From positions 1 to 64,000 of the forward strand of contig NAUB01000036.1 of assembly GCA_003676145.1 (NCBI GenBank): a DNA stretch of 64,000 bases. The letters run 5' to 3'. Source of the stretch: a gamma proteobacterium symbiont of Stewartia floridana. GTDB taxonomy: Bacteria; Pseudomonadota; Gammaproteobacteria; Chromatiales; Chromatiaceae. The translations under genes and the position numbers were made by a program. The stretch's first letter is position 1; every line of letters starts with the position of its first letter. The notes beneath the pieces were generated by a model. That model saw only the letters and a list, made by a program, of their open reading frames with translations. It made no database searches and had not been told where the DNA came from. Of this stretch, positions 1 through 64,000 are shown in pieces.

Positions 1-203
1 ATGAGCGTCGTGTAGTCATTCTACATGAGCGAATGATAACGCCGCTGGGCGCAAAAACAGACCCAGCCCTCCGGGTTGCGCCTGAAAAAGCGCCACTCTG
101 TGTTGCTCGTCGCTCATTTGGAGCAACCAAACTTCGCTCCTCGCGCCTTGATTGGCGCTTTTTCAGGCACAACAGGGCGCATTGGATTAGTGTTAACAGG
201 CCC
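1..203. repeat. Palindromic MITE-like repeat, family R1, copy a (cut by window edge)
   Basis: The stretch ends in an arm that reads, on the minus strand, GGGCCTGTTAACAC followed by TAATCCAATGCGCCC, nearly the same as both ends of the copy at 9293-9439. Bases 204-205 are TA, as at both ends of that copy. Inside are nested inverted repeats: GCCTGAAAAAGCGCCA at 80-95 pairs with 153-168, and GTTGCTC at 102-108 pairs with GAGCAAC at 121-127. The first 50 bases match 9355-9407. No transposase lies inside it. The left end is outside the window. It looks like a non-autonomous element; no parent transposase can be named. Confidence 0.8.
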
Positions 204-749
204 TAAGTAGAAATCCTCCAGGATGCCGTAATAGAGATAGGTCGCTTCAACCTGTTTTACCGTTACCGCAAGTTTGACGAAATCCGCTTCATCCCCTTCG
301 TCATTGAAACCCTTCAAGAGATAGAACCAGGGGGTATCGAAGCGAAAAAAATCACTCAGCAGTGGGTGTCGGTCGAGCTTCAGTTTGATCACCAGTTTTT
401 GCGCAATCAGACCAAACAGATAGGCGCAGATATAGATCGACATGAGATAGGTGATGAAAGCGGGCATGTGCACGGCGGATCGGTTGATGGCCAACTCAAG
501 CAGATCGCCTCTGGCGGCGGTAAACAGGGTCAGAAATACCTGATAATCAATTGATATGGTTGTGATCAGGTTGGTCAGTTTCAACCAGAGTGCGTGGAGG
601 AAGATGGCCAGGATCAGACTTTTGACGGTTTCAGAGGTGAATGGCCGGTTATCGAGCTGGGTTCTTTCCGATCTCGTGAAGGCGCCACGGAAGATGAAGC
701 CGGGCAGGATCAGCAGAAAAGTGAGTAGTGCGGGAAAAGCAACGTTCAC
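114..749 (-). CDS. DUF6338-like inner-membrane protein, 3' end replaced by repeat R1
   Basis: This is a 211-residue hydrophobic protein of unknown function read from a GTG start. It has an N-terminal membrane segment (about residues 5-25), further hydrophobic stretches near 44-75 and 96-120, then a soluble part with FDTPWFYLLKG and YYGILEDFYL. The last two resemble the conserved end of DUF6338-type membrane proteins (from memory of the family). Right after EDFY the frame enters repeat R1 at about position 205. The last roughly 30 residues (LGPVNTNPMRP and onward) are therefore translated repeat, not native sequence. The protein is probably truncated by insertion and may not be functional. The next gene upstream on the same strand is the 50-residue ORF at 771-923. 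Confidence 0.6.
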   Translation of the reverse strand: MNVAFPALLTFLLILPGFIFRGAFTRSERTQLDNRPFTSETVKSLILAIFLHALWLKLTNLITTISIDYQVFLTLFTAARGDLLELAINRSAVHMPAFITYLMSIYICAYLFGLIAQKLVIKLKLDRHPLLSDFFRFDTPWFYLLKGFNDEGDEADFVKLAVTVKQVEATYLYYGILEDFYLGPVNTNPMRPVVPEKAPIKARGAKFGCSK

Positions 750-770
750 AGTAGCGAACTGCGAATCAGC

Positions 771-923
771 TTATCGGCTCTTTTTGTTGTTTCGCACGGG
801 CACGATGCGTAGCTTGACGCCGCCTTTTTTGACGGTATCGGATTTACCCGCAATCCACTCCTGAAAGGCATCCGGATTGGTTTTTTTCAGTTTGCGGTAG
901 TTGTCTGATTGCAATGCTTTCAT
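771..923 (-). CDS. Small basic hypothetical protein (50 aa)
   Basis: The open frame extends to 1067, but the ATG at 921-923 is the better start because AGGAAA sits about 8 bases in front of it. The product is 50 residues, rich in Lys and Arg, beginning MKALQSDNYRKLKKTNP and ending in a Lys/Arg cluster. It has no signal peptide, membrane segment or cysteines. I do not recognise the family. It lies 21 bases upstream of the DUF6338-like gene on the same strand, so the two may be co-transcribed. The composition would suit a nucleic-acid-binding protein, but that is only a guess. Confidence 0.5.
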   Translation of the reverse strand: MKALQSDNYRKLKKTNPDAFQEWIAGKSDTVKKGGVKLRIVPVRNNKKSR

Positions 924-1127
924 AAAACGGCTTTCCTGATTTCCGCCAGAGGTCGTCCTGTGGCTAGTATAGCGTTTTGTCCTGGCGAACAGTAGTTCGG
1001 GCTCGGGTCGCTGCATGATGGATGGTGACAGATTAAACCTATTCAACCCTGGTTGCCGCGTGGTCAAATCTGCCCCGGCTCGGCTGACGGTAAGTAACTA
1101 TCTGAAAAATATATATTATTGGGCGCA

Positions 1128-2495
1128 CTAGTTTTTTAGCTGGTTCAACAGAAGGGTTACCCGCAATCCCCCTTCAGGACGGTTCGCCAGTGTCAGTTCG
1201 CCCCCATGGGCCAGTATGATGCTGTTGGCGACGGCCAGCCCCAGCCCGGTTCCACCGGTCTCCCGGTTGCGTGAAGCTTCGAGGCGGAAAAAAGGTGTCA
1301 ATACCGCTTCCAACTGATCCTCCGGAATACCCGGCCCACTGTCATCAATATGGATGGTGACCCTCTCCGCAGTGGTGGAGAGCGTCGCCACCACGCTCTC
1401 ACCATACTTCAATCCATTATCGATCAGGTTGTTGAGTGCCCGTCGCAGAGAGACCGGTCGGCAGATGAAATTGAACCGTTCCGGTCCCTGATAGCGGGCA
1501 TCACCGCCCAGGTCGGCATGATCGTCGATCAGGCTCTGCAGCAGTGCGGCGAGATCGGTTGAGCGCGCTTGCTCATCCGCTGCCTCGTCGCGAGCGAAGC
1601 TTAGGGTATCGGAGAGAATCGCCTCCATCTCCGCGAGGGTCGCCAGGGTCTTCTCTCGTATCTCCTGGTCCTCGATATATTCCGCCCGGAGTCGCAGAGT
1701 GGTGATCGGGGTTCTCAGATCATGGGACACCGCGGCGAGCATTCGTGATCGATCACTGATCTGTTTCTGCAATCGATGCTGCATCAGGTTGAATGCGTGG
1801 ATGGTTTGGCGAACTTCCCGTGGACCGCGTTCCGGAATCGGGGATTGGGGCTGGCCCAGGCCGAAACGTTCAGCAGCATCCGCCAGTTGGGCCATGGGGC
1901 GAGCCATGCGTCGCGCAATCAACAGGCCGATCACAATCAGTAGTGCCAGCAGTATCAACAACCCCTGGAGGGTGGTGTTGGCCCATGGCGGGGCCTCCTT
2001 GAAGTGATGGGTGTGGAAGTTGAGCCATAAATCATCCCAAAGCAGTATCGAGATATCGATGGTTTTGATTCCCTTGTCAGCCCGGAAGCGGAAATGATCG
2101 TCGTCCCGGTGGGATCTGCCGCGACCATCGAGTTCAACCATGACGCGGATTGCCGAGTGGTCACGGATACCGGTTGAACGGCTTATGTGGCGGGCAATCT
2201 TCTTTTCCATGGGGTGTCTTGGGTGGGAGTCTACCCAGGGTGTTTCGTCCAGGCTGATCTTTTCGCCCTCTTCGCTGACCCGTTTGATGATGCGGCTGCG
2301 CTCCTGATCGGTGGCGTCACTGAGCAGGCGCGTGAGGGTAGCCACCCTTTGCAGGTAGCGGTAGAGATTATGTTCATCGAAACGGGCTTTGCGTTCATCC
2401 TGCAACAGGATTGCACTGCTGATCATCATCAGCAGTATTGCACCAACCAGTAGCGCCAGGGTTCGCCCCGCCAGGGTATCAGGCCAGAGACGCAT
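1128..2495 (-). CDS. Sensor histidine kinase, EnvZ/RstB type
   Basis: Membrane-bound histidine kinase of a two-component system, 455 residues. TM1 is about 11-30 and TM2 about 174-193, with a periplasmic sensor loop of some 140 residues between them. A HAMP-like linker (about 195-245) leads to the dimerisation helix with the phospho-acceptor His258 in AVSHDLRTPI. The ATPase domain has N-box NNLIDNGLKYG, G1 DDSGPGIP and G2 GTGLGLAVA, so the kinase looks complete. The loop is rich in His and Asp (HRDDDHF, HTHHF, HPRHP), which could bind a metal or sense pH; that is inference. The start overlaps the response-regulator gene by 17 bases, so the two are translationally coupled. Confidence 0.93.
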   Translation of the reverse strand: MRLWPDTLAGRTLALLVGAILLMMISSAILLQDERKARFDEHNLYRYLQRVATLTRLLSDATDQERSRIIKRVSEEGEKISLDETPWVDSHPRHPMEKKIARHISRSTGIRDHSAIRVMVELDGRGRSHRDDDHFRFRADKGIKTIDISILLWDDLWLNFHTHHFKEAPPWANTTLQGLLILLALLIVIGLLIARRMARPMAQLADAAERFGLGQPQSPIPERGPREVRQTIHAFNLMQHRLQKQISDRSRMLAAVSHDLRTPITTLRLRAEYIEDQEIREKTLATLAEMEAILSDTLSFARDEAADEQARSTDLAALLQSLIDDHADLGGDARYQGPERFNFICRPVSLRRALNNLIDNGLKYGESVVATLSTTAERVTIHIDDSGPGIPEDQLEAVLTPFFRLEASRNRETGGTGLGLAVANSIILAHGGELTLANRPEGGLRVTLLLNQLKN

Positions 2496-3213
2496 TGTTG
2501 TTCTCTACCTTGGCGGCAAACAGATAGCCGCCGCCACGCACGGTCTTAATGATCTGTGGGTTACGCGGTTGATCGCGCAGTTTGCGTCGCAGTCGACTGA
2601 CCAGCGTATCGATCGCCCGGTCAAAGGCACGTGCCTCGCGCCCACGCGCCAGATCAAGCAACTGGTCCCGTGAGAGTACCCGGCCAGGGCGGGTGACAAA
2701 GGCCATCAACAGGGTGAACTCGGCGGTGCTCAATGGAACCAGGGTCTGCTGCGGATCGGTCAGTTCACGGGATGCCGGTCGCAGTGTCCAGCCAAGGAAA
2801 TTCAGTTGTTGCGGCAACTCCTGCCGGCTGGCTTCGTGCATAGTGCCCATGCGTCGCATCACCGCTTTGATGCGTGCCAGCAACTCTCTTGGATTGAATG
2901 GTTTTGCCAGATAGTCGTCGGCGCCCATCTCCAGGCCGATGATCCGGTCCGTCTCTTCGCCCATGGCGGTCAGCATGATGACAGGGATGTTCGACTCGGC
3001 ACGCAAATTCCTGCACAGGGTCAGGCCATCTTCACCGGGCATCATCAGATCGAGCACGATCAGATCTATCGCTGCATCCTGCAGGCGTTTCTTCATCTCC
3101 ATGCCATTCGATGCGGTGGTGACGCGATATTCATGATCCGTGAGAAACCTCTGCAGCAGGGTACGAATCTCCTGGTGATCATCAACAACAAGTATGTGGG
3201 GCTGGCTATCCAT
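2479..3213 (-). CDS. OmpR-family response regulator
   Basis: DNA-binding partner of the kinase at 1128-2495. The receiver domain (residues 1-120) has the acidic pair in LVVDDHQE, the phospho-acceptor Asp in LIVLDLMMPGEDG, and the Lys in YLAKPFNPREL. A winged-helix output domain follows (about 140-240; LLMAFVTRPGRVLSRDQLLDL and the terminal GGGYLF wing). The open frame extends 20 codons upstream, but the ATG at 3211-3213 puts the receiver core at the usual distance from the N terminus, giving 244 residues. Half-site-like repeats just upstream (3254-3310) suggest it controls its own operon and the divergent gene at 3394. Confidence 0.93.
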   Translation of the reverse strand: MDSQPHILVVDDHQEIRTLLQRFLTDHEYRVTTASNGMEMKKRLQDAAIDLIVLDLMMPGEDGLTLCRNLRAESNIPVIMLTAMGEETDRIIGLEMGADDYLAKPFNPRELLARIKAVMRRMGTMHEASRQELPQQLNFLGWTLRPASRELTDPQQTLVPLSTAEFTLLMAFVTRPGRVLSRDQLLDLARGREARAFDRAIDTLVSRLRRKLRDQPRNPQIIKTVRGGGYLFAAKVENNNASLA

Positions 3214-3253
3214 GTGCCCAGTGTAAGGCAAGCGTTGACGGGCGGAAAGGAAG

Positions 3254-3310
3254 TTTGTGACAGATTGTGTCAAATCCCGGGTTTGTCATGGGCTGTTACA
3301 AATTTGTCAT
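3254..3310. promoter_or_regulatory. Tandem half-sites in the divergent promoter region (candidate OmpR-type operator)
   Basis: Between the response regulator and the secreted-protein gene lie TTTGTGACA (3254), ATTGTGTCA (3263), TTTGTCAT (3282), CTGTTACA (3293) and TTTGTCAT (3303). The spacing within the groups is 10-11 bp, one helical turn, as OmpR-family dimers usually require. The consensus is roughly TTTGTSA. The site is well placed to act on both divergent genes. The binding protein is inferred from position only. Confidence 0.5.
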
Positions 3311-3393
3311 TGGTTGGCACGGGAGCGACACATGCAGGGTCTTAAATATCAATCGTCAGTAAGACAAAGCAACCAATCAATGAGGATAGTGAT

Positions 3394-3783
3394 ATGAATA
3401 AAGGTTTAAAGGTTAGTATCGTTTCTGCAGTTCTTGCCACATCTGGGCTGTTCATTGTTGCTTCCAGTGCCGACGCCGGTTGGGGGGGTAAGAGAGGTCA
3501 TTGTGATCGTGGCGATATGATGGGAAATCCCGGGATGATGCAGGGCAAAGGCAAGTTCGGTCCGGCGATGGATCGGGAGTTGGATCTGACCGCTGAAGAG
3601 GCGAAAACCCTGGTATCCGCGCGTCTGATCATGCGTGGTAATGATCGCTTGAAAGTGGGACAGGTGACCGAGAAGGATGATGATACCTATCTGGTGGATA
3701 TCGTCACCGTTGATAATTCACTGGTGCGTCAGATAGAGGTTGATCGAGACAATGGTCTGCCGCGAGGTGGCTTTAAACGTTAA
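3394..3783 (+). CDS. Small secreted Met/Gly-rich protein next to the two-component system
   Basis: 129 residues with a clear signal peptide (basic start, hydrophobic core to about residue 22, then SSADA before GWGG). The mature N terminus is Gly/Met/His-rich (GKRGHCDRGDMMGN) and the rest is a soluble domain of about 70 residues with DLTAEEAKTLVSARLIMRGN and an acidic stretch. GAGGATAG lies a few bases before the ATG. Divergence from an OmpR/EnvZ-type pair resembles cpxP/spy-style arrangements in which the regulator controls a small periplasmic protein, but the sequence does not look like Spy or CpxP. Function unknown; periplasmic location is likely. Confidence 0.8.
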   Translation: MNKGLKVSIVSAVLATSGLFIVASSADAGWGGKRGHCDRGDMMGNPGMMQGKGKFGPAMDRELDLTAEEAKTLVSARLIMRGNDRLKVGQVTEKDDDTYLVDIVTVDNSLVRQIEVDRDNGLPRGGFKR

Positions 3784-3803
3784 CCGGTTTTTGAGCAGTA
3801 CGG

Positions 3804-3820
3804 GGTGGCATCATGCCACC
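3804..3820. terminator. Stem-loop after the secreted-protein gene
   Basis: GGTGGC pairs with GCCACC across ATCAT, 21 bases after the stop codon at 3783. There is no T-run, so factor-independent termination is uncertain. Confidence 0.4.
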
Positions 3821-4000
3821 TCGGTAACGCTCATGTGAATATCAAAGGGATCTCTGATGAAAAACTCTTTTGTCATACCGGATGGTGCCAAGGTTTGGAG
3901 AATCCGGTTCTGAATGATGGGTGAGTTAGAGAGTGTCTGAAATAATTAAGATGTTGTGACCCGCCGTGGCGGAATGCAGGACATAGAGAGTCTATTAAAA

Positions 4001-4501
4001 ATGAAAAATCTGAATACCCGTAAATGGTCGACGCCACTGATCATCGGAAGCGGTCTGGTGGTGGCGATCTCCGGTGTGCTGATGTTTTTTGGTCTACATA
4101 ATCCGATACAGTTGGCGCATGAGTGGGTCGGTATGGCGTTTGCCTTAGCCATCGGTTTGCATGTACTCAATCACTGGGGAGGCTTTAAAAAATATTTTAG
4201 CCAACCCGTGGCATTGGGTCTGGTTGGTTCTGTCGCTCTGATCAGCAGTGCCTTTATGGTTTTCTCCCTTACGGATGCTGGCGCCAGTCCGATGATGAGC
4301 ATCGTCATGAGCATCGAATCCTCATCGGTCGATGAAGTTGCGCCGCTGCTCAACGAGACGCCCCGGAGTGTCGTGGCGAGAATGGAGACGGCAGGACTCA
4401 AAGTGGAAGACAGTACGGATACGATCATTGAGATTGCCAATGCAAACGATCGTGATCCCCGTGCGTTGATGAAGCTGTTGTTCAGTCAGAAAAGTTCTTG
4501 A
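4001..4501 (+). CDS. DUF4405-like membrane protein
   Basis: About 166 residues from the ATG at 4001, which has GAGAG 10 bases upstream; the frame is open from 3956. Membrane segments are at about 11-30 (LIIGSGLVVAISGVLMFFG), 36-53 and 68-87. Histidines sit in or near them in QLAHEWVGMAFALAIGLHVLNHW, the pattern of DUF4405 proteins, which may bind haem. The C-terminal part (about 100-166) is soluble and looks like a small helical domain with NETPRSVVARMETAGLKVED. The role is unknown. The gene is convergent with the DUF2452 gene, separated by a hairpin. Confidence 0.75.
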   Translation: MKNLNTRKWSTPLIIGSGLVVAISGVLMFFGLHNPIQLAHEWVGMAFALAIGLHVLNHWGGFKKYFSQPVALGLVGSVALISSAFMVFSLTDAGASPMMSIVMSIESSSVDEVAPLLNETPRSVVARMETAGLKVEDSTDTIIEIANANDRDPRALMKLLFSQKSS

Positions 4502-4516
4502 ATCATGAATCTTTAT

Positions 4517-4538
4517 ACAGGGGGTGGATAGCCCCTGT
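4517..4538. terminator. Hairpin between convergent genes
   Basis: ACAGGGG (4517-4523) pairs with CCCCTGT (4532-4538) around an 8-base loop. It lies between the stops of the DUF4405-like gene and the DUF2452 gene and could serve both. No long T-run. Confidence 0.5.
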
Positions 4539-4559
4539 GTGTCGATATTCGGATGCTGG

Positions 4560-5036
4560 TTAAAGCGGGTCGCTGAGCAGATGATGAATGACTTTCAGGT
4601 GATTATCCTCTTCTTCAATAGTTTTGCCCTGACAGGGGGTCCATGAACGGTCACTCTCGAGCCGGTAACTGCCGATAAACTGATTGGGCGGTTTGCCCTG
4701 CCAGTCATCCGGTGAGAGCATGGAGAGTATGGAGCCTCCATGACGATTCTGATAGAGGTGGTAGATCTGCCCCGGCTTCTTCTGGAAGTTGCACTGAGCT
4801 CTATGAATCTGTTGATCGCGGGCGGTTTGTTCAAGTATCGATTTTGCCTGTTGTTGCAACACAGCCATCTGCTCTGCAATTATTTTCAATTGACTGCCGG
4901 CCCGATTGGCGAGCATTTCATCCGCTTGTGCAATCTCTTTTGCCAGATCGACCAGGTTGAACGCTGGTGCAAGCCGGCTGACCGGGTAGGGTGAAGTATA
5001 CTCGGGGCTGATGTGTCGATCTGTTTTCTTAGTCAT
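4560..5036 (-). CDS. DUF2452 domain protein
   Basis: 158-residue cytoplasmic protein. The N-terminal YPVSRLAPAFNLVDLAKEI, a helical middle with QMAVLQQQAKSILEQ, and HRAQCNFQKKPGQIYHLY followed by SMLSPDDW are the marks of DUF2452. Members are of unknown function and common in proteobacteria and bacteroidetes. There is no signal peptide or membrane segment; the middle could form a short coiled coil. It stands alone on the minus strand, convergent with the DUF4405-like gene. Confidence 0.85.
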   Translation of the reverse strand: MTKKTDRHISPEYTSPYPVSRLAPAFNLVDLAKEIAQADEMLANRAGSQLKIIAEQMAVLQQQAKSILEQTARDQQIHRAQCNFQKKPGQIYHLYQNRHGGSILSMLSPDDWQGKPPNQFIGSYRLESDRSWTPCQGKTIEEEDNHLKVIHHLLSDPL

Positions 5037-5039
5037 ATG

Positions 5040-5261
5040 CTATGCCCTATCCACCTGATTCAATTGCGCAGGTCGATGCCAGCTATTGTAACGGACCCTG
5101 AACGGTACTGGATAGTCGGTGCCAAACAGAATTTTATGGTGAACGAAGGTCTGTTGGGAAAGATGCTGCAACGCGCGAGACGGGGCGGTCTCGACCCCTG
5201 TTTGCCAGCAGATCGAGTTGGCCAACGTTTTGCTTTGGATCTGATAGGGGCTGTCTCTCAA
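5040..5261 (-). pseudogene. Possible remnant of an amidohydrolase C-terminal region
   Basis: A 73-residue open frame contains ALQHLSQQTFVHHKILFGTDYPVPF (given here as ALQHLSQQTF at about residues 30-39 and KILFGTDYPVPF at 43-54, positions 5100-5135). ILFGTDYP is typical of the last metal-ligand strand of COG2159-type amidohydrolases. Nothing upstream or downstream continues the fold, and the region has no clear ribosome site. A decayed gene end is the simplest reading; chance similarity cannot be excluded. Confidence 0.3.
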
Positions 5262-5572
5262 ACGAGGTGGATCGATACGTAAGCTCTTGGCAAAAACAGA
5301 CTGCTATTTTGTCGTACGTCCTGTGGAAGCATGTGTTGGGATTCGTTAGCTCGTATGGATCTCTATGTTTTTCATTGGGTTAGGGGTTGTTTGATCTGAT
5401 TGTCCCGATCGTCGAGATCCTATTTGCCTGACTTTATCCTAAGTGTCCATCAGCCTCACTGGTGCAGTCCAGTCCACTCTCCTGGACGTCAGGAACTGAC
5501 GTTTGCTAAGCCTTTGTTGTTAAAGGGTCAACAACCCTCGCCGATAACATTATTTATAGGCTTTTTTTATTC
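5262..5572. other. Intergenic stretch, no gene seen
   Basis: I see only short overlapping frames with no family resemblance. The stretch presumably holds the promoter of the sensor gene at 5573, but I could not pick out convincing -35/-10 boxes. Confidence 0.4.
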
Positions 5573-8500
5573 ATGCAGGCACTGATTGGCCTGTTTTTCA
5601 GAATGTTCGAATCTATGCGTAACCATCCAGGCGGTAAGCCGATCTTATTTTCCAAACGGCTCACTCTGCTGTTTCTGATATTGCTTGTCTGGAGCGGATC
5701 GCTGCTGTCAGCCGATAATCTGCAACTGGCCAACAGCGGTCATCAGTCCGTTGTTCTCCAACTGAAGTGGAAACATCAGTTTCAATTTGCCGGTTACTAT
5801 GCTGCCAAGGAGAAGGGTTACTACAGAGAGTTGGGATTGGAGGTGGAGATCAGAGAGCATCAGGGAGATGCTCCGGTCGAAGTGCTGCTTGACGGTCAGG
5901 CGGATTATGCGGTGAGTGGGGCGGATGCGTTGATCAAGCGAGCCAATGGCTATCCGGTGGTGGCCTTGGCGGCAATCTATCAGCACAGTCCCTACGCCTT
6001 ACTGGTAAGAGGTGATTCGGGCATTCATCGGGTTTCCGATCTGCTTGGACGGCGTGTGATGATTGGCAGTGGCAGGCAGGATGCCGCACTCCATGCAATG
6101 TTGAAAAGAGGCGGCCTTTCCAACGATGATTTTATTCGCCTGCCCAGCAGCTTTGATGCGAACTCATTGGTCACCGGTGAAACGGATGCATTCAATGCCT
6201 ATATGACAGATCAGGGGTTTCTGTTGGGCGAGGCGGGTGTGGTGCCCCGATATATCATACCGAAGGATTATGGGATCGACTTTTATGGCGATGTATTGAT
6301 CACTACTGAGCAACAGATCAGTGAAAACCCTGGGCAAGTTGAAAACTTTCGCACCGCCACGCTTAAGGGTTGGGCCTATGCCCTGGCTCATCAGGATGAG
6401 ATCGTTGATCTGATCCTAAAGAAATACAATACCCAGGGCATGTCACGTGCCCATCTTATGCATGAGGCCGATGTCTCCAAGGAGTTGATTCAGCCACTGT
6501 TGGTTGAGATCGGCTACATGCATCCTGAACGTTGGCGGCAGATCCATGAGATTTTTGTAGAGTTGGATTTTCTTGGCGAGAACAGTCGTATAGACGGTTT
6601 GCTATATCAGGCGAAATCCCCCATACCGGAGTGGTTGAGTTGGAGCTATGAAAACTATGTCTCTGTCCTGATTGGCGCACTATTGTCAATAGGCTTGCTG
6701 TTGTCGATTATCGTCTTCAGGCTGCGTGAGCTGGTCAGGCAGCATACGGCTGAACTGATTGAAAAAGAGCGTCGATACAGAACAATATTCAATGCCGCAC
6801 CGGAAGGGATGTGGGTCATCGATCCTGAACGCAAGACGCTCGAGGTCAATGAGCGATTACAGGAGTTGCTGGGTTACAGTAAAGAGGAGATACAGGGAAA
6901 AACCCCAATGGAGTTTGTCGATGAGACAAACAAACAGATTTTTATTGAACAGACAAATAAGATCAGTAGAACCGAAAGGCGCAGCTATGATATTGAGCTG
7001 CAGCATAAGGATGGTTACAACATACCTACCCACTTCAGTGCGGTTACCCTGCGGCAGCAGGATGGCAGTGTGTTCTCCTCGATTGCCTTTGTGGAAGATA
7101 TTACAGAGCGTAAAAGACTCGAGGCGGAGTTACGAGCGGGTGAGCAGAATCTGCGTCGTCTGGTCAATTCACAGCCGGCTTGTGTCAGTACCATCGGAAA
7201 AGATGGGGAGTTGCTCAGTATCAACCCGAAAGGGCTTGAGATCATTCAAGCGGATTCATTCGAGCAGCTCTCAAAATACGTAATTTTCGATTTGATCGAT
7301 GAGCCCTATAAGGAGGCATTTGAGCAGATCAATCAACTGGTTTTTGAAGGCCAGAGTGCATCCTTGACGTTCAGCATTACCGGTTTGAAAGGTCGGCATA
7401 TCTGGCTGGAAACCCATGCGGTGCCGATCATGGATTCTGAAGGTAAGGTTGTCGAGCATCTTGGTTTGACCCATGACGTGACCGATCGTCTCAATATGGA
7501 GATGGAGGTTTATCGTGAACGTGAGTTTTTGCAGGCCGTCATCGATAACATCACCGATGCGGTGATGGTGATCGATACCGAACTGCAGGTTCAATTGATG
7601 AACAAGAGCGTCAAACAGATGCTGAAGGGATTTGGTTTTGAGCATGAACGACCAAAATACTACTTTGATCTGCCATTCGTTTCATATCCGACAGACAGCA
7701 CTGATGCTCAGGATTGCCCGGTTCATCGAGTGCTTGAAAACAGGCGTCAGGCGAGTGCAATACTCTCCCGGCCGTTTACATCGAACAGTAGTAAACTGAA
7801 GCGGGTTGAGGTGATCGCCTCGCCTCTATTGAACAGCGATGGCACCCTGCGGGGGGTTATCGAAGTGGCCAGGGATATTACAGAACACCTTGAGCTGCTG
7901 GATGAGGTCAAGCAGCAGAAGGACAACCTGCAACATCTCGCACACCACGATTCTCTGACCAATCTGCCCAACAGGGCGTTGTTTCTGATGCGTTTGCAGC
8001 AGGCGATCAGCAAGGCCAAACGTAACAACTCTCAACTGGCGGTTTTGTTTGTCGATCTGGATCGGTTCAAGGAGATCAATGACAGTCTGGGTCACGCAGT
8101 TGGCGATATGGTCTTGAAAGAGGCGGCCAAACGATTTTCAGAGAGTGTGCGGGAAGAGGATCTATTGGCACGCTTGGGAGGCGATGAGTTTACTTTCATT
8201 TCAGAGGGACTGAAGAAACCACAACATGCAGCCATTGTGGCACAGCAGATTATCCGCTCCCTGGAGTTGCCGTTTGAAATGGATAATCATCAGTTCTTTC
8301 TTACTGCGAGTATTGGAATCAGCGTCTATCCTCAGGATGGTCGAAGCGCAGACACACTGCTGCGCAATGCGGATGCGGCAATGTATAAAGCCAAGGATGA
8401 GGGCAAGAATACATTTCAGTACTATACCGCGGATATGACCGAGCAGGCCTTCGAGAGAATATTTCTCGAATCGAGCTTGCGGCGGGCATTGGCCGAGGAT

Positions 8501-9274
8501 CAATTGGTTGTCTACTACCAGCCTCAATATGATACAGCCGGTGGCGGTCTGATCGGTGTGGAGGCCCTGGTACGTTGGATGCATCCCGATATGGGTATGG
8601 TTTCACCCTCGAGATTTATTCCATTGGCTGAGGATACCGGGCTGATCATTTCATTGGGTGAGCAGGTACTGCGGATTGCCTGCAAGCAGATGGCGAGCTG
8701 GAATCAGCAGGGCATCGCGCCACACAAGTTGGCTGTCAATTTATCGGTAAAACAGATCAGCAGCACTGAGCTTATACCGACCATCAAAACCATATTGGAT
8801 GAAACGGGGTGCCTTTCTGAGTGGCTTGAGTTTGAGGTGACCGAAGGTTTTCTGATGAAAGACCCTGAGGCGTCGGTTTCAATTCTGCAGCAACTGCGAG
8901 ATCTTGGCGCAGAACTGGCGGTGGATGATTTTGGTACAGGTTACTCGTCACTGGCCTATCTGAAGCGATTTCCATTGACCCGGCTGAAAATCGATCGTTC
9001 TTTTATCCATGATGTGCCTGGTGATGGTGATGATGTGGCGATTACCCGGGCAATCATCGCGATGGCGAAAAATTTGAATCTGAATGTATTGGCGGAAGGT
9101 GTGGAGAACGAGGAGCAGAGAAGCTTCCTGGTGGCTGAAGGTTGTAATGATGCCCAGGGTTTCTATTTTAGCCGACCACTATCCGCAGCCGATACCACTA
9201 AGCTCTTGATCAAGGAGAATGGCAATACCAGCAACTCATCCGCTTCGGATCTGCCTGATCCGTTACGGGGTTGA
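5573..9274 (+). CDS. NMT1/THI5-like sensor with PAS, GGDEF and EAL domains
   Basis: 1233-residue membrane sensor that joins ligand binding to c-di-GMP turnover. An N-terminal signal/anchor (about 25-45) is followed by a periplasmic NMT1/THI5-type domain (about 55-330; LKWKHQFQFAGYYAAKEKGY is its hallmark). TM about 361-385; three PAS domains from about 400, 526 and 653; GGDEF domain from about 788 with the intact motif in LARLGGDEF near 869 and an RxxD inhibitory site (REED) just before it; EAL domain from about 970 with VEALVRW, DDFGTGYSSLAYL and LKIDRSFI. Both catalytic domains look intact, so the direction of activity cannot be read from sequence. Start unsure: ATGs at 5573, 5603 and 5615 all lack a good ribosome site. 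The ligand may be a pyrimidine-like or small organic molecule by analogy. Confidence 0.93.
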   Translation: MQALIGLFFRMFESMRNHPGGKPILFSKRLTLLFLILLVWSGSLLSADNLQLANSGHQSVVLQLKWKHQFQFAGYYAAKEKGYYRELGLEVEIREHQGDAPVEVLLDGQADYAVSGADALIKRANGYPVVALAAIYQHSPYALLVRGDSGIHRVSDLLGRRVMIGSGRQDAALHAMLKRGGLSNDDFIRLPSSFDANSLVTGETDAFNAYMTDQGFLLGEAGVVPRYIIPKDYGIDFYGDVLITTEQQISENPGQVENFRTATLKGWAYALAHQDEIVDLILKKYNTQGMSRAHLMHEADVSKELIQPLLVEIGYMHPERWRQIHEIFVELDFLGENSRIDGLLYQAKSPIPEWLSWSYENYVSVLIGALLSIGLLLSIIVFRLRELVRQHTAELIEKERRYRTIFNAAPEGMWVIDPERKTLEVNERLQELLGYSKEEIQGKTPMEFVDETNKQIFIEQTNKISRTERRSYDIELQHKDGYNIPTHFSAVTLRQQDGSVFSSIAFVEDITERKRLEAELRAGEQNLRRLVNSQPACVSTIGKDGELLSINPKGLEIIQADSFEQLSKYVIFDLIDEPYKEAFEQINQLVFEGQSASLTFSITGLKGRHIWLETHAVPIMDSEGKVVEHLGLTHDVTDRLNMEMEVYREREFLQAVIDNITDAVMVIDTELQVQLMNKSVKQMLKGFGFEHERPKYYFDLPFVSYPTDSTDAQDCPVHRVLENRRQASAILSRPFTSNSSKLKRVEVIASPLLNSDGTLRGVIEVARDITEHLELLDEVKQQKDNLQHLAHHDSLTNLPNRALFLMRLQQAISKAKRNNSQLAVLFVDLDRFKEINDSLGHAVGDMVLKEAAKRFSESVREEDLLARLGGDEFTFISEGLKKPQHAAIVAQQIIRSLELPFEMDNHQFFLTASIGISVYPQDGRSADTLLRNADAAMYKAKDEGKNTFQYYTADMTEQAFERIFLESSLRRALAEDQLVVYYQPQYDTAGGGLIGVEALVRWMHPDMGMVSPSRFIPLAEDTGLIISLGEQVLRIACKQMASWNQQGIAPHKLAVNLSVKQISSTELIPTIKTILDETGCLSEWLEFEVTEGFLMKDPEASVSILQQLRDLGAELAVDDFGTGYSSLAYLKRFPLTRLKIDRSFIHDVPGDGDDVAITRAIIAMAKNLNLNVLAEGVENEEQRSFLVAEGCNDAQGFYFSRPLSAADTTKLLIKENGNTSNSSASDLPDPLRG

Positions 9275-9292
9275 TCGACTTCTATCGATTTA

Positions 9293-9439
9293 GGGCCTGT
9301 TAACACGAATCCAATACGCCCTGCTGGGTCTGTTTTTGTGCCCAGCAAGGCAGAATGAGCGTCGTGTAGTCATTCTACATGAGCGAATGATAACGCCGCT
9401 GGGCGCAACAGGGCGCATTGGATTCGTGTTAACAGGCCC
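9293..9439. repeat. Palindromic MITE-like repeat, family R1, copy b (complete)
   Basis: 147 bp bounded by GGGCCTGTTAACACG and its complement, with terminal arms of some 35 bp, each flanked by TA (9291-9292 and 9440-9441) as from a TA target duplication. Inside, GCTGGG and CCCAGC form a hairpin around TCTGTTTTTGTG. A block shared with positions 1-50 contains GTGTAG/CTACAT, another small stem. It starts 18 bases after the stop of the sensor gene and contains no gene. Confidence 0.85.
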
Positions 9440-9860
9440 TAGTCTGCTTAGATTGAGATTGGCAGATATTAGTTGGCAATTGCTTCACAGGGAGGGAAAG
9501 TTCCTGGAACTCTTGCCTGGTATCGGTATCTTATTGCTATCACGGTGATCAAACCGCCTGCCTCCCCCCTTGGCATCTGGCATGCCTCCGATATCAATAG
9601 GCCCAGTGTGGCTCAGATTGAACTCACTGATCGGCGGATGAGCTGATCCTTTGTGAAGATTTGTCGGCTCAGGATGGAATCGCTCAAGTCGCAGATCAAT
9701 ATTTGATATGCTGTGGTTTCCCCAGGGCCTGTTATGACTGATCCAGCAGGGCATATTGGATTGGTCTTAACAGGCCCTGGCACGACAGGCTTAGTCGCCC
9801 GGTTAATAAATTTTTCAATGGTTAGATTTAAGGCTATACCGCTCAGCTTCTGTAATCCCT
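9440..9860. other. Intergenic stretch with a short R1 palindrome
   Basis: Apart from the R1 copy at 9725-9777, I see nothing that looks like a gene. An 89-codon minus-strand frame (9485-9754) runs through the repeat and has no recognisable family. The tamA promoter should lie here. Confidence 0.4.
9725..9777. repeat. Short palindromic derivative of repeat R1, copy c
   Basis: GGGCCTGTTATGACTGATCC at the left faces an arm that reads GGGCCTGTTAAGACCAATCC on the opposite strand; the two ends fold on each other with a short middle. It is about 53 bp, flanked by CA and TG instead of TA. It seems to be an internally deleted copy of the family at 9293-9439, 84 bases before the tamA start. Confidence 0.7.
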
Positions 9861-11585
9861 ATGCGAAACTCGATCTATCTACTGGTCCTGCTGTTGATCC
9901 CAGTTAACCTCTATGGCCTGGAGGTGTCGGTGACGGTTAAGGGTTTGGAATCTCAGTTGCGGGACAACGTACTGGTATACCTCTCGATCGAACAGGAAAA
10001 GTCCCGCTCCTCGTTGACTCAGGCCAGGCTTAGACTGCTGCATGATAAAGCGGAGGGTGAGATACGGGAAGCATTGAAACCATTCGGTTTTTTTAAACCC
10101 AGCATCATCAGCAAACTGGAACAGCAGGAGCAGAGGTTTCAGGCGACTTATAGCATCGATTCGGGCCCGGCGGTGAAGATCGTCGAGGTGGACTTTCGGG
10201 TTTCCGGAGAAGGCAGTGAAGATCCGCGGGTGAGCAAGGACTTTCCTTTGAAGGTTGGCGATGTATTGGATCAAAGTCTCTATGACGGAGCCAAGCAGTC
10301 TTTACTCTCTAATACCATCGAGCAGGGCTACCTGGATGCGAAGTATCTGCAGCACAGAATTCTGGTGGATACGGCAAGTGATACAGCCAGCATAGATCTG
10401 CATCTGGATACCGGTATGCGACTGCGTTTCGGTGAGGTTCGTTTTAATCAGGATGTGATGGATGCAGAGTTTCTGGCCCGCTATGTGCCTTTCAATACCG
10501 GTGACCCGTTCAGTCAGGAGGCGCTGCTCAATCTGCAGGGGCAGTTGACCGACAGCGAATATTTCAAAAGAGTCGAAGTGATCAGCCGTCGGGATCAGGT
10601 GGAGGGAGACCGGGTGCCGGTGGATATCAATCTCAAGCCCAACAAAAAGAATCGTTACCGGATTGGTCTGGGTTACTCCACGGACACAGGTCCCAGGCTG
10701 ACCCTTGATTGGAAAAACCGTCGCATTGGACGTCGCGGCCACAGAATGCGAACGGAGTTTCAGATATCGGAACCGATCAGCAGCATCAGCACTGAATATG
10801 TCATACCCCTTGAGCGGCCCACCGAGGACTATCTGCGTCTGGGTGCTTCCTATGAGCATTTCAACTCCGATACCAATCAGGGGGACCGGGCACTGCTCAA
10901 TCTCACCCACTCAGTAAGCCTGGATAGGGGGTGGCGGCGCAGCCTGGGGCTGGAGTATACCCGTGAGGAGTATCAGGTCGGCAATCAGGAGGGTAAATCA
11001 AGACTGTTGGTGCCGAGTGTGGATTGGCTGCGCATCAAGAGTGATGGAAAGCAGCGGATTAAAAGGGGCAAGCGCCTGAATTTCCATATCGAGGGAGCTT
11101 CCGACGCTGTGTTGTCTTCCACCAGCTATTTTCAACTCTACGCCAGTGGCAAGGATATTCGTGCTCTGGGTGATGGGGCTTGGCGTCTGCTGAGTCGGTT
11201 GGAGTTGGGAGCGACCTGGGCCGAAGATCTGACTGAGTTGCCGCCGAGCAAACGTTTCTTTGCCGGTGGCGATAACACGGTGCGGGGATTTGGTTATCAG
11301 GACCTGGGGCCTGAAGATGAGGCGGATGATGTGATCGGCGGACGCTATCTTGCCGTGGGCAGTCTGGAGATCGATCGCCACATCAGCGGGAAATGGAGCG
11401 GCGCCCTGTTTGTCGATGCGGGTAACGCCTATGATCAGGACTATGATTCGGAAACGGCTTACGGGGTTGGTTTGGGTGTGCGCTGGCAGTCTCCGGTTGG
11501 ACCGGTTCGTTTCGATGTCGCTTCCGGCCGGGTTGACGACGAGCAGCACTGGCGTCTGCATATTGTGCTAGGGCCTGAATTGTGA
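9861..11585 (+). CDS. tamA: TamA, outer-membrane barrel of the TAM complex
   Basis: 574-residue Omp85-family protein. It has a signal peptide (residues 1-18), three POTRA-like domains (about 20-265) and a C-terminal 16-strand barrel (about 275-574). The barrel contains FFAGGDNTVRGFGYQDLGP, the conserved VRGF loop of Omp85 proteins. It ends VLGPEL; the last residues are less aromatic than the usual terminal Phe. TamA works with TamB in the export or insertion of envelope components. tamB begins inside its last codons (GTGA overlap), so the two are translationally coupled. No strong ribosome site is seen at the start. Confidence 0.93.
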   Translation: MRNSIYLLVLLLIPVNLYGLEVSVTVKGLESQLRDNVLVYLSIEQEKSRSSLTQARLRLLHDKAEGEIREALKPFGFFKPSIISKLEQQEQRFQATYSIDSGPAVKIVEVDFRVSGEGSEDPRVSKDFPLKVGDVLDQSLYDGAKQSLLSNTIEQGYLDAKYLQHRILVDTASDTASIDLHLDTGMRLRFGEVRFNQDVMDAEFLARYVPFNTGDPFSQEALLNLQGQLTDSEYFKRVEVISRRDQVEGDRVPVDINLKPNKKNRYRIGLGYSTDTGPRLTLDWKNRRIGRRGHRMRTEFQISEPISSISTEYVIPLERPTEDYLRLGASYEHFNSDTNQGDRALLNLTHSVSLDRGWRRSLGLEYTREEYQVGNQEGKSRLLVPSVDWLRIKSDGKQRIKRGKRLNFHIEGASDAVLSSTSYFQLYASGKDIRALGDGAWRLLSRLELGATWAEDLTELPPSKRFFAGGDNTVRGFGYQDLGPEDEADDVIGGRYLAVGSLEIDRHISGKWSGALFVDAGNAYDQDYDSETAYGVGLGVRWQSPVGPVRFDVASGRVDDEQHWRLHIVLGPEL

Positions 11586-14500
11586 CCCTTGCTAGAACGA
11601 TTGCCTTGTTGATCGGTGGCCTGCTGCTGCTCTGCCTGTCACTGTTTCTCTACATTGGCATGAGTCAGGATGGTGCCAGGCGGCTGTTTGATCAGGCGCA
11701 ACCCTACCTGCCCGGAAAACTGACTGTCGACTCCATTGAGGGGCGACTCGTCGGACCTTTGCTAATCAAAGGGTTGTGCTATCAACAGCAGGATGGGCTG
11801 ACGTTCTGTAACGAGATCTTCAGGTTCGATTGGCGCCCATGGTCTCTGTTGAATGGGCGTCTTGAGATTACACAGCTGCTGTTGAGCGATTCGGCCCTGA
11901 CGCTTCCACAATCTGAATCCTCCGATCAAGAGAGTGCTTCCTACCAAGGGGTGACTCTACCCCTGGAGATCACCATTGAGCGCTTTTCCAGTAGCCGTTT
12001 CCAACTTACCCCCAGTCCGGATGGAGAGCCTCTGCTGGTCGATCACCTCAGGTTCAGCGCGACAACCGAAGATCAGCACTTATTGATCAGCGATCTTGAT
12101 TTCAAGGGGCTCTCCGCTGAGCTGCTGATTGATGGTCAGGTCGGGCTTGATCGAAACCTGCCCCTGTCGCTGGCGCTGGAGTGGCGCTATAGCCTGTCTG
12201 AAGGGAGTGTGATCGCAGGAGGCGGCGAGATCAGCGGCGATGCGGAAAACCTCCAACTGCAACAAAAACTGCAACCACCGCTAGCCAGTCAGCTGCAACT
12301 CGATCTGCGTGATCTGTTTGGTGAGATCAACTGGCAGGCGGTGCTGGCTGTCGATCGAATCGATCTGGCTGGGTTGGTTGCCGATTTTCCTGCCACGCTG
12401 GCTGGCAGGGTGGATGCTGAGGGGAATCTGCAACAGCTCACTCTGAACGGGGATATGCAACTGGATGAGCCCAGGATTGGCAAGTTGTCCAGTGAGCTGT
12501 CCGCCAGCTACCGGGATAACAGAGTTGAAATTGCCAAACTGAAGCTGACCAACCCCAACGACCTCAAGCTTGATGCCCAGGGCCACTATCGGCTCGACGA
12601 TGGGGTGATGGCTGCAAGCCTTAACTGGCGACAGCTGACCTGGCCACTCAATGGTGAACCGGTGAGCCTCTCCAGTGATCAGGGTGCGCTCGATCTCAAA
12701 GGCAGTCTCGATCGATATGTCTATGAGTTGAAAATGGCCTTCGATCTGCCTGATCTGCCGGCAGCGGAGATCCAGGCGGATGGTCAGGGTACTCTGCAAG
12801 CCATTACTCTGGAGCAGATGATCTTGCGTCAGGAGAATGGCCAGGTTAATGGCGAGGGTTCTTTCGACTGGTCAGATGAACTGAGTTGGCGGATGGCGCT
12901 TGTGGCTGAGGATTTCAATCCCGCGCTTTTTCATCCGGCCTTTCCGGGTAAGCTGGGCTTTCGCCTGAGCAGTCAGGGCAAGTTGGAGAATCAGCAGCCA
13001 CAGGGAGAGGTGCAGCTCGATGCCCTCAAGGGGCGTTTGCGTGAATACCCGGTGCAGGGTGAAGGGGAGATAACCTTTGCTCAGAATCAGGCGGTCATCA
13101 AGGTTTTAAATCTGCAGAGTGGTCCGAATCAGATCAGGGCATCCGGAACTGTCGGTGATGAGTTGGGGCTCGACTGGACGATGGCAGCCCCGGACCTGGC
13201 TGGATTCTGGCCTGGTCTTTCCGGTGAACTGAATGGTCAGGGGCAGTTGCAGGGTAGTCTCCAGTCGCCACAGATCTCAGCCCGGCTTTCGGGACAGGAT
13301 ATCGCTTATCAGAGTTATCTGCTGCAGAGGCTTGCCGGGGAGCTGGCCTTGAGTATGGGCCAGTCCCAACCCGTCAAGCTGAAGCTTGATTTAACCGGGC
13401 TCACTCTGGCTGGCAGAGAGTGGCAGGCATTGAAGGTCGATCTCGATGGCCAGGTCGAGGCGCATCAGCTAAGCGTAGCTCTGACTGGAGAGGATGTGCC
13501 GCAACTGGCGCTGATGGTCGATGCCGGTCTGGATCAGGCGGGGCTCTGGAAAGGGCGACTGCAGCAGCTGCGTGCGGAGTCAAAGGAGCTTGGCGAGTGG
13601 CAGCTCGAACAGGCTGCGGATTTCCTGCTTGGGGAGAGGCAGCAGTCTCTGCAACCCTTCTGTCTGGTTGGCGGTGAAAGTCGGTTGTGTGGTGAGTTGG
13701 CAAACACTCCGGATGCGGATTGGCGGTCTCAACTGAAACTGGAAAAATTCGATCTGCAAAGGTTGCAGGTCTGGGCCCCTGGCGGTAGCAAACTGAAGGG
13801 ATTGTTAGGCTTTCAAGCAGAGCTGAATGGTAGCAGTGCCGGTGAGATTGAGGGCCGGGTCGATCTGAAGCTGGCCCAGGCGGGGCTTGGGTTCGACTAC
13901 CAGGATCAGCTGCACGAGGTCGACTTCTCCGGCACCCATCTGACGGCCAGACTCGATGCCAATGGTGCTACGGCTGAACTTGAGATGCCGCTCAAGGAGC
14001 TTGGCGGCATCAATGGCAAGCTGAGATTGCCGGGATTGAATCTGCCAACGTTCGATCCACACAAGCAGTCCATATCCGGTCAGCTGAACGGTGGTATAGA
14101 GAATCTGGCCATGCTCTCCAGTCTGTTGCCTCAGCTGCAGAACAGCCGCGGCGATTTTGATATCGATTTTGACATACAAGGTGTGGTGGCAGAGCCCAGA
14201 CTCAAGGGAGAGGCGAGGTTGAGCGGTGGTGCTGTGGATATCGCTGAGCTGGGAACCGAGCTGAGGGATATTGAACTGCTGATCGAGGCGGTTGAATGGG
14301 ATCGGCTGAAGGTGAGCGGTCAGGTCAACTCAGGGGATGGTCAGTTGTCGATCAACGGCACCACCCGGTTGAATGCGGGCGATGGCTTCCCTTCCGAATA
14401 TAAAATAACCGGTAAATCCTGGCGGGCTGTGGATATCCCGGAGGCCGAAGTACTGATCTCGCCCGATATTCAATTCAAGCATCAGGTCGACGGTACTGAA

Positions 14501-15322
14501 GTACGTGGACTGATCAAGGTGCCCTATGCCCGATTACGACCAAGGGATCTACCCAAAGGCGCGGTTTCGGTCAGTTCGGATATGGTGCTCAAGCAGTCTG
14601 AAGAGGCCGATGAACCGGATCAGCGCAAGGCCCCCTTTCGAGCTGAAGTGCGGCTCGCTTTGGGTAAGCGGGTCAGCTTCGATGGGTTTGGTCTGAGGGG
14701 CAACTTCAAAGGTGATCTGTTGATCATCGATGAACCGGGTCGCCCGGTGATCGGCCGCGGGCGCCTTGGAATTGAAGAGGGCGTTTACAAGGCCTACGGA
14801 CAGGATCTGAAGATAGAGCGGGGATATGCCCTGTTTGCCGACAGTCCGGTGGATAATCCTGGGATCAATATTCGGGCCGTGCGGGAGGTGGATGATGTGG
14901 TGGCCGGATTGCGGGTCAGTGGTACCCTGAAGAGCCCCAAGCTCGATCTCTTTTCCACACCTGCAATGTCAGAGAGTGATGTGTTGAGTTACATACTGAC
15001 CGGCAGACCGCCCGGTGAGTCCTCCGGTCAGGTGGGATTGGCGGCGGCATTGAAAGCGAGCGGCGCCAGTGACCTGGCCGCCGAGCTGGGACGGCGTTTC
15101 GGGCTGGAGGAGTTCAGGTTGGACACGGGCAGCAGTCTGGAGGAGGCCTCATTCGTTGCCGGTACCTATCTCTCGCCCAGACTCTATGTCCAATATATCA
15201 ACGAGCTTTCGAGCGCGGAGAGCAAGTTACGCATGCGTTACGACCTGACCGATCGCTGGCAGCTGGAGGCGGAGACCGGACGCACCCAGGCGGGTGATTT
15301 TTTCTATACCTTTGAAAAATAA
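11582..15322 (+). CDS. tamB: TamB, AsmA-like envelope-spanning protein
   Basis: 1246 residues from a GTG that overlaps the tamA stop by 4 bases. An N-terminal membrane anchor (about 6-27, LLIGGLLLLCLSLFLYIG) is followed by a long run of repeating beta-strand units (about 35-1050) expected to form a hydrophobic groove across the periplasm. The C-terminal DUF490/TamB domain (about 1060-1246) has LDLFSTPAMSESDVLSYILTG, typical of the family, and ends in FYTFEK. In Escherichia coli TamB shares phospholipid transport to the outer membrane with YhdP and YdbH; a YhdP gene is also in this window (61829). Confidence 0.94.
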   Translation: MTLARTIALLIGGLLLLCLSLFLYIGMSQDGARRLFDQAQPYLPGKLTVDSIEGRLVGPLLIKGLCYQQQDGLTFCNEIFRFDWRPWSLLNGRLEITQLLLSDSALTLPQSESSDQESASYQGVTLPLEITIERFSSSRFQLTPSPDGEPLLVDHLRFSATTEDQHLLISDLDFKGLSAELLIDGQVGLDRNLPLSLALEWRYSLSEGSVIAGGGEISGDAENLQLQQKLQPPLASQLQLDLRDLFGEINWQAVLAVDRIDLAGLVADFPATLAGRVDAEGNLQQLTLNGDMQLDEPRIGKLSSELSASYRDNRVEIAKLKLTNPNDLKLDAQGHYRLDDGVMAASLNWRQLTWPLNGEPVSLSSDQGALDLKGSLDRYVYELKMAFDLPDLPAAEIQADGQGTLQAITLEQMILRQENGQVNGEGSFDWSDELSWRMALVAEDFNPALFHPAFPGKLGFRLSSQGKLENQQPQGEVQLDALKGRLREYPVQGEGEITFAQNQAVIKVLNLQSGPNQIRASGTVGDELGLDWTMAAPDLAGFWPGLSGELNGQGQLQGSLQSPQISARLSGQDIAYQSYLLQRLAGELALSMGQSQPVKLKLDLTGLTLAGREWQALKVDLDGQVEAHQLSVALTGEDVPQLALMVDAGLDQAGLWKGRLQQLRAESKELGEWQLEQAADFLLGERQQSLQPFCLVGGESRLCGELANTPDADWRSQLKLEKFDLQRLQVWAPGGSKLKGLLGFQAELNGSSAGEIEGRVDLKLAQAGLGFDYQDQLHEVDFSGTHLTARLDANGATAELEMPLKELGGINGKLRLPGLNLPTFDPHKQSISGQLNGGIENLAMLSSLLPQLQNSRGDFDIDFDIQGVVAEPRLKGEARLSGGAVDIAELGTELRDIELLIEAVEWDRLKVSGQVNSGDGQLSINGTTRLNAGDGFPSEYKITGKSWRAVDIPEAEVLISPDIQFKHQVDGTEVRGLIKVPYARLRPRDLPKGAVSVSSDMVLKQSEEADEPDQRKAPFRAEVRLALGKRVSFDGFGLRGNFKGDLLIIDEPGRPVIGRGRLGIEEGVYKAYGQDLKIERGYALFADSPVDNPGINIRAVREVDDVVAGLRVSGTLKSPKLDLFSTPAMSESDVLSYILTGRPPGESSGQVGLAAALKASGASDLAAELGRRFGLEEFRLDTGSSLEEASFVAGTYLSPRLYVQYINELSSAESKLRMRYDLTDRWQLEAETGRTQAGDFFYTFEK

Positions 15323-15331
15323 TGCAATTAT

Positions 15332-15361
15332 TATCAGCGTGTTAGGTTAATCAGGCTGATA
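15332..15361. terminator. Inverted repeat after tamB
   Basis: TATCAGC (15332-15338) pairs with GCTGATA (15355-15361) over a 16-base loop, 9 bases after the tamB stop; a T-run (GGTTTTTC) follows a few bases later. Weak but plausible terminator. Confidence 0.4.
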
Positions 15362-15534
15362 TCCGTCGGTTTTTCACTTTCCAGCAGTTTTGACCTTATT
15401 GCCTCCTGTGGCTTGACGCTTCTGTTGGTTTCCAGAATTTCTTTCCTTTTTGTCAGCAAATATTGAACGCTATTTGATTAAGCGGTGGTTTTCTTGATCT
15501 GCATCAGCTTTATCTGTTGTGTTTCAATGTTTCT

Positions 15535-15557
15535 TTGTCCAATATTAAGTTGGACAA
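15535..15557. promoter_or_regulatory. Inverted repeat in front of the CarH-like gene (candidate MerR/CarH operator)
   Basis: TTGTCCAA, seven bases, TTGGACAA: a perfect 8-bp inverted repeat 19 bases before the chosen start of the B12-binding regulator. TTGGACAA fits the nTnnACAn form described for CarH-type sites (established knowledge), and TAGGACAA follows at 15565. Autorepression is the likely use. The pair would fall inside the reading frame if the gene began at 15517, which favours the later start. Confidence 0.5.
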
Positions 15558-15576
15558 GGATTTTAGGACAATGGGT

Positions 15577-16485
15577 ATGTCTGATTCAAAAATTTACAGT
15601 ATCGGTCTGATATCAAGCCTTACCGGTGTGAAGGAGGCGACGCTGCGCAAATGGGAAAGCCGTTATGGCTATCCTGACCCTGAGCGTTCGGATAGTGGCC
15701 GTCGTTACTATTCACAAACCCACCTAAGTAACCTGATCTCAATCAAAGAGCAGGTGGATACGGGGATCCCGATTCGTAAGGCGATCAGGAATCTGAAAAA
15801 GAACATTCTGCCGGGACAGCTAGCCAATGATCGAAGTTTCAACGCCAGAAAGGCTTACGGAGTGGCGCTTGAGGCATTGAAAGCCCACGATCTGGAGCTG
15901 TGCAAGAGTGAATTGAGAAAAATGCTCAACAAGGGAGACCTGATTGAGTGCGTTGAGCAGGTGTTAGCGCCAATGATGGTGGAAGTTGGCGAGTGCTGGT
16001 ATCGCGGGGAGATCAGTCCCTATCAGGAACACTGTATATCGAGTCTGCTTGAGTTGGCGTTGATTGAAGCCTCAATGAAAAAGAGGGTGACTCGGAGAGG
16101 TAAAAACATCCTGCTTACCACGCCCTATGGTGAGTTGCATACATTAGGTCTTAGTTTGTTGGAGATTGTTCTTGCCTCCATCGGTGGACGTTGTCTGAAC
16201 ATAGGTGGTGGATTGTCTTTTCAAGAAGTCTGTAAAGCTGTCCATGCCTACTCCATCGAGATCGTCTGCATCAGTGTGAGTCTCTACTGCAAACCCAGGA
16301 TAACCCATCAGTATCTGGCCGAGTTAAGGGCTTCTTTACCAAAACAAGTCGCGCTTTGGGTTGGAGGTCAAGGGATAAATCTAATGAAGAGCCTGCCGGC
16401 TGGCGTAACCTACTGCGCAACGGTTGGTGAGGCGGCAGATCTCTACTCATCGCTACCCAATTACAACAGACCTCCGGTCAAGTGA
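15577..16485 (+). CDS. MerR-family regulator with cobalamin-binding domain, CarH/LitR-like
   Basis: 302 residues. N-terminal MerR winged helix (about 5-70; KEATLRKWESRYGYPDPER), a four-helix cobalamin-cap domain (about 80-165) and a Rossmann B12 domain (about 170-295). The cap motif W-x9-EH is present (Trp141, Glu151, His152) and the B12 motif ExHxxG is E186-L-H188-T-L-G191. In Thermus CarH a His directly after the cap Trp ligates cobalt after light exposure; here that residue is Tyr142. It may thus bind cobalamin but respond differently to light. The start at 15577 has AGGA 8 bases upstream; ATG 15571 is possible. It is 7 bases from the CheB-CheR gene and probably co-transcribed with it. Confidence 0.88.
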   Translation: MSDSKIYSIGLISSLTGVKEATLRKWESRYGYPDPERSDSGRRYYSQTHLSNLISIKEQVDTGIPIRKAIRNLKKNILPGQLANDRSFNARKAYGVALEALKAHDLELCKSELRKMLNKGDLIECVEQVLAPMMVEVGECWYRGEISPYQEHCISSLLELALIEASMKKRVTRRGKNILLTTPYGELHTLGLSLLEIVLASIGGRCLNIGGGLSFQEVCKAVHAYSIEIVCISVSLYCKPRITHQYLAELRASLPKQVALWVGGQGINLMKSLPAGVTYCATVGEAADLYSSLPNYNRPPVK

Positions 16486-16492
16486 AACATTT

Positions 16493-19399
16493 ATGAATGA
16501 TATTGACAGCAAGAGCGAGCCTACGGCGAAGAAGTTTAATAGCTTTGTTGTTGGTATAGGTGCTTCGGCTGGTGGTTTGGAGGCGCTGGAGCGGTTTTTC
16601 ACCCACTGCCCCAGTGACACCGGCTCCGCCTTTGTCGTTGTACAGCACCTTTCGCCGGATCACAAAAGCATGATGATAGACCTGCTGAGCAGGTATACAT
16701 CGATGAAGGTCGTGATGGTGAAACATGACATGCAGCTGGAGGCTGATAAGGTCTTTCTGATCCCTGCTGGAAAGATCATGCGCCTGGACAAGGATCGCTT
16801 CAAACTTGAACCTAAGCAGGCACATGTACTGACACTGCCGATCGATATCTTCTTTACCTCACTCTCGGAGTCGTTCAACTCCAGGGCGATTGGTGTGGTG
16901 CTTTCCGGTACCGGGTCCGATGGCTCCAGGGGGGCGATCGCAATAAACGCGGCTGGCGGTTTCCTGATGGCGCAAGAGGCGAACAGCGCGAAGTTTGATG
17001 GCATGCCAGCCAGTATTATCGGAACGGGACTGGTGGATGCGATCATGCGGGCTGAGGATCTGCCTGAGCGATTGATATCCCATATAAGTAACATGCCGCC
17101 AGGGCCGTTATTGTCTGAGCCGGTAGAGGAAGAGGTATCGATTTCAGATGACGATGCCTATGAAGGCATACTGCAGATTTTATTGCAGACAGTCGGCATA
17201 GACTTCCACGATTACAAGATTGCAACCATTCTGCGTCGCATCGAACGAAGAATGCAGGTCAGGCATCTGAATAAGATCGATCGCTATTTCAGCTTGCTCA
17301 AGGAAGAGCGGCAGGAAGTGTTTACCTTGAAAAGGGAGTTGTTGATTCCGGTTACGAATTTTTTCAGAGACCCTGAAACATTCAAAGTGCTGGAAAGTAA
17401 CGTAATAGAGAGAATTGTGGAGAATGCCTCTACAGGCTCGAGTATCAGAGTGTGGGTGTCCGGTGTTTCCACAGGTGAAGAAGCCTATTCAATTGCCATG
17501 TTGTTCCTGGAGGCATTTGAAAAATTCAGACGCTGGCCGAACTTAAAGATATTTGCCACTGATGTGAGTCAGGAGAGTATCGATACCGCAGCTTCAGGCA
17601 GCTACTCGGAAGCGACAGGAACCGAAATCACTACCGAACGCCTGGAGAGATTTTTTACCCAGACCGGTAACTCCTATAACGTAAAACCAGAACTCAGACA
17701 AACGATTGTGTTTGCCAAACACAACCTCCTGGCGGATCCGCCTTTCACTCAGATGGATCTGGTGACCTGCAGAAACACCTTGATCTATTTTACCCATGAG
17801 GCGCAGAACAAAGCGCTTCAACGACTGCAGTTTGCGATAAAGCCTGAAGGTTATATGTTGCTTGGTTCGAGCGAGTCCATAGCCAATGCGGATATAGGTC
17901 TGTTGGCCATAGACACCAAGCATAAGCTGTATCAAAAATCCGCCAATCCTCCCCCTATGCGCTTCGACTCATTAAGTGAACCGTTCAAACGCTATGTGGC
18001 GAGATCAAACAAGAAAGACGCGGTCACCTCGTCAGGGAGAATCTCTGACAGCACTATTATCGATACGGCCGTAAAGGGATTGGTAAAGGAGTATGTGCCG
18101 CCGACCATGTTAGTCAACAGTCAGAATGAAGTGGTCCATCTGTTTGGTGATGTCACCCCGTTTATGCAGGCCAAGGAGGGTGTTGCGAGCCTGGAACTGA
18201 ATCGGTTGTTACCTGAGTCGGTGGTGCCGGTGGCATCGGCGTTGATTTTCAAGGCGTCTAAGGAGAAGGAGAAGATTGCCTCTGATGCAATACGTATAAC
18301 CACAGGCGAAAAAGAGAAATCGATTCGAATTCTGGTAACTCCGATCGTGCGGGATGGTTTGGAAACCCTTCTGTTGCTGAGTTTCATTGAGAAACATTCG
18401 GGTGATAGCGAGAGCAAGCCGAAATCGATCGACATCGATGCGGAAACCGTTGAACGAATCGAGGTGCTTGAGAGTGAGTTGGCGGCGACACGGGAAAGCC
18501 TGCAGGCAACCATCGAAGAGCTTGAAACATCCAATGAAGAGCTGCAGGCAACCAATGAGGAGTTGATGGCCTCGAATGAGGAGCTGCAAAGTTCCAACGA
18601 GGAGTTGCAATCTGTCAATGAAGAGTTGAATACGGTAAATGCCGAGTATCAGGAGAAGGTTCAGATACTCAATAGAGTGAATGCGGATTTGGACAGCATG
18701 ACCAAGGCGGTTGGTGTGCCGACCGTTTTTGTCGATCAACATCTGAATCTGACGAGGTACAGTCCTGATGCGGTGGGGATCTTCAAGATCAGGGAGACGG
18801 ATATCGGACGTCCGCTTGATGAAATCAACAATATCCTGCTTTACAGCGGACTGATGGATGACTTCAAAAGAACGATGGCGACCGGGCGTCTGATACAGAA
18901 AGAGGTGATGACCAGTAACAAGTCAACCTATCTGGTGAGATTGTTGCCGTACCATATTTCCAATGATGGTCAGGGCGCCGTGGCAACATTTATCGATGTT
19001 ACCGCTTATCGTGATCGGGAAAGATTGCAGTCAATCATCGATGCCTTGCCGGAGCATATCGCTGTATTGAGTCATGATGGCACGATTATGTTGGTGAACA
19101 AGGCTTGGGTCAGGTTTGCCAAAGCCAATGGCGATGCCAACTTGGAAACCACCGGCTTGGGGGTCAACTATCTGGAAACCTGTTATGACGCTAACAGTCC
19201 TGCCGGTAGTGATGCGAGAAAAGTTTACGCCGGCGTGAAACAGGTTCTGGAGGGAACGAAGGAAGTATTCAGTTTTGAGTATCCTTGCCACTCACCAACT
19301 GAAAAGAGGTGGTTTGTAATGAATGTGGCACCTGTTTCATCTGAAGACTATGGGTGTGTGGTGAGTCACGTCAATATCACTACATGGTATGAAGAGTGA
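16493..19399 (+). CDS. CheB-CheR-PAS fusion (chemotaxis-type methylesterase/methyltransferase)
   Basis: 968 residues from the ATG at 16493; the frame opens at 16424 inside the previous gene. CheB methylesterase domain (about 15-200) with the triad residues in [14 protein letters not shown] and GTGSDGSRG and no receiver domain in front. CheR domain (about 225-480) with [10 protein letters not shown] and [12 protein letters not shown]; the SAM loop reads [11 protein letters not shown] where AGCSTGEE is usual. A coiled coil of seven-residue repeats (NEELQ type, about 652-735) follows, then two PAS domains (about 739-835 and 844-960). Soluble. Such fusions sense signals by PAS; their targets are mostly unknown. 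No chemoreceptor gene is nearby. Confidence 0.92.
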
Positions 19400-19417
19400 T
19401 GCGGCATCACAATAAGT

Positions 19418-21871
19418 ATGACCATGCACTATAAAAGCCTATTTGAGAATCAGCCATCTGCAGCGGTTGTTATCGATAAATTCAGTGTTATCAAGTTGGC
19501 CAACAAAAAGGCGTCGGATCTGTTTGGTTTCAGAACCGCTGAAATGATGGAGGGTCATTTTCTTCTCAGGCTGTTTGGCGTGAATGAAATGGTGCGGCTT
19601 AAGGAAACACTATCCAATCTGAGAAAAAATTCTAATGTGTGCGTGGAGGATGTGAGTTATAAAGATGAAGCAGCTGTTGTACATCATCTTGATCTGCATC
19701 TGTCTGCAACCTATGACCCGAATCTGGCATACGATCTGGTACTTGTAACAATACAGGTGCACAAATCAGATATGGAGGACGGGGTCAATAAGAACAGCCT
19801 GCTGGCGATTCTGAATAATCTGGATGCGTCCGTGGTTACCTACAACAGAGATGGTGTGTGTACTTTTGCAAACGATGATTTTTTGAAGGTAAACAATAAA
19901 AATTATGAAGAGGTCGTTGGCAGGCGCAGAGAGTCATGGATGCCCTATGATGTTGCGGTAAAAGAGGAGGCAAAATCAGCTAAAGTACTCATCACAGGTT
20001 TGTCCTCCTGCGATGAGGTTGAGCTTTCAACCAGTGTGCATCATGACTCCAGATATGTGATATCGCGTTTCCCGATCATTGGCAAGGCAAACTCTTTTCC
20101 TTCAGGGACCGGCGAGCTGATTACCGATGTAACACGTCAAAGAGTGCAGGAAGAGCAGTTGACCCTGGTGTTGAATGCCTTTCGACTCAGTCGTGACGCA
20201 ATTCTGATGACAAATGAGCAGAATAAGATTATTTCGGTGAACGATGCCTTTGAGCGCATCACAGGCTATGTGGAATCAGAGGTGTTGGGCAAGGATCCAA
20301 GGCTGCTTGCCTCGAATCGACACGATCACCATTTCTACAAACGAATGTGGCAAAGTATCAACCAAAACAACCATTGGGAAGGGGAGATCTGGAACCGCAG
20401 GAAATCTGGTGAAATCTACCCTGAGTGGCTGAGTATCAGTAAAATCGTTGATGAGATTAAGAGCAATACCCACTATATCGCTGTCTTTACCGATATTACG
20501 CAAAAGAAGAAGACAGAGGATGAAATTGAAAATCTCGCTTTCTACGATGTGTTGACCGGGTTGGCGAATCGGTATCTGCTTGCCGATCGGGTGGAGAAGG
20601 CTATCCATTCAGATTTGCGAAGTGGTGCAACCTCATCGCTGGTCTATTTCGATCTCGATCACTTCAAGACGGTCAACGATACAATGGGCCACTCTGTGGG
20701 TGATAAGCTGTTACAGGAAGTGGCGATGCGTATGAAACGCCTGATCCGGGAAAAAGACACGCTGAGCCGGTTGGGTGGGGATGAGTTTGTGCTCTTCATG
20801 CCGGATATCAATCCGAATGATATCGAAGCAAGATTGCATGCTTTGGTCTCTCAGTTGAATCAACCTTATACGATTCTCGATACTGAAGTGACTATTTCAG
20901 CGTCCTTCGGCGTTGCGGTAAGCCCAGATGATGGGAGCTCCTACGAAAACCTTTTACGCCATGCCGATATGGCAATGTATAAGGCGAAGGAGGATGGACG
21001 GAACTCTGTCTGCTTTTTTAATCGTAAGCTGGAAATGAAAGCGATTAAAAAAATAAAGATTGATAATGAGTTGCGTTATGCCATCGACGCTCAGGAGTTG
21101 AGACTGAATTTCCAACCTCAATTGTTGCTGACTGACAACCGAATTGTCGGCTGCGAATCTCTGTTGCGTTGGAAGTCCCGCGTTTTGGGCGAAGTGAGTC
21201 CAATGGAGTTTATACCGGTAGCCGAGAAGTCAGGCTTGATCAACAGTCTGGGTAAATGGGTGTTGCAGCAGGCCGTATCAAAGGCAAAAGAGCTTCTGCA
21301 GATCGATCCTGAGCTGAAGATGGCAGTCAATATTTCGGCTTCTCAGCTACGCTCAGATGACTTCCTCTCTTCTCTGCTGGAGATCTGTGGTGAGCAAGGG
21401 GTGCCAGCAAACAGCATTGAACTGGAAGTTACTGAGTCGATGTTGATGGAAAAGGCTGAGAGTACGATGAAGCTGTTGAAGAGTCTGGCCAATCACGGTT
21501 TTCACATGGCCATCGATGACTTTGGTACCGGGTACTCATCGTTGGCCTATCTGAACTGGATGCCTGTTTCGGTGATAAAGATCGACCGGGAGTTTGTGCG
21601 GGATATCCACCAGAACGAGAAGCACAGAAAGGTCTGTGTTTCGATCATCCGATTGGCCAGCAGTCTTGATATCAAAACGGTTGCTGAAGGGGTTGAAAGT
21701 GGCGAGCAGCTCAGGATATTGCAACAGGAGGGGTGCGATATGATTCAGGGCTATCACTATTCCAGACCCTTGAGCGGAAGTGACATGGTGAAATTCTGTA
21801 GAGAATCTTCTGGTTTGGGTTCCGCTGAGGGGGAAATGACTCGAAAGGCGGCTAATCTCAGCGAGAGCTGA
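19418..21871 (+). CDS. PAS-PAS-PAS-GGDEF-EAL protein
   Basis: 817-residue soluble c-di-GMP protein starting 19 bases after the CheB-CheR gene. Three PAS domains (about 1-110, 125-235, 245-360), GGDEF domain (about 370-535) with SRLGGDEF near 450 preceded by an RxxD site (REKD), and EAL domain (about 545-800). The signature EAL reads ESL (CESLLRW), while DDFGTGYSSLAYL and IKIDREFV are kept, so phosphodiesterase activity remains possible. It has no membrane segment, so its signal must be cytoplasmic. It closes the cluster with the B12 regulator and is a likely output of it. Confidence 0.92.
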   Translation: MTMHYKSLFENQPSAAVVIDKFSVIKLANKKASDLFGFRTAEMMEGHFLLRLFGVNEMVRLKETLSNLRKNSNVCVEDVSYKDEAAVVHHLDLHLSATYDPNLAYDLVLVTIQVHKSDMEDGVNKNSLLAILNNLDASVVTYNRDGVCTFANDDFLKVNNKNYEEVVGRRRESWMPYDVAVKEEAKSAKVLITGLSSCDEVELSTSVHHDSRYVISRFPIIGKANSFPSGTGELITDVTRQRVQEEQLTLVLNAFRLSRDAILMTNEQNKIISVNDAFERITGYVESEVLGKDPRLLASNRHDHHFYKRMWQSINQNNHWEGEIWNRRKSGEIYPEWLSISKIVDEIKSNTHYIAVFTDITQKKKTEDEIENLAFYDVLTGLANRYLLADRVEKAIHSDLRSGATSSLVYFDLDHFKTVNDTMGHSVGDKLLQEVAMRMKRLIREKDTLSRLGGDEFVLFMPDINPNDIEARLHALVSQLNQPYTILDTEVTISASFGVAVSPDDGSSYENLLRHADMAMYKAKEDGRNSVCFFNRKLEMKAIKKIKIDNELRYAIDAQELRLNFQPQLLLTDNRIVGCESLLRWKSRVLGEVSPMEFIPVAEKSGLINSLGKWVLQQAVSKAKELLQIDPELKMAVNISASQLRSDDFLSSLLEICGEQGVPANSIELEVTESMLMEKAESTMKLLKSLANHGFHMAIDDFGTGYSSLAYLNWMPVSVIKIDREFVRDIHQNEKHRKVCVSIIRLASSLDIKTVAEGVESGEQLRILQQEGCDMIQGYHYSRPLSGSDMVKFCRESSGLGSAEGEMTRKAANLSES

Positions 21872-21928
21872 TGGCAGGCAGTACTCTACCATTCAAGAGT
21901 GGCTGCCCGCGCAATCCGGTTTCACAGC

Positions 21929-21946
21929 CTCAGGGGTAACCCTGAG
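21929..21946. terminator. Hairpin after the PAS-GGDEF-EAL gene
   Basis: CTCAGGG pairs with CCCTGAG around GTAA; CTAGCAATCTCCTTTT follows, a weak pyrimidine-rich tail. It probably ends the cluster transcript. Confidence 0.45.
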
Positions 21947-22038
21947 CTAGCAATCTCCTTTTGGCGCCACCAGCCTATCGGGTCTGCTCAAGGCGTGACG
22001 ATCTGCTGGCATCCGTGTCGGGATGATGGTCCTAAGCC

Positions 22039-22239
22039 TCAGTTACAGCTTCGAACAGCGTCGAAATCATCCGCAATCAGCAGGTTGGTCAGTAAAAAGG
22101 CCTTGGCTTTGGTCTTTTTCTGGCGCTGCATCTTCTCTTTCTGGATAGGACATTCATGGGGTTGCCAATCACATGCGGTTCCGCTGACTACCAGGTGTGG
22201 GCACTCCTGGCAGATTTTTGATTTGTAGAGTCCAGTCAT
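22039..22239 (-). CDS. Small cysteine-rich protein (66 aa)
   Basis: Begins MTGLYKSKICQECPHL and has five cysteines in the first 35 residues (CxxC, then C and HECP) and one near the C terminus. The spacing suggests a small zinc or Fe-S site. The middle is basic (KEKMQRQKKTKAK). AGAGAT lies 8 bases before the ATG. I cannot name a family. The gene stands alone between two plus-strand units; coding status is plausible but not certain. Confidence 0.4.
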   Translation of the reverse strand: MTGLYKSKICQECPHLVVSGTACDWQPHECPIQKEKMQRQKKTKAKAFLLTNLLIADDFDAVRSCN

Positions 22240-22833
22240 ATCGGCGATCTCTGTAGTGTTGCGTGCTTACAACTAAAAAATTAGCACAATAACAATTAAT
22301 TACAACTAAATATTCAGGCTATTTGACGAAAATGCGACACAAGTTAACAAATTCTGCCTTTTGCAACAGTTGATTGCGCCAGGCGTCCCTTCAAGCGGTT
22401 GAGTTTAAAGGTGGTTAATCAGTGCTGAGTAGCAACCTTTTGGGCTCAATATAATAATCGGCAAATTCCGATTAATGTTTACCTGTGTGACAAATAAAAT
22501 CGGACTTTTTTTAATTGATTGCTGTTAAAAATTTCACATATTGGTCGAAATAGATCGAAAGTGTGTACGATTTCACATTATTGGGTCTGATCTGATTTGA
22601 ATAGAAGTCGCTTATGGGGCTTAAGAGATGATGAATGTAGCGCTGGGCCGACACTGTGGCATTTTTTTATTCGGCCTATTCGATCGATCCCCACTCGCAG
22701 GTCGACAGGGTCATGGTTGATCGTACAAATGGGCTGCCCTCTGTACGGCGGTGTAGTAAGGTGTATCCATGTCACTGCCATGGCGGGAACCCATTCGTTG
22801 TCTATCTCTTATACTAGGCTCTAAGCTACTGTT
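22240..22833. other. AT-rich intergenic region in front of gspA
   Basis: No convincing gene. The AT-rich half (22260-22590) contains a direct repeat, ATTTCACATATTGG at 22531 and ATTTCACATTATTGG at 22570, with TCGAAA twice between them (22545 and 22555). This could be a regulator site for the gspA unit. TATACT at 22810 resembles a -10 box, without a matching -35. Confidence 0.4.
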
Positions 22834-24699
22834 ATGTTTCAGGATTATTTTGGAATCGCTGAAGATCCATTCGCCATTACCCCGGATCCGAAATACCTCT
22901 TTCTGAGCGAGCGTCACCGCAATGGCTTTGCTCATCTGCTGTATGGTGTGACCCAGGGGGGTGGCTTTGTGCAGCTGACCGGTGAAGTGGGTACCGGCAA
23001 GACCCTGCTGTGCCGAAAACTGCTGGCCCAGTTGCCAAGAGCTGTGGATGTGGCGTTCGTCTTCAACCCCCGTTTGAGCCCTCTGGAACTGGTCGCCACC
23101 ATCTGTGACGAACTGAGAGTGCTCTATCCACTGGGTTGCAGCAGCATCAAGGAGATCGTCGACTTCCTTAATGCCTACCTGCTCGAGAGTCACGCCCAGG
23201 GTCGGCGTACGGTTGTGATCATCGATGAGGCCCAGAATCTGAGCTTTGAATCCCTCGAGCAGATCAGGTTGCTGACCAATCTGGAGACCTCTTCCGAAAA
23301 GTTGTTGCAGATCATCCTGGTTGGCCAGCCTGAATTGAGGAGCCTGCTGAATCGTCCGGAGTTGAGGCAGCTGGCTCAGCGGGTGACCGCGCGCTACCAT
23401 CTGACGCCTCTGTCACGCAGTGAAACCAGAGCCTACATACTGCATCGGTTGAAAGTCGCCGGTTTGGAACGACCGCTGTTCACTGATGGTGCGATACGGC
23501 GGGTCTACAAGCTGAGCGGAGGCATCCCCCGACTGATCAATATCCTCTGCAGTCGTGGAATGTTGGCTGCGTACGGCAAGCGCAAGGGGCAGGTCAGTCG
23601 CGGTATGTTGTCCCAGGTAGCCCGCGAATTACGGGGTGAAGAGGGTCTGGTCTCCCGCTTCCCCTCATGGGGTTGGATGGTGGCTGGGGCGAGTGCAACC
23701 CTGCTGGTGCTTGCGTTGCTGCCGCAAGTGGATCTGTTTCAATTGTTTGCCGAACCCAGTGCCGAGACTCAGCTGGTTGAGGAGCCGCAGGTGCCGCATC
23801 TGCATCAGCCTCAACAATTGCAACAGCCCAAACAACCTCAACAGGTTGAAGAGCCCAAGCAGGCCCAGGAATCCCAGCAGGTCAGTGAGGTTGAAAAACA
23901 GCCTGTGGCTGAAGCCGCAGCTGGAGCAGTTGTCGAGCAGGCTGCAGCGGCTGAGCCTGATCGTTCAGGATTAATTGTGCCCGATGTGTTGAGTCCTGAA
24001 GCCCTCAAGGCGGCTGATCAGGCGGCGAATTCGAATGCCAAGGATGAGCCGCAACCGGCCGAACAAAGCGATCCTGAAACGAGTGGGCTGAGTGGATTGA
24101 TCGGTAATGAGAACAGTGCATTTTCCACCCTTTTCAGTTACTGGCAGGAGGTCTATCCCAGCGGTGGAAAGACACGGTCATCCTGCGACAAGGCTGAGGA
24201 GGTGGGGCTGAGCTGTCTGTTTGGCCGAGGCTCCTGGAAAACCCTGGAGTACTATAACCGGCCTGCCATTCTGGAACTGATGATGGCGCAGGGAAGGCGC
24301 TACCACGTTGTGCTGACCGGTATGGGTGATCAGTCGGTGACACTGGATATGAATGGCCGAAAGTTCTCATTCGACTATGCTGAAATGGACCGGTTGTGGA
24401 CCGGCAGTTACATCATCCTGTGGCGTCCGCCGTCATTAGCCAGAACCAGTCTGCAGTTGGGTCAATCGGGGAGTGATGTGGGCTGGTTGATCTCAATACT
24501 GGATAAGATTGAGGGCATCGAGAGTGATTACAATCTGAGGAATCCCAGGTTTGATCAGCAGCTGCACCAGCGGGTGGTGCGTTTTCAACAGGAAAATGGC
24601 TTGTCGGCAGATGGTATTGTCGGCAAGCAGACTTTGATCCAGCTAAAAGGTATGGTGACCGATCGGACGAGACCTGCCTTGCTGAAATCCGGGGGCTGA
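22834..24699 (+). CDS. gspA: GspA/ExeA-like AAA ATPase with peptidoglycan-binding domain
   Basis: 621 residues. AAA ATPase domain (about 1-265) with Walker A GEVGTGKT and Walker B VVIIDEAQN, a membrane segment about 280-300 (WMVAGASATLLVLALLPQ), a Gln/Pro/Glu-rich linker (about 315-390), a periplasmic domain and a C-terminal peptidoglycan-binding repeat (about 555-610; FQQENGLSADGIVGKQTL). GspA/ExeA helps pass the type II secretion secretin through the cell wall. gspB begins one base after its stop. No other type II secretion gene is in the window. Similar ATPases also occur in exopolysaccharide clusters, but the GspB partner favours this call. Confidence 0.88.
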   Translation: MFQDYFGIAEDPFAITPDPKYLFLSERHRNGFAHLLYGVTQGGGFVQLTGEVGTGKTLLCRKLLAQLPRAVDVAFVFNPRLSPLELVATICDELRVLYPLGCSSIKEIVDFLNAYLLESHAQGRRTVVIIDEAQNLSFESLEQIRLLTNLETSSEKLLQIILVGQPELRSLLNRPELRQLAQRVTARYHLTPLSRSETRAYILHRLKVAGLERPLFTDGAIRRVYKLSGGIPRLINILCSRGMLAAYGKRKGQVSRGMLSQVARELRGEEGLVSRFPSWGWMVAGASATLLVLALLPQVDLFQLFAEPSAETQLVEEPQVPHLHQPQQLQQPKQPQQVEEPKQAQESQQVSEVEKQPVAEAAAGAVVEQAAAAEPDRSGLIVPDVLSPEALKAADQAANSNAKDEPQPAEQSDPETSGLSGLIGNENSAFSTLFSYWQEVYPSGGKTRSSCDKAEEVGLSCLFGRGSWKTLEYYNRPAILELMMAQGRRYHVVLTGMGDQSVTLDMNGRKFSFDYAEMDRLWTGSYIILWRPPSLARTSLQLGQSGSDVGWLISILDKIEGIESDYNLRNPRFDQQLHQRVVRFQQENGLSADGIVGKQTLIQLKGMVTDRTRPALLKSGG

Positions 24700-24700
24700 G

Positions 24701-25576
24701 ATGTCATCGATACTCGATGCTTTGGAAAGGGCCTCGCAAAACAGATCCTCAAGTGAGCAGGAGCTGATTCCGAAAGGTTATGAGGAGGGGCCAAGATCGC
24801 GTGGTTGGTTGATCTGGATCGCCGTTCTGGTGGTTCTTCTGATCTGCGGGGTATTGGGGTTTCTGTTCTACCAATCTCAGTCGCAAACGGTGATTTCCGA
24901 ACCACGGCAGTCTGAGCCTTTGCCTGCAGCTGAGTCAGTCAGTCAAGTGGCGGCGGAAATGGCCGCTCCTGCGGTCGTCAAGCCGGAAAAACCAAAACAG
25001 CCAGATCTTGAGTCCCAGTTGCTGAACAGTGGTATGCCAAGTGAGCGCTCACTGATGTCCGAAGCGAAGCTGAGTCGGCCGGCAGAGCCAGCGCAACGGC
25101 TGAGGCATAATGTGACAAACACCACCGCAGCGGAGCAGACTCCCGTATCCAGGGAGAATCAGATGCCAGCTCCTTTGGCGAAGCTGGAACCGCCTCCGGC
25201 ACTGGGTCCACAACAGCTGAAAAAACCTCCCGTGGCAGCAGAGCCGGTGATGCCTCAGGTTAACCCCGTGCCTCAACCGATAGAATCTCAGCAGAGTGCG
25301 GTTGTCGATGATGCTGAAGAAACTGTGGATGAGACGATCCCTCTGGTTTGGGAGTTGCCCCAGGGGTTACGCGATGAGTTGCAACAACTGAAGATCAGTA
25401 TCCATGTCTACCATAAACAGCCAGAGCGTCGCTTTGTATTGATCAACATGCGGCGCTATGGGGAAGGGGATAAGCTGAGAGGTACCGACTATCTGTTGAA
25501 GCAGATCGAACGTGAGGGTGTGGTGGTCGATTATGGCGATGGTCTGGTGCGGCTGTTGCGAGAACGTCACTATTAA
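24701..25576 (+). CDS. gspB: GspB/ExeB-like secretion accessory protein
   Basis: 291 residues. Starts MSSILDALERASQNR, typical for GspB; one membrane helix about 37-56; a long Pro/Ala/Gln-rich periplasmic linker (about 65-210); then a C-terminal T2SSB domain (about 215-291) with WELPQGLRDELQQLKISIHV and MRRYGEGD. It pairs with GspA to bind peptidoglycan and assemble the secretin. ATG follows the gspA stop by one base with a G-rich ribosome site inside the gspA end, so it is coupled. Confidence 0.87.
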   Translation: MSSILDALERASQNRSSSEQELIPKGYEEGPRSRGWLIWIAVLVVLLICGVLGFLFYQSQSQTVISEPRQSEPLPAAESVSQVAAEMAAPAVVKPEKPKQPDLESQLLNSGMPSERSLMSEAKLSRPAEPAQRLRHNVTNTTAAEQTPVSRENQMPAPLAKLEPPPALGPQQLKKPPVAAEPVMPQVNPVPQPIESQQSAVVDDAEETVDETIPLVWELPQGLRDELQQLKISIHVYHKQPERRFVLINMRRYGEGDKLRGTDYLLKQIEREGVVVDYGDGLVRLLRERHY

Positions 25577-25875
25577 CCCGGCGACCAAACAGTTCACTTT
25601 CAGCTGCCCCGAGGTGATCAACCACCAAACTGATCCACTTTATTTGTTGAGTCGCTCCCGATCGACTATTTGACTCTGTTTTGTCATCTGTTCGTCACAG
25701 AAATCCGTTTCAATCGGTTGATGGGGCCGTGCTGTTTCTGTCGCCGCCTGTCAACACCATCCTGAAGGCTCAGCGCTGTCAGTTCCGTGTTGGCGGATTC
25801 AGAATTTCCATGCTCCCATTTGTTGAATGATCCGCTTCTCCGCACACCCGGCGGTCAGAACCATGAGGGGCCTCT

Positions 25876-26583
25876 ATGTACGGTAATGAAAGACTTGTCA
25901 TCATGGACGCTGACGGTACGACGATTGATGCTTTCGATGCCATTACAGAGACTTTTGAGGCGCACGATATGTCGATCGGGGATATTGTCCGCTTCCAGAA
26001 ACGGCGAAATATTTTCAAGTATCTTGGTGGTATCAAAGAGCTGCCGAAGAACCTTCGAAAGCAACTCAATGGGGAAAAACGTGTTGCTGTATTGGATACC
26101 CTGACCCAGGTATACCGACAGTCAGCCTCTCTGTATGAAGGCATGGACGAACTGCTCAACCAGCTCATCAATGATCCGGGGATTCGGGTGGGGGTCATTA
26201 CCCGCAACATCACACTGGAACCTGAAGTAACCCTGCAGCAGCTCTATCGAAGAAATGGGGTGAATGTCAGTGGTCTCGATTTTGTTGTGCATCTCCCGCA
26301 AAAGGAGCAAAAGCTCAATGCCTTCAAAGCGGTCAGGGAGAGTTTTAAGATCAATCCGGCCAGGGCCTATGCCTGTGGCGATGAGAAGCGGGACTATGTC
26401 GCCGCGATCGGCACTGGAATGCATCCATTCATGGTCTCTTATGGGTTTGAGAGTTTTGAACGCCTGACCGATAAGATCGGGGTGCCCGCTGAGTTGATAT
26501 CCCGCCAGCCGTTGGATCTGAAACGGCGTATACTGCATGCTCTGGACTTGTTGCAGGATCTTCAGAATGGAAGTAACGAGTGA
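25876..26583 (+). CDS. HAD-superfamily hydrolase
   Basis: 235 residues. Motif I is DADGT (Asp11, Asp13), motif II about VGVITRN, and motif IV CGDEKRDY near residue 168, so the phosphatase core looks complete. A helical cap lies between motifs I and II. The substrate is unknown; the cap does not resemble phosphoglycolate phosphatase closely. GAGGGG lies 6 bases before the ATG. The patatin gene follows 42 bases later, so they may share a transcript. Confidence 0.85.
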   Translation: MYGNERLVIMDADGTTIDAFDAITETFEAHDMSIGDIVRFQKRRNIFKYLGGIKELPKNLRKQLNGEKRVAVLDTLTQVYRQSASLYEGMDELLNQLINDPGIRVGVITRNITLEPEVTLQQLYRRNGVNVSGLDFVVHLPQKEQKLNAFKAVRESFKINPARAYACGDEKRDYVAAIGTGMHPFMVSYGFESFERLTDKIGVPAELISRQPLDLKRRILHALDLLQDLQNGSNE

Positions 26584-26625
26584 ACGGCAGAGTCCGGTGG
26601 TCAATAAGTATGAGGGAAGCACAAC

Positions 26626-27579
26626 ATGACGGGAAACGATGTTGAACAGGTAAAGGTCGGTTTGGCTCTGGGCAGTGGCGCGGCCCGTGGCTGGTCCCAT
26701 ATCGGTATCATCAAAGGATTGGCTGAGCTGGGTATTGAGCCTGAAATCGTCTGTGGCAGTTCGATTGGGGCCTTGGTGGGTGCAGCCTATGCCGCTGACA
26801 AGCTCGATCTGTTGGAAGCCTGGACCCGCTCTCTGACCTGGAAAGAGATTATTCGTTTTCTCGATCCCAGCCTGAATGGTGGTGGTTTCATCCAGGGGGA
26901 GAAACTGACTGAGTTTGTAACAGAGCACGTCGACGCAGTAGATTTTGAACAGCTGCCCCGCCAGCTCGGGATTGTGGCGACAGAGCTTGAAAGCGGTCGA
27001 GAGGTCTGGTTCCGCAATGGTTCGGTGATGGATGCAGTACGAGCATCCATCAGTCTGCCTGGATTGTTCACGCCGGTTTTCCTGGATGGACGTTGGCTGG
27101 TGGATGGGGGATTGGCCAACCCGGTTCCCGTCTCCCTGTGTCGGGCGATGGGGGCGGACATTGTGATTGCAGTCAATCTCAATGGGGACATTTTGGGCAA
27201 GCACCTAAAGCGTGATACAGACAAGCGCAAACAGGCGCCTGAGACAGTGGAGGAAGGAGATCTGCTGAATCGGATCAAGAGCCAACTGAAAAGTACCCTG
27301 GAGAGTAGCAAGCGGGATCTGGTCGGGCGGTTGTTCGGAACGGAGCGGGAAGCGCCTGGGCTCTATGATGTGGTGGCCAGTTCAATCAACATCATGCAGG
27401 ATCGAATTACCCGCAGCCGTATGGCTGGGGATCCGCCGGATGTGATTTTGGCGCCGCGCATGTCAAAGCTCGGATTAATGGAATTTGACGAAGCAGAAAT
27501 GGGTATTAACGAGGGGCTGCGTGAGGTAAAGCGCATGCGCCCGGCTCTGGAGCAACTGCTTCTCAACCCGGAGCCGTAA
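26626..27579 (+). CDS. Patatin-like phospholipase, RssA type
   Basis: 317-residue soluble serine lipase-like protein. Oxyanion loop GSGAARGWSH (about 16-25), nucleophile elbow GSSIG with Ser46, and catalytic DGG with Asp160 give the Ser-Asp dyad. The length and fold match the bacterial RssA/YchK group. The region after residue 195 is charged (KRDTDKRKQAPETVEEGD) and extends beyond the core. No signal peptide. Likely acts on membrane lipids from the cytoplasmic side; substrate unknown. Confidence 0.9.
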   Translation: MTGNDVEQVKVGLALGSGAARGWSHIGIIKGLAELGIEPEIVCGSSIGALVGAAYAADKLDLLEAWTRSLTWKEIIRFLDPSLNGGGFIQGEKLTEFVTEHVDAVDFEQLPRQLGIVATELESGREVWFRNGSVMDAVRASISLPGLFTPVFLDGRWLVDGGLANPVPVSLCRAMGADIVIAVNLNGDILGKHLKRDTDKRKQAPETVEEGDLLNRIKSQLKSTLESSKRDLVGRLFGTEREAPGLYDVVASSINIMQDRITRSRMAGDPPDVILAPRMSKLGLMEFDEAEMGINEGLREVKRMRPALEQLLLNPEP

Positions 27580-28118
27580 CGGTCTTGAAGGCTATTACCG
27601 CAACGGTATAGAGAAGAGGAGCAGGTTTCAGCTGAACCTGACCTGTGAAGTTTCCTGTTCAATAAAAAAACAATTGTTTAATTACGCCTCGTTTACGCTC
27701 GTGTCGCAGGCTTTGTTGAGCTGTTGTAGCGCTGGTTTATCTGAGATCACGCTTGCTACGGCATGGCTCGTCTACGTAATTCAAAGGTCGCTTCCAGCTT
27801 ACTCAATCCCGGCTTTCGTTTATCTATTTTTCTATCGGATGGTTTGTCAGTCTTCTGAATCTGCTCCTGTGTGGTCGTTCGATCAGTAGCTGAAAAGTAT
27901 GTATTTCTGCCATTCCAATATCAGTGCTGGTTATTTATCTGGCTGATAATAGAGGGATTATTGCTGTTTGGAGCATCTTGTGTGGGTGGCGGCAGTATCG
28001 GATGCAAGTCATTTGCTGGATCCTGGGCAAATAATATTTGAGCGAAATTGTAAAGTTTACAAATATTCGCCGATATATTTTTTTGACGTCTTTTGGATTT
28101 GGCAGAGGGATAGGATAT
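27580..28118. other. Intergenic region with a strong palindrome upstream of the binding-protein gene
   Basis: No persuasive gene; a 71-codon frame at 27674 has no family or ribosome site. An inverted repeat CAGGTTTCAGCTGAACCTG lies at 27622-27640, after the patatin gene. TTGTAAAGTTTACAA (28048-28062) is marked separately. Confidence 0.4.
28048..28062. promoter_or_regulatory. Palindrome upstream of the binding-protein/GGDEF-EAL operon
   Basis: TTGTAAAGTTTACAA is a perfect palindrome around one base, inside a wider inverted pair AATATTTG (28033-28040) and CAAATATT (28060-28067). It is about 57 bases before the start at 28119. It looks like an operator for a dimeric regulator; which one is unknown. 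Confidence 0.45.
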
Positions 28119-29093
28119 ATGTCGTCAGTACGTTTTAGATTAGAACTACAAACTCAAATAACATTAATTTTTATACTGTTTTTTCTACCGTTTGGCGCTT
28201 TCTCCAGCAGCAAGTGCCTCTATATCTCCTCCTATCACCAGGGGTATGCCTGGTCGGATGGGGTTGAACGCGGACTGAGAAAGAGCATTGGTGATCAGTG
28301 TGAACTGAAACAGATCGATATGGACACCAAGCGCCATAAAGATGAGGCGCATAAGCAACAGGCTGCCAAGGATGCCCGGGATCTGATTTTGTCCTGGAAG
28401 CCCGATGTGGTGATTACCGCCGATGATAATGCGGCGAAATATGTGATTAAGCCCTATTTCAAGGATCATCAGATTCCGTTTGTGTTTTGCGGCATCAACT
28501 GGAACGTGGATGCCTATGGATTTCCTTACAGCAATACCACGGGCATGGTGGAGGTTGCACCAATCGATGTGCTGTTCAACAAGGCCAGGAGCATCCGTAT
28601 CGGTGCGGAACGTGCGGTCTATCTGGGGGCTGATACGCTGACAGAGAAGAAGAATGCGGCGCGTTTCGAAGGTATGGCAGAGAATATCGGTCTGTTGTTG
28701 GATCGCCGCCTGGTCTCAACGACGGCCGAGTGGCTGGCTGCCTACGAAGAGGCACAGGAATACGATTTTGTGATCATCGGCAGCAATTCAGGAATCAACG
28801 ACTGGGATGAGACTGTTGTGGTTGATCGTCTGAAACGCACCACCCACAGTCTGAGCCTGACCACACATAACTGGATGATGCCCTACAGCGTGCTTGGATT
28901 CACCAAGATTCCTGAAGAGCATGGGGAGTGGGCAGCTAAGGCAGCGCTTGCCATTCTCGACGGTGTTGCTCCAACCGATATACCGATCGTATCGAATAGA
29001 AAATGGGAGATCTGGGTCAATCACTCGATTCTTATGGTGAGTGGTCTGCAGCTTCCCGATCCCCTGGTTAGAAAGGCCAAGAAAATACAGTAA
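28119..29093 (+). CDS. ABC-transporter substrate-binding-like periplasmic protein
   Basis: 324 residues from the ATG at 28119, with GAGGGATAGGA just upstream; the frame opens at 28038. Signal peptide about 8-33 (ITLIFILFFLPFGAFSSS). The mature protein begins KCLYISSYHQGYAWSDGVE and has KPDVVITADDNAAKYVIKPY, as in ABC_sub_bind (PF04392) sensors. No permease or ATPase is adjacent. Its stop overlaps the start of the GGDEF-EAL gene (TAATG), so it is best read as the periplasmic sensor part of that protein, not as a transporter subunit. Confidence 0.85.
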   Translation: MSSVRFRLELQTQITLIFILFFLPFGAFSSSKCLYISSYHQGYAWSDGVERGLRKSIGDQCELKQIDMDTKRHKDEAHKQQAAKDARDLILSWKPDVVITADDNAAKYVIKPYFKDHQIPFVFCGINWNVDAYGFPYSNTTGMVEVAPIDVLFNKARSIRIGAERAVYLGADTLTEKKNAARFEGMAENIGLLLDRRLVSTTAEWLAAYEEAQEYDFVIIGSNSGINDWDETVVVDRLKRTTHSLSLTTHNWMMPYSVLGFTKIPEEHGEWAAKAALAILDGVAPTDIPIVSNRKWEIWVNHSILMVSGLQLPDPLVRKAKKIQ

Positions 29094-31897
29094 TGGTGGA
29101 ATTCACGATCAGGGAAAAAGTCCTCGTAGGTCAGCGCAGGCTGGTCGTATGGGTATTGGTGGCTGTTTGTTCCCTGTTGTCGATTACCTATTCCGTTACC
29201 CGGGAGATTTCTGCGGTCAAACGGGAGTTTGCCAATCAGGCCTGGCAGGTTGAGCGTGCGGTGATCCATCGGGTGGCCAATCTGGAGACTGTGCTGACGG
29301 CCTTGGTCGGTCAGCACCATGCCAGCGATATGTTGAGCAGTGCGGAGCAGACCCTGTTCGCTCAGGATCTTTTGATTGCCTATCCGTTCATTCACTCGGT
29401 GATGCATGTCGAACGAGTCGCCACTCAGGATGTGGCTGCCTTTGAGCGTCGTATGAAAGTGGAGGGATTTGTCGGTTTTAAATTGAAACAGAATGCGCTT
29501 TCCGATCAGAGTGACGACACTCATAATCTGGGCTTCCATCTGCCGATCAGTTTTATCGAGCCAATGGAGCCTAGAACCGCGAGCCTTCTCGGCTATGATC
29601 TGGCCAATGAATCGTCTTTTACCCAGTTGATAGAACAGGCGATTCGCAATGGTGGTACCACTGCCCTTGAGACACTGCAGAATCGCTATACCAAAAAACC
29701 ACTCTACCTGATCCTGAAGCCGGTCTATCTGGGGCGTTACCCACCGGAAGTGGCCAGCGAGCGTTATGAGATGTTGAGCGGTTTCGCTGTTCTGAGAATC
29801 GATTTTGAGCAGTTCTTCTCCAGTCTGGAGCTGCCTGGCAAGGATTTAAACTTAAAACTCTTTCGTGCTACACCAGGTCCTGACGATTCCATGAATAAGT
29901 TGCTGGCAGAGTTCGGCGCTGAAAATGGGGAGCTGGGATTGAGTCAACACCTGGTCAATTTTACCCAGCCGCTGGAAGTGCACGGTTTGCAGTTTACTCT
30001 TTCCGTCAGCCGGGTTATCAGTCTGAATGCCATTCAAGGCTCGAGAGTATTCATTGAGTGGCTGATTACCATGTTGGTGTTGGGCTTGATCATTGCAGTC
30101 TATCGCAACCGACGCTATGCGCAACTGCAGGAAGAGGCAGCGGAAGAGGTGCTGGCTATCGAGGGCGCCCGATTCACCAACGTCATCGATACCGCTTTTG
30201 ATGCGGTAATTACAGCGGACGGCAGTGGTCGTATCGTCAGTTGGAATCAGCAGGCAAGGGAGGTTTTCGGTTACGATGAGCGCTTTGTCCTGGGGTTAAG
30301 GCTTTTTCAACTGATCCTGCCACCCGAAGCCTTCGTGAAGATTGAGCATGAACTGAAACCGATTTTTGATAATCGGGGCAATCGCCCAAGCCGGCTCAGG
30401 CTTGAGACCGTAGGTCAGAGAAAAAATGGTCAGGAGTTTCCTTTGGAACTGGCGATATCAAGCTCTACCGTCGGTAGTCAGCCGATGCTCAGCATATTCG
30501 CCCGGGACATTACAGAACGCAAACGCTGGGATGAGAAGATACGTTATCTGGCCTATTGTGATTCGCTGACCGATCTGCCCAACCGACAAGCCTTCAAGGA
30601 GCAGGTATGCAAGGCAATCAATACCGCAAAGCGTCATGGCAGGATCGGAGCGGTACTCTATCTTGATCTGGATGAGTTCAAGCGGATCAATGACACGCTG
30701 GGTCATGATATCGGCGATATGCTGTTGCAGAATATCACCAAGCGTCTGGTTGAGCAGGTACGGGTATCCGATACGATCAGTTTCTCTCCTGGACAGTTCG
30801 CGGGTAAGAATATCGCACGGCTGGGTGGCGATGAGTTTACCGTGCTGCTGGATGAGATCGAGGAGCCTGAAGATGCTGCGATTGTCGCCAAACGTGTTCA
30901 GACTGTGATAGCCAGTTCCTACAATCTTAACGGCCATGATGTCTATGTCACCCCGAGCATTGGAATCGCGATCTTTCCACGGGATGGGCGTGATGTGGAG
31001 GAGTTGCTGAAAAATGCCGATACCGCCATGTATCACGCCAAGGCAGTAGGCAAAAACAACTTCCAGTTTTATACCGAGCAGATGAACGCACTTGCGGCTA
31101 CCCGATTAAAACTCGAGGGTAAGTTGCGTAAGGCGTTGGTTTCGAAAGAGATGGAGCTCTACTATCAGCCACAGATCGATATGCGCACAGGTCAGTTGGT
31201 CTCTGCTGAAGCGCTATTGCGCTGGCATCAGCCTGAATTGGGTATGATTCCACCGGATGAGTTCATTCCCATCGCAGAAGAGACCGGTATGATCATTGAG
31301 CTTGGTGAATGGGTTCTGAACGAGGCTTGTCGTCAGAACAAAGCCTGGCAGGATGCAGGACACCAAAGTATTCGGGTGGCAATCAATCTGAGTAGTATGC
31401 AGTTCATCCAGCGGGACCTCAGTCACAAGGTCGATAATTCATTGCGCAGCAGCGGTCTGGATCCGAAGTATCTTGAGTTCGAGATCACGGAAAGTATCCT
31501 GATGCGGAATGTGAACGAAACCATCGCCACCTTGAACGAGTTCAAGATGATGGGTATCAATATCTCAGTGGACGATTTTGGCACCGGTTACTCATCCTTA
31601 AGCTACTTGAAGCGATTTCCACTCAACTCTCTGAAAATCGATCGTTCGTTTATCCGCGATATTCCGGAGAATGCGGATGATGTGACGATTACCTCTGCAA
31701 TCATCGCCATGGCGCATCAGCTCAATCTTGGGGTGGTCGCTGAAGGTGTTGAATCACAAAGGCAGCTCGATTTTCTGCATCAGCAGGGATGTGAGATGGC
31801 TCAGGGCTATTTCTTCAGTAAACCTCTACCAGCGGAAGAGTTCGAAGCCATGTTGGTTGGTAATGACAATAAGGTGAGAATGCTTCAGCAGCGCTAA
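29093..31897 (+). CDS. Membrane GGDEF-EAL protein with CHASE-like and PAS input
   Basis: 934 residues. TM1 about 18-38, periplasmic CHASE-like domain about 40-315, TM2 about 319-338, PAS about 355-470, GGDEF domain about 480-650 with IARLGGDEF near 575, and EAL domain about 690-930 with AEALLRW, DDFGTGYSSLSYL and LKIDRSFI. Between RVSD (where the RxxD site is expected) and GGDEF there is an extra stretch of about 13 residues (TISFSPGQFAGKN), which would move the inhibitory site. Both catalytic motifs are intact. It is translationally coupled to the binding-protein gene, which probably modulates it. Confidence 0.92.
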   Translation: MVEFTIREKVLVGQRRLVVWVLVAVCSLLSITYSVTREISAVKREFANQAWQVERAVIHRVANLETVLTALVGQHHASDMLSSAEQTLFAQDLLIAYPFIHSVMHVERVATQDVAAFERRMKVEGFVGFKLKQNALSDQSDDTHNLGFHLPISFIEPMEPRTASLLGYDLANESSFTQLIEQAIRNGGTTALETLQNRYTKKPLYLILKPVYLGRYPPEVASERYEMLSGFAVLRIDFEQFFSSLELPGKDLNLKLFRATPGPDDSMNKLLAEFGAENGELGLSQHLVNFTQPLEVHGLQFTLSVSRVISLNAIQGSRVFIEWLITMLVLGLIIAVYRNRRYAQLQEEAAEEVLAIEGARFTNVIDTAFDAVITADGSGRIVSWNQQAREVFGYDERFVLGLRLFQLILPPEAFVKIEHELKPIFDNRGNRPSRLRLETVGQRKNGQEFPLELAISSSTVGSQPMLSIFARDITERKRWDEKIRYLAYCDSLTDLPNRQAFKEQVCKAINTAKRHGRIGAVLYLDLDEFKRINDTLGHDIGDMLLQNITKRLVEQVRVSDTISFSPGQFAGKNIARLGGDEFTVLLDEIEEPEDAAIVAKRVQTVIASSYNLNGHDVYVTPSIGIAIFPRDGRDVEELLKNADTAMYHAKAVGKNNFQFYTEQMNALAATRLKLEGKLRKALVSKEMELYYQPQIDMRTGQLVSAEALLRWHQPELGMIPPDEFIPIAEETGMIIELGEWVLNEACRQNKAWQDAGHQSIRVAINLSSMQFIQRDLSHKVDNSLRSSGLDPKYLEFEITESILMRNVNETIATLNEFKMMGINISVDDFGTGYSSLSYLKRFPLNSLKIDRSFIRDIPENADDVTITSAIIAMAHQLNLGVVAEGVESQRQLDFLHQQGCEMAQGYFFSKPLPAEEFEAMLVGNDNKVRMLQQR

Positions 31898-31939
31898 CCG
31901 GCTCTGGCTGAATAATTACGCGCAAGTAAAGCCGAGCAA

Positions 31940-34900
31940 CTAGTTGTCGGTCGGATGGTGGATATGGATGTCCCGTTGTGGAAACGGAATGCTGATCTCC
32001 GCCTGATTGAACTTCTGATTGATCGATTCGTGCAACGCAGTGATGGTGGCCAATCGGTTGTCCATCGAACCAAGATAGACCCGCAGCAGTAGATTGAGTG
32101 CGCTGTCGCCAAAGGCTTCGAATGTGGCTACCGGTTTAGGTTCGGTGAGCACGTTTTCGTTCTCCTCAGCCGCTTCGATCATCAGATTCATGGCCTGCTT
32201 CACGTCACTGCCGTAAGCGATGCCGACGGTGATTATGATTCGGTTGACCTTGTCACTCAGGGTCCAGTTGATCACCCGTCCGGTGATGAACTCTTTATTT
32301 GGAATCAACATCTCCTGTTTGTCATAGTTGGTTATGGTGGTGGCCCGGATGCGGATCCTTGAGACCACCCCGGTGGTATCATCCAGGGTGACAACGTCAC
32401 CTACCCGGATCGGTCTTTCAAACAGCAATATGATGCCGCTGATAAAGTTGGCGACGATCTCCTGCAGACCAAATCCCAATCCAACACCCAGTGCAGCAAC
32501 CAGCCACTGAATACTCGACCACTGAAAGCCGATGGTGCTGAAGGCGGTGATGATGCCGATACCTGCAATCAGATACTGCAACAGAGTTGTCAGGGCATAA
32601 CGGGCGCCGGTCTCCAAAGGCAGTCGCTGCAAGAGGGTGATTTCGAGTATGCCGGGCAGGTTCTTTGCTGCCAGGATAGTGAAAACAAGAATAATGATAC
32701 CGATGAAGATGTCGTTGAGAGTCAGCGATCCCTCTGTGACAATGCCGTCGACAACCTGGGTGGCGGTAAACGGCAGCTGGATGGTGGTGAGGAAATCCAG
32801 GGCAGGTAGAAAGTCGGACCAGATCAGCCAGGTCCCCACCACGGAGCCGAACAGATAGCCGAAGCGAACCAGTCGTTTGGCCTGTTCGCTCAAAGTATCA
32901 AAGTTGATTTCCGGAATCTCAGCGGTGATTACGGTGCTCTCATCTTCAAGTTGATGTTGTTCCTGCTCCCGTTGTTGACGTAACTCTTCACGTCGGTGTA
33001 GAGCGCTCTCATAGCGCAGTCTTCGCTCTGCGATAAACAGATAGCGCAGTAACAGCTCTTTCAGAATAAACAGGCCGACAAAGAACCAGAAGGTGAGTTC
33101 AACCAGCTTCAGCAGGCGCACGGAAAGGTTCAGATAGCCAATGCTGCCGGCAATGGCAATCCCCAGGCCGATCAGTAACAGCACGGGGAACCAGAGGAAC
33201 TGAAGTTGTACCAGGATGGCGTTGGGGCTGATTCTTTGCCAGGTCTGAAACAACAAGCCTTCCTTGTTTAGCAGACGATGGACAAAAACCAGTGTGGTTA
33301 CCATCATGACAATGATCGCCAGTCGTCCGATATATTGTGTGTCGACAGAGAGGTAGTCACCCTCACTCAGAGTAACGATGAAGCGTAGTGGTATGGCGAC
33401 CGGTATCAGCCAACGTAACTCTTTAGCCAAGGCGGTACAGATCTGGCGGTTCCAGCGCAGATGGCGTGTTCCGATACCGTCAGGAAGACACAGCTGATAG
33501 AGCAGCAGTGCCGCAGTCAAAGTGATCCCCACATTGACCAGTGAGGTGGCAAGCACCAGACTGAACGGGGAGGCGGTGGGCAGGGTTTTGAGCAGGATTC
33601 CCAGGCTGATCATAATGCCTGGCAGGATACCGATCTTGGCGAGCGTGAGCAGCAGGGCCCAGAGGGTCAGACGGATCGAATCAGTACGTATTTTACGGGT
33701 CGATTTGGCAAGCAGGGGTAGTTGCAGTGTGACATTGCGCTGCTTCCAGATGATCAGCATCAGCAGGGCCAGCAGGGACATCGAAAGCCCGGGGCGCTGT
33801 TTCGCTGCCTGGGTGATTTCGCTGCCGGCTTGAAGCCACTCCTGAGGGGACATCAATCTTGCCAAGCCGGTTTTGAGTTGATTGAAATCGAGAAAATCGA
33901 ACAGATCACCACTTGAGATCCAGATCAGTTGATCATCGATATAGTCGACATAACTCTCGGAGACCTCGAGCAACTGCCGCTCAGCCTGGTCGAGTGAGGT
34001 CAGCTGGGTAATGTAGCGGCCATAGATTTTCTGCAGTTCGTTGAGTGCTTCCCGGCGTGCACCTAACAGGCTGAAGACCTGTTTGCGCAGTTTATCCGCG
34101 TTCTCTTCCAGCACTCCTTGGGTCAATGGTTGGGTAACCTGTTCGACATGCTCTGTGAGGTTGCCTTGAGCCAGCAGTTGTTCTTCGATGGCGATCTGGC
34201 GATCGGTGGCAATATTGATCTCCTGTTTGCGTTCAGCCGATGAGCGACTGTAGCTCTGCAGAGAGGGTAGGGCCTGACGTCGACGGGAGAGCATTTTTCC
34301 GATCGCCTGACTGGCGCCCACTACATCGACCCGCTGCTTACTGTGCTCGAAGTCGTCGCTGATCTGCTCCAGTTGGAGTTGGGTTGCCTGCAGTTTTTGT
34401 GAGACGCGTTTTTCCCAATAGACCAGCTCTTCCAGCTCGGCGCGGTTTTGTGCGTTTTTCTGGGCGATGTTTTTGATCGGCTCGGGCAGGCTTTTCAGCT
34501 GCTGTTTGATCTGTTCCGCCTGCTGTCTCGCCTGCTTGGCCTGTTCCTCCCTGATCGCGCTGGCCGCCTGGTTGAGCTTCTGCAGTGAGGACTGAAGTTT
34601 ACCGATCTGCGCCGTCGTCGCATCCCGCTTTGCCTGAGCCAGGTTGGTCAACAGATTCTGGTTGGCAAGACGCAGCTTGAGCAGCTCGATCTGCGTTTCG
34701 TGGAGCTGTTTGCGACTGTTCAACAACAGCTGTCTGGCTTGGTTCAGGTGTTTGTTTTCACCCTCATCATAGTTTCCGCTCTCCGCGTTGATCTTGTTCA
34801 GTATCTCGCTGTGTTCGGATATTTCGTTATTGATCTGCTGACTGCCGACCAGCAGATCGGAAAGCGTTGCGAGCTGCTCTTTATGTTGTTCTCTGGCCTG

Positions 34901-35302
34901 ATTCAGGGTCAGGGATTGCTGGCTTATCCGTTGCTCGATTTCAACCAGTTCGGACTGTTTGATAAAACTCAGCAGATTCTCATCCTCTGTATCATAAGGA
35001 CCGATGCTGTTGCGCAATTTTTTGATCTCTGCTGGTGCTTCCTCAATGGTCCGGCTGAGTTGTGAGATCTCCCCTTCAAGTTTGTTGGTCTGACGTAGCC
35101 ACTTTTCAGCCTGATCGATCAGTTCAACAACTCTTTGCTGGGTGGTTTTTTCCAGACTCTCATCCTGCAGAGCCTCACTCTTGATCAGTTCAAGCTGTTC
35201 AGTCGCCAATAGGCGTTCCGAGTCGATCTGCTCCTGCTCAGTCTGGGCAAAACAGCTGAGGCTGATTGTGATCAGTAGCAGGGTTGGGATGAGTCTGTTC
35301 AC
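31940..35302 (-). CDS. Mechanosensitive channel, MscK/MscM (KefA) type
   Basis: 1120 residues. Signal peptide 1-19, a long periplasmic coiled-coil region (about 20-480), about eleven membrane helices (from about 500), and a C-terminal MscS core (about 870-1110) with the pore helix region VAALGVGLGFGLQEIVANF and FERPIRVGDVV. The length and order match MscK/MscM, large osmotic-shock channels of the inner membrane. The last residues (HIHHPTDN) end the protein. It lies 15 bases after the cyclase-FHA gene on the same strand and is probably co-transcribed. Confidence 0.93.
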   Translation of the reverse strand: MNRLIPTLLLITISLSCFAQTEQEQIDSERLLATEQLELIKSEALQDESLEKTTQQRVVELIDQAEKWLRQTNKLEGEISQLSRTIEEAPAEIKKLRNSIGPYDTEDENLLSFIKQSELVEIEQRISQQSLTLNQAREQHKEQLATLSDLLVGSQQINNEISEHSEILNKINAESGNYDEGENKHLNQARQLLLNSRKQLHETQIELLKLRLANQNLLTNLAQAKRDATTAQIGKLQSSLQKLNQAASAIREEQAKQARQQAEQIKQQLKSLPEPIKNIAQKNAQNRAELEELVYWEKRVSQKLQATQLQLEQISDDFEHSKQRVDVVGASQAIGKMLSRRRQALPSLQSYSRSSAERKQEINIATDRQIAIEEQLLAQGNLTEHVEQVTQPLTQGVLEENADKLRKQVFSLLGARREALNELQKIYGRYITQLTSLDQAERQLLEVSESYVDYIDDQLIWISSGDLFDFLDFNQLKTGLARLMSPQEWLQAGSEITQAAKQRPGLSMSLLALLMLIIWKQRNVTLQLPLLAKSTRKIRTDSIRLTLWALLLTLAKIGILPGIMISLGILLKTLPTASPFSLVLATSLVNVGITLTAALLLYQLCLPDGIGTRHLRWNRQICTALAKELRWLIPVAIPLRFIVTLSEGDYLSVDTQYIGRLAIIVMMVTTLVFVHRLLNKEGLLFQTWQRISPNAILVQLQFLWFPVLLLIGLGIAIAGSIGYLNLSVRLLKLVELTFWFFVGLFILKELLLRYLFIAERRLRYESALHRREELRQQREQEQHQLEDESTVITAEIPEINFDTLSEQAKRLVRFGYLFGSVVGTWLIWSDFLPALDFLTTIQLPFTATQVVDGIVTEGSLTLNDIFIGIIILVFTILAAKNLPGILEITLLQRLPLETGARYALTTLLQYLIAGIGIITAFSTIGFQWSSIQWLVAALGVGLGFGLQEIVANFISGIILLFERPIRVGDVVTLDDTTGVVSRIRIRATTITNYDKQEMLIPNKEFITGRVINWTLSDKVNRIIITVGIAYGSDVKQAMNLMIEAAEENENVLTEPKPVATFEAFGDSALNLLLRVYLGSMDNRLATITALHESINQKFNQAEISIPFPQRDIHIHHPTDN

Positions 35303-35317
35303 AGTCGCTGCAAGGTG

Positions 35318-36217
35318 TTACTTGCTTTCCTGGAAGCGGTAGCTGATCAGATGCTTGTTCTGCTCGGAAACCGGTTCGCCCAGGCCAATCTTGCCATGGC
35401 CGAGCAGGGGGATGGTTTCCCGCCTCAGATAGAGCGATTGTTGGTTCTGGGTGGTCAGGTAGGTGCCATTGGTGCTGATGTCCTTGAGTACATATTTGCC
35501 CCGGTAGTACTCCAGAACAGCATGCGATCTGGAGGCGGAGCTGGCGTTCACCACCAACTCATTCTTCGGGTCCCTGCCGATGCCAACACTCCCTTGGGTG
35601 GGTGGCATTTTGTAGGTTTTGTTGTTGTACTCAAGAATCAGCGTTTTGGTTGTCAGGCTCTGAGTGATTGGCGCAGTATGGATGAAAGTGACATCCTCTT
35701 TCTGCCACAGCAGATCATAGATGATCATGCGTTCAACCTTGCCTTTGACTTTGACCTTGTCGAACTGTCGGGCCATCAGACGCAACTCATCGGGCAGCGC
35801 CTCTACAACCTGTTCTGTGGTGATGATCTGTTTGGCCTGGGCAATGGCGGCCATTCTGGCGGCCACATTGACCGAATCCCCATACATCCGTCCCTCTTCG
35901 AAGATGGCCGGGCCATAATGGAGGCCGATGCGTGCGGCCATCGGCATACCGGACTGCTCGGCATAGAGCTCCACCCGCTCATGAATGCGGCAGGCGGCAA
36001 TGACGGCGCTGGCAGGGTCGTCGTATCGGCTCATTACCTCATCACCGATAATCTCCACCACATGGCCGCCGCATGCGATGACGACCTGGGCAATCGCCTC
36101 TTCCAGTTCGGTGATCAGCTTCTTGGCAAGGGTATCGCCAAGACTTTCATACATGCGGGTGCTTTCGACAATATCTGCGAATACGATGGCGTATGGTTGG
36201 GTATTGCTGGTCGACAT
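35318..36217 (-). CDS. Class III nucleotide cyclase fused to an FHA domain
   Basis: 299 residues from the ATG at 36215-36217; a longer frame opens at 36274. Cyclase domain (about 8-175) with the metal aspartates in FADIVEST and EIIGDEVM and GLHYGPAIF and GDSVNVAARM. FHA domain (about 220-290) with GIGRDP, SRSHA and DISTNGTYL, which binds phosphothreonine. Soluble. cAMP synthesis may thus be targeted by a phosphorylated partner. No Ser/Thr kinase gene is in the window. The mechanosensitive-channel gene follows 15 bases downstream. Confidence 0.88.
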   Translation of the reverse strand: MSTSNTQPYAIVFADIVESTRMYESLGDTLAKKLITELEEAIAQVVIACGGHVVEIIGDEVMSRYDDPASAVIAACRIHERVELYAEQSGMPMAARIGLHYGPAIFEEGRMYGDSVNVAARMAAIAQAKQIITTEQVVEALPDELRLMARQFDKVKVKGKVERMIIYDLLWQKEDVTFIHTAPITQSLTTKTLILEYNNKTYKMPPTQGSVGIGRDPKNELVVNASSASRSHAVLEYYRGKYVLKDISTNGTYLTTQNQQSLYLRRETIPLLGHGKIGLGEPVSEQNKHLISYRFQESK

Positions 36218-36351
36218 GTGCAGATGTTGTTTCCCTATCGGAACTTGGTCACAGATGCTGAACCCTGATGACAAACCGGTGCTGCGGAGTCTGTTTGGTG
36301 GTCTGCATCAACAGGAAAAGAGTCAGCGGACCTGATCGAAGGATATGAAGA

Positions 36352-37185
36352 TCAAACCGGATTGTCCAGTGCTGAGTCGAGACGGTCGAGCAGAATCTCC
36401 GCTATGCCCGGATGTTGTCCCACCAGTGGTGCGATACGTATTTGAACGCCTGGATGGGATTCCCTTATCTGCTGACAGATCGATTCGATATCACCACCGG
36501 CTCCCGCATGACGACCAGGAGAGAGGAAAAGCAGGGCAAGATCGATGCTGATATTCGGTCTGGAGAGGGCAATCTTCTCCAACTGCTCGCTTAACAGTTG
36601 GCCATTGAAGTCATATTCGTTGCCTTGCCGGCGTTCCATCACCGCCTGTTGAAGTTCGATCCGGGGGGAGAGCTGTTGACGAAGATCCGCACAGACCCGC
36701 TTTCTTACTTCACTGACCTGAGGAAGCGGAGAGCCGTGGTCGACCAGTATCACCAGTTGAGGTGGTCTCCCCTGATCTGTGGCTTGCAACTGCTGCTGGA
36801 GAATCGTTGCCACTCTCGGTTCACCCTGGGGCAGTGGATAGAGCTCTTCGGCCAGGGTCAGTCTGAAGGGGCCGTATTCGGCTCTCAGTTTCTCAAGCTG
36901 CTGGGGGATAAAGGAGGTGAGTGCTCGACTGCGACCAAAAAAGAGCGGAATCAGGATGAATTCGGTTTCGCCCTGTTTGAGTCTTTCACGCAAAAAGGTC
37001 GTCAGTGTCTCGGCAGCTTCGCCATTCAGTAAGTCTGTTGGAATCCTGTCGGCATGTTGCAATGAGACGGGAAAAACCTGGTGATTGGAGAGGTTGCTCA
37101 ACTGTTTGGCCAGAAGGCGCAGATTGATCACCGAGTCTGCTCGCTTTGAACCGTTGTCAGCCAGGAGGATTGTTGGGGTTTTCAT
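36352..37185 (-). CDS. CbiX-like sirohydrochlorin chelatase
   Basis: 277 residues; two related halves of the CbiX fold. The second half has VDHGSPLP and SPGRHAGAGGDI, typical metal and tetrapyrrole-binding motifs. The first half has LLADNGSKRAD where HGS is usual, so its His is missing and the active site is probably in the second half. CbiX-type enzymes insert cobalt or iron into sirohydrochlorin for B12 or siroheme. The start is uncertain: ATG at 37183-37185 has no strong ribosome site, and a TTG at 37204 is possible. Divergent from oxyR. Confidence 0.8.
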   Translation of the reverse strand: MKTPTILLADNGSKRADSVINLRLLAKQLSNLSNHQVFPVSLQHADRIPTDLLNGEAAETLTTFLRERLKQGETEFILIPLFFGRSRALTSFIPQQLEKLRAEYGPFRLTLAEELYPLPQGEPRVATILQQQLQATDQGRPPQLVILVDHGSPLPQVSEVRKRVCADLRQQLSPRIELQQAVMERRQGNEYDFNGQLLSEQLEKIALSRPNISIDLALLFLSPGRHAGAGGDIESICQQIRESHPGVQIRIAPLVGQHPGIAEILLDRLDSALDNPV

Positions 37186-37283
37186 AGGGGGTCGGATTAT
37201 CACCAAGTCTTGCCATTATCCTGTTGAGGAACCGATTCGACAACAATTTGAGTGTTACTTAACCATAAAAAATCTGTTGTGAA

Positions 37284-37311
37284 TTGCGATCTGTCATTGG
37301 TGGCATATGAT
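37284..37311 (+). promoter_or_regulatory. Candidate sigma70-type promoter for oxyR
   Basis: TTGCGA (37284-37289), 16 bases, TATGAT (37306-37311). The predicted transcript would start about 45 bases before the oxyR ATG. A second TATGAT at 37322 lacks a good -35 at the right distance. Confidence 0.35.
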
Positions 37312-37362
37312 TTGGCTGAGGTATGATTGATCAAACTTCCATTGCCGGTGTCAATTAACAGC

Positions 37363-38304
37363 ATGAACCTGCGTGATCTTAAATATCTTATTGCGGTGGC
37401 CGAAACGGAACACTTCGGTCATGCCGCGGCTCGGTGTTATGTCAGTCAGCCCACGCTCAGTGGCCAGATCAAGAAACTGGAAGAGGAGTTGGGCGTGACC
37501 ATTTTTGAGCGCACCAACCGTTCCGTCTCGATCACTCCGTTTGGCGTGGAGATCGTCAAGCATGCCAAGTTGATCCTGGAACAGGCGGACGTGATCAGAC
37601 AGCTGGCCCAGGCGCAACGGGATCCGATGGCCGGCGCCTTGAGAGTCGGTGCCATACCGACTGTCAGTCCCTACCTGGTGCCTTTGATCCTGATGCCGTT
37701 GAAGTCCCTCTATCCTCAGATGCGTCTGGTGCTCTCCGAAGAGATCACCGATATGTTGACCCAACGGCTGCTCGATCATCAGATCGATGTGGCGATTCTG
37801 GCTACCGCGGTGAAGGAGCCGGAACTTGAGGTGATGCCGCTTTTCGAAGAGCCCTTCTGGCTGGCTCACCCGCGGGATCACGCACTCTATGACAAGGAGG
37901 ATATCAGTCGCCGTGATCTCAGCCGTCTCGATCTGCTGTTGCTGGCGGATGGTCACTGTCTCACCAATCAGGTGATGGATGTCTGTCGTATCAAGGAGGG
38001 TAAGATGGATGATGAGATGGCCGATCTGCGTGCAGCCAGCCTGGAGACCCTGTTGCAGCTGGTTGGGGCGGGTTTTGGTTGTACCCTGGTGCCTGCCCTG
38101 GCGGTACGCGGTACCTGGACAACCGATTCCGGCATCATCGCCCGAAAACTGTCACTCAAGGACGCCTATCGGCGGGTTCAGTTCGTCTACCGCAAGACAT
38201 TTCCCCGCAAGCAGGCGTTGTATGCTCTGGCCGATGTGATCCGAAACCAGCTGCCGAATACGGTCAAGGCGTTGAACGAAGAGACTGTAGGGAAGCCGGG
38301 ATAA
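37363..38304 (+). CDS. oxyR: OxyR, peroxide-sensing LysR-type regulator
   Basis: 313 residues from the ATG at 37363. N-terminal LysR winged helix (1-65; NLRDLKYLIAVAETEHFGHAA) and a sensor domain (90-300). The redox pair is exactly placed: HCLTNQVMDVC gives Cys199 and Cys208, the same positions as in Escherichia coli OxyR. Oxidation to a disulfide activates peroxide defence genes. An iron-containing enzyme gene follows 94 bases downstream and may be under its control, but no OxyR site could be picked with confidence. Confidence 0.95.
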   Translation: MNLRDLKYLIAVAETEHFGHAAARCYVSQPTLSGQIKKLEEELGVTIFERTNRSVSITPFGVEIVKHAKLILEQADVIRQLAQAQRDPMAGALRVGAIPTVSPYLVPLILMPLKSLYPQMRLVLSEEITDMLTQRLLDHQIDVAILATAVKEPELEVMPLFEEPFWLAHPRDHALYDKEDISRRDLSRLDLLLLADGHCLTNQVMDVCRIKEGKMDDEMADLRAASLETLLQLVGAGFGCTLVPALAVRGTWTTDSGIIARKLSLKDAYRRVQFVYRKTFPRKQALYALADVIRNQLPNTVKALNEETVGKPG

Positions 38305-38398
38305 GAAGGTCGAGTCCACCGGTTGAGGGTTAAAATTGAGACAGCGGGCGGCTAGATCATCTACAATCCCACACCACCCCAGTTGAAGTGGCAGGACA

Positions 38399-39640
38399 AT
38401 GCACGAAGCGAAGCAGCAAGCGACAGGATCCATCTTTTCCGATCTGTTAAAGAACAGTGAGGCCGACGGGCCGCTTCTGCTGCCTGGCGTACACCCCTTG
38501 CCCAATCTACTCTCCCTCGATGCAGAACAGGTTCTGGATGCGTTTCGCCAGAGCCAACTGGAGGACTTCACTGCGATCATCAGTGACCTCGATGCCTCGG
38601 AGAGTTCGCTGCACCATATCTTTGAAGAGCTGTTGGTGATCGCTGCGAAGGATCCTGATAACCGCTTATCCTCACTGAGTATCTTTCAGCCTGGTGCCAT
38701 GCAGAGCCTGTTTGTCGATCTGCATGATCATGTCATGTCCCACCCGGTCTGGCGTCATCCCTGTTTCGTGCGTATCTTCGAGGGTGATTTCAAGCGGGAT
38801 CAGCTAAGCTCCTTTGCCCTCAACTATTTCAACCAGGTAAAAAACACCCGTCAATGCGTTGCGCTGGCCCAGGGGCGTTTTTCCGGTTTCATCGATCTGC
38901 CTTACGGCTGTCTGAATGAGCGGGTCTCCGAACTGGTGCAGATTGTCCTGGCGCAACTGCTGGCGGATGAGTATGGGGTAGGCACCCACAGCATCGAGAG
39001 CTATCCGGATCTGGCCAGCCTGCTGGGTTCCACCACCCATATCGTGATGTACCGAAACCTGTTTGAAGGATTGGGAATACCCTTTGAACAACAGGATCTG
39101 CCGATGCTGCCGGAAGTGGCGGACAACGTCTTGACGCAACGGCTGCTGGCCGGCCATCCCTCATTCAGTCTGTTGGAGTCCCTGGCCTCGGTCGGATTGG
39201 GTATGGAGTGGGGGGTGCCTGAATTTTTCAGCCTGCTGCTCGGCGGTATGATCCGCTGGGCCTGGCGTGAAGAGGTCGAGCTGACCCAGCACCATCTGAT
39301 CGTCTTTATCGCCCATGTTCAGTACGATGTTCTGCATGCCATATCGGTCATGCTGGCAACCAGTCTGCTGGGCCATGAGGCCGGCTATGAAGAGAAGATA
39401 AAACAGGCGACCAATATGCTGATGTCGAGCCGTTACAACATGATGAGCGGTCTCTATCGGCACCTTTTCGATGAGCCTTGCGACAACATCGACCAGATCG
39501 GTTTGGAGTCCCGCTATCGGATAACCGACCGGCGCATCGAGCAGGCCCTGCTGGCGGCCCGCCAGGAAGTTGCAGATGCCAGTGTTAGCGATGCCCAGGC
39601 CTACAAGTCCAATGACCAGGTACCTTTTGTCTTCGCTTGA
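38399..39640 (+). CDS. Haem-oxygenase-like-fold iron-dependent enzyme (iron-containing redox enzyme family)
   Basis: 413 residues. The first 110 form an N-terminal helical region. The rest (about 115-390) fits the TENA/haem-oxygenase-like diiron (HDO) fold: RVSELVQIVLAQLLADEYG with a following H, and HHLIVFIAHVQYDVLHA provide likely Glu/His/Asp metal ligands. Relatives include UndA and CADD-type oxidases. The substrate cannot be told. AGGA lies just before the ATG. Between oxyR and a TrpD2/YbiB homologue on the same strand. Confidence 0.75.
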   Translation: MHEAKQQATGSIFSDLLKNSEADGPLLLPGVHPLPNLLSLDAEQVLDAFRQSQLEDFTAIISDLDASESSLHHIFEELLVIAAKDPDNRLSSLSIFQPGAMQSLFVDLHDHVMSHPVWRHPCFVRIFEGDFKRDQLSSFALNYFNQVKNTRQCVALAQGRFSGFIDLPYGCLNERVSELVQIVLAQLLADEYGVGTHSIESYPDLASLLGSTTHIVMYRNLFEGLGIPFEQQDLPMLPEVADNVLTQRLLAGHPSFSLLESLASVGLGMEWGVPEFFSLLLGGMIRWAWREEVELTQHHLIVFIAHVQYDVLHAISVMLATSLLGHEAGYEEKIKQATNMLMSSRYNMMSGLYRHLFDEPCDNIDQIGLESRYRITDRRIEQALLAARQEVADASVSDAQAYKSNDQVPFVFA

Positions 39641-39731
39641 TCCGGTAGCGTTCTTGAGCTGCCAGAACGCAGCCTACCCATCAACCCGCCAATCTGATCG
39701 TGAACGGATTGGATAAACCCTGGAGTCGTCG

Positions 39732-40772
39732 ATGTATCAGTCCAATAGTCCGGCAGGAGAGCAGTTCCGTAAGCTCCTGATTGCCACCGCGAAGGGTTCC
39801 AGAGGGGCCAAGGATATGAGTCGGGAGCAGGCCAGGGCGGCTTTGAGTTTCCTGATCTCCGCCGAGGCCCATCCCGCCCAGGTCGGGGCCTTTCTCACCG
39901 CCATGCGTTTCAAAGGGGCCAGGGTGGAGGAGATGAAAGGCTTTCTGGATGCAATGGAGGAGAGCGCGACGCTGATCTCCCCGAAGGTCGATCGGTTGCT
40001 CAACTGCAACGGCCCTTATGACGGGCGCAAGAAAGCGTTGCATCTGAGTCTGGCGGCCGCCCTGTTGACCGTTGCTGCTGGTGTGCCGGTGGTGATGCAC
40101 TCCAACAGCGGTTTGCCACCGAAGAACGGTGTTACCACCGCTGCGGTGCTTGAGGCGATGGGGATCCCGGCCTACCTGGAACCCCAGCAGGTCGCTGCGA
40201 GTATCGAGGAGAAGGGCTTCGGTCATCTGCATGCCAGCCGCTACCTGCATGGGGTGGAGCGTCTTAAACCGATTCGGCAGACTCTCTTCTACCGCTCATT
40301 TCTGCACGCCTGTGAAGTGATGCTCAATCCGGCTGGCGCCGGCTACTCGATCATCGGTGCCGCCCATAAGAGCTTTCTGCAGCGTTTTGCCACCGCTGCG
40401 GGTGAACGGGGGCAACAGCGGGTGATGGCAGTACAGGGGCTGGATGGTTGTGATGAACTGCCCATGCAGCCGGTGGCTGTGGCCGACTACCATCAGGGTG
40501 AACTGAGTGAATACACCCTGGATCCGGCGGACTACGGTTTGGCCAGCCAGGAACATCAACCCTGTGCCGATCCAGCGACCACGGCACGATTGATCCTGTC
40601 GATGTTTCAGGGGGAGGCCAACCCGGCGCTCAACCCGGTGATCTACAACAGTGGCGTGAGACTCGCTCTGTGCGGCAAGGTTGAGCGGATTGCCGATGGT
40701 ATCGAACTGGCCAGGCAGACCCTTACCTCAGGCAAGGCGGCCGAGACCGTGCAGCAATTGCAGGGTTGTTGA
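39732..40772 (+). CDS. ybiB: TrpD2/YbiB, anthranilate phosphoribosyltransferase-like protein
   Basis: 346 residues. The N-terminal helical domain (about 5-75; EQARAALSFLISAEAHPAQV) and the alpha/beta domain follow the TrpD fold, with GVPVVMHSNSGLPPKNGVT in place of the TrpD phosphate loop. YbiB-type proteins bind nucleic acids and lack the TrpD reaction (known for E. coli YbiB). GGAG lies 7 bases before the ATG. It has no link to tryptophan genes here and is followed by a strong hairpin. Confidence 0.85.
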   Translation: MYQSNSPAGEQFRKLLIATAKGSRGAKDMSREQARAALSFLISAEAHPAQVGAFLTAMRFKGARVEEMKGFLDAMEESATLISPKVDRLLNCNGPYDGRKKALHLSLAAALLTVAAGVPVVMHSNSGLPPKNGVTTAAVLEAMGIPAYLEPQQVAASIEEKGFGHLHASRYLHGVERLKPIRQTLFYRSFLHACEVMLNPAGAGYSIIGAAHKSFLQRFATAAGERGQQRVMAVQGLDGCDELPMQPVAVADYHQGELSEYTLDPADYGLASQEHQPCADPATTARLILSMFQGEANPALNPVIYNSGVRLALCGKVERIADGIELARQTLTSGKAAETVQQLQGC

Positions 40773-40798
40773 TCGGAGGCTGTATGTCGCTGCAAGAA

Positions 40799-40826
40799 AG
40801 CCTGCCCCGCAACAGCAGGGCAGGCT
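40799..40826. terminator. Strong hairpin between ybiB and the cytochrome gene
   Basis: AGCCTGCCC (40799-40807) pairs perfectly with GGGCAGGCT (40818-40826) across 10 bases, between two convergent genes. No T-run, but the stem is strong and may act in both directions. Confidence 0.6.
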
Positions 40827-40846
40827 AGGTTGCGCATTCATCGCGA

Positions 40847-42676
40847 CTATTCGGTAATGAGTTTGATGGTGGTCTTCTTTCTCGCAAACTGTATGGCTGG
40901 GCCGTTGCCGGAGACCTGATAGATCTCTTGCAGGGCTTCACCCCAGTGTTGAGGATTGGAGGTCATCGAGCCGCTGGTCGGCAGATCCCGGGCATGGCCG
41001 CCGTTGCTGACCGTGGGTTCGGTGTCCTTGTGGGCGAGGAATTCCACATAATGGTTGCTGAAGGTCTTATACATCAGCTTCGCTTCCACCTTGATGTCCC
41101 CTTTGGCATTGGCTGGGACGGTGAAATGGTACTCCCGCTCGGCCCAGTTCTGACCGTCCGCATACTCATCCTCCGGGATGATGAAGGCGCCCTGTGCCAT
41201 GTAGGCGGCCTTGTTGAAGCCTTGTGGCGGGATTCGGTTGTCTTTCACCACCTTGTTCAGCAGGGCGAAATGGAACTCCTTCTCGTGTTCGCTGACCACG
41301 CCATCGTTATCTTCGTCGAGCAGATCCCCGTAACCTTCAGCCAGGGCTTTGATCTCGAAGATATCATCCGGGTTGGCTACCAGCACCTCGCCGCTGAGCG
41401 GGTCGACCTTACCGTCTTCCAGGATGACGCCCTTCTTGGTCCAGATTTTTACGTGCAGCCACATCTGTCTGCCCTCACCATAACCGGTCGGCAGTTTGTG
41501 GCCGGTCTTGTTGGTGATCTTGAACTTGACGCTGCCGGATTGCCCCGGGCGAAGTCTTCTGGATTTACTGATCACGCTGATATTGGCCGTTTTGCCATCG
41601 ACAAAATCGAGATTGTCCAGTACACGGGCATCCAGCGCTGCCTGGCGTGAGGCTGGGACAGCGTAGCCGAGATCGCTCCAGGTCTGATCGATGGGGCCCC
41701 AGAGACGTTCAAGATGGGAGAGCATCCAGGTTTGTGCGCCGGCGAAACGCATCGGCCGGTGGCAATCCTGGCATCGGCCATTGGCCTTGTTGGGGAAGGC
41801 GCTGTTGTACCACTCGGTATAGGTACGTTCGATGGGGTGTGGCATATCGGCCGCTATCCCATCCCCGTCGGGATCGGTCAGGGTCTTCAGAAACGGATTG
41901 GTCACTTCGTGGCAGGAGCCGCACAGGGCGCTCTCACGCTGGAAGGGATCCATCACCCGTGGCTCATCCCGCTCGGTATCGCTGAAGGGCTCGTGCTGGG
42001 TGACGAAGTAGCCGCCGTTGCCCGCAGCCTTGACGCCGCTGGCATCCTTCTGGTTATCGATCATGCGATGGCAGACATCACAGCTGATACCGTCCATGTG
42101 ACCTTCCGAGTCCGTGTCGTGGAGTGGATCGGGGGCTTGGGCGCTGGTGGGTGAGAACTGCTCAAAGCTCGCGCCCCAGAAGTCACCCCGCAGATGGGGA
42201 TTTTCAGGGGTTGTCGGTTCGGAGAAGCCTTCCAGCCAGCCTGCGGGTGAGTGACATCGTAGGCAGAAGTCGCCCACAACCGCCTGTTCGTTCTCCGCTT
42301 TACCAAGCAGTTCCAGGGCGGTTGAAAAGCCCAGCTCGGTGAGCGGCGGAATATCACCGCCCAGATTCACATGTTCCAGTAGATTGATGAAATCCCGGTT
42401 GGCGATATTGAGCGCTGCATAGAAAGCAGGGTCTCTGGCGGCCTGGGCCATGATGCCACCTGCCCAGTCATCGTGTTCCGGGCCGGGAAAACGGGCGGGG
42501 TTCCTGAAGCCGTCAACGATCGGATCAAGAATCTGCCCATCCAGATTGACTCCGGGGGCTGCCCCTCTGGGTTGAGTTGAGTCTGTTGCGGTGATGCCAG
42601 TGGAGAATGACAGGGTGACGTGGAGCATGAGTGCAGCAAAGGCCACACCCAGTATGTTTCGGGTAATCATAACCAA
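40847..42676 (-). CDS. Multiheme cytochrome c (four CxxCH)
   Basis: 609 residues. Signal peptide about 1-30. Four haem sites: CLRCH, CDVCH, CGSCH and CQDCH, all in the first ~310 residues. The C-terminal part (about 355-600) is a beta-rich domain with KFKITNKTGHKLPTGYGEG, and has two calcium-like loops, DPDGDG near 270 and DEDNDG near 455. It is periplasmic and probably passes electrons between a donor and another carrier; the partner is not in the window. The next gene upstream is a serine hydrolase on the same strand. Confidence 0.85.
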   Translation of the reverse strand: MVMITRNILGVAFAALMLHVTLSFSTGITATDSTQPRGAAPGVNLDGQILDPIVDGFRNPARFPGPEHDDWAGGIMAQAARDPAFYAALNIANRDFINLLEHVNLGGDIPPLTELGFSTALELLGKAENEQAVVGDFCLRCHSPAGWLEGFSEPTTPENPHLRGDFWGASFEQFSPTSAQAPDPLHDTDSEGHMDGISCDVCHRMIDNQKDASGVKAAGNGGYFVTQHEPFSDTERDEPRVMDPFQRESALCGSCHEVTNPFLKTLTDPDGDGIAADMPHPIERTYTEWYNSAFPNKANGRCQDCHRPMRFAGAQTWMLSHLERLWGPIDQTWSDLGYAVPASRQAALDARVLDNLDFVDGKTANISVISKSRRLRPGQSGSVKFKITNKTGHKLPTGYGEGRQMWLHVKIWTKKGVILEDGKVDPLSGEVLVANPDDIFEIKALAEGYGDLLDEDNDGVVSEHEKEFHFALLNKVVKDNRIPPQGFNKAAYMAQGAFIIPEDEYADGQNWAEREYHFTVPANAKGDIKVEAKLMYKTFSNHYVEFLAHKDTEPTVSNGGHARDLPTSGSMTSNPQHWGEALQEIYQVSGNGPAIQFARKKTTIKLITE

Positions 42677-42911
42677 TCCTCAGTTCAAAGTTGCAGATCC
42701 TTAGCTTTCGATTACACAAACCCTTACGAAAACTAATGAATTAAAGTATTTCTCAAGGGTTTCTCAGAGGAAGGTAGGGGCACTACTACCCAGGCAGTGG
42801 GGATTCGGTTGAATTGCCGCTAGGGTTATCCCTTGTAAAGGTAAGAAAAAAGGTAGTTTGAGGCGTGGGATCGTGTCTCGACTTAGAGATCGATTCCTGC
42901 AGATGGTCAGG

Positions 42912-42934
42912 CAGGTGCGGCCCAGCCGCACCTG
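42912..42934. terminator. Hairpin downstream of the serine-hydrolase gene
   Basis: CAGGTGCGGC (42912-42921) pairs perfectly with GCCGCACCTG (42925-42934) around CCA. It lies 21 bases after the minus-strand stop at 42955. No long T-run follows. Confidence 0.55.
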
Positions 42935-42954
42935 ACAATACCTGAACGGTCTGA

Positions 42955-44103
42955 TTAATCCTGCAGCTCCTCAAGCAGTTGATAAATCTTCAAAAGTAAC
43001 TCCTGAGCAGCCGTGTCATAGGGGTCGAAGCTGCCGTTGGCACACAGGATGATCACGGTATCCTTCTCCTGGAAGTAGAGCATTTCCGCCTGGTAGCCGG
43101 GATCTTTGCCGCTGTGGCTGTAGACTACCTCGTCACTACCGGCGATCGGGGTGATTTTGATGCCCAATCCGTAGTTGGAGGCGGGTGCGCCGAGCAGCGA
43201 GGGTTGCAGCATCTCGGCCCGCATGGCGTCATCCAGTACAAGGTCGGTGCGCAGGATGCCCAGAATGAAATCGGCCAGGTCATCCGCTGTGGTCTGAATG
43301 CCGCCGTCAGCCAGACCGAAGTGGCTATACCAGGGATAGACATCGAAGGTCTGCCCTTCGTCATCCACATAGCCGTGTACCAGTCCTGGGATACCTTCCG
43401 CTTCATGGCCCTGCAGGGTGTTTTCAAGCCCCAGGGGTTCAATGATGCGGTTGCGTATTTCGCTCTGCAGGCTGGCGCCGGATGCACGCTCAATGATCAG
43501 TGCGGCGAGAATATAGTTGGAGTTGGAGTAGCTGTAGTTACTGCCAGGCTCAAAGTGCAGTGGCTGGTCGAGAAAGTAGGGCAGCGCATCCGCCTGCTGC
43601 CAGTGGCGGGTCGGGCCTGAAGCAAAGAAGTCGTTATCCCAGGCATCGCTGTCGTTCTGGAAGTCGAACAGGCCTGTGGTGTGGTTGAGCAGCATCCGGA
43701 GAGTCATCTGATCACCCGAGGGAATGCGGTCGGCAATCTCTGCGGGTAACCAATCGGTAATCCGGTCGTCGAGGCCGACCAGTCCCTCTGAGGCCATCTG
43801 CACCAGGGTGGCTGCAACAAAGGTCTTACCCACACTGGCCACATAGAAACGGTGCTCGACGGTTGCCTCCTCCATGGTCTGCAAATCACTCATTCCGGCA
43901 CTGCCGGAGAAGTCGATGTTGCGGCCGGCGACACGTACGGAGACGGCGGGTAATCCTTTGCTGACGGCCTCCTCAAGGGCGTCCTGGAACTGCTCGTTGG
44001 CAGTCGAGTCATCACTGTTATTTGAGTTGCAGCCGCTCAGCAGGCTCATACCGAGCAGGGCTGAAGTGAGGATTACTGGCCAGAATTGTTTAACGCTTTT
44101 CAT
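42955..44103 (-). CDS. Class C beta-lactamase-like serine hydrolase (lipoprotein)
   Basis: 382 residues. Lipobox LLSGC gives a lipidated Cys at about 25, so the protein is membrane anchored outside the cytoplasm. The serine-hydrolase motifs are SVGK (nucleophile Ser, about residue 91), YSNSN (Tyr-x-Asn) and HSGKDPG. It belongs to the beta-lactamase class C/esterase/peptidase family, where substrate cannot be predicted. A 24-bp motif 86 bases before its ATG (44189-44212) is shared with the AraC unit upstream, so AraC control is likely. Confidence 0.9.
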   Translation of the reverse strand: MKSVKQFWPVILTSALLGMSLLSGCNSNNSDDSTANEQFQDALEEAVSKGLPAVSVRVAGRNIDFSGSAGMSDLQTMEEATVEHRFYVASVGKTFVAATLVQMASEGLVGLDDRITDWLPAEIADRIPSGDQMTLRMLLNHTTGLFDFQNDSDAWDNDFFASGPTRHWQQADALPYFLDQPLHFEPGSNYSYSNSNYILAALIIERASGASLQSEIRNRIIEPLGLENTLQGHEAEGIPGLVHGYVDDEGQTFDVYPWYSHFGLADGGIQTTADDLADFILGILRTDLVLDDAMRAEMLQPSLLGAPASNYGLGIKITPIAGSDEVVYSHSGKDPGYQAEMLYFQEKDTVIILCANGSFDPYDTAAQELLLKIYQLLEELQD

Positions 44104-44188
44104 TGGTTCTACTCCCGATGGAATTCGATTGGTTTGCTTCGACAGCGTTTGCTGTTGCAGGGAATAGTGGCTGGAAATGGCTGGTTTA

Positions 44189-44212
44189 TCGTCCGCGCGT
44201 GTAAGTCCGGAC
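44189..44212 (-). promoter_or_regulatory. Shared operator-like motif, copy 1 (serine hydrolase promoter)
   Basis: Read on the minus strand: GTCCGGACTTACA, six bases, GACGA. The same two blocks with the same spacing are at 45679-45702 and in the same orientation relative to the downstream gene. The site is 86 bases before the hydrolase ATG. The AraC-type regulator encoded between the copies is the natural candidate to bind it. Confidence 0.6.
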
Positions 44213-44228
44213 GAATTAAAACATCTTT

Positions 44229-45482
44229 CTAATCAGTTACTTGTTTGGTGTCAGTTTGATTGGCGGTTGATTTTCGATATTCGCTGGGCGTTTGTCCGGT
44301 GTGGCGTTTGAAGGCGGTATAAAATGCCGACTTGGAGTTGAATCCTGCATCCAGTGCAATACTCAGAATATTAACCTGACCGGACTCTGCTGTGAGACTG
44401 CGCTGGGCCTCTTCGACCCGGTAGCGGTTGATGAAATCGAAGAAGTTACACTCCGCCTGTTCATTGATCACCTGGGAGAGGTAGTTGGGTGAGATACTGA
44501 GTTGCGCGGCCAGCTGTGGCAGGGTGAGCTTACTGTCGAGGAATGTGCGCTGCTCATCCATGTGGTTTTGCAGTTCCTTATAGAGCAGTTGGCTGGTCTC
44601 ACTGTCCAGGGCTGAGCGTTGATACTTGGTTTGAGATTCCGATGGGGCCGTATCGTTCAGGTCTGCATCGGTTTGTTTGGTTTGAGCATCGATCGATTGG
44701 CCGTCAGCTTGAGATTGCGACCGATCCTGTTGAGTAAAGATCGCAGGCTGTCTCAATCCCATGTAGCCCATGCTGTAGATCACCAGAACAATCATTAGAA
44801 AATGGATGCCGACGACCTCTTCGGGGAACGCGAGCAGATCCGCCAGAAAGACATCCGCCAGGTAGAAGAGATAGAGGGCAACCAGGGCCAGCAGCAGGTT
44901 TCTCAACCAGGCCAGGTTGATCTTTTCCAGGAAGGAGAACTGATCCTCAATCGAGTTTTGATGCTGCAACAATCGTTTGATGGAGAGCCCCAGATAGAGC
45001 GCCATCTGCAGGATTGAAAGCACTCCCACCAGAATCATCGCTAGTGATGCCCAGAGTATCTCACTCTCCTGCGGCTCCTGCTGGCTGTTGAGCAGGCTCT
45101 GCAGTTGCTGCTGATCGAGCAGCATCAGTGGAATCAGGATCGCAAATCCAAAAAGGAAGGGCAGGAAGTGTCGCCACTGCCGTAGCGTAAAGCGAAACCC
45201 AGATCTGGCGGTTAAAGCTGTGACGTAGAGATAGGTGAGTGGCCCAAAAAGGAAATCGATGTTGGTGTCGATGACCAGCAGTCGGGGGTAGCTGGCGATA
45301 TAGCCGGACTGATGGAGAAACGCCATCCACAGATCGATGGAAAAAGTCAGAGTCAACATGGCCAACAGGCGGTGCGCCACTGGCAGCCCGCTTTTGGCAT
45401 TGATCAGCGCCAGGGCGAGAAACATACCCTGTACGGCACCAAGCAGCATGATGGCCGAATAGAGGTCGATTTCAGGTTGCAT
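44229..45482 (-). CDS. AraC-family regulator with a membrane-spanning N-terminal domain
   Basis: 417 residues from ATG 45480-45482; a TTG at 45518 would add 12 codons. The N-terminal half has about seven hydrophobic helices (from about 8 to 255), then a low-complexity Gln/Asp/Ser-rich linker (about 260-305) and a C-terminal double helix-turn-helix (about 320-415; LSISPNYLSQVINEQ and FNSKSAFYTAFKRHTGQTPSEYR). Membrane-bound AraC proteins of this type sense an envelope signal. The 24-bp motif in front of this unit and of the serine-hydrolase gene fits autoregulation plus hydrolase control. Confidence 0.88.
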   Translation of the reverse strand: MQPEIDLYSAIMLLGAVQGMFLALALINAKSGLPVAHRLLAMLTLTFSIDLWMAFLHQSGYIASYPRLLVIDTNIDFLFGPLTYLYVTALTARSGFRFTLRQWRHFLPFLFGFAILIPLMLLDQQQLQSLLNSQQEPQESEILWASLAMILVGVLSILQMALYLGLSIKRLLQHQNSIEDQFSFLEKINLAWLRNLLLALVALYLFYLADVFLADLLAFPEEVVGIHFLMIVLVIYSMGYMGLRQPAIFTQQDRSQSQADGQSIDAQTKQTDADLNDTAPSESQTKYQRSALDSETSQLLYKELQNHMDEQRTFLDSKLTLPQLAAQLSISPNYLSQVINEQAECNFFDFINRYRVEEAQRSLTAESGQVNILSIALDAGFNSKSAFYTAFKRHTGQTPSEYRKSTANQTDTKQVTD

Positions 45483-45530
45483 GGCGCTCAGTGGGGGCTG
45501 ACCAAAAAACGAATCCAATTGGCGACTAAA

Positions 45531-45623
45531 TTAGCAGCAAAACAGGTCGTAAATCCACACCAGTAACAGAATCAATAGCGATAGGCCGGCAAGATTGGCC
45601 AACCATAACCAGAATTTGTCCAT
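45531..45623 (-). CDS. 30-residue single-helix membrane peptide
   Basis: Reads M-D-K-F-W-L-W, a run of Leu/Ile/Val/Ala residues forming one membrane helix, then W-I-Y-D-L-F-C-C and a stop. GGAGAGAAG lies just before the ATG, a strong ribosome site. It is 12 bases ahead of the upstream TTG alternative of the AraC gene. With the shared operator 56 bases upstream, it would be the first gene of the AraC unit. Such small peptides often tune a membrane partner; the AraC protein is the obvious candidate. No family known to me. Confidence 0.6.
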   Translation of the reverse strand: MDKFWLWLANLAGLSLLILLLVWIYDLFCC

Positions 45624-45678
45624 AGCTTCTCTCCGTCGGTTAATCTGTTGGGAATTGTGGCGGCTGGTCATCGGATAG

Positions 45679-45702
45679 TCGTCTCTGCCTGTAAGTCCGG
45701 AC
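45679..45702 (-). promoter_or_regulatory. Shared operator-like motif, copy 2 (AraC unit promoter)
   Basis: On the minus strand GTCCGGACTTACA, six bases, GACGA, as at 44189-44212. It is 56 bases before the start of the 30-residue gene and 73 bases before apbE on the other strand, so it could act on either side. Conserved spacing and orientation make it a good operator candidate. Confidence 0.6.
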
Positions 45703-45774
45703 ACTCATCATGAAGAGACGTCGCATAGAATAAGGCGGTACAATTGTGGTTTGTCTCTATAGGGATCTGATTGG

Positions 45775-46821
45775 ATGGTTGGGATAGTTAGAATGCTGCT
45801 GCTGGTGGGATTGTTGGTGATCCTGCCCGGCTGCGACAAAGGACCGCAGGATCACCGCCAGACCCTGCTGGTGTTTGGTACTCTGCTGGATATCCAGGCC
45901 TATACCGATCAGCCGGAGCTGTTCAATGAGGCGGTCAGAGCGCTGGATAAGACCTTTCAAAAGATGCATCGGGAGTGGCATGCCTGGAAGGGAGAGGGGG
46001 AACTGGTCCGTCTGAATCGCGCACTGGCCGATGGCAAGTCTCTGCAGGTATCGGCAGAGCTCGCTGAGTTGCTGCAGCAAGCCAGACAATATGCGGTCGA
46101 CAGTGAGCAGATGTTCAACCCGGCGATCGGCCGGTTGATTGGCCTGTGGGGGTTTCACAGCGACCAGCCGCCAGGTGGACCGCCGCCGCAGAAGCTTGAG
46201 ATCGAGGCCTTGCTGAAGAGTAATCCAAACATGCAGGATCTGCGCTTTCAGGAGGGTCTGGTGAGTAGCACGAACCCCATGGTTGCCATCGATCTGGGTG
46301 CATTTGCCAAAGGCTACGCCTTGAATCTGGCCATCGATGAGCTGAAACGGATGGGGATTGGCAACGCGATTGTCAATGCAGGTGGTGATCTCTGCGTCTC
46401 CGGGCGGCATGGTGACAGACCCTGGGTCATCGGCATTCGACACCCCCTGGGAGAGGGGGTGATCGCCTCGCTTGGGGTGGCCGATGGGGAGTGCGTTCTG
46501 ACTTCGGGAAACTATGAGCGCTATCGGGAGTTTGAAGGAGTCCGCTATGCGCATATCATCGATCCGCGCAGTGGTTATCCGGTGGCTCATGTGGCCTCTG
46601 CAACCGTAATCAGTAAGCAGGGTGGGTTGGCCGATGCGGCGGCCACGGCACTGAGTGTGGCGGGACCGGTCGATTGGCCGCGAATCGCCGCGAAGATGGG
46701 ATTAACACAAGTGATGCTGGTGGACGATCAGGGGAAGGTCTATCTGACACCGCCGATGCAGTCGAGGATCAGTTTCCAGCAGAAGGTCGATGAGGTAGTG
46801 GTTGGGGCTGAGACTTTTTGA
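45775..46821 (+). CDS. apbE: ApbE, FAD:protein FMN transferase
   Basis: 348 residues. Lipoprotein signal with lipobox LPGC (Cys about 20). The ApbE fold follows, with VFGTLLDIQAY, AIDLGAFAKGYALNLAID and NAGGDLCVSG as the FAD- and metal-binding parts, and HIIDPRSGYPV with GLADAAATALSV at the end. It transfers FMN from FAD to Thr of target proteins outside the cytoplasm, such as NqrB/C or RnfD/G. No such target is in this window. Divergent from the AraC unit. Confidence 0.93.
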   Translation: MVGIVRMLLLVGLLVILPGCDKGPQDHRQTLLVFGTLLDIQAYTDQPELFNEAVRALDKTFQKMHREWHAWKGEGELVRLNRALADGKSLQVSAELAELLQQARQYAVDSEQMFNPAIGRLIGLWGFHSDQPPGGPPPQKLEIEALLKSNPNMQDLRFQEGLVSSTNPMVAIDLGAFAKGYALNLAIDELKRMGIGNAIVNAGGDLCVSGRHGDRPWVIGIRHPLGEGVIASLGVADGECVLTSGNYERYREFEGVRYAHIIDPRSGYPVAHVASATVISKQGGLADAAATALSVAGPVDWPRIAAKMGLTQVMLVDDQGKVYLTPPMQSRISFQQKVDEVVVGAETF

Positions 46822-46834
46822 TTGATATTTTTTA

Positions 46835-47115
46835 GTCCGCAAATGAACGCGAATGAACGCAAATCGGAGTTGCAGATTGGATAGGTATTTGGGATTGGAC
46901 CCACGTAGCGTAAAGCCTATTACTGTCGTTCCGCCAACTCACCATGAGCCCAGTAGATGCATAAAAGCCCCTCTCCCTTGATGGGAAGAGAGGCGCCATT
47001 CTCTCTGCCCATTCGGTAGGCTAATTATTTGCGGTGATTGGCGTCCATTCGCGGTTTGAAGAAATTGCTCCAAGCCTATCCGCATCAACAGAACCAATAG
47101 CGTTCATTAGCGGAC
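46835..47115. repeat. Palindromic repeat family R2, copy a
   Basis: Left end GTCCGCAAATGAACGCGAAT faces GCGTTCATTAGCGGAC at 47100-47115. An inner pair with GCGGTGATTGGCGTCCATTC at 47031-47050 resembles the other R2 copies. The middle holds a small hairpin of CTCTC/GAGAG type near 46970. It fills the whole gap between apbE and bioA and no gene was seen in it. Confidence 0.65.
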
Positions 47116-47120
47116 AGAAA

Positions 47121-48410
47121 TCAAATAGGACAACGTTCAACAACCTCGCACACCACTGAGGTGAGTCTGTTCAGATCTTCGTCTTCGATAATGAAGGGTG
47201 GCATCAGGTAGACCAGTTTGCCGAAGGGGCGTATCCAGACGCCGGCATCCACGAAGCATTGTTGAATATGTTTCATGTCGACCGGTTTTTTCAGCTCCAC
47301 AACACCGATCGCACCCAGTACCCGCACCTCTTCCACCTGGGGTAGTTCCCGGCATGGGGCGAGTCCCTGTTGCAGCCGTTGCTCAATGTTCTTGATCCGC
47401 TCCTGCCAGGGAGAGTTCAATAGCAGGTCGATACTGGTCAGCGCCGCACGGCAGGCCAGTGGGTTGGCCATGAAGGTCGGGCCGTGCATAAACAGTCCCG
47501 GTTCTCCCTGGCTGATGGTCTGGCTGATCTCCTCAGTCGTAAGGGTGGCGGCCAGGCTCATATAACCACCGGTAAGGGATTTGCCGACGCACATGATGTC
47601 CGGTGTGACATCCGCGTATTCACAGGCAAACAGTTTACCGGTACGACCAAATCCGGTCGCGATCTCGTCAAGGATCAGCAGCACTCCATACTGATCGCAG
47701 AGTCGACGAACCTCTTTAAGATACTCCACCGAGTAGAAGCGCATACCCCCGGTCCCTTGCACAATCGGTTCAAGCACCAGTGCGGCAATCTCATGACTAT
47801 ACTGCTCCAGCTTGTCGGTCAGTCCTTTTGCCCCATCTCCCTTGCAGGGGTGTCCGAAATAGCAGGTCGGCGCATCGGCGAAGTGCTGTTTTGGCAGGAT
47901 TTCGGAAAACAGACTGTGCATCCCTGTTTCTGGATCGCAGAGCGACATGGCGCCGAAGGTGTCGCCATGATAGCCCTTGCGGATGGTAAGAAAGCGCTGT
48001 TTTTCCGGGGCTCCCTTGTCATGCCAGTATTGGATCGCCATCTTCATGGCGACCTCTACCGAGACGGAGCCCGAATCGGAGAAAAATACGCTCTGCAGAG
48101 GATCCGGTGTGATTTCGATGAGTTTTCTGGCCAGATCCGTGGCGGGCTGGTGGGTCAGACCACCGAACATGATATGGGCCAGCTGTTGGGCCTGCTCGGC
48201 AATCGCCTGATTCATCTGTGGATGGTTATAACCGTGGATCGCGCACCACCAGGAGGACATGCCATCGATCAGCTCTCTGCCATCAGCCAGTGTAATGCGT
48301 ACACCGTCTGCGGATACCACAGGATAGACCGGTAGATCTGCACCAATTGCACTGTATGGGTGCCAAACATGCGCTTTATCAAAGGCTATCCACTCTTCAC
48401 TATTACTCAT
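47121..48410 (-). CDS. bioA: BioA, adenosylmethionine-8-amino-7-oxononanoate aminotransferase
   Basis: 429 residues; PLP-dependent class III aminotransferase that makes 7,8-diaminopelargonate in biotin synthesis. HVWHPYSAIG near the start and DGMSSWWCAIHGYNHP are BioA marks. The PLP lysine is in VGKSLTGGYMSL, and LILDEIATGFGRTG holds the cofactor Asp. It stands apart from other biotin genes, which are not in the window. Length matches the family. Confidence 0.95.
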   Translation of the reverse strand: MSNSEEWIAFDKAHVWHPYSAIGADLPVYPVVSADGVRITLADGRELIDGMSSWWCAIHGYNHPQMNQAIAEQAQQLAHIMFGGLTHQPATDLARKLIEITPDPLQSVFFSDSGSVSVEVAMKMAIQYWHDKGAPEKQRFLTIRKGYHGDTFGAMSLCDPETGMHSLFSEILPKQHFADAPTCYFGHPCKGDGAKGLTDKLEQYSHEIAALVLEPIVQGTGGMRFYSVEYLKEVRRLCDQYGVLLILDEIATGFGRTGKLFACEYADVTPDIMCVGKSLTGGYMSLAATLTTEEISQTISQGEPGLFMHGPTFMANPLACRAALTSIDLLLNSPWQERIKNIEQRLQQGLAPCRELPQVEEVRVLGAIGVVELKKPVDMKHIQQCFVDAGVWIRPFGKLVYLMPPFIIEDEDLNRLTSVVCEVVERCPI

Positions 48411-48739
48411 AAAGTAAGCTGTCTGTTGATTCGGGATGCAGAGATTAACAGATATTAGTCTGTCGGGATAATGCTCCAGATGTGATCGGCAGCCCCTTAA
48501 TCGAATTAAAATCCTAATCCCACCGAACAGGAATATCAGGCCAATGAGCCATTTTCTTTCGCTGTCCGATATGATAACTATGGAGATTCCCAGGGCCTGT
48601 CAACGTGGATCCCATAGGGTTCGTGTTAACAATTCCTTACACTAAAACCGCATGCCCGATAGGGACAAGGCATACAACCATCAGCTAATGACCGGAATCA
48701 CTGGCTGTATTCCTGCGGTTAATAACAGAGGAGTAAACG
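48411..48739. other. Intergenic region with a decayed R1 repeat
   Basis: No gene seen. A weak R1 copy lies at 48593-48631. The bioA promoter and the promoter of the CDGSH gene should be here; no good boxes picked. Confidence 0.4.
48593..48631. repeat. Decayed R1 repeat, copy d
   Basis: GGGCCTGTCAACGTGGATCC is clearly the R1 left end with a few changes, and TTCGTGTTAACA the right arm, but the final GGCCC is lost and the internal part is nearly gone. Flanked by CA at the left, as in copy c. Confidence 0.6.
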
Positions 48740-48985
48740 ATGGATAAACCTGTAGTAGCGGCCAAACAACCGATCGATGTGGATCTCGTGGCTGGCAAAG
48801 AGTATTGGTGGTGTGCCTGTGGAAGGTCCGACAGTCAGCCGTTTTGTGACGGTTCGCATCGCGGTACCGGCATCGAGCCCCTCGGTTTCAAGGCGGAGAA
48901 GAATGGTGAAGCCTGGCTCTGCCGCTGCAAACAGACCAAAACGCCACCTTACTGCGACGGTAGCCATAAACAGGTGGAAGATTAG
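48740..48985 (+). CDS. CDGSH iron-sulfur protein (two CDGSH motifs)
   Basis: 81 residues. Two CDGSH-type motifs: CACGRSDSQPFCDGSH (about 25-40) and CRCKQTKTPPYCDGSH (about 61-76). Each would hold a 2Fe-2S cluster with 3 Cys and 1 His. Proteins of this double type are small redox or Fe-S-transfer proteins of unknown partner. AGAGGAG lies 6 bases before the ATG. Monocistronic; a hairpin follows at 49098. Confidence 0.93.
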   Translation: MDKPVVAAKQPIDVDLVAGKEYWWCACGRSDSQPFCDGSHRGTGIEPLGFKAEKNGEAWLCRCKQTKTPPYCDGSHKQVED

Positions 48986-49097
48986 ACGTACTTAGCGTCG
49001 GGCAACGGAGATCCATTAAGCTGGAGCGTCGTGGCTGAATGGCACTTATTATCAAGCGCCAATATGCACATCGCATCTCAATATCTCAAAGGATTTT

Positions 49098-49116
49098 GGT
49101 GGGGCCCTGCCCCACC
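49098..49116. terminator. Hairpin between the CDGSH gene and the GGDEF gene
   Basis: GGTGGGGC pairs perfectly with GCCCCACC around CCT. It sits between two convergent genes; the minus-strand side is followed by AAAATCC. Confidence 0.6.
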
Positions 49117-49145
49117 TAATGCCGGTTCACTCAGTTCCATTCGGG

Positions 49146-50291
49146 CTAAGCCCCATTATTGCTATCCAAAACGCCTTTGTCTGAGTGCTTCACGGCGGAA
49201 CCCTCCGGAACTTCATGTTCGATCCGGTTCCTGCCTTTCGATTTGGCAATGTAGAGGGCCTGATCGGCACAGGCCAGTAGATGGCTACCAAGCTCTTTGT
49301 GGTGGCTTTTTCCCAGCATTGGCAGCGTTTCACTGACGCCGATGGAGACACTCAACTGCAGGCTCTCCCCCTGGTCCAGATAGATCGGATGCGAATTGAC
49401 CTCGAGGCGAATCCGCTCTGCCAGCAGCAGCGCCTCTGACAGGTTGGTTTGAGGTAGCAGTATGGCAAACTCTTCACCACCGTATCGGGTGGCCACATCA
49501 CTGGCACGTAACTGGGAGCGGATCCGTTTTGCCAGCTCTCTCAACACCTGGTCCCCGGCCGGGTGACCATAATTGTCATTGATCCGTTTGAAATGGTCGG
49601 CATCGATAAACAGGCAGCTCAGCGGCTGACGATAACGGCTGGACCGGGAGAGCTCCTCTTCCAGACGACGATCCAGATAGCGGCGGTTGTGCAGTTCCGT
49701 GAGTGGGTCGGTAAGACCGCTGATCAGCAGACGTTCCCGGTTGGTGACGTTTTCCAGACAGACACCACAAATGGTGGCCAGGCGGGCGAGAAAGTCTGTT
49801 GCATGCTGCCGGGTAAACCGGTTGGCATCCTGACTGCCCAGATTGATGCTGCCCACCAGATGGTTGCTGCAGATCAGTGGCAGGATGGCGATACTTTTAA
49901 GATTGCTGGGGCGATCGAACAGGTTGTTGTATTCCGGGGTGAGAAAAGGGCCCAGCCAGGGGCTCTTGAGTCGAAGAAAGCGCTGATTGATGACACCCAG
50001 ATCATCGACGAAACGGACGTAGGGGAATGCATCGATGGGAATGCCGTTGTTACTCAGCAGGTGCCGGATCTCATGGTCTGGATCCAACATCAGTAACTGA
50101 ATACTGTCGACCTCAAACGAGGCGAGCAGACCTTCGCTCATACCGCTCAGCAGTTCGCCCAGGCTTTCGGCGCTCAGCAACTCGAGCTCCCGGGCATAGA
50201 ACCGCCCCAGGGTCTCCTGGTTCTCCACAGCCTTACGGGTCAGTTCTTTCAAACGGAGACGTAGGATTCGGTTTTCTTCTTTAAGATCCAT
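49146..50291 (-). CDS. DUF484/GAF-type diguanylate cyclase
   Basis: 381 residues, soluble. N-terminal coiled segment and DUF484/GAF-like sensor (about 1-195), then GGDEF domain (about 205-365). The active motif is GGEEF in RYGGEEFAILLPQ with an RxxD site (RASD) before it, so it should make c-di-GMP and be subject to product inhibition. There is no EAL domain, unlike the other three c-di-GMP proteins here. Its 3' end is a short tail. Confidence 0.9.
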   Translation of the reverse strand: MDLKEENRILRLRLKELTRKAVENQETLGRFYARELELLSAESLGELLSGMSEGLLASFEVDSIQLLMLDPDHEIRHLLSNNGIPIDAFPYVRFVDDLGVINQRFLRLKSPWLGPFLTPEYNNLFDRPSNLKSIAILPLICSNHLVGSINLGSQDANRFTRQHATDFLARLATICGVCLENVTNRERLLISGLTDPLTELHNRRYLDRRLEEELSRSSRYRQPLSCLFIDADHFKRINDNYGHPAGDQVLRELAKRIRSQLRASDVATRYGGEEFAILLPQTNLSEALLLAERIRLEVNSHPIYLDQGESLQLSVSIGVSETLPMLGKSHHKELGSHLLACADQALYIAKSKGRNRIEHEVPEGSAVKHSDKGVLDSNNGA

Positions 50292-50390
50292 TTATGTTAC
50301 GTAATCGCCACCTGGGTGGAGTATCGGCCAGCCACAGGTGATCTTGAATTCTGATCGTTACATTATTTACCGCGTGGCCCACCAGGTTGC

Positions 50391-51425
50391 TCAGAGACCG
50401 CTGCCGACCCGCCAGAGCTGATAGTCGGGCTGATTGATGTAACCACGACTGGTGATGTAAGTGATTACATTGCGCAATCGGTAGAAACGCACCACCGAAT
50501 CGACCCGGATGATCTCATTGCCCCGTTCATCGAAGAACAGCAGAGAGGGGGTGTAGAAGAGTCCAAGCTGTTTGGCCCATTGGCTGGCGTTGGTCTTCTG
50601 TCCATCCGGGGTGATGATCGGCGTATCGGAGCGAATATCGAGCTGTACATTGTCGAACGATCTGACCAGCTTGTTGATCGCCGGATCTCTCAATGGCTGA
50701 CCATGCAGCACATCGCAGGCATGGCAGTTACCCTGTTCGAAAAACACCACCAGTGGGCGCTGACCCGGGAACCGGCTGCGGTCGAGATTGTGTGGCGGTG
50801 GGATGAAGAACTCCTCTTCGTTGAGGTCGCCCGGTTCAAATGCCGTATTCTCCTCGCCTCTGGCGAGATAGTCAGGAAAGCTCTCGTTACGATAGTGTTG
50901 ATCGGCAACAAACTCCAGGGCCGCACGAAACTGATAGGGAGGGTAGTAGCCCCGCAGCCGTAGCACCTCATCCCCCTGTTGATTGAAAAAGATCAGCGAC
51001 GGGGTGAAGTTTGTTTTTTCACGTAAGGCGAAATCCCTTTGTGTGAGGGTCTCCCCACTCAGGGTGGTCAGCTCTTCACTGCTCCAGATATCGATCGGAA
51101 TGATATCGAAGTGGCGGCGGGTGTAGGTGGTAATGTCACTGAGACCGAAGTTGACCTCCAGCAGCATCTTGCAATAGGCGCAGCGTTTTTGGCCAAAGTA
51201 GAGAACAATCCCTTTTTTATCATCCTCCACCGCCTCTTCCAGATCCGCCGGTAGATCGAGAAAACTCTTTTTGAACCAATCCGGGTATTGCAGCAGATCT
51301 TCCAGGGGGAAGTCGTCGAACGCGTAGGCATCATCTTCGGATTCGATGGCGAAGAGTTGATGGTATGGGATGAATAGCAGGGATACCCACAGGATCAGCA
51401 ATAGTATTCTGCGTTGCTTGGTCAT
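50391..51425 (-). CDS. Secreted protein with two thioredoxin domains (SoxW-like)
   Basis: 344 residues. Signal peptide about 1-27 (LLILWVSLLFIPYHQLF). Two thioredoxin-like halves: the first with CAYC (about 82-85; KRCAYCKMLLEVNF), the second with CHAC (about 238-241; GNCHACDVLHGQPL). Each has a partner cis-Pro loop (TPSLIFF and TPSLLFF). It is periplasmic and probably reduces disulfides or carries electrons to a partner. SoxW-like thioredoxins of sulfur oxidation resemble it, but no sox gene is in the window. Confidence 0.85.
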   Translation of the reverse strand: MTKQRRILLLILWVSLLFIPYHQLFAIESEDDAYAFDDFPLEDLLQYPDWFKKSFLDLPADLEEAVEDDKKGIVLYFGQKRCAYCKMLLEVNFGLSDITTYTRRHFDIIPIDIWSSEELTTLSGETLTQRDFALREKTNFTPSLIFFNQQGDEVLRLRGYYPPYQFRAALEFVADQHYRNESFPDYLARGEENTAFEPGDLNEEEFFIPPPHNLDRSRFPGQRPLVVFFEQGNCHACDVLHGQPLRDPAINKLVRSFDNVQLDIRSDTPIITPDGQKTNASQWAKQLGLFYTPSLLFFDERGNEIIRVDSVVRFYRLRNVITYITSRGYINQPDYQLWRVGSGL

Positions 51426-51805
51426 AGATCTTGGCTCATGTTGGAGCCCGGAGCGTTTCCAATTCCATCGGCACCAGAGTTAATCCAAACCCAATAGGGT
51501 AATTGTGGTGTGATGGGGCATGTTATTCGTGAGCACTGATGGATTGCCGTGATTGCGGCGCCATTCCTGCTGTGGAACGACCCTGGGTGCTCTTTATTGA
51601 TATCCCTTCAGTCTAGCTGACTGAAAGGAAAATCTGAACAGGTATTGGTATTTGATGTCTGAATTGGCTATCGTTCCGTGAGAGACGGGGTTGTCGTAGA
51701 GGAGCATCGATTGGGCATGCCTCGCGGTCTCGATTTTATAAGTTAGGGTAGTAGCCTTACTGCAGCCTGTGTGGCTCTGGAAGGCCGGTATGGAGAATAT
51801 TAAAG
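51426..51805. other. Intergenic region between divergent genes
   Basis: No gene found. An inverted repeat TTCAGTC-TAGCT-GACTGAA lies at 51607-51625. It is a possible regulatory or terminator structure. It separates the thioredoxin gene (minus) from the secreted protein at 51806 (plus). Confidence 0.4.
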
Positions 51806-52357
51806 ATGAAAAAAACTGCACTTTATGTGGCAACTTTGGCGCTCTTCACATCCATCACCGCAAAGGCTGAGGGGGATCCGGCAGCCTACTGCAAGCAAGC
51901 GGCAAAACTCTACCAGGATAATGATATAGCGGGTGCTGTGGAGGAGGCCAAATGGTGCCTGGAGTCCCTCGAGCAGATTCAACAGTCACAAAAAGGCGAC
52001 CGTTTTGCCAAAAAGGTGGCCGGCTGGCAACGGGGAGAGGTTTCAAAGCACAAAGCCATGGGCATGTCGATGATTGAGACCGAGTACAGCAAAGGCAATA
52101 AGTACATCAAGGTCAGTTACAACAGTGGTGTCAGTGGTATGGGGGCGATGTTCAGTCAGATGGGGCTGGCCGGTGGCGGCAAGAAGATCCGCCTGGGGCG
52201 CTATACCGGTCTGGTGATGGAAGAGGGTAGAAACAATGAGATTCTGATCGGTCTGAAGATGACCCAGGGCATGGTCAATCTCTCCTCCGATACCGCTTCG
52301 ATGGCTGAGCTTCAGGCCTTTGCCAAAGCCTTTCCGATCAAGGACATCGATCAGTAA
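51806..52357 (+). CDS. Secreted hypothetical protein
   Basis: 183 residues. Signal peptide 1-21 (KKTALYVATLALFTSITAKA). The mature part has a helical segment with two Cys (YCKQAAKLYQDNDIAGA and AKWCLESLEQIQ, which may form a disulfide), then a beta-rich domain with a Met/Gly-rich strand (GMGAMFSQMGLAGGG) and a conserved-looking NEILIGLKMTQG end. GGAG precedes the ATG. I do not recognise the family. Likely periplasmic. Confidence 0.75.
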   Translation: MKKTALYVATLALFTSITAKAEGDPAAYCKQAAKLYQDNDIAGAVEEAKWCLESLEQIQQSQKGDRFAKKVAGWQRGEVSKHKAMGMSMIETEYSKGNKYIKVSYNSGVSGMGAMFSQMGLAGGGKKIRLGRYTGLVMEEGRNNEILIGLKMTQGMVNLSSDTASMAELQAFAKAFPIKDIDQ

Positions 52358-52430
52358 TACCGATTCAGTCCGTCAGTCCACGGGTTCCCGGAGTTGCAGG
52401 AACCCGTCTCAATTGATGATGCCTCGGCAC

Positions 52431-53225
52431 TCAGCCGAGGTATCCAGTCCATTCAATGCTGCTATCGCCAAACACCAGAAAATGGGGATTGAGCAGTGAA
52501 TCCTTGGTGTTGTAGCTGAGTCTCTCACCCGTCAATGTGGTGACCTCTCCCCCTGCGGCTTCCACCACGGCCTGTGCCGCCCCGGTATCCCACTCAGAGG
52601 TTGGGCCCAAGCGGGGGTAGACATCGGCCAGGCCTTCCGCGACCAGGCAGAGCTTGAGTGAGCTACCCATGCTGACCAGCTCATGTTCACCCAGATTATC
52701 GAGAAAGCGTTGCAGGGAGTCCCCGGCATGGGAGCGGCTGCCAGCCACCCGGGCCGGTTTCCGGCAATTGGCTGTCACCCTGATCCTCTGCGGTGGCTGG
52801 TTATCGATCTGTTTGCTGGCGCTCTGTCCCGGAATGCCGTAGTAGAGGGTCTTGATGACCGGGGCGTAGACCGCCCCGAAGCTGGGTTTATGGTCGTCGA
52901 TGAGGGCGATATTGACGGTGAACTCCCCATTTCTTTTGACAAACTCACGGGTGCCGTCCAGGGGGTCGATCAGCCAATAGCGCTGCCAGCTGCTTCGGGT
53001 GGCGAAGGGGACTTTGGCTGACTCTTCGGAGAGTACCGGTATCTCCGGAGTGAGTCGTTCCAGGGTCGAGACGATCAGCTGGTGAGCAGCCAGGTCGGCC
53101 GCAGTGAGGGGTGAGTTGTCCTGTTTGGTCTCGATTTCGAATTCGGTCTCGTAGATTTCCAGGATCGCCTCGCCGGCCTCACGGATAAGGTTCAACAGTT
53201 GATCGATCGGTATCGGGAGTGTCAT
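52431..53225 (-). CDS. cysQ: CysQ, 3'(2'),5'-bisphosphate nucleotidase
   Basis: 264 residues of the inositol-monophosphatase fold. Metal-binding motifs LSEESAK, DPLDGTREF (about 89-97) and the later WDTGAAQAVVEAAGG. It removes the 3'-phosphate of PAP, the by-product of sulfate assimilation, preventing its build-up. It overlaps the nudE gene by 4 bases and is translated with it. The fold and pairing make the name secure. Confidence 0.93.
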   Translation of the reverse strand: MTLPIPIDQLLNLIREAGEAILEIYETEFEIETKQDNSPLTAADLAAHQLIVSTLERLTPEIPVLSEESAKVPFATRSSWQRYWLIDPLDGTREFVKRNGEFTVNIALIDDHKPSFGAVYAPVIKTLYYGIPGQSASKQIDNQPPQRIRVTANCRKPARVAGSRSHAGDSLQRFLDNLGEHELVSMGSSLKLCLVAEGLADVYPRLGPTSEWDTGAAQAVVEAAGGEVTTLTGERLSYNTKDSLLNPHFLVFGDSSIEWTGYLG

Positions 53226-53758
53226 GTCAATACGTTCCTTGCCAGGCAGAGCGCCGCTATGGAGCGCGCCTCCGTAAAATCGGCTTGTGCGATTAGATTG
53301 TCCCAGTCGGAGAGTTTCCAGGGGACTACCTCGATGGGTTCAGGCTCATCCCCGACCAGTTGTTGGGGGTAGAGGTCGCGGGCGAGGATAGCATAGGTGT
53401 GGTGCTGGATGTAGGCCGGCGCAATGGTGAAGGTCTTGATTATTTCAAGCTTTCTCGCGGCATAGCCCACCTCTTCCTGCATCTCCCGATTGGCAGCCTG
53501 CAGGGGATCCTCACCTGGCTCCATACGGCCCTTGGGCAGTGCCAGTTGGTAGTCCTGGCTGCCGGCGGAGTATTCGCGGATCAGCAGTACGGTCTCATCA
53601 TCCAGCATGGGTATCACCAGAACCGAGCCTGTTGTGCCGCCAAGCAGGCGCTCATAGACCCGTTTCTCCCCATTGCCGAACTCCAGAGCCAGCTGTTCGA
53701 CCCGAAACAGGCGGGTTTCTGCGATCAATTGTTGTGAAACGATCTTGGGTTTTGTCAC
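53222..53758 (-). CDS. nudE: NudE, ADP-compound Nudix hydrolase
   Basis: 178 residues. A Nudix box with the standard pattern G-x5-E-x7-REUxEExGU runs about 75-97 (GRMEPGEDPLQAAN, then REMQEEVGY). NudE cleaves ADP-ribose, NADH and similar ADP compounds. It is upstream of cysQ, overlapping by 4 bases. A pairing of nudE with cysQ is common in gammaproteobacteria. Confidence 0.9.
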   Translation of the reverse strand: MTKPKIVSQQLIAETRLFRVEQLALEFGNGEKRVYERLLGGTTGSVLVIPMLDDETVLLIREYSAGSQDYQLALPKGRMEPGEDPLQAANREMQEEVGYAARKLEIIKTFTIAPAYIQHHTYAILARDLYPQQLVGDEPEPIEVVPWKLSDWDNLIAQADFTEARSIAALCLARNVLT

Positions 53759-53795
53759 TGTGTTCTATTTCGTTTTCCGAGTTGGGAGAGATTGT

Positions 53796-53884
53796 CCGCC
53801 AATAAACGGGAATCACCGGGATTCTACGCAAATAGAGATCGTAATGTGAAAGTTAATCGCGGTATTTTGCGTTTATTGGCGGTT
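53796..53884. repeat. Palindromic repeat family R2, copy b
   Basis: Left CCGCCAATAAACGGGAATC faces GCGTTTATTGGCGG on the right. The middle (ACGCAAATAGAGATC ... AATGTGAAAGTTA) closely matches copy c at 54717-54817. It lies just upstream of the nudE start. Confidence 0.7.
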
Positions 53885-54021
53885 TGTTCTTTTAAGACAG
53901 GGACATCCAGGTTAAAGGGTTGTTTCTAAGGCATCAACCGCGCAGAGCTGAGTTTACGAACCGTGCGCCGAGTCGGATGGCATGAGACAATAGGGGCCGG
54001 GTAAATAATTCGAGCGGTACT

Positions 54022-54690
54022 ATGATTCCCTGGAATGAGATCGACGCTGTTTTGCTGGATATGGATGGCACCCTGCTGGACCTCCATTTCGACAACCATT
54101 TCTGGCTGGAGTATGTTCCCGCCCGCTATGCGGAGGCCAAGGGGATCCCCCTGGCTGAGGCGACAGAGGAGCTGCTGGGGCGCTACAAAAGCGTCGAAGG
54201 CACCCTCGACTGGTACTGTGTGGATCACTGGAGCCGGGAGCTGGAGCTGGATATCGTGCTGCTCAAGGAGGAGGTGGATCATCTGATCTCCGTACATCCC
54301 CATGTGATCGATTTTCTCGATCAGCTGATGTGTGCCGGTAAGGAGCGGGTGCTGGTAACCAACGCCCATCAGAAGACCCTGGCATTGAAGATGGAGAAGA
54401 CCCGCTTGGCCGGTTTCTTCAATCAGGTCATCTCATCCCATCAGCTGGGACTGCCGAAAGAGCATCCGGAGTTCTGGAATCGTCTGCAGAATCTGCACCC
54501 TTTCGATCCTCAACGCACCCTGTTTGTCGATGACAGTCCGGCGGTGCTCAAATCGGCTCAGGCTTATGGCCTGAAATGGATCCTGGCAATCCTCAAGCCG
54601 GACTCGAAACAGCCGCTGCGGGAGAGTGGTGATTTCCAGGCTATCGAGGATTTTTCAGAGATCACCCAGGGGTTGCGCTGTCTGATCTAA
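54022..54690 (+). CDS. yrfG: YrfG-like HAD nucleotidase (GMP/IMP)
   Basis: 222 residues. Motif I LLDMDGTLLD (near residues 11-20), motif II VLVTNAHQKT with Thr/Asn, Lys in motif III and DDSPAVLKSA (motif IV) near 172. It matches the YrfG subgroup that dephosphorylates GMP and IMP. The nudE-yrfG neighbourhood is also found in E. coli. No ribosome site stands out, but GAGCGG lies near the ATG. Confidence 0.87.
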   Translation: MIPWNEIDAVLLDMDGTLLDLHFDNHFWLEYVPARYAEAKGIPLAEATEELLGRYKSVEGTLDWYCVDHWSRELELDIVLLKEEVDHLISVHPHVIDFLDQLMCAGKERVLVTNAHQKTLALKMEKTRLAGFFNQVISSHQLGLPKEHPEFWNRLQNLHPFDPQRTLFVDDSPAVLKSAQAYGLKWILAILKPDSKQPLRESGDFQAIEDFSEITQGLRCLI

Positions 54691-54716
54691 GGCTGAATGG
54701 CACTTACTTAAAAACA

Positions 54717-54817
54717 AACCGCCAATGAACGCCAATCACCGCGATTTTACGCAAATAAATATCCCAATGTGAAAGTTATTGGCGGCATTTTGCGGTGATT
54801 CGCGTTCATTGGCGGTT
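54717..54817. repeat. Palindromic repeat family R2, copy c
   Basis: Left AACCGCCAATGAACGCCAAT faces GCGTTCATTGGCGGTT at the right; the middle closely matches copy b. GGCTGAATGGCACTTA (54691-54706) lies just before it and also at 49033-49048, and a variant at 56871-56886. Confidence 0.75.
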
Positions 54818-54893
54818 AATCTCGTAAGGTGGTTCCGCTTCTTTGGTCGCCGAGTTAATAATATAAGTGTTTGGTGATTCCTGGAGCACTGGA

Positions 54894-55745
54894 CTAGCTG
54901 TCGCGTTGCGCGGCCTCCCAGGCCAGCAGCGCCAGTTTTCTCGAATCGCCCCAGTGATAGATGCCGGTCTCACCATCGGCGCGAATCACCCGATGGCAGG
55001 GGATCAGAAAAGCGATGCGATTCTCCGCAAGCGCCGTGCCGGCGGCCCGATGGGCCCTGGGTGATCCGGCCAGCTGCGCCATGGTGGTGTAGGAGATGAG
55101 CTGGGAAGTGCCGATGTTGAGCAGTGCCTCCCACACCTTGATCTGAAAATTGCTGCCCTTCAGCAGCAGATGAAAGCGGGCTGATTCGGCATTGCGACTG
55201 AAGATCCTGTGGATCATCTGGCCTGCCTCAGGGTCGTTTCGCTGCAGCTCCGCCATCGGCCAGGTCTGTTGCAGAGCCTGACTCAATTCTGGCTGATCCA
55301 GGTCGTGAAAGCTCAAGCCGACGATACCCCGTTCCGTCCAGGCGATCATGGCGATACCGAAAGGTGATCGAGCCAATCCATAGTTGATGCACAAGCCCAG
55401 ACCCTGCTGTTTGATCTCACCTGGACTCATGGCCTCGCAGGTGACCATCAGATCGTGCAGCCTGCCAGGCCCCGACAGGCCGCTCTCCAGGCTGGCGCTG
55501 AGCAGGTCATTCGAGCTCAAAAGTGAGTTGCGTGCATACTCTTTGGTCAGGTACTGCAGAAACCGTTTCGGCGAGATGCCGGCCCATTCACTGAACACCC
55601 GCTGCAGGTGGAATTCACTCAGTTCAACCGCCGAGGCGATCTCTGCAAGGCTCGGCTGTCGGCGGAGATTGGCGCGGATGTACTCAATCGCCTGTGCGAT
55701 GACAGCGTAGTGATTGCGATCTGCCGGCCGCTTGTTTTTGCTCAT
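54894..55745 (-). CDS. Ada-like AraC/methylated-DNA-cysteine methyltransferase
   Basis: 283 residues from the ATG at 55743-55745 with AGGG a few bases before; the frame opens at 55805. N-terminal AraC-type helix-turn-helix (about 10-100; LAEIASAVELSEFHLQRVFSEW) and a C-terminal O6-methylguanine methyltransferase domain (about 105-280) with active-site PCHR in LIPCHRVIRADG. It repairs alkylated DNA by moving the methyl to Cys. Unlike E. coli Ada, the N-terminal zinc domain that senses phosphotriesters is absent, so the regulation must differ. Confidence 0.9.
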   Translation of the reverse strand: MSKNKRPADRNHYAVIAQAIEYIRANLRRQPSLAEIASAVELSEFHLQRVFSEWAGISPKRFLQYLTKEYARNSLLSSNDLLSASLESGLSGPGRLHDLMVTCEAMSPGEIKQQGLGLCINYGLARSPFGIAMIAWTERGIVGLSFHDLDQPELSQALQQTWPMAELQRNDPEAGQMIHRIFSRNAESARFHLLLKGSNFQIKVWEALLNIGTSQLISYTTMAQLAGSPRAHRAAGTALAENRIAFLIPCHRVIRADGETGIYHWGDSRKLALLAWEAAQRDS

Positions 55746-55863
55746 GGCACCCTGTTCTGTCGGTTGAATATCCTCAGTCTGCCCATCAAAGCGGGTTCTG
55801 ACCACCCGATTCTTGCGGATTTCAGATTATCTGTAGAGATTTCTGCCGTGGCCAGTCTTCAGG

Positions 55864-56715
55864 TCAGGGTTTATCCGTGGCGGCTCTATCCCTGGTCAGC
55901 TGCTCCAGCATGCTCTCCATCTTGATCAGCCGCTGTTCCATCTCGGCGGTGCGGCTGTCGATCCGGTGTACCTCGCCAGCCTCTCCCTCACCGCTTTCAC
56001 GGGCAAACTCCTCATGCTCCCGCTGCAGGGTTTCCAGTACGATTCCGATCATCATGTTGAGAAAAACGAACGCCACGATGAAGATGAATGAGAGATAGAA
56101 GAACCAGCTGAGCGGAAACACATCCATGGTCTCGTACATCACATCGGTCCAGTCCTCGAAGGTGGCGATACGGAACAGGGTCAGCATGGCAATGGTGATG
56201 TTGCCCCAAAGCTCCGGGTTGATCTGATGAAAGAACATGCTGCCGATCGCGGCATAGATATAGAAGATGATGAACATCAGCAGCGACACATAGCCCATGC
56301 GAGGAATGGCGGTGACGAAGGCGTTCAGCAGTACCCGTAATTCGGGAATGATAGAGACCAGTCGCAGTACCCTGAAGACCCGCAGTAGTCGGCCCAGCAG
56401 GGCGGCCTCACTGTCATCGACCGGGATCAGACTCGCCGTGACGATGAGAAAGTCGAAGACATTCCAGGCCTTGCTGAAGAATCGTTTCAAACTCTGATCG
56501 GCAATCATGCGGATGATGATCTCGACCAGAAAGAAGATGGTGATGCCGACGTCGAGTAGACGCAGGGTCTGGGCGACGGAGCTTGGGATCGGGTAGGTTT
56601 TGGCACCGATCATCAGTGCCGAGATCACGATCACCAGGATGACGAAGGTCTCGAAGATCTTGTTCTCGCGAAGTTTGATGAACTGTTGTTGCAGTTGTGC
56701 TGCTGTCGGGGGCAT
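55864..56715 (-). CDS. Voltage-gated cation channel, NaChBac-like
   Basis: 283 residues from ATG 56713-56715 (a TTG at 56748 gives 11 more). Six membrane helices (from about 20 to 220): S4 with regularly spaced Arg (RLLRVFRVLRLVSIIPELR), and a pore loop with TFEDWTDVMY near 180, the T-x-E-x-W form of bacterial sodium channels. A C-terminal charged coiled coil (about 225-275) is typical of the tetramer bundle. It is likely a voltage-gated Na+ (or Ca2+) channel of the cytoplasmic membrane. Confidence 0.9.
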   Translation of the reverse strand: MPPTAAQLQQQFIKLRENKIFETFVILVIVISALMIGAKTYPIPSSVAQTLRLLDVGITIFFLVEIIIRMIADQSLKRFFSKAWNVFDFLIVTASLIPVDDSEAALLGRLLRVFRVLRLVSIIPELRVLLNAFVTAIPRMGYVSLLMFIIFYIYAAIGSMFFHQINPELWGNITIAMLTLFRIATFEDWTDVMYETMDVFPLSWFFYLSFIFIVAFVFLNMMIGIVLETLQREHEEFARESGEGEAGEVHRIDSRTAEMEQRLIKMESMLEQLTRDRAATDKP

Positions 56716-56920
56716 GGCTGGTCGAATCCGGTATTGGCTGATAGTCAAAAGGCCGCCGATTATAGCGGAAAAGATCCCTTATTGCGGTTTAGGGTCACCG
56801 CTATGGATTGTGAAAATGCGGCTTAGTTCCAGGGCGGGAGGTCAGTGGAAGTGATTCAGTGAGGGGGGTAGGCGGAATGGCACGTACTGTAGTCATTTAA
56901 GCCTGAAGAGGTTGGGCCAC

Positions 56921-57044
56921 CTTAAGAGAATAACCGCGAATGAACGCCAATCAGCGCAAAATGCCGCGAAAAGTTCTCACACAGAGGAGTGTATTGGCGA
57001 GAATTAGCGGTGATTGGCGTTCATTCGCGGCTAATTCTCTTAAG
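56921..57044. repeat. Palindromic repeat family R2, copy d (best arms)
   Basis: The arms of about 33 bp read CTTAAGAGAAT, then ACCGCGAATGAACGCCAATCA, and on the other strand the same with one extra base. The middle is about 55 bp. It lies between the channel and the YkgJ-like gene. Confidence 0.8.
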
Positions 57045-57068
57045 TCAGCGCTATTCGGGCGTAGGCGG

Positions 57069-57431
57069 TTAATTGCCCCAGGTTTTGAAGCGTTTTTTGC
57101 AATAGGCGAGCAGTTCAGCGTAGTTGCGGAAGTGGAGTTCGAAGCCATCCTCTGCGGGGGCATCGAATTCACACCAGTCGTTGTCGTAGTCACGGCAGAT
57201 CTGGGGGCGCTCGTCATAGATACCACAGCCTCCATTCGGCTGCAGATGTTCGCAACTTCCGCCAATCAGCAGAAACCAGCCATCTTCATCCTTATAGATC
57301 TCCACCCCGGCATGGGAGACCTGCCAGAGCAGATGTTCAAAATCACTCTTTGAGCGGGGCGCGACCCCGAGGGCTTCAGTGGTGTAAGTGCAGCACTTGG
57401 AGTTGGTGCAGCGATGGCACTTGTTATCCAT
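57069..57431 (-). CDS. YkgJ-family cysteine-cluster protein
   Basis: 120 residues. Cys-rich start CHRCTNSKCC, middle GSCEHLQPNGGCGIYDERP and QICRDY, and C near the end: the YkgJ pattern of a zinc or iron cluster. Function unknown across the family. No signal peptide. The rhlB gene lies 17 bases upstream on the same strand and may be co-transcribed with it. Confidence 0.87.
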   Translation of the reverse strand: MDNKCHRCTNSKCCTYTTEALGVAPRSKSDFEHLLWQVSHAGVEIYKDEDGWFLLIGGSCEHLQPNGGCGIYDERPQICRDYDNDWCEFDAPAEDGFELHFRNYAELLAYCKKRFKTWGN

Positions 57432-57448
57432 GGTTATTGGCTATTGGG

Positions 57449-58798
57449 TTATTCGCTGTTGCTTTGGGGGGGCTTGGGCCCCCGCCGGCGAGGTCTGCGC
57501 TTGCCTTCTCCCTTGGGTTTGTGGCCCTTATGGTGATGGCCCTTGCCATGGCTCTTCTGACCCTCCTTGGGACGATGTCTCTGGCGAGCCCCCTTCTCCG
57601 GGTAGACCCGACTCTTCGGATCCACCTCGGCCAGCATCTCGGTAGCCACGGTCTGGGTCGGGATGGAGTGGCCTACGTAGGTTTCGATATCAGGCAGCGA
57701 GAAGGCATAGGTCTCACAGGCAAAACTGATTGCCTCGCCGCTGGCCCCGGCACGGGCGGTTCTGCCGATGCGGTGCACGTAGTCTTCCGCATCCTCGGGA
57801 AGGTCGAAATTGACCACATGGGTGACATCGGGAATGTGCAGTCCGCGGGCCGCCACATCGGTTGCCACCAGGGCTGGCAGCTCACCATTCTGAAATTTCT
57901 TCAGCAGGCTGAGACGTTTTTTCTGCGGTACGTCGCCAGAGAGCACGGCGGTATCGATGCCGTTGCCCTGCAGAAATCCCCAAACCTTGTCTGCCACCCG
58001 TTTGGTGTTGACGAAGACGATGGTGCGGGCATCCTCAAGCTGTTTGAGCAGGCCGATCAACAGCGGGATCTTCTCCTCGTTGGCCGTCATGTAGCAGGTT
58101 TCGGTGATCTTCTCCGCAGTTACCTGTTCCGGCTCCACCTCGACGCTGTGGGGATTGTTCATGTGTTCGTAGGCCAGTTCACGCACCCGATAGGAGAGGG
58201 TGGCGGAGAACAGCATGCCGAGCCTGTTCTGCGGTGACGGACAGCGTCGCAGCATAAAGCGGATGTCCTTGATGAAGCCGAGATCGAACATGCGGTCGGC
58301 CTCGTCCAGTACGATCACCTGAATCTCTTTCAGGTCGTAGACCCGCTGTTTCAAATAGTCGATCAGTCGCCCCGGGGTGCCGATGAGGATATCCACCCCC
58401 TGCTCGATCTGTTTGCGCTGCTTGTCATACCCGGTGCCGCCGTAGACCGCTGCGGTGGTCAGCTCCGTATGCTGGGTCAATGCCTGGGCATCATTGTAGA
58501 TCTGTACCGCCAGCTCTCTGGTCGGTGCCAGAATCAGGGTGCGGGGTTGATTGACCCGGCGGTGTTCCGATGGTGGGTTGCGCAACAGGTGGTCGATGGC
58601 AGCGATCAGAAAGGCTGCGGTTTTACCCGTACCGGTCTGTGCCTGTCCGGCCAGATCCTTGCCGGACAATGCAATCGGCAGGGTTTCCGCTTGAATCGGC
58701 GTGCAGTATTCGAAGCCGGCCTCCTGGATACCCAGCAGAACCTGGGGGTCGAGATCGAAGTCGGCAAAACGGGTTTCAGTCAGATGTTTATTGCTCAT
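57449..58798 (-). CDS. rhlB: RhlB-like DEAD-box RNA helicase
   Basis: 449 residues from ATG 58796-58798. The frame extends back to 59188, overlapping rlmH on the other strand, so the internal ATG ([19 protein letters not shown]) was chosen; it matches the E. coli RhlB start. Motifs: Q-motif near 12, [39 protein letters not shown]. The C-terminal tail is basic ([20 protein letters not shown]). It unwinds RNA in the degradosome. Confidence 0.93.
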
Positions 58799-58936
58799 GG
58801 GGCGGAAGCATACAGGATAATAGGTATGACTACGATCCTGCATGGAATCAGAGCCTTGCCTGAGTGTTCTCAGCAGCGAATTGCATGGAGCTAAAACTTG
58901 CCCATCGAAGCACACAATCCCGTACAATCCCCCAGC

Positions 58937-59410
58937 ATGAATATCCATCTTGTTTCTGTCGGAAACCGCATGCCTGGCTGGGTGGTCGAAGGCTATCAGA
59001 CCTACGCCCGGCGGTTGAATGGGGATTGCTATCTCCATCTGCTTGAGATCGCACCAGGACAGCGGGGCAAAAAGGCCGATATCAAGCGGATTCTGAAGGA
59101 TGAGGGGGAACGGATGCTGAAAGCGATACCCAAAGGGTGTCGGGTTGTGGCGCTGGATGTACAGGGACGGGCCTGGAGTACCGAGCAACTCTCCAGCAAA
59201 CTCGAGTCCTGGATGGCCGAGGGCCGGGATCTGGCGCTCCTCGTGGGCGGGCCGGAAGGGCTCTCGGCGGAGTGCTTGAGCCAGGCGGAGGGGCGTTGGT
59301 CACTGTCGCCTCTAACCCTGCCTCATCCGCTGGTCAGGGTGGTGGTGGCTGAACAGCTCTACCGGGCCTGGAGTCTGATCCACAACCATCCCTATCATCG
59401 TGCCGGATAG
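58937..59410 (+). CDS. rlmH: RlmH, 23S rRNA pseudouridine-1915 N3-methyltransferase
   Basis: 157 residues from the ATG at 58937 ([16 protein letters not shown]); the earlier start at 58898 is not supported. SPOUT fold with [10 protein letters not shown] as the SAM knot and [19 protein letters not shown] at the end, like E. coli RlmH (155 residues). It modifies helix 69 of 23S rRNA. maf begins 4 bases after its stop. Confidence 0.95.
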
Positions 59411-59414
59411 CAGT

Positions 59415-60035
59415 ATGGATAACCGGCCCAGCCTCTACTTGGCGTCAAGATCCCCAAGGCGGCGTGAACTGCTGCAACAGATCGGGGTGCGATTCGAACT
59501 GCTCGATATTGAGGTCGATGAGGTACCGTTACCTGAGGAGCAACCGCAAGACTATGTGCAGCGGGTGGCCGAGGATAAGGCTGTGGCCGGTTTCAGGCAG
59601 CTCAGTGAAACCGCTCGGTTGCCGGTTTTGGCTGCCGACACCAGTGTGGTTGTCAACGGCCATATCCTGGGAAAACCGGAGAATCGGGATCACGCTTTAT
59701 GGATGCTGGGGCAGCTCTCCGGTACCACCCATGAGGTGTTCAGTGCAGTGACACTGTGTCGATCGGTTGTACAGACCAGGCTCTCGGTAAGTCAGGTAAC
59801 CTTTCGCAAACTCAGTGAGGCTGAGATGCTCGGATACTGGCATACGGGAGAGCCGCTGGATAAGGCAGGAAGCTATGCTATTCAAGGGCTTGGCGCACAA
59901 TTTATCGCCCGGCTGGAGGGCAGTTATTCCGCTGTGATGGGCTTACCCCTGTTCGAAACCGCAGAATTACTGCAACAGGGCGGGATCGAATTTGGTGCTG
60001 GGAAGACTAATTCGATAGGCCAAGGTAGTATTTAG
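59415..60035 (+). CDS. maf: Maf/YhdE-type nucleotide pyrophosphatase
   Basis: 206 residues from ATG 59415; a GTG at 59400 adds 5. SRSPRRRELL near the start, AADTSVV and LGKPENRDHAL, KAGSYAIQGLG and GLPLFETAELL are Maf motifs. Closest in form to E. coli YhdE, which hydrolyses dTTP/UTP. In E. coli yhdE also lies just before rng, as here. Confidence 0.93.
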   Translation: MDNRPSLYLASRSPRRRELLQQIGVRFELLDIEVDEVPLPEEQPQDYVQRVAEDKAVAGFRQLSETARLPVLAADTSVVVNGHILGKPENRDHALWMLGQLSGTTHEVFSAVTLCRSVVQTRLSVSQVTFRKLSEAEMLGYWHTGEPLDKAGSYAIQGLGAQFIARLEGSYSAVMGLPLFETAELLQQGGIEFGAGKTNSIGQGSI

Positions 60036-60352
60036 GCCGCACAGGGTGCGCCAGACTCTGATTGGTCCGGATAAGCGGGTATCCCCCGTTATCGATTGCC
60101 GGCGTGCCGGGGTTGAGGAGAAATTGCTAGGTTGCGGGCTTGAACCCGGATTCCACATCAGCCAGCTGACATCTGTCGTAAGCTAATGATGTGTAGCATG
60201 AATTAATGAATTGCGGCTCCCCTCTGGGTGGGCTCATCAAGACGACATGGATTCTAGGTTAATAAATTGCTCGATTGTCCGATGAAAGAGATTCGGAGGC
60301 AGCGCGTTTGTCTACAGGGATTAGCAATAACGAAAATAACGAAGTAGTTGAT

Positions 60353-61807
60353 ATGAGTGAAGAAATTCTAATTAATGTAACTCCTCCCGAAACCCGTGTG
60401 GCGGTCATCGAAAATGGTGCTGTGCAGGAGATCATCATCGAGCGCTCCGGAAAACGGGGGCTGGTGGGCAATATCTACAAGGGCAAGGTCTGTCGGGTGT
60501 TGCCCGGTATGCAGGCGGCATTTGTCGACGTGGGACTTGAACGGGCGGCATTCCTGCACGTCTCGGATATCGGAGACTCAACCGACAAACCGAAAACCGA
60601 CAATATCCATGAGCTGTTGCGGGAAGGCGAACTGGTGATCGTGCAGGTGCTGAAGGATCCGATCGGTACCAAAGGCGCCAGGCTGACCACCAACATCTCC
60701 ATTCCATCCAGGCACCTGGTGTTCATGCCTTCCCTGGGCAATATGGGGATTTCTCAGAGAATCGAGGCAGAGGATGAGCGTCAACGACTCCGTGAATTGC
60801 TCAATCAGGTCGCGGAAACAGGAGAAATCTCAGGTGGTTATATCGCAAGAACCGCTGCTGAGGGGGTGGATGAGTCGTCCTTGAAATCCGATATGCGATT
60901 TCTCGCCCGGCTTTGGAGCTCCATCCAGGAGAGAAGCAAACTGGCAAAAAGCATCGAACTGATCCATGAGGACCTCTCCCTGCCCCTGAGGTCGTTGCGC
61001 GATCTGGTCGGTCCCGATGTGGAGAAGGTGCGCATCGACTCCAAGGAGACCCACCAGAAATCGATCAGTTTCGCGCAAAAGTTCATCCCGGACATCAAGC
61101 ACCGCATCGAATACTACCCGGGTGAGCGTCCCCTGTTCGATCTGTATGGGGTGGAGGATGAGATACAGAAAGCCCTGGAGCGTAAAGTTCAGCTCAAATC
61201 AGGCGGCCATCTGGTGATCGATCAGACCGAGGCGATGACCACCATCGATGTCAATACCGGTGCTTTTGTCGGACACAGGAACCTGGAAGAGACCATCTTC
61301 AAGACCAACCTGGAGGCCGCCCAGGCGATCTGCCGGCAACTGAGAATTCGTAATCTTGGTGGCATCATCATCATCGACTTCATCGACATGCTCGATCCGG
61401 AACATCGGCGTCAGGTTCTGCGCGCGCTGGAGAAGTGTCTCGCCCATGATCATGCACGGACCCACATCACAGAGGTCTCCTCTCTGGGGCTGGTGGAGAT
61501 GACCCGCAAGCGCATTCGGGAGTCACTGGAGCATGTACTCTGTGAACCCTGCAGCTGTTGTGGCGGGCGTGGCTCGATGAAGACAGCAGAGACCACCTGC
61601 TATGAGATCTTTCGTGAAATCCTGCGGGAATCCAGGCAGTTCGATGTGGAGTCCCTGCTGGTATTGGCCTCCCAGGAGGTGATCGACCGACTACTCGACG
61701 AAGAGTCCACCCATCTGGCCGAACTGGAGCAGTTCGTCGGCCATCCGATCAAGCTGCAGGCTGAGCAGCTCTACAGTCAGGAACACTATGATGTGGTGTT
61801 GGTCTGA
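60353..61807 (+). CDS. rng: Ribonuclease G
   Basis: 484 residues from ATG 60353 (MSEEILINVTPPETRVAV), matching the usual RNase G length; a TTG at 60275 would add 26. S1 domain (about 35-125), catalytic domain with MTTIDVNTG and GIIIIDFIDM (catalytic Asp residues), and the zinc-link CEPCSCCGGRG near 398. It matures 16S rRNA 5' ends and degrades some mRNA. yhdP follows 21 bases later, and the order maf-rng-yhdP is as in E. coli. The 317 bases before the start hold only weak inverted repeats. Confidence 0.95.
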   Translation: MSEEILINVTPPETRVAVIENGAVQEIIIERSGKRGLVGNIYKGKVCRVLPGMQAAFVDVGLERAAFLHVSDIGDSTDKPKTDNIHELLREGELVIVQVLKDPIGTKGARLTTNISIPSRHLVFMPSLGNMGISQRIEAEDERQRLRELLNQVAETGEISGGYIARTAAEGVDESSLKSDMRFLARLWSSIQERSKLAKSIELIHEDLSLPLRSLRDLVGPDVEKVRIDSKETHQKSISFAQKFIPDIKHRIEYYPGERPLFDLYGVEDEIQKALERKVQLKSGGHLVIDQTEAMTTIDVNTGAFVGHRNLEETIFKTNLEAAQAICRQLRIRNLGGIIIIDFIDMLDPEHRRQVLRALEKCLAHDHARTHITEVSSLGLVEMTRKRIRESLEHVLCEPCSCCGGRGSMKTAETTCYEIFREILRESRQFDVESLLVLASQEVIDRLLDEESTHLAELEQFVGHPIKLQAEQLYSQEHYDVVLV

Positions 61808-61828
61808 CCACCGCTGAATTTCGTTTTC

Positions 61829-64000
61829 ATGCTCGCCGCCGCAAAATATATTCACACGAAGTTCTGGCAGGTTATCGCCTGGTTGGTGATCCTGCTGGCG
61901 GTGGGTTTGAGCCTGGCGCGATTTCTGTTGCCGGGTATCGATCTGGAACCCTATCGTCAGGAGATCGAACGGGTACTCGAAGAGAAGGCTGAGATGCCAC
62001 TCAGTATCGGCGCCATTCAGGCGCAGCTGAAAGGTGTCCATCTGGTTCTCAAATTTGCGGACGTGAGTGCCCTGGATAAGCAGACCGAAGAGCCTCTGCT
62101 GTTTGCTCCCGAAGTCTACGTCAGAGTCCAGTTGCTGAAGAGCCTGCTGGCCGGTCAGCTGCAGCTGGGCGGTGGCAAAGTGGTCGGCACCAAGCTGAAG
62201 ATGGAGCGATTTGCCGACGGCTCCTTCTCATTGCAGGGCATGGAGAGAGCCGGGGAATCATCCAATACCGCTGCGGTGCTGGGAATCTTTCTGGAGCAGA
62301 ACCGGTTGCGCATGGTGGATACGGAGATTCTCATCAAGAGCGCACTGCAGGGGCGCCCACCGCTCAGACTCAGTGGCTTGAAAATGGATCTTTTGAATAA
62401 CGGTCTGCAGCATCGGCTCGCACTATCCGGGCGGATCGGTCATCAGGGAGAGGAGAAGATCGAACTGATTGCGGATCTACGACAAAGCTCAGCGGATTCC
62501 ATGGTGATGAGTGGTGAGTTCTACATGAAGTGCGAGGATCTGCAGTTTGGCGGCCGGCTTGGAGAGTGGCTGCCGGGTGGATACCAGGTGGATCAGGGGC
62601 GGGCCAATCTGGAGCTATGGGGTGATGTTGCGGATGGGACGGTGCAGCGGATCAGTGGGCAGTCAGAGCTTCATGACCTGCACCTGACCGGCCGGCAGAA
62701 GGATCAATCCTTCTCGTTACAGCATCTTGCCACCTCGCTTGACTGGTCGAGGATCGAAGCGGGCTGGATGTTGGCGCTGGAGCAGTTCTCGCTGACGCAG
62801 AAGGGGCGGGAGTGGCCCGAAGGTGGTGTTGAAGTCAGCTGGTGGAAATCGACAGAGCAGGGCACCGGATTCGAACTGCGGGCCGACTATCTCTCCCTCG
62901 ATACCGCCCACGATCTGATTTCGATCGTCGAACTGCCGGCCAGGGATCTGCAGAATGCCCTGTTGGGATTGAATCCCCGGGGAGACCTGACAGGGCTCGA
63001 TTTCTATCTGCAGCAGCTGCCCGGGCAGGAGATGACCTGGCAGCTGCAGGGTGAGGTTGAAAAGTTCATCTCCAATCCCTGGGAGAGTATACCGGGTACC
63101 GCCGGATTGAAGATGTCATTCGATGGTAACCAGTCGGGAGGCTGGTTGAAGATCGACAGTGACAACCTGACTATCGACTACCCGCAACTGTTTCGCAGAC
63201 CATTGCAGGCTGACCGGGTCAAGGGCGATTTCCTGTGGAATTTTGATCTTCAGAGTGGTTTGCACATGCAGACCGACCATCTTGAGATGAGCAATCCGGA
63301 TATGGAGACCCTGTCGCGTATCGAGCTGCAGATACCGATCAGCGGTAAGGATCTGTTCGCCGATATTCAGACCGATTTCTGGAATGCGGATGGTTCCCGT
63401 AAAAGCGAATATCTGCCGGTTACCGTGATGCCCGAAGGGTTGGTGGAGTGGCTGGATAAATCGATGGTCAGCGGGCATGTGAAGTCGGGCAGCTTCCTGC
63501 TCTATGGCCCGGTGAGTGCTTTTCCCTTCAAAGCCCATGAAGGTCGCTTCGAGGTCTGGTTCGGGGTTGAGGATCTACTCCTCGACTATATGCCCGAGTG
63601 GCCGGTTCTCTCGGAAACGGTGGCGGAAGTTCACTTCATCAATAACGGTTTGAAGGCCAGGCTTGAGGAGGGGGTGATGCTCAACAGCCGGCTGCGGGAT
63701 GTCTCTGTTGAGATCGATGAGCTGCGCAATCCAACCCCGGTGAAGATCAGAGGGGAAGCGATTGGCCCATTCAAAGACATCATGGCGATCCTGGGTGATA
63801 CACCGCTTAAAGAGGATTTTCAGCCGTTTGTCGAAGCCGTGTCGGTTGGTGGTAAAACCCATACGGTGGTGGATCTGGCAATTCCATTGGAGGAGGGACG
63901 GGGTGAGTTGTCGGTCGAAGGGGCAATCGATTTTCAGCGTGCCGCACTGCGGGTCAAACAGGCGGATGTGGACCTGAAGTCGATCACCGGTGAGGTCAAG
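61829..64000 (+). CDS. yhdP: YhdP, AsmA-like envelope protein (3' end outside the window)
   Basis: 724 codons in the window, still open at 64000. N-terminal cytoplasmic/membrane anchor (about 11-30; FWQVIAWLVILLAVGLSLARFLL) and long AsmA-like beta repeats after it, as in the TIGR02099 family of about 1270 residues. YhdP is one of the AsmA-like bridges for phospholipid transport to the outer membrane in E. coli, with TamB and YdbH. It follows rng closely and is probably in the same transcript. No strong ribosome site was seen at the start. Confidence 0.88.
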   Translation, partial: MLAAAKYIHTKFWQVIAWLVILLAVGLSLARFLLPGIDLEPYRQEIERVLEEKAEMPLSIGAIQAQLKGVHLVLKFADVSALDKQTEEPLLFAPEVYVRVQLLKSLLAGQLQLGGGKVVGTKLKMERFADGSFSLQGMERAGESSNTAAVLGIFLEQNRLRMVDTEILIKSALQGRPPLRLSGLKMDLLNNGLQHRLALSGRIGHQGEEKIELIADLRQSSADSMVMSGEFYMKCEDLQFGGRLGEWLPGGYQVDQGRANLELWGDVADGTVQRISGQSELHDLHLTGRQKDQSFSLQHLATSLDWSRIEAGWMLALEQFSLTQKGREWPEGGVEVSWWKSTEQGTGFELRADYLSLDTAHDLISIVELPARDLQNALLGLNPRGDLTGLDFYLQQLPGQEMTWQLQGEVEKFISNPWESIPGTAGLKMSFDGNQSGGWLKIDSDNLTIDYPQLFRRPLQADRVKGDFLWNFDLQSGLHMQTDHLEMSNPDMETLSRIELQIPISGKDLFADIQTDFWNADGSRKSEYLPVTVMPEGLVEWLDKSMVSGHVKSGSFLLYGPVSAFPFKAHEGRFEVWFGVEDLLLDYMPEWPVLSETVAEVHFINNGLKARLEEGVMLNSRLRDVSVEIDELRNPTPVKIRGEAIGPFKDIMAILGDTPLKEDFQPFVEAVSVGGKTHTVVDLAIPLEEGRGELSVEGAIDFQRAALRVKQADVDLKSITGEVK

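Follow-up and report, generated by a model that had tools for sequence, protein, structure and literature searches.

The window, i.e., the whole 64,000-nucleotide stretch of DNA that was analysed, holds three genes on one strand, referred to here as REG, CBR and DGC, with 7 bases between REG and CBR and 18 bases between CBR and DGC (Table 1). The original prediction had described this same-strand trio with its gaps, domains and motifs, all of which were recovered in the sequence and by Pfam. The CheB Ser/His/Asp and CheR SAM motifs of CBR, which we take to be catalytic, were retained in all five orthologs, as was the GGDEF motif with its RxxD site in DGC. The EAL motif of DGC reads ESL in the window and ECL in G016, G002 and G012.

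The start codon of REG was placed at the ATG at 15577, which has an AGGA 8 bases to its 5′ side and is the only one of two nearby ATGs kept in the most distant ortholog (G012). A start at the TTG at 15535, the position at which the unit had first been thought to begin, was rejected, this base being the first of a conserved palindrome. No Rfam family reached its gathering score in the window.

Table 1. Features of the REG-CBR-DGC locus and its boundaries (positions in the window)
Feature	Positions	Strand	Basis
REG: CarH/LitR-like MerR regulator of 302 aa, with HTH, four-helix B12-binding_2 and putative Rossmann B12-binding region	15577..16485	+	Pfam, phmmer, ortholog comparison
CBR: CheB - CheR - coiled coil - PAS_10 - PAS_4, without receiver, 968 aa	16493..19399	+	Pfam
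DGC: PAS domains-GGDEF-EAL, 817 aa	19418..21871	+	Pfam
Palindrome TTGTCCAA-N7-TTGGACAA, proposed REG operator	15535..15557	.	Arm conservation
Third half-site GGACAA, adjoining the ribosome-binding site	15566..15571	.	In 4/5 orthologs; absent from G012
Weak promoter candidate TTGATC-N15-TGTTGT	15494..15520	+	By eye
21-base repeats, NEE-rich heptads; coiled coil between CheR and PAS (by eye)	18500..18625	+	
tamB, left boundary (context only)	11582..15322	+	TamB Pfam; adjoins exeA in 13 trio-less congeners
AAA / peptidoglycan-binding gene, presumably exeA/gspA-like, right boundary (context only)	22834..24699	+	Pfam; congeners

REG retains the cobalamin-contact residues of CarH

The N-terminal MerR HTH of REG was recognised by MerR_1 (PF13411; 49.2 bits, cut-off 21.6) and its four-helix domain by B12-binding_2 (PF02607; 37.7 bits, cut-off 23). 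The Rossmann model B12-binding (PF02310) scored 22.2 bits, below its cut-off of 32.1, with the GG and SxS elements aligning, and phmmer matched REG to CarH (5c8d) with an E-value of 1.7e-23. The predicted cofactor motifs W-x9-EH and ExHxxG were indeed found in REG, aligned with W131, E141-H142 and H177 of TtCarH, and equivalents of these four residues, named as key for AdoCbl binding in excerpts of PMC11796333, were present in 5/5 REG orthologs. The assignment of REG as a CarH-like regulator with AdoCbl-contact residues is supported, and REG may bind cobalamin.

Among the NCBIfam equivalogs, REG stayed below the cut-offs of both TransRegCarH (108.1 vs. 400 bits) and MlrA (33.4 vs. 417 bits, over residues 8–73 only). 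Neither does it fit class II LitR, which according to excerpts of PMC9758184 has the four-helix domain only and is unable to bind B12, since REG keeps the AdoCbl-contact residues, including H177 of the Rossmann region. AlphaFold models of four close REG sequences were poor (mean pLDDT of 50) and were set aside.

The proposed likeness to CarH, while upheld by the four contact residues, was incomplete in the light-response signature. From the four elements GxxW, EH, GxxH and GxxxP (PMC11796333, in the excerpts), REG has three, GxxxP being replaced by GxxxS in all five orthologs; in CtMerR, the proline of this element contacts the adenosyl group (section 11 of that source). Likewise, His132, the light-state ligand of TtCarH, is Tyr in 5/5, and both substitutions, shared by all five REG proteins, count against light. 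Because position 132 is Arg in the light-responsive CtMerR and Tyr in AbDPcob (PMC11796333), a tyrosine is nevertheless compatible with light. Ca. Thiodiazotropha comprises symbionts of clams in sulfidic sediment, a mostly dark habitat that also counts against light.

It is possible, though not probable, that REG senses cobalamin status and is no photoreceptor, so that the supply of AdoCbl or methylcobalamin ties c-di-GMP to nutrition. This would agree with the loss of the GxxxP proline, by which the light-sensing side of the pocket is changed, with the sediment habitat, and with the cobalamin riboswitch and CobA/BtuR-type adenosyltransferase found in the symbiont's own genome. It agrees less well with the light-compatible Tyr132 and with the upstream slot, which elsewhere holds BLUF or short-LOV genes (see below).

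The first two NCBIfam matches of DGC were DibA (580 bits, cut-off 980) and PRK10060 (401 bits, cut-off 782), the latter an equivalog that we take to be PdeR/YciR. Such matches would suit a control of REG by protein contact in place of a cofactor, with DGC binding REG as a trigger phosphodiesterase; MlrA is likewise controlled by PdeR and DgcM, and BluR by BluF. In the excerpted literature, MlrA is inhibited through direct interaction with PdeR (PMC5052742), BluF antagonises BluR, and the C-terminal domain of MlrA is said, on unpublished data, to make contact with the YciR EAL domain (both PMC3509220). We consider this control possible but not probable, as DGC fell below both model cut-offs and REG keeps W131, E141 and H177, which are missing from MlrA and BluR in an alignment with REG. 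Both of these regulators also branch apart from REG in the tree, which was built without row G030 (24 aa left).

The trio is conserved as one block

REG orthologs were present in 5 of the 22 genomes of the genus, and the comparison of gene order in relatives suggested by the original prediction revealed the trio genes as neighbours in each of these five, with identical order, strand and 7-base REG-CBR gap. The synonymous divergence of the other holders from the window copy was 0.29 to 2.4 (0.8 to 2.4 for the three more distant copies), with a dN/dS of 0.02–0.10 for REG, CBR and DGC; the trio is under purifying selection. A further 13 congeners lack all three genes together, at the site between tamB and exeA. 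No direct repeats of at least 14 bases flank both ends of the trio.

Terminator-like sites in the region numbered 6 (vs. 6.2 in shuffles), none of them inside either gap, and no promoter or terminator above chance was detected between the trio genes in a consensus scan. Because order and gap are conserved, a single conserved palindrome lies in front, and the genes are present or absent as a block, the trio can be regarded as one unit, as had been proposed.

A search of plasmids with REG yielded distant matches only (180 records, all below 60% identity, the best listed at ~32%), and two non-Thermus plasmid neighbourhoods had no annotated CheB-CheR gene in their incomplete gene table. On an Azoarcus plasmid stretch with a REG-like match, a diguanylate cyclase is located ~7 kb away.

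A single conserved palindrome precedes REG

The arms of the palindrome are invariant in the five REG-holding genomes, in which much of the surrounding intergenic DNA has diverged, and its start lies 42–44 bases upstream of the REG ATG. Each of the five carries exactly one exact copy, only in front of REG, and three trio-less genomes carry none. Of 2000 shuffles of the intergenic stretch upstream of REG, 48 contained some palindrome of this kind. Since such palindromes make up 24 rows in the whole window (nested registers included), the weight of this one rests on its conservation.

With up to two mismatches, 2, 1, 3, 2 and 1 distinct sites were found in G000, G010, G016, G002 and G012, respectively, vs. 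5, 5, 1, 3 and 4 for a reversed-pattern control, and 0 in the three trio-less genomes. Given these near-match counts, no REG target outside its own operon is claimed. One identical two-mismatch site is common to G002 and G016. By eye, a promoter candidate (TTGACC-N16-TATTGT) could also be discerned in G016 and G002; the REG promoter candidate was not among the matches of the consensus scan.

The CBR-DGC pair occurs widely, usually without REG

Among 76 other CBR copies examined, 23 had a CBR-DGC pair or fusion, and 2 had a MerR-B12 gene in the stretch. As this pair or fusion is widespread and mostly lacks REG, REG is an add-on. Outside the genus, 60 genomes carried CBR at 49–56% (69 listed rows) and 12 carried a REG-like match at E 1e-18 or better, with no overlap between the two groups among the matches listed. 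These counts would fit a mere neighbourhood in which REG, having landed before a CBR-DGC pair that is common anyway, regulates only itself and read-through is unimportant. Such a reading appears quite improbable, however, given that order and the exact 7-base gap persisted across the synonymous divergence of the more distant copies, and that no between-gene promoter or terminator rose above chance.

In a Thiodiazotropha endoloripes genome (L077), a CheB-CheR-PAS-GGDEF-EAL fusion is preceded at a distance of 1 base by a BLUF gene, and a MerR-B12 gene lies there in divergent orientation; in two genomes of one related genus a short LOV gene precedes CBR by 50 bases (L308) or ~330 bases (L303). 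These three loci mildly favour light. In 1.16 Mb of CBR loci, LOV or BLUF genes occurred at 3 loci, of which 2 are independent; the 1.40 Mb of other loci had only the same BLUF locus (L033 = L077). No photoreceptor enrichment is claimed, as duplicates and additional CheB or CheR loci are part of this comparison set. The L077 interval between the MerR-B12 and BLUF genes has no comparable palindrome, its longest inverted repeat being 17 bases at 76%. Locus L265 of G413 was rejected as the same arrangement, its MerR-B12 gene being 3.1 kb from CBR with two genes in between.

More speculatively, and in our view rather unlikely, CBR and DGC could form a c-di-GMP switch that is coupled to methylation, needs no receptor and takes its input from an upstream sensor gene that can be exchanged. 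In several lineages this gene would encode a photoreceptor, of differing chemistry (B12 regulator, BLUF, short LOV), and the window would then hold the cobalamin form of a modular unit leading from light to c-di-GMP.

Proposed mechanism and comparison with known systems

We lean towards the trio being a REG-autoregulated, cofactor-controlled operon that drives the c-di-GMP output of CBR-DGC; we infer the co-transcription of the three genes, the autorepression and cobalamin binding of REG, its effector and the c-di-GMP output. By binding the palindrome just ahead of its own coding sequence, REG would set the joint transcription of REG, CBR and DGC. A change in cofactor state, whether light photolyses AdoCbl or AdoCbl is lost, would release REG from the DNA, upon which the CBR-DGC output pair would be made and DGC would change c-di-GMP. 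CBR might partner DGC in methylation independent of a receptor or as a scaffold, and direct REG-DGC contact may add feedback, cf. MlrA-PdeR. The cobalamin riboswitch and adenosyltransferase of the same genome suit this reading too, whereas the below-cut-off Rossmann score and the weakness of the promoter candidate count against it. A literature search on the substrate of receiver-less CheB-CheR fusions found no paper.

If true, cobalamin sensing would be joined to c-di-GMP via transcription of a compact operon, receiver-less CheB-CheR fusions would gain a testable partner, and light or B12 would be an input for a genus of clam symbionts. As the palindrome is single and conserved, the first step of this proposed regulation can be tested directly.

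REG shares the MerR HTH and four-helix bundle, and putatively the Rossmann region, of CarH and class I LitR, the AdoCbl-dependent photoreceptor repressors, as well as the equivalents of W131, E141, H142 and H177. It is only 28–32% identical to Thermus CarH, however, differs by GxxxS and Tyr132, and heads a c-di-GMP unit, whereas Thermus carH adjoins phytoene synthase and photolyase genes. MlrA of E. coli, with its B12-type C-terminal region, lacks W131, E141 and H177, as does BluR. Like REG in our proposal, MlrA works with GGDEF/EAL enzymes (DgcM and PdeR), although a CheB-CheR protein is absent from the excerpted description (PMC5052742). BluR-BluF likewise combines a MerR regulator, a neighbouring EAL protein and light input, but its light sensor is a BLUF domain fused to EAL (PMC3509220). 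In P. mendocina, PmlR2/PmSB-LOV also pairs a LitR-family regulator with an adjoining photoreceptor gene, but class II LitR is reported to be unable to bind B12 and the excerpts mention no c-di-GMP enzyme (PMC9758184). The photocobilin-diguanylate cyclase fusion AbDPcob couples AdoCbl light sensing to c-di-GMP synthesis in one protein, unlike the trio, with neither a DNA-binding regulator nor CheB-CheR in the excerpted descriptions (PMC10979010, PMC11796333). The original prediction knew of no described system of this kind; mechanistic relatives have been published in the form of MlrA-DgcM-PdeR and BluR-BluF.

Gene layout and start of REG

The original prediction of three same-strand genes, spaced 7 and 18 bases apart, for a CarH-like cobalamin-binding MerR regulator (REG), a CheB-CheR-PAS fusion (CBR) and a PAS-GGDEF-EAL protein (DGC) was confirmed. 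All three lie on the forward strand, and the domain content claimed for them was matched by Pfam. REG carries MerR_1, B12-binding_2 and a sub-threshold B12-binding match, CBR carries CheB, CheR_N, CheR, PAS_10 and PAS_4 without a receiver, and DGC carries PAS domains, GGDEF and EAL. The proposed start of REG at 15535 was not borne out, and a palindrome begins at this base; the ATG at 15577, with AGGA eight bases ahead, is common to all five orthologs, while an ATG at the 15571 position is absent in one of them (G012).

Coordinates of the three genes, their surroundings and the genes found just upstream of CBR at other loci
Feature	Location	Strand	Basis
tamB	11582..15322		
Palindrome	15535..15557		
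REG	15577..16485	+	
CBR	16493..19399	+	
DGC	19418..21871	+	
exeA/gspA-like gene	22834..24699		
Receiver proteins, upstream of CBR	L225, L240, L242	same	by eye
PAS proteins (~200 aa), upstream of CBR	L238, L239, L243, L261, L276	same	by eye; one Pfam-checked
~180-aa family, upstream of CBR	L081 (11007-11555), L085, L086, L265	same	by eye
BLUF protein, upstream of CBR	L077	same	Pfam, 105.3 bits
Short LOV protein of 153 aa (with GHNCRILQG), ahead of CBR	L303:665-1126, L308:4485-4946	same	phmmer

Conservation of the trio within the genus

With the window copy and its orthologs (84–97% identity to it) taken together, 5 out of 22 genomes in the genus have REG; the three named records with a similar locus come from Candidatus Thiodiazotropha sp. 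'RUGA', Ca. T. endoloripes and a Chromatiales MAG. In all five holders, REG is followed by CBR and DGC in the same order and strand, with a REG-CBR gap of invariably 7 bases and a CBR-DGC gap of 18–24 bases. Of the 17 genomes lacking REG, 13 have exeA as the next gene after tamB, at a distance of 0.7–1.8 kb (vs. 7.5 kb in the window), so that the trio is gained or lost as a block. Regarding the other four, G017 had no exeA match there, the stretches of G005 and G014 stop too early (that of G014 at a contig end), and tamB was not found in G008. The trio genes have a GC content of 0.47–0.49, vs. 0.56 for tamAB and exeA. In holder G010, the trio and exeA lie on one contig and tamAB at the end of another (L072/L107, i.e., G010:C1 and G010:C94), reflecting either a rearrangement or an assembly fault. 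Upstream of tamA, the window also encodes an NMT1-PAS-GGDEF-EAL protein of 1233 aa (5573–9274).

In four comparisons with the window copy, dN/dS was 0.055–0.091 for REG, 0.021–0.028 for CBR and 0.044–0.100 for DGC; it was 0.09–0.16 for tamB and exeA (two comparisons each). All five genomes kept the CheB Ser/His/Asp motifs and CheR SAM motif of CBR, as well as the GGDEF with RxxD site and the inspected EAL-domain residues (ESL or ECL form) of DGC. The trio is a real, conserved unit in which a cobalamin-type regulator heads a CheB-CheR/GGDEF-EAL pair.

A predicted operator upstream of REG

The palindrome TTGTCCAA-N7-TTGGACAA begins 42–44 bases ahead of the REG ATG, with arms invariant in all five upstream regions amid intergenic DNA of which much has diverged. 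Its exact form occurs once per trio genome (5/5), always at REG, and not in three genomes without the trio. Such an inverted repeat is not rare in itself (48 of 2000 shuffles of the REG intergenic stretch held a similar one, and the window yields 24 of its kind, nested registers included), so that the evidential weight lies in its conservation. DNA bearing such a mark An identical two-mismatch version occurs at one site each in two trio genomes (G002:C3:492563-492585 and G016:C7:775657-775679). The REG promoter candidate is weak, and consensus scans gave no excess over shuffled sequence for promoters (7 vs. 10.2) or terminators (6 vs. 6.2).

REG resembles CarH

REG kept the equivalents of W131, E141, H142 and H177 (TtCarH numbering) in all five genomes, whereas BluR and MlrA lack W131, E141 and H177. 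Of the light-response signature GxxW, EH, GxxH and GxxxP described in PMC11796333, REG has the first three, whereas GxxxP reads GxxxS in 5/5; among the other aligned proteins this Ser occurs only in G000C24, whose remaining motifs are lost. Position 132 of REG is Tyr and, since the same paper gives Arg for the light-responsive CtMerR and Tyr for AbDPcob, Tyr132 alone leaves room for a light response. REG scored 108 bits against the NCBIfam CarH model (cut-off 400) and was not classed as CarH because it lacked some of the defining features tested. In a 29-protein tree with several weak forks and with REG, TtCarH and MlrA flagged for a composition that deviates from the remaining sequences, REG formed one clade on a long branch, separate from BluR and MlrA. 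REG would plausibly work in the manner of CarH.

CBR and its c-di-GMP enzyme form a widespread pair

CBR with a c-di-GMP enzyme but without REG is a common arrangement. Among 76 other CBR copies, mostly best-scoring matches, at least 6 are fused to GGDEF/EAL, at least 17 more are followed on the same strand by a GGDEF/EAL gene no more than 300 bases away, and at least 2 (L077 and L265) have a MerR gene with a B12-binding-type region in the stretch; these counts are lower bounds because several stretches run out at contig ends. The window's own genome holds two further such pairs (L081 and L082). Outside the genus (order, 210 genomes), at least 69 near full-length CBR matches (49–56% identity) occur in 60 genomes, none of which, among the matches listed, is shared with the 12 outside-genus genomes holding a REG-like match (E 1e-18 or better). 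Moreover, no MerR-B12 gene lay within 1.5 kb of CBR at 25 outside-genus loci. REG therefore seems to be a later add-on to a pair that predates it.

The same-strand gene just upstream of CBR varied across 104 CBR loci (4 being trio copies; families sorted by eye), and at numerous other loci the position had an unrelated gene or no clear one. The single member scanned of the ~180-aa family had no Pfam match; this family has Cys pairs close to the C-terminus. The short LOV proteins (best phmmer E 4.9e-35) carry a LOV motif and have short-LOV structures such as 3sw1 among their top matches; they lie ~330 (L303) or 50 bases (L308) from the CheB-CheR-PAS gene, which a GGDEF gene follows. Photoreceptors thus precede CBR at three loci, two of them independent, which is suggestive only.

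Related clusters were also seen. L077:7905-16883 (G016:C19), a second light-regulator/CheB-CheR/c-di-GMP cluster of the genus, pairs a MerR-B12 gene with a divergently oriented BLUF gene, which is followed by a CheB-CheR-PAS-GGDEF-EAL fusion of 1413 aa and a PAS-GGDEF-EAL gene. L265:933-7509 (G413) is a same-strand row of CheB-CheR-PAS, a hybrid PAS kinase, a 337-aa protein and a MerR-B12 regulator. L080:5988-8098 (G000:C27), from the same genome as the window, encodes a protein of 374 aa that contains the two B12-binding domains; its gene overlaps a 328-aa GGDEF gene by one base, possibly another cobalamin/c-di-GMP pair.

Comparison with known systems

We infer that the trio may take light or B12 as input, with methylation and c-di-GMP as output. 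Searches of mainly open literature on CarH-type regulators with c-di-GMP, on CheB-CheR with GGDEF/EAL or photoreceptors and on Thiodiazotropha with c-di-GMP, judged by title and opening of the abstract, gave no paper describing an operon of this kind, and parts of two reviews (PMC8846402, PMC5812497) describe none. MerR regulators are reported to be under GGDEF/EAL proteins via direct contact in MlrA-DgcM-PdeR (PMC5052742) and BluR-BluF (PMC3509220), a neighbouring photoreceptor reads a LitR regulator in PmlR2/PmSB-LOV (PMC9758184), and AdoCbl light sensing is fused to a cyclase in photocobilin-DGC (PMC10979010).
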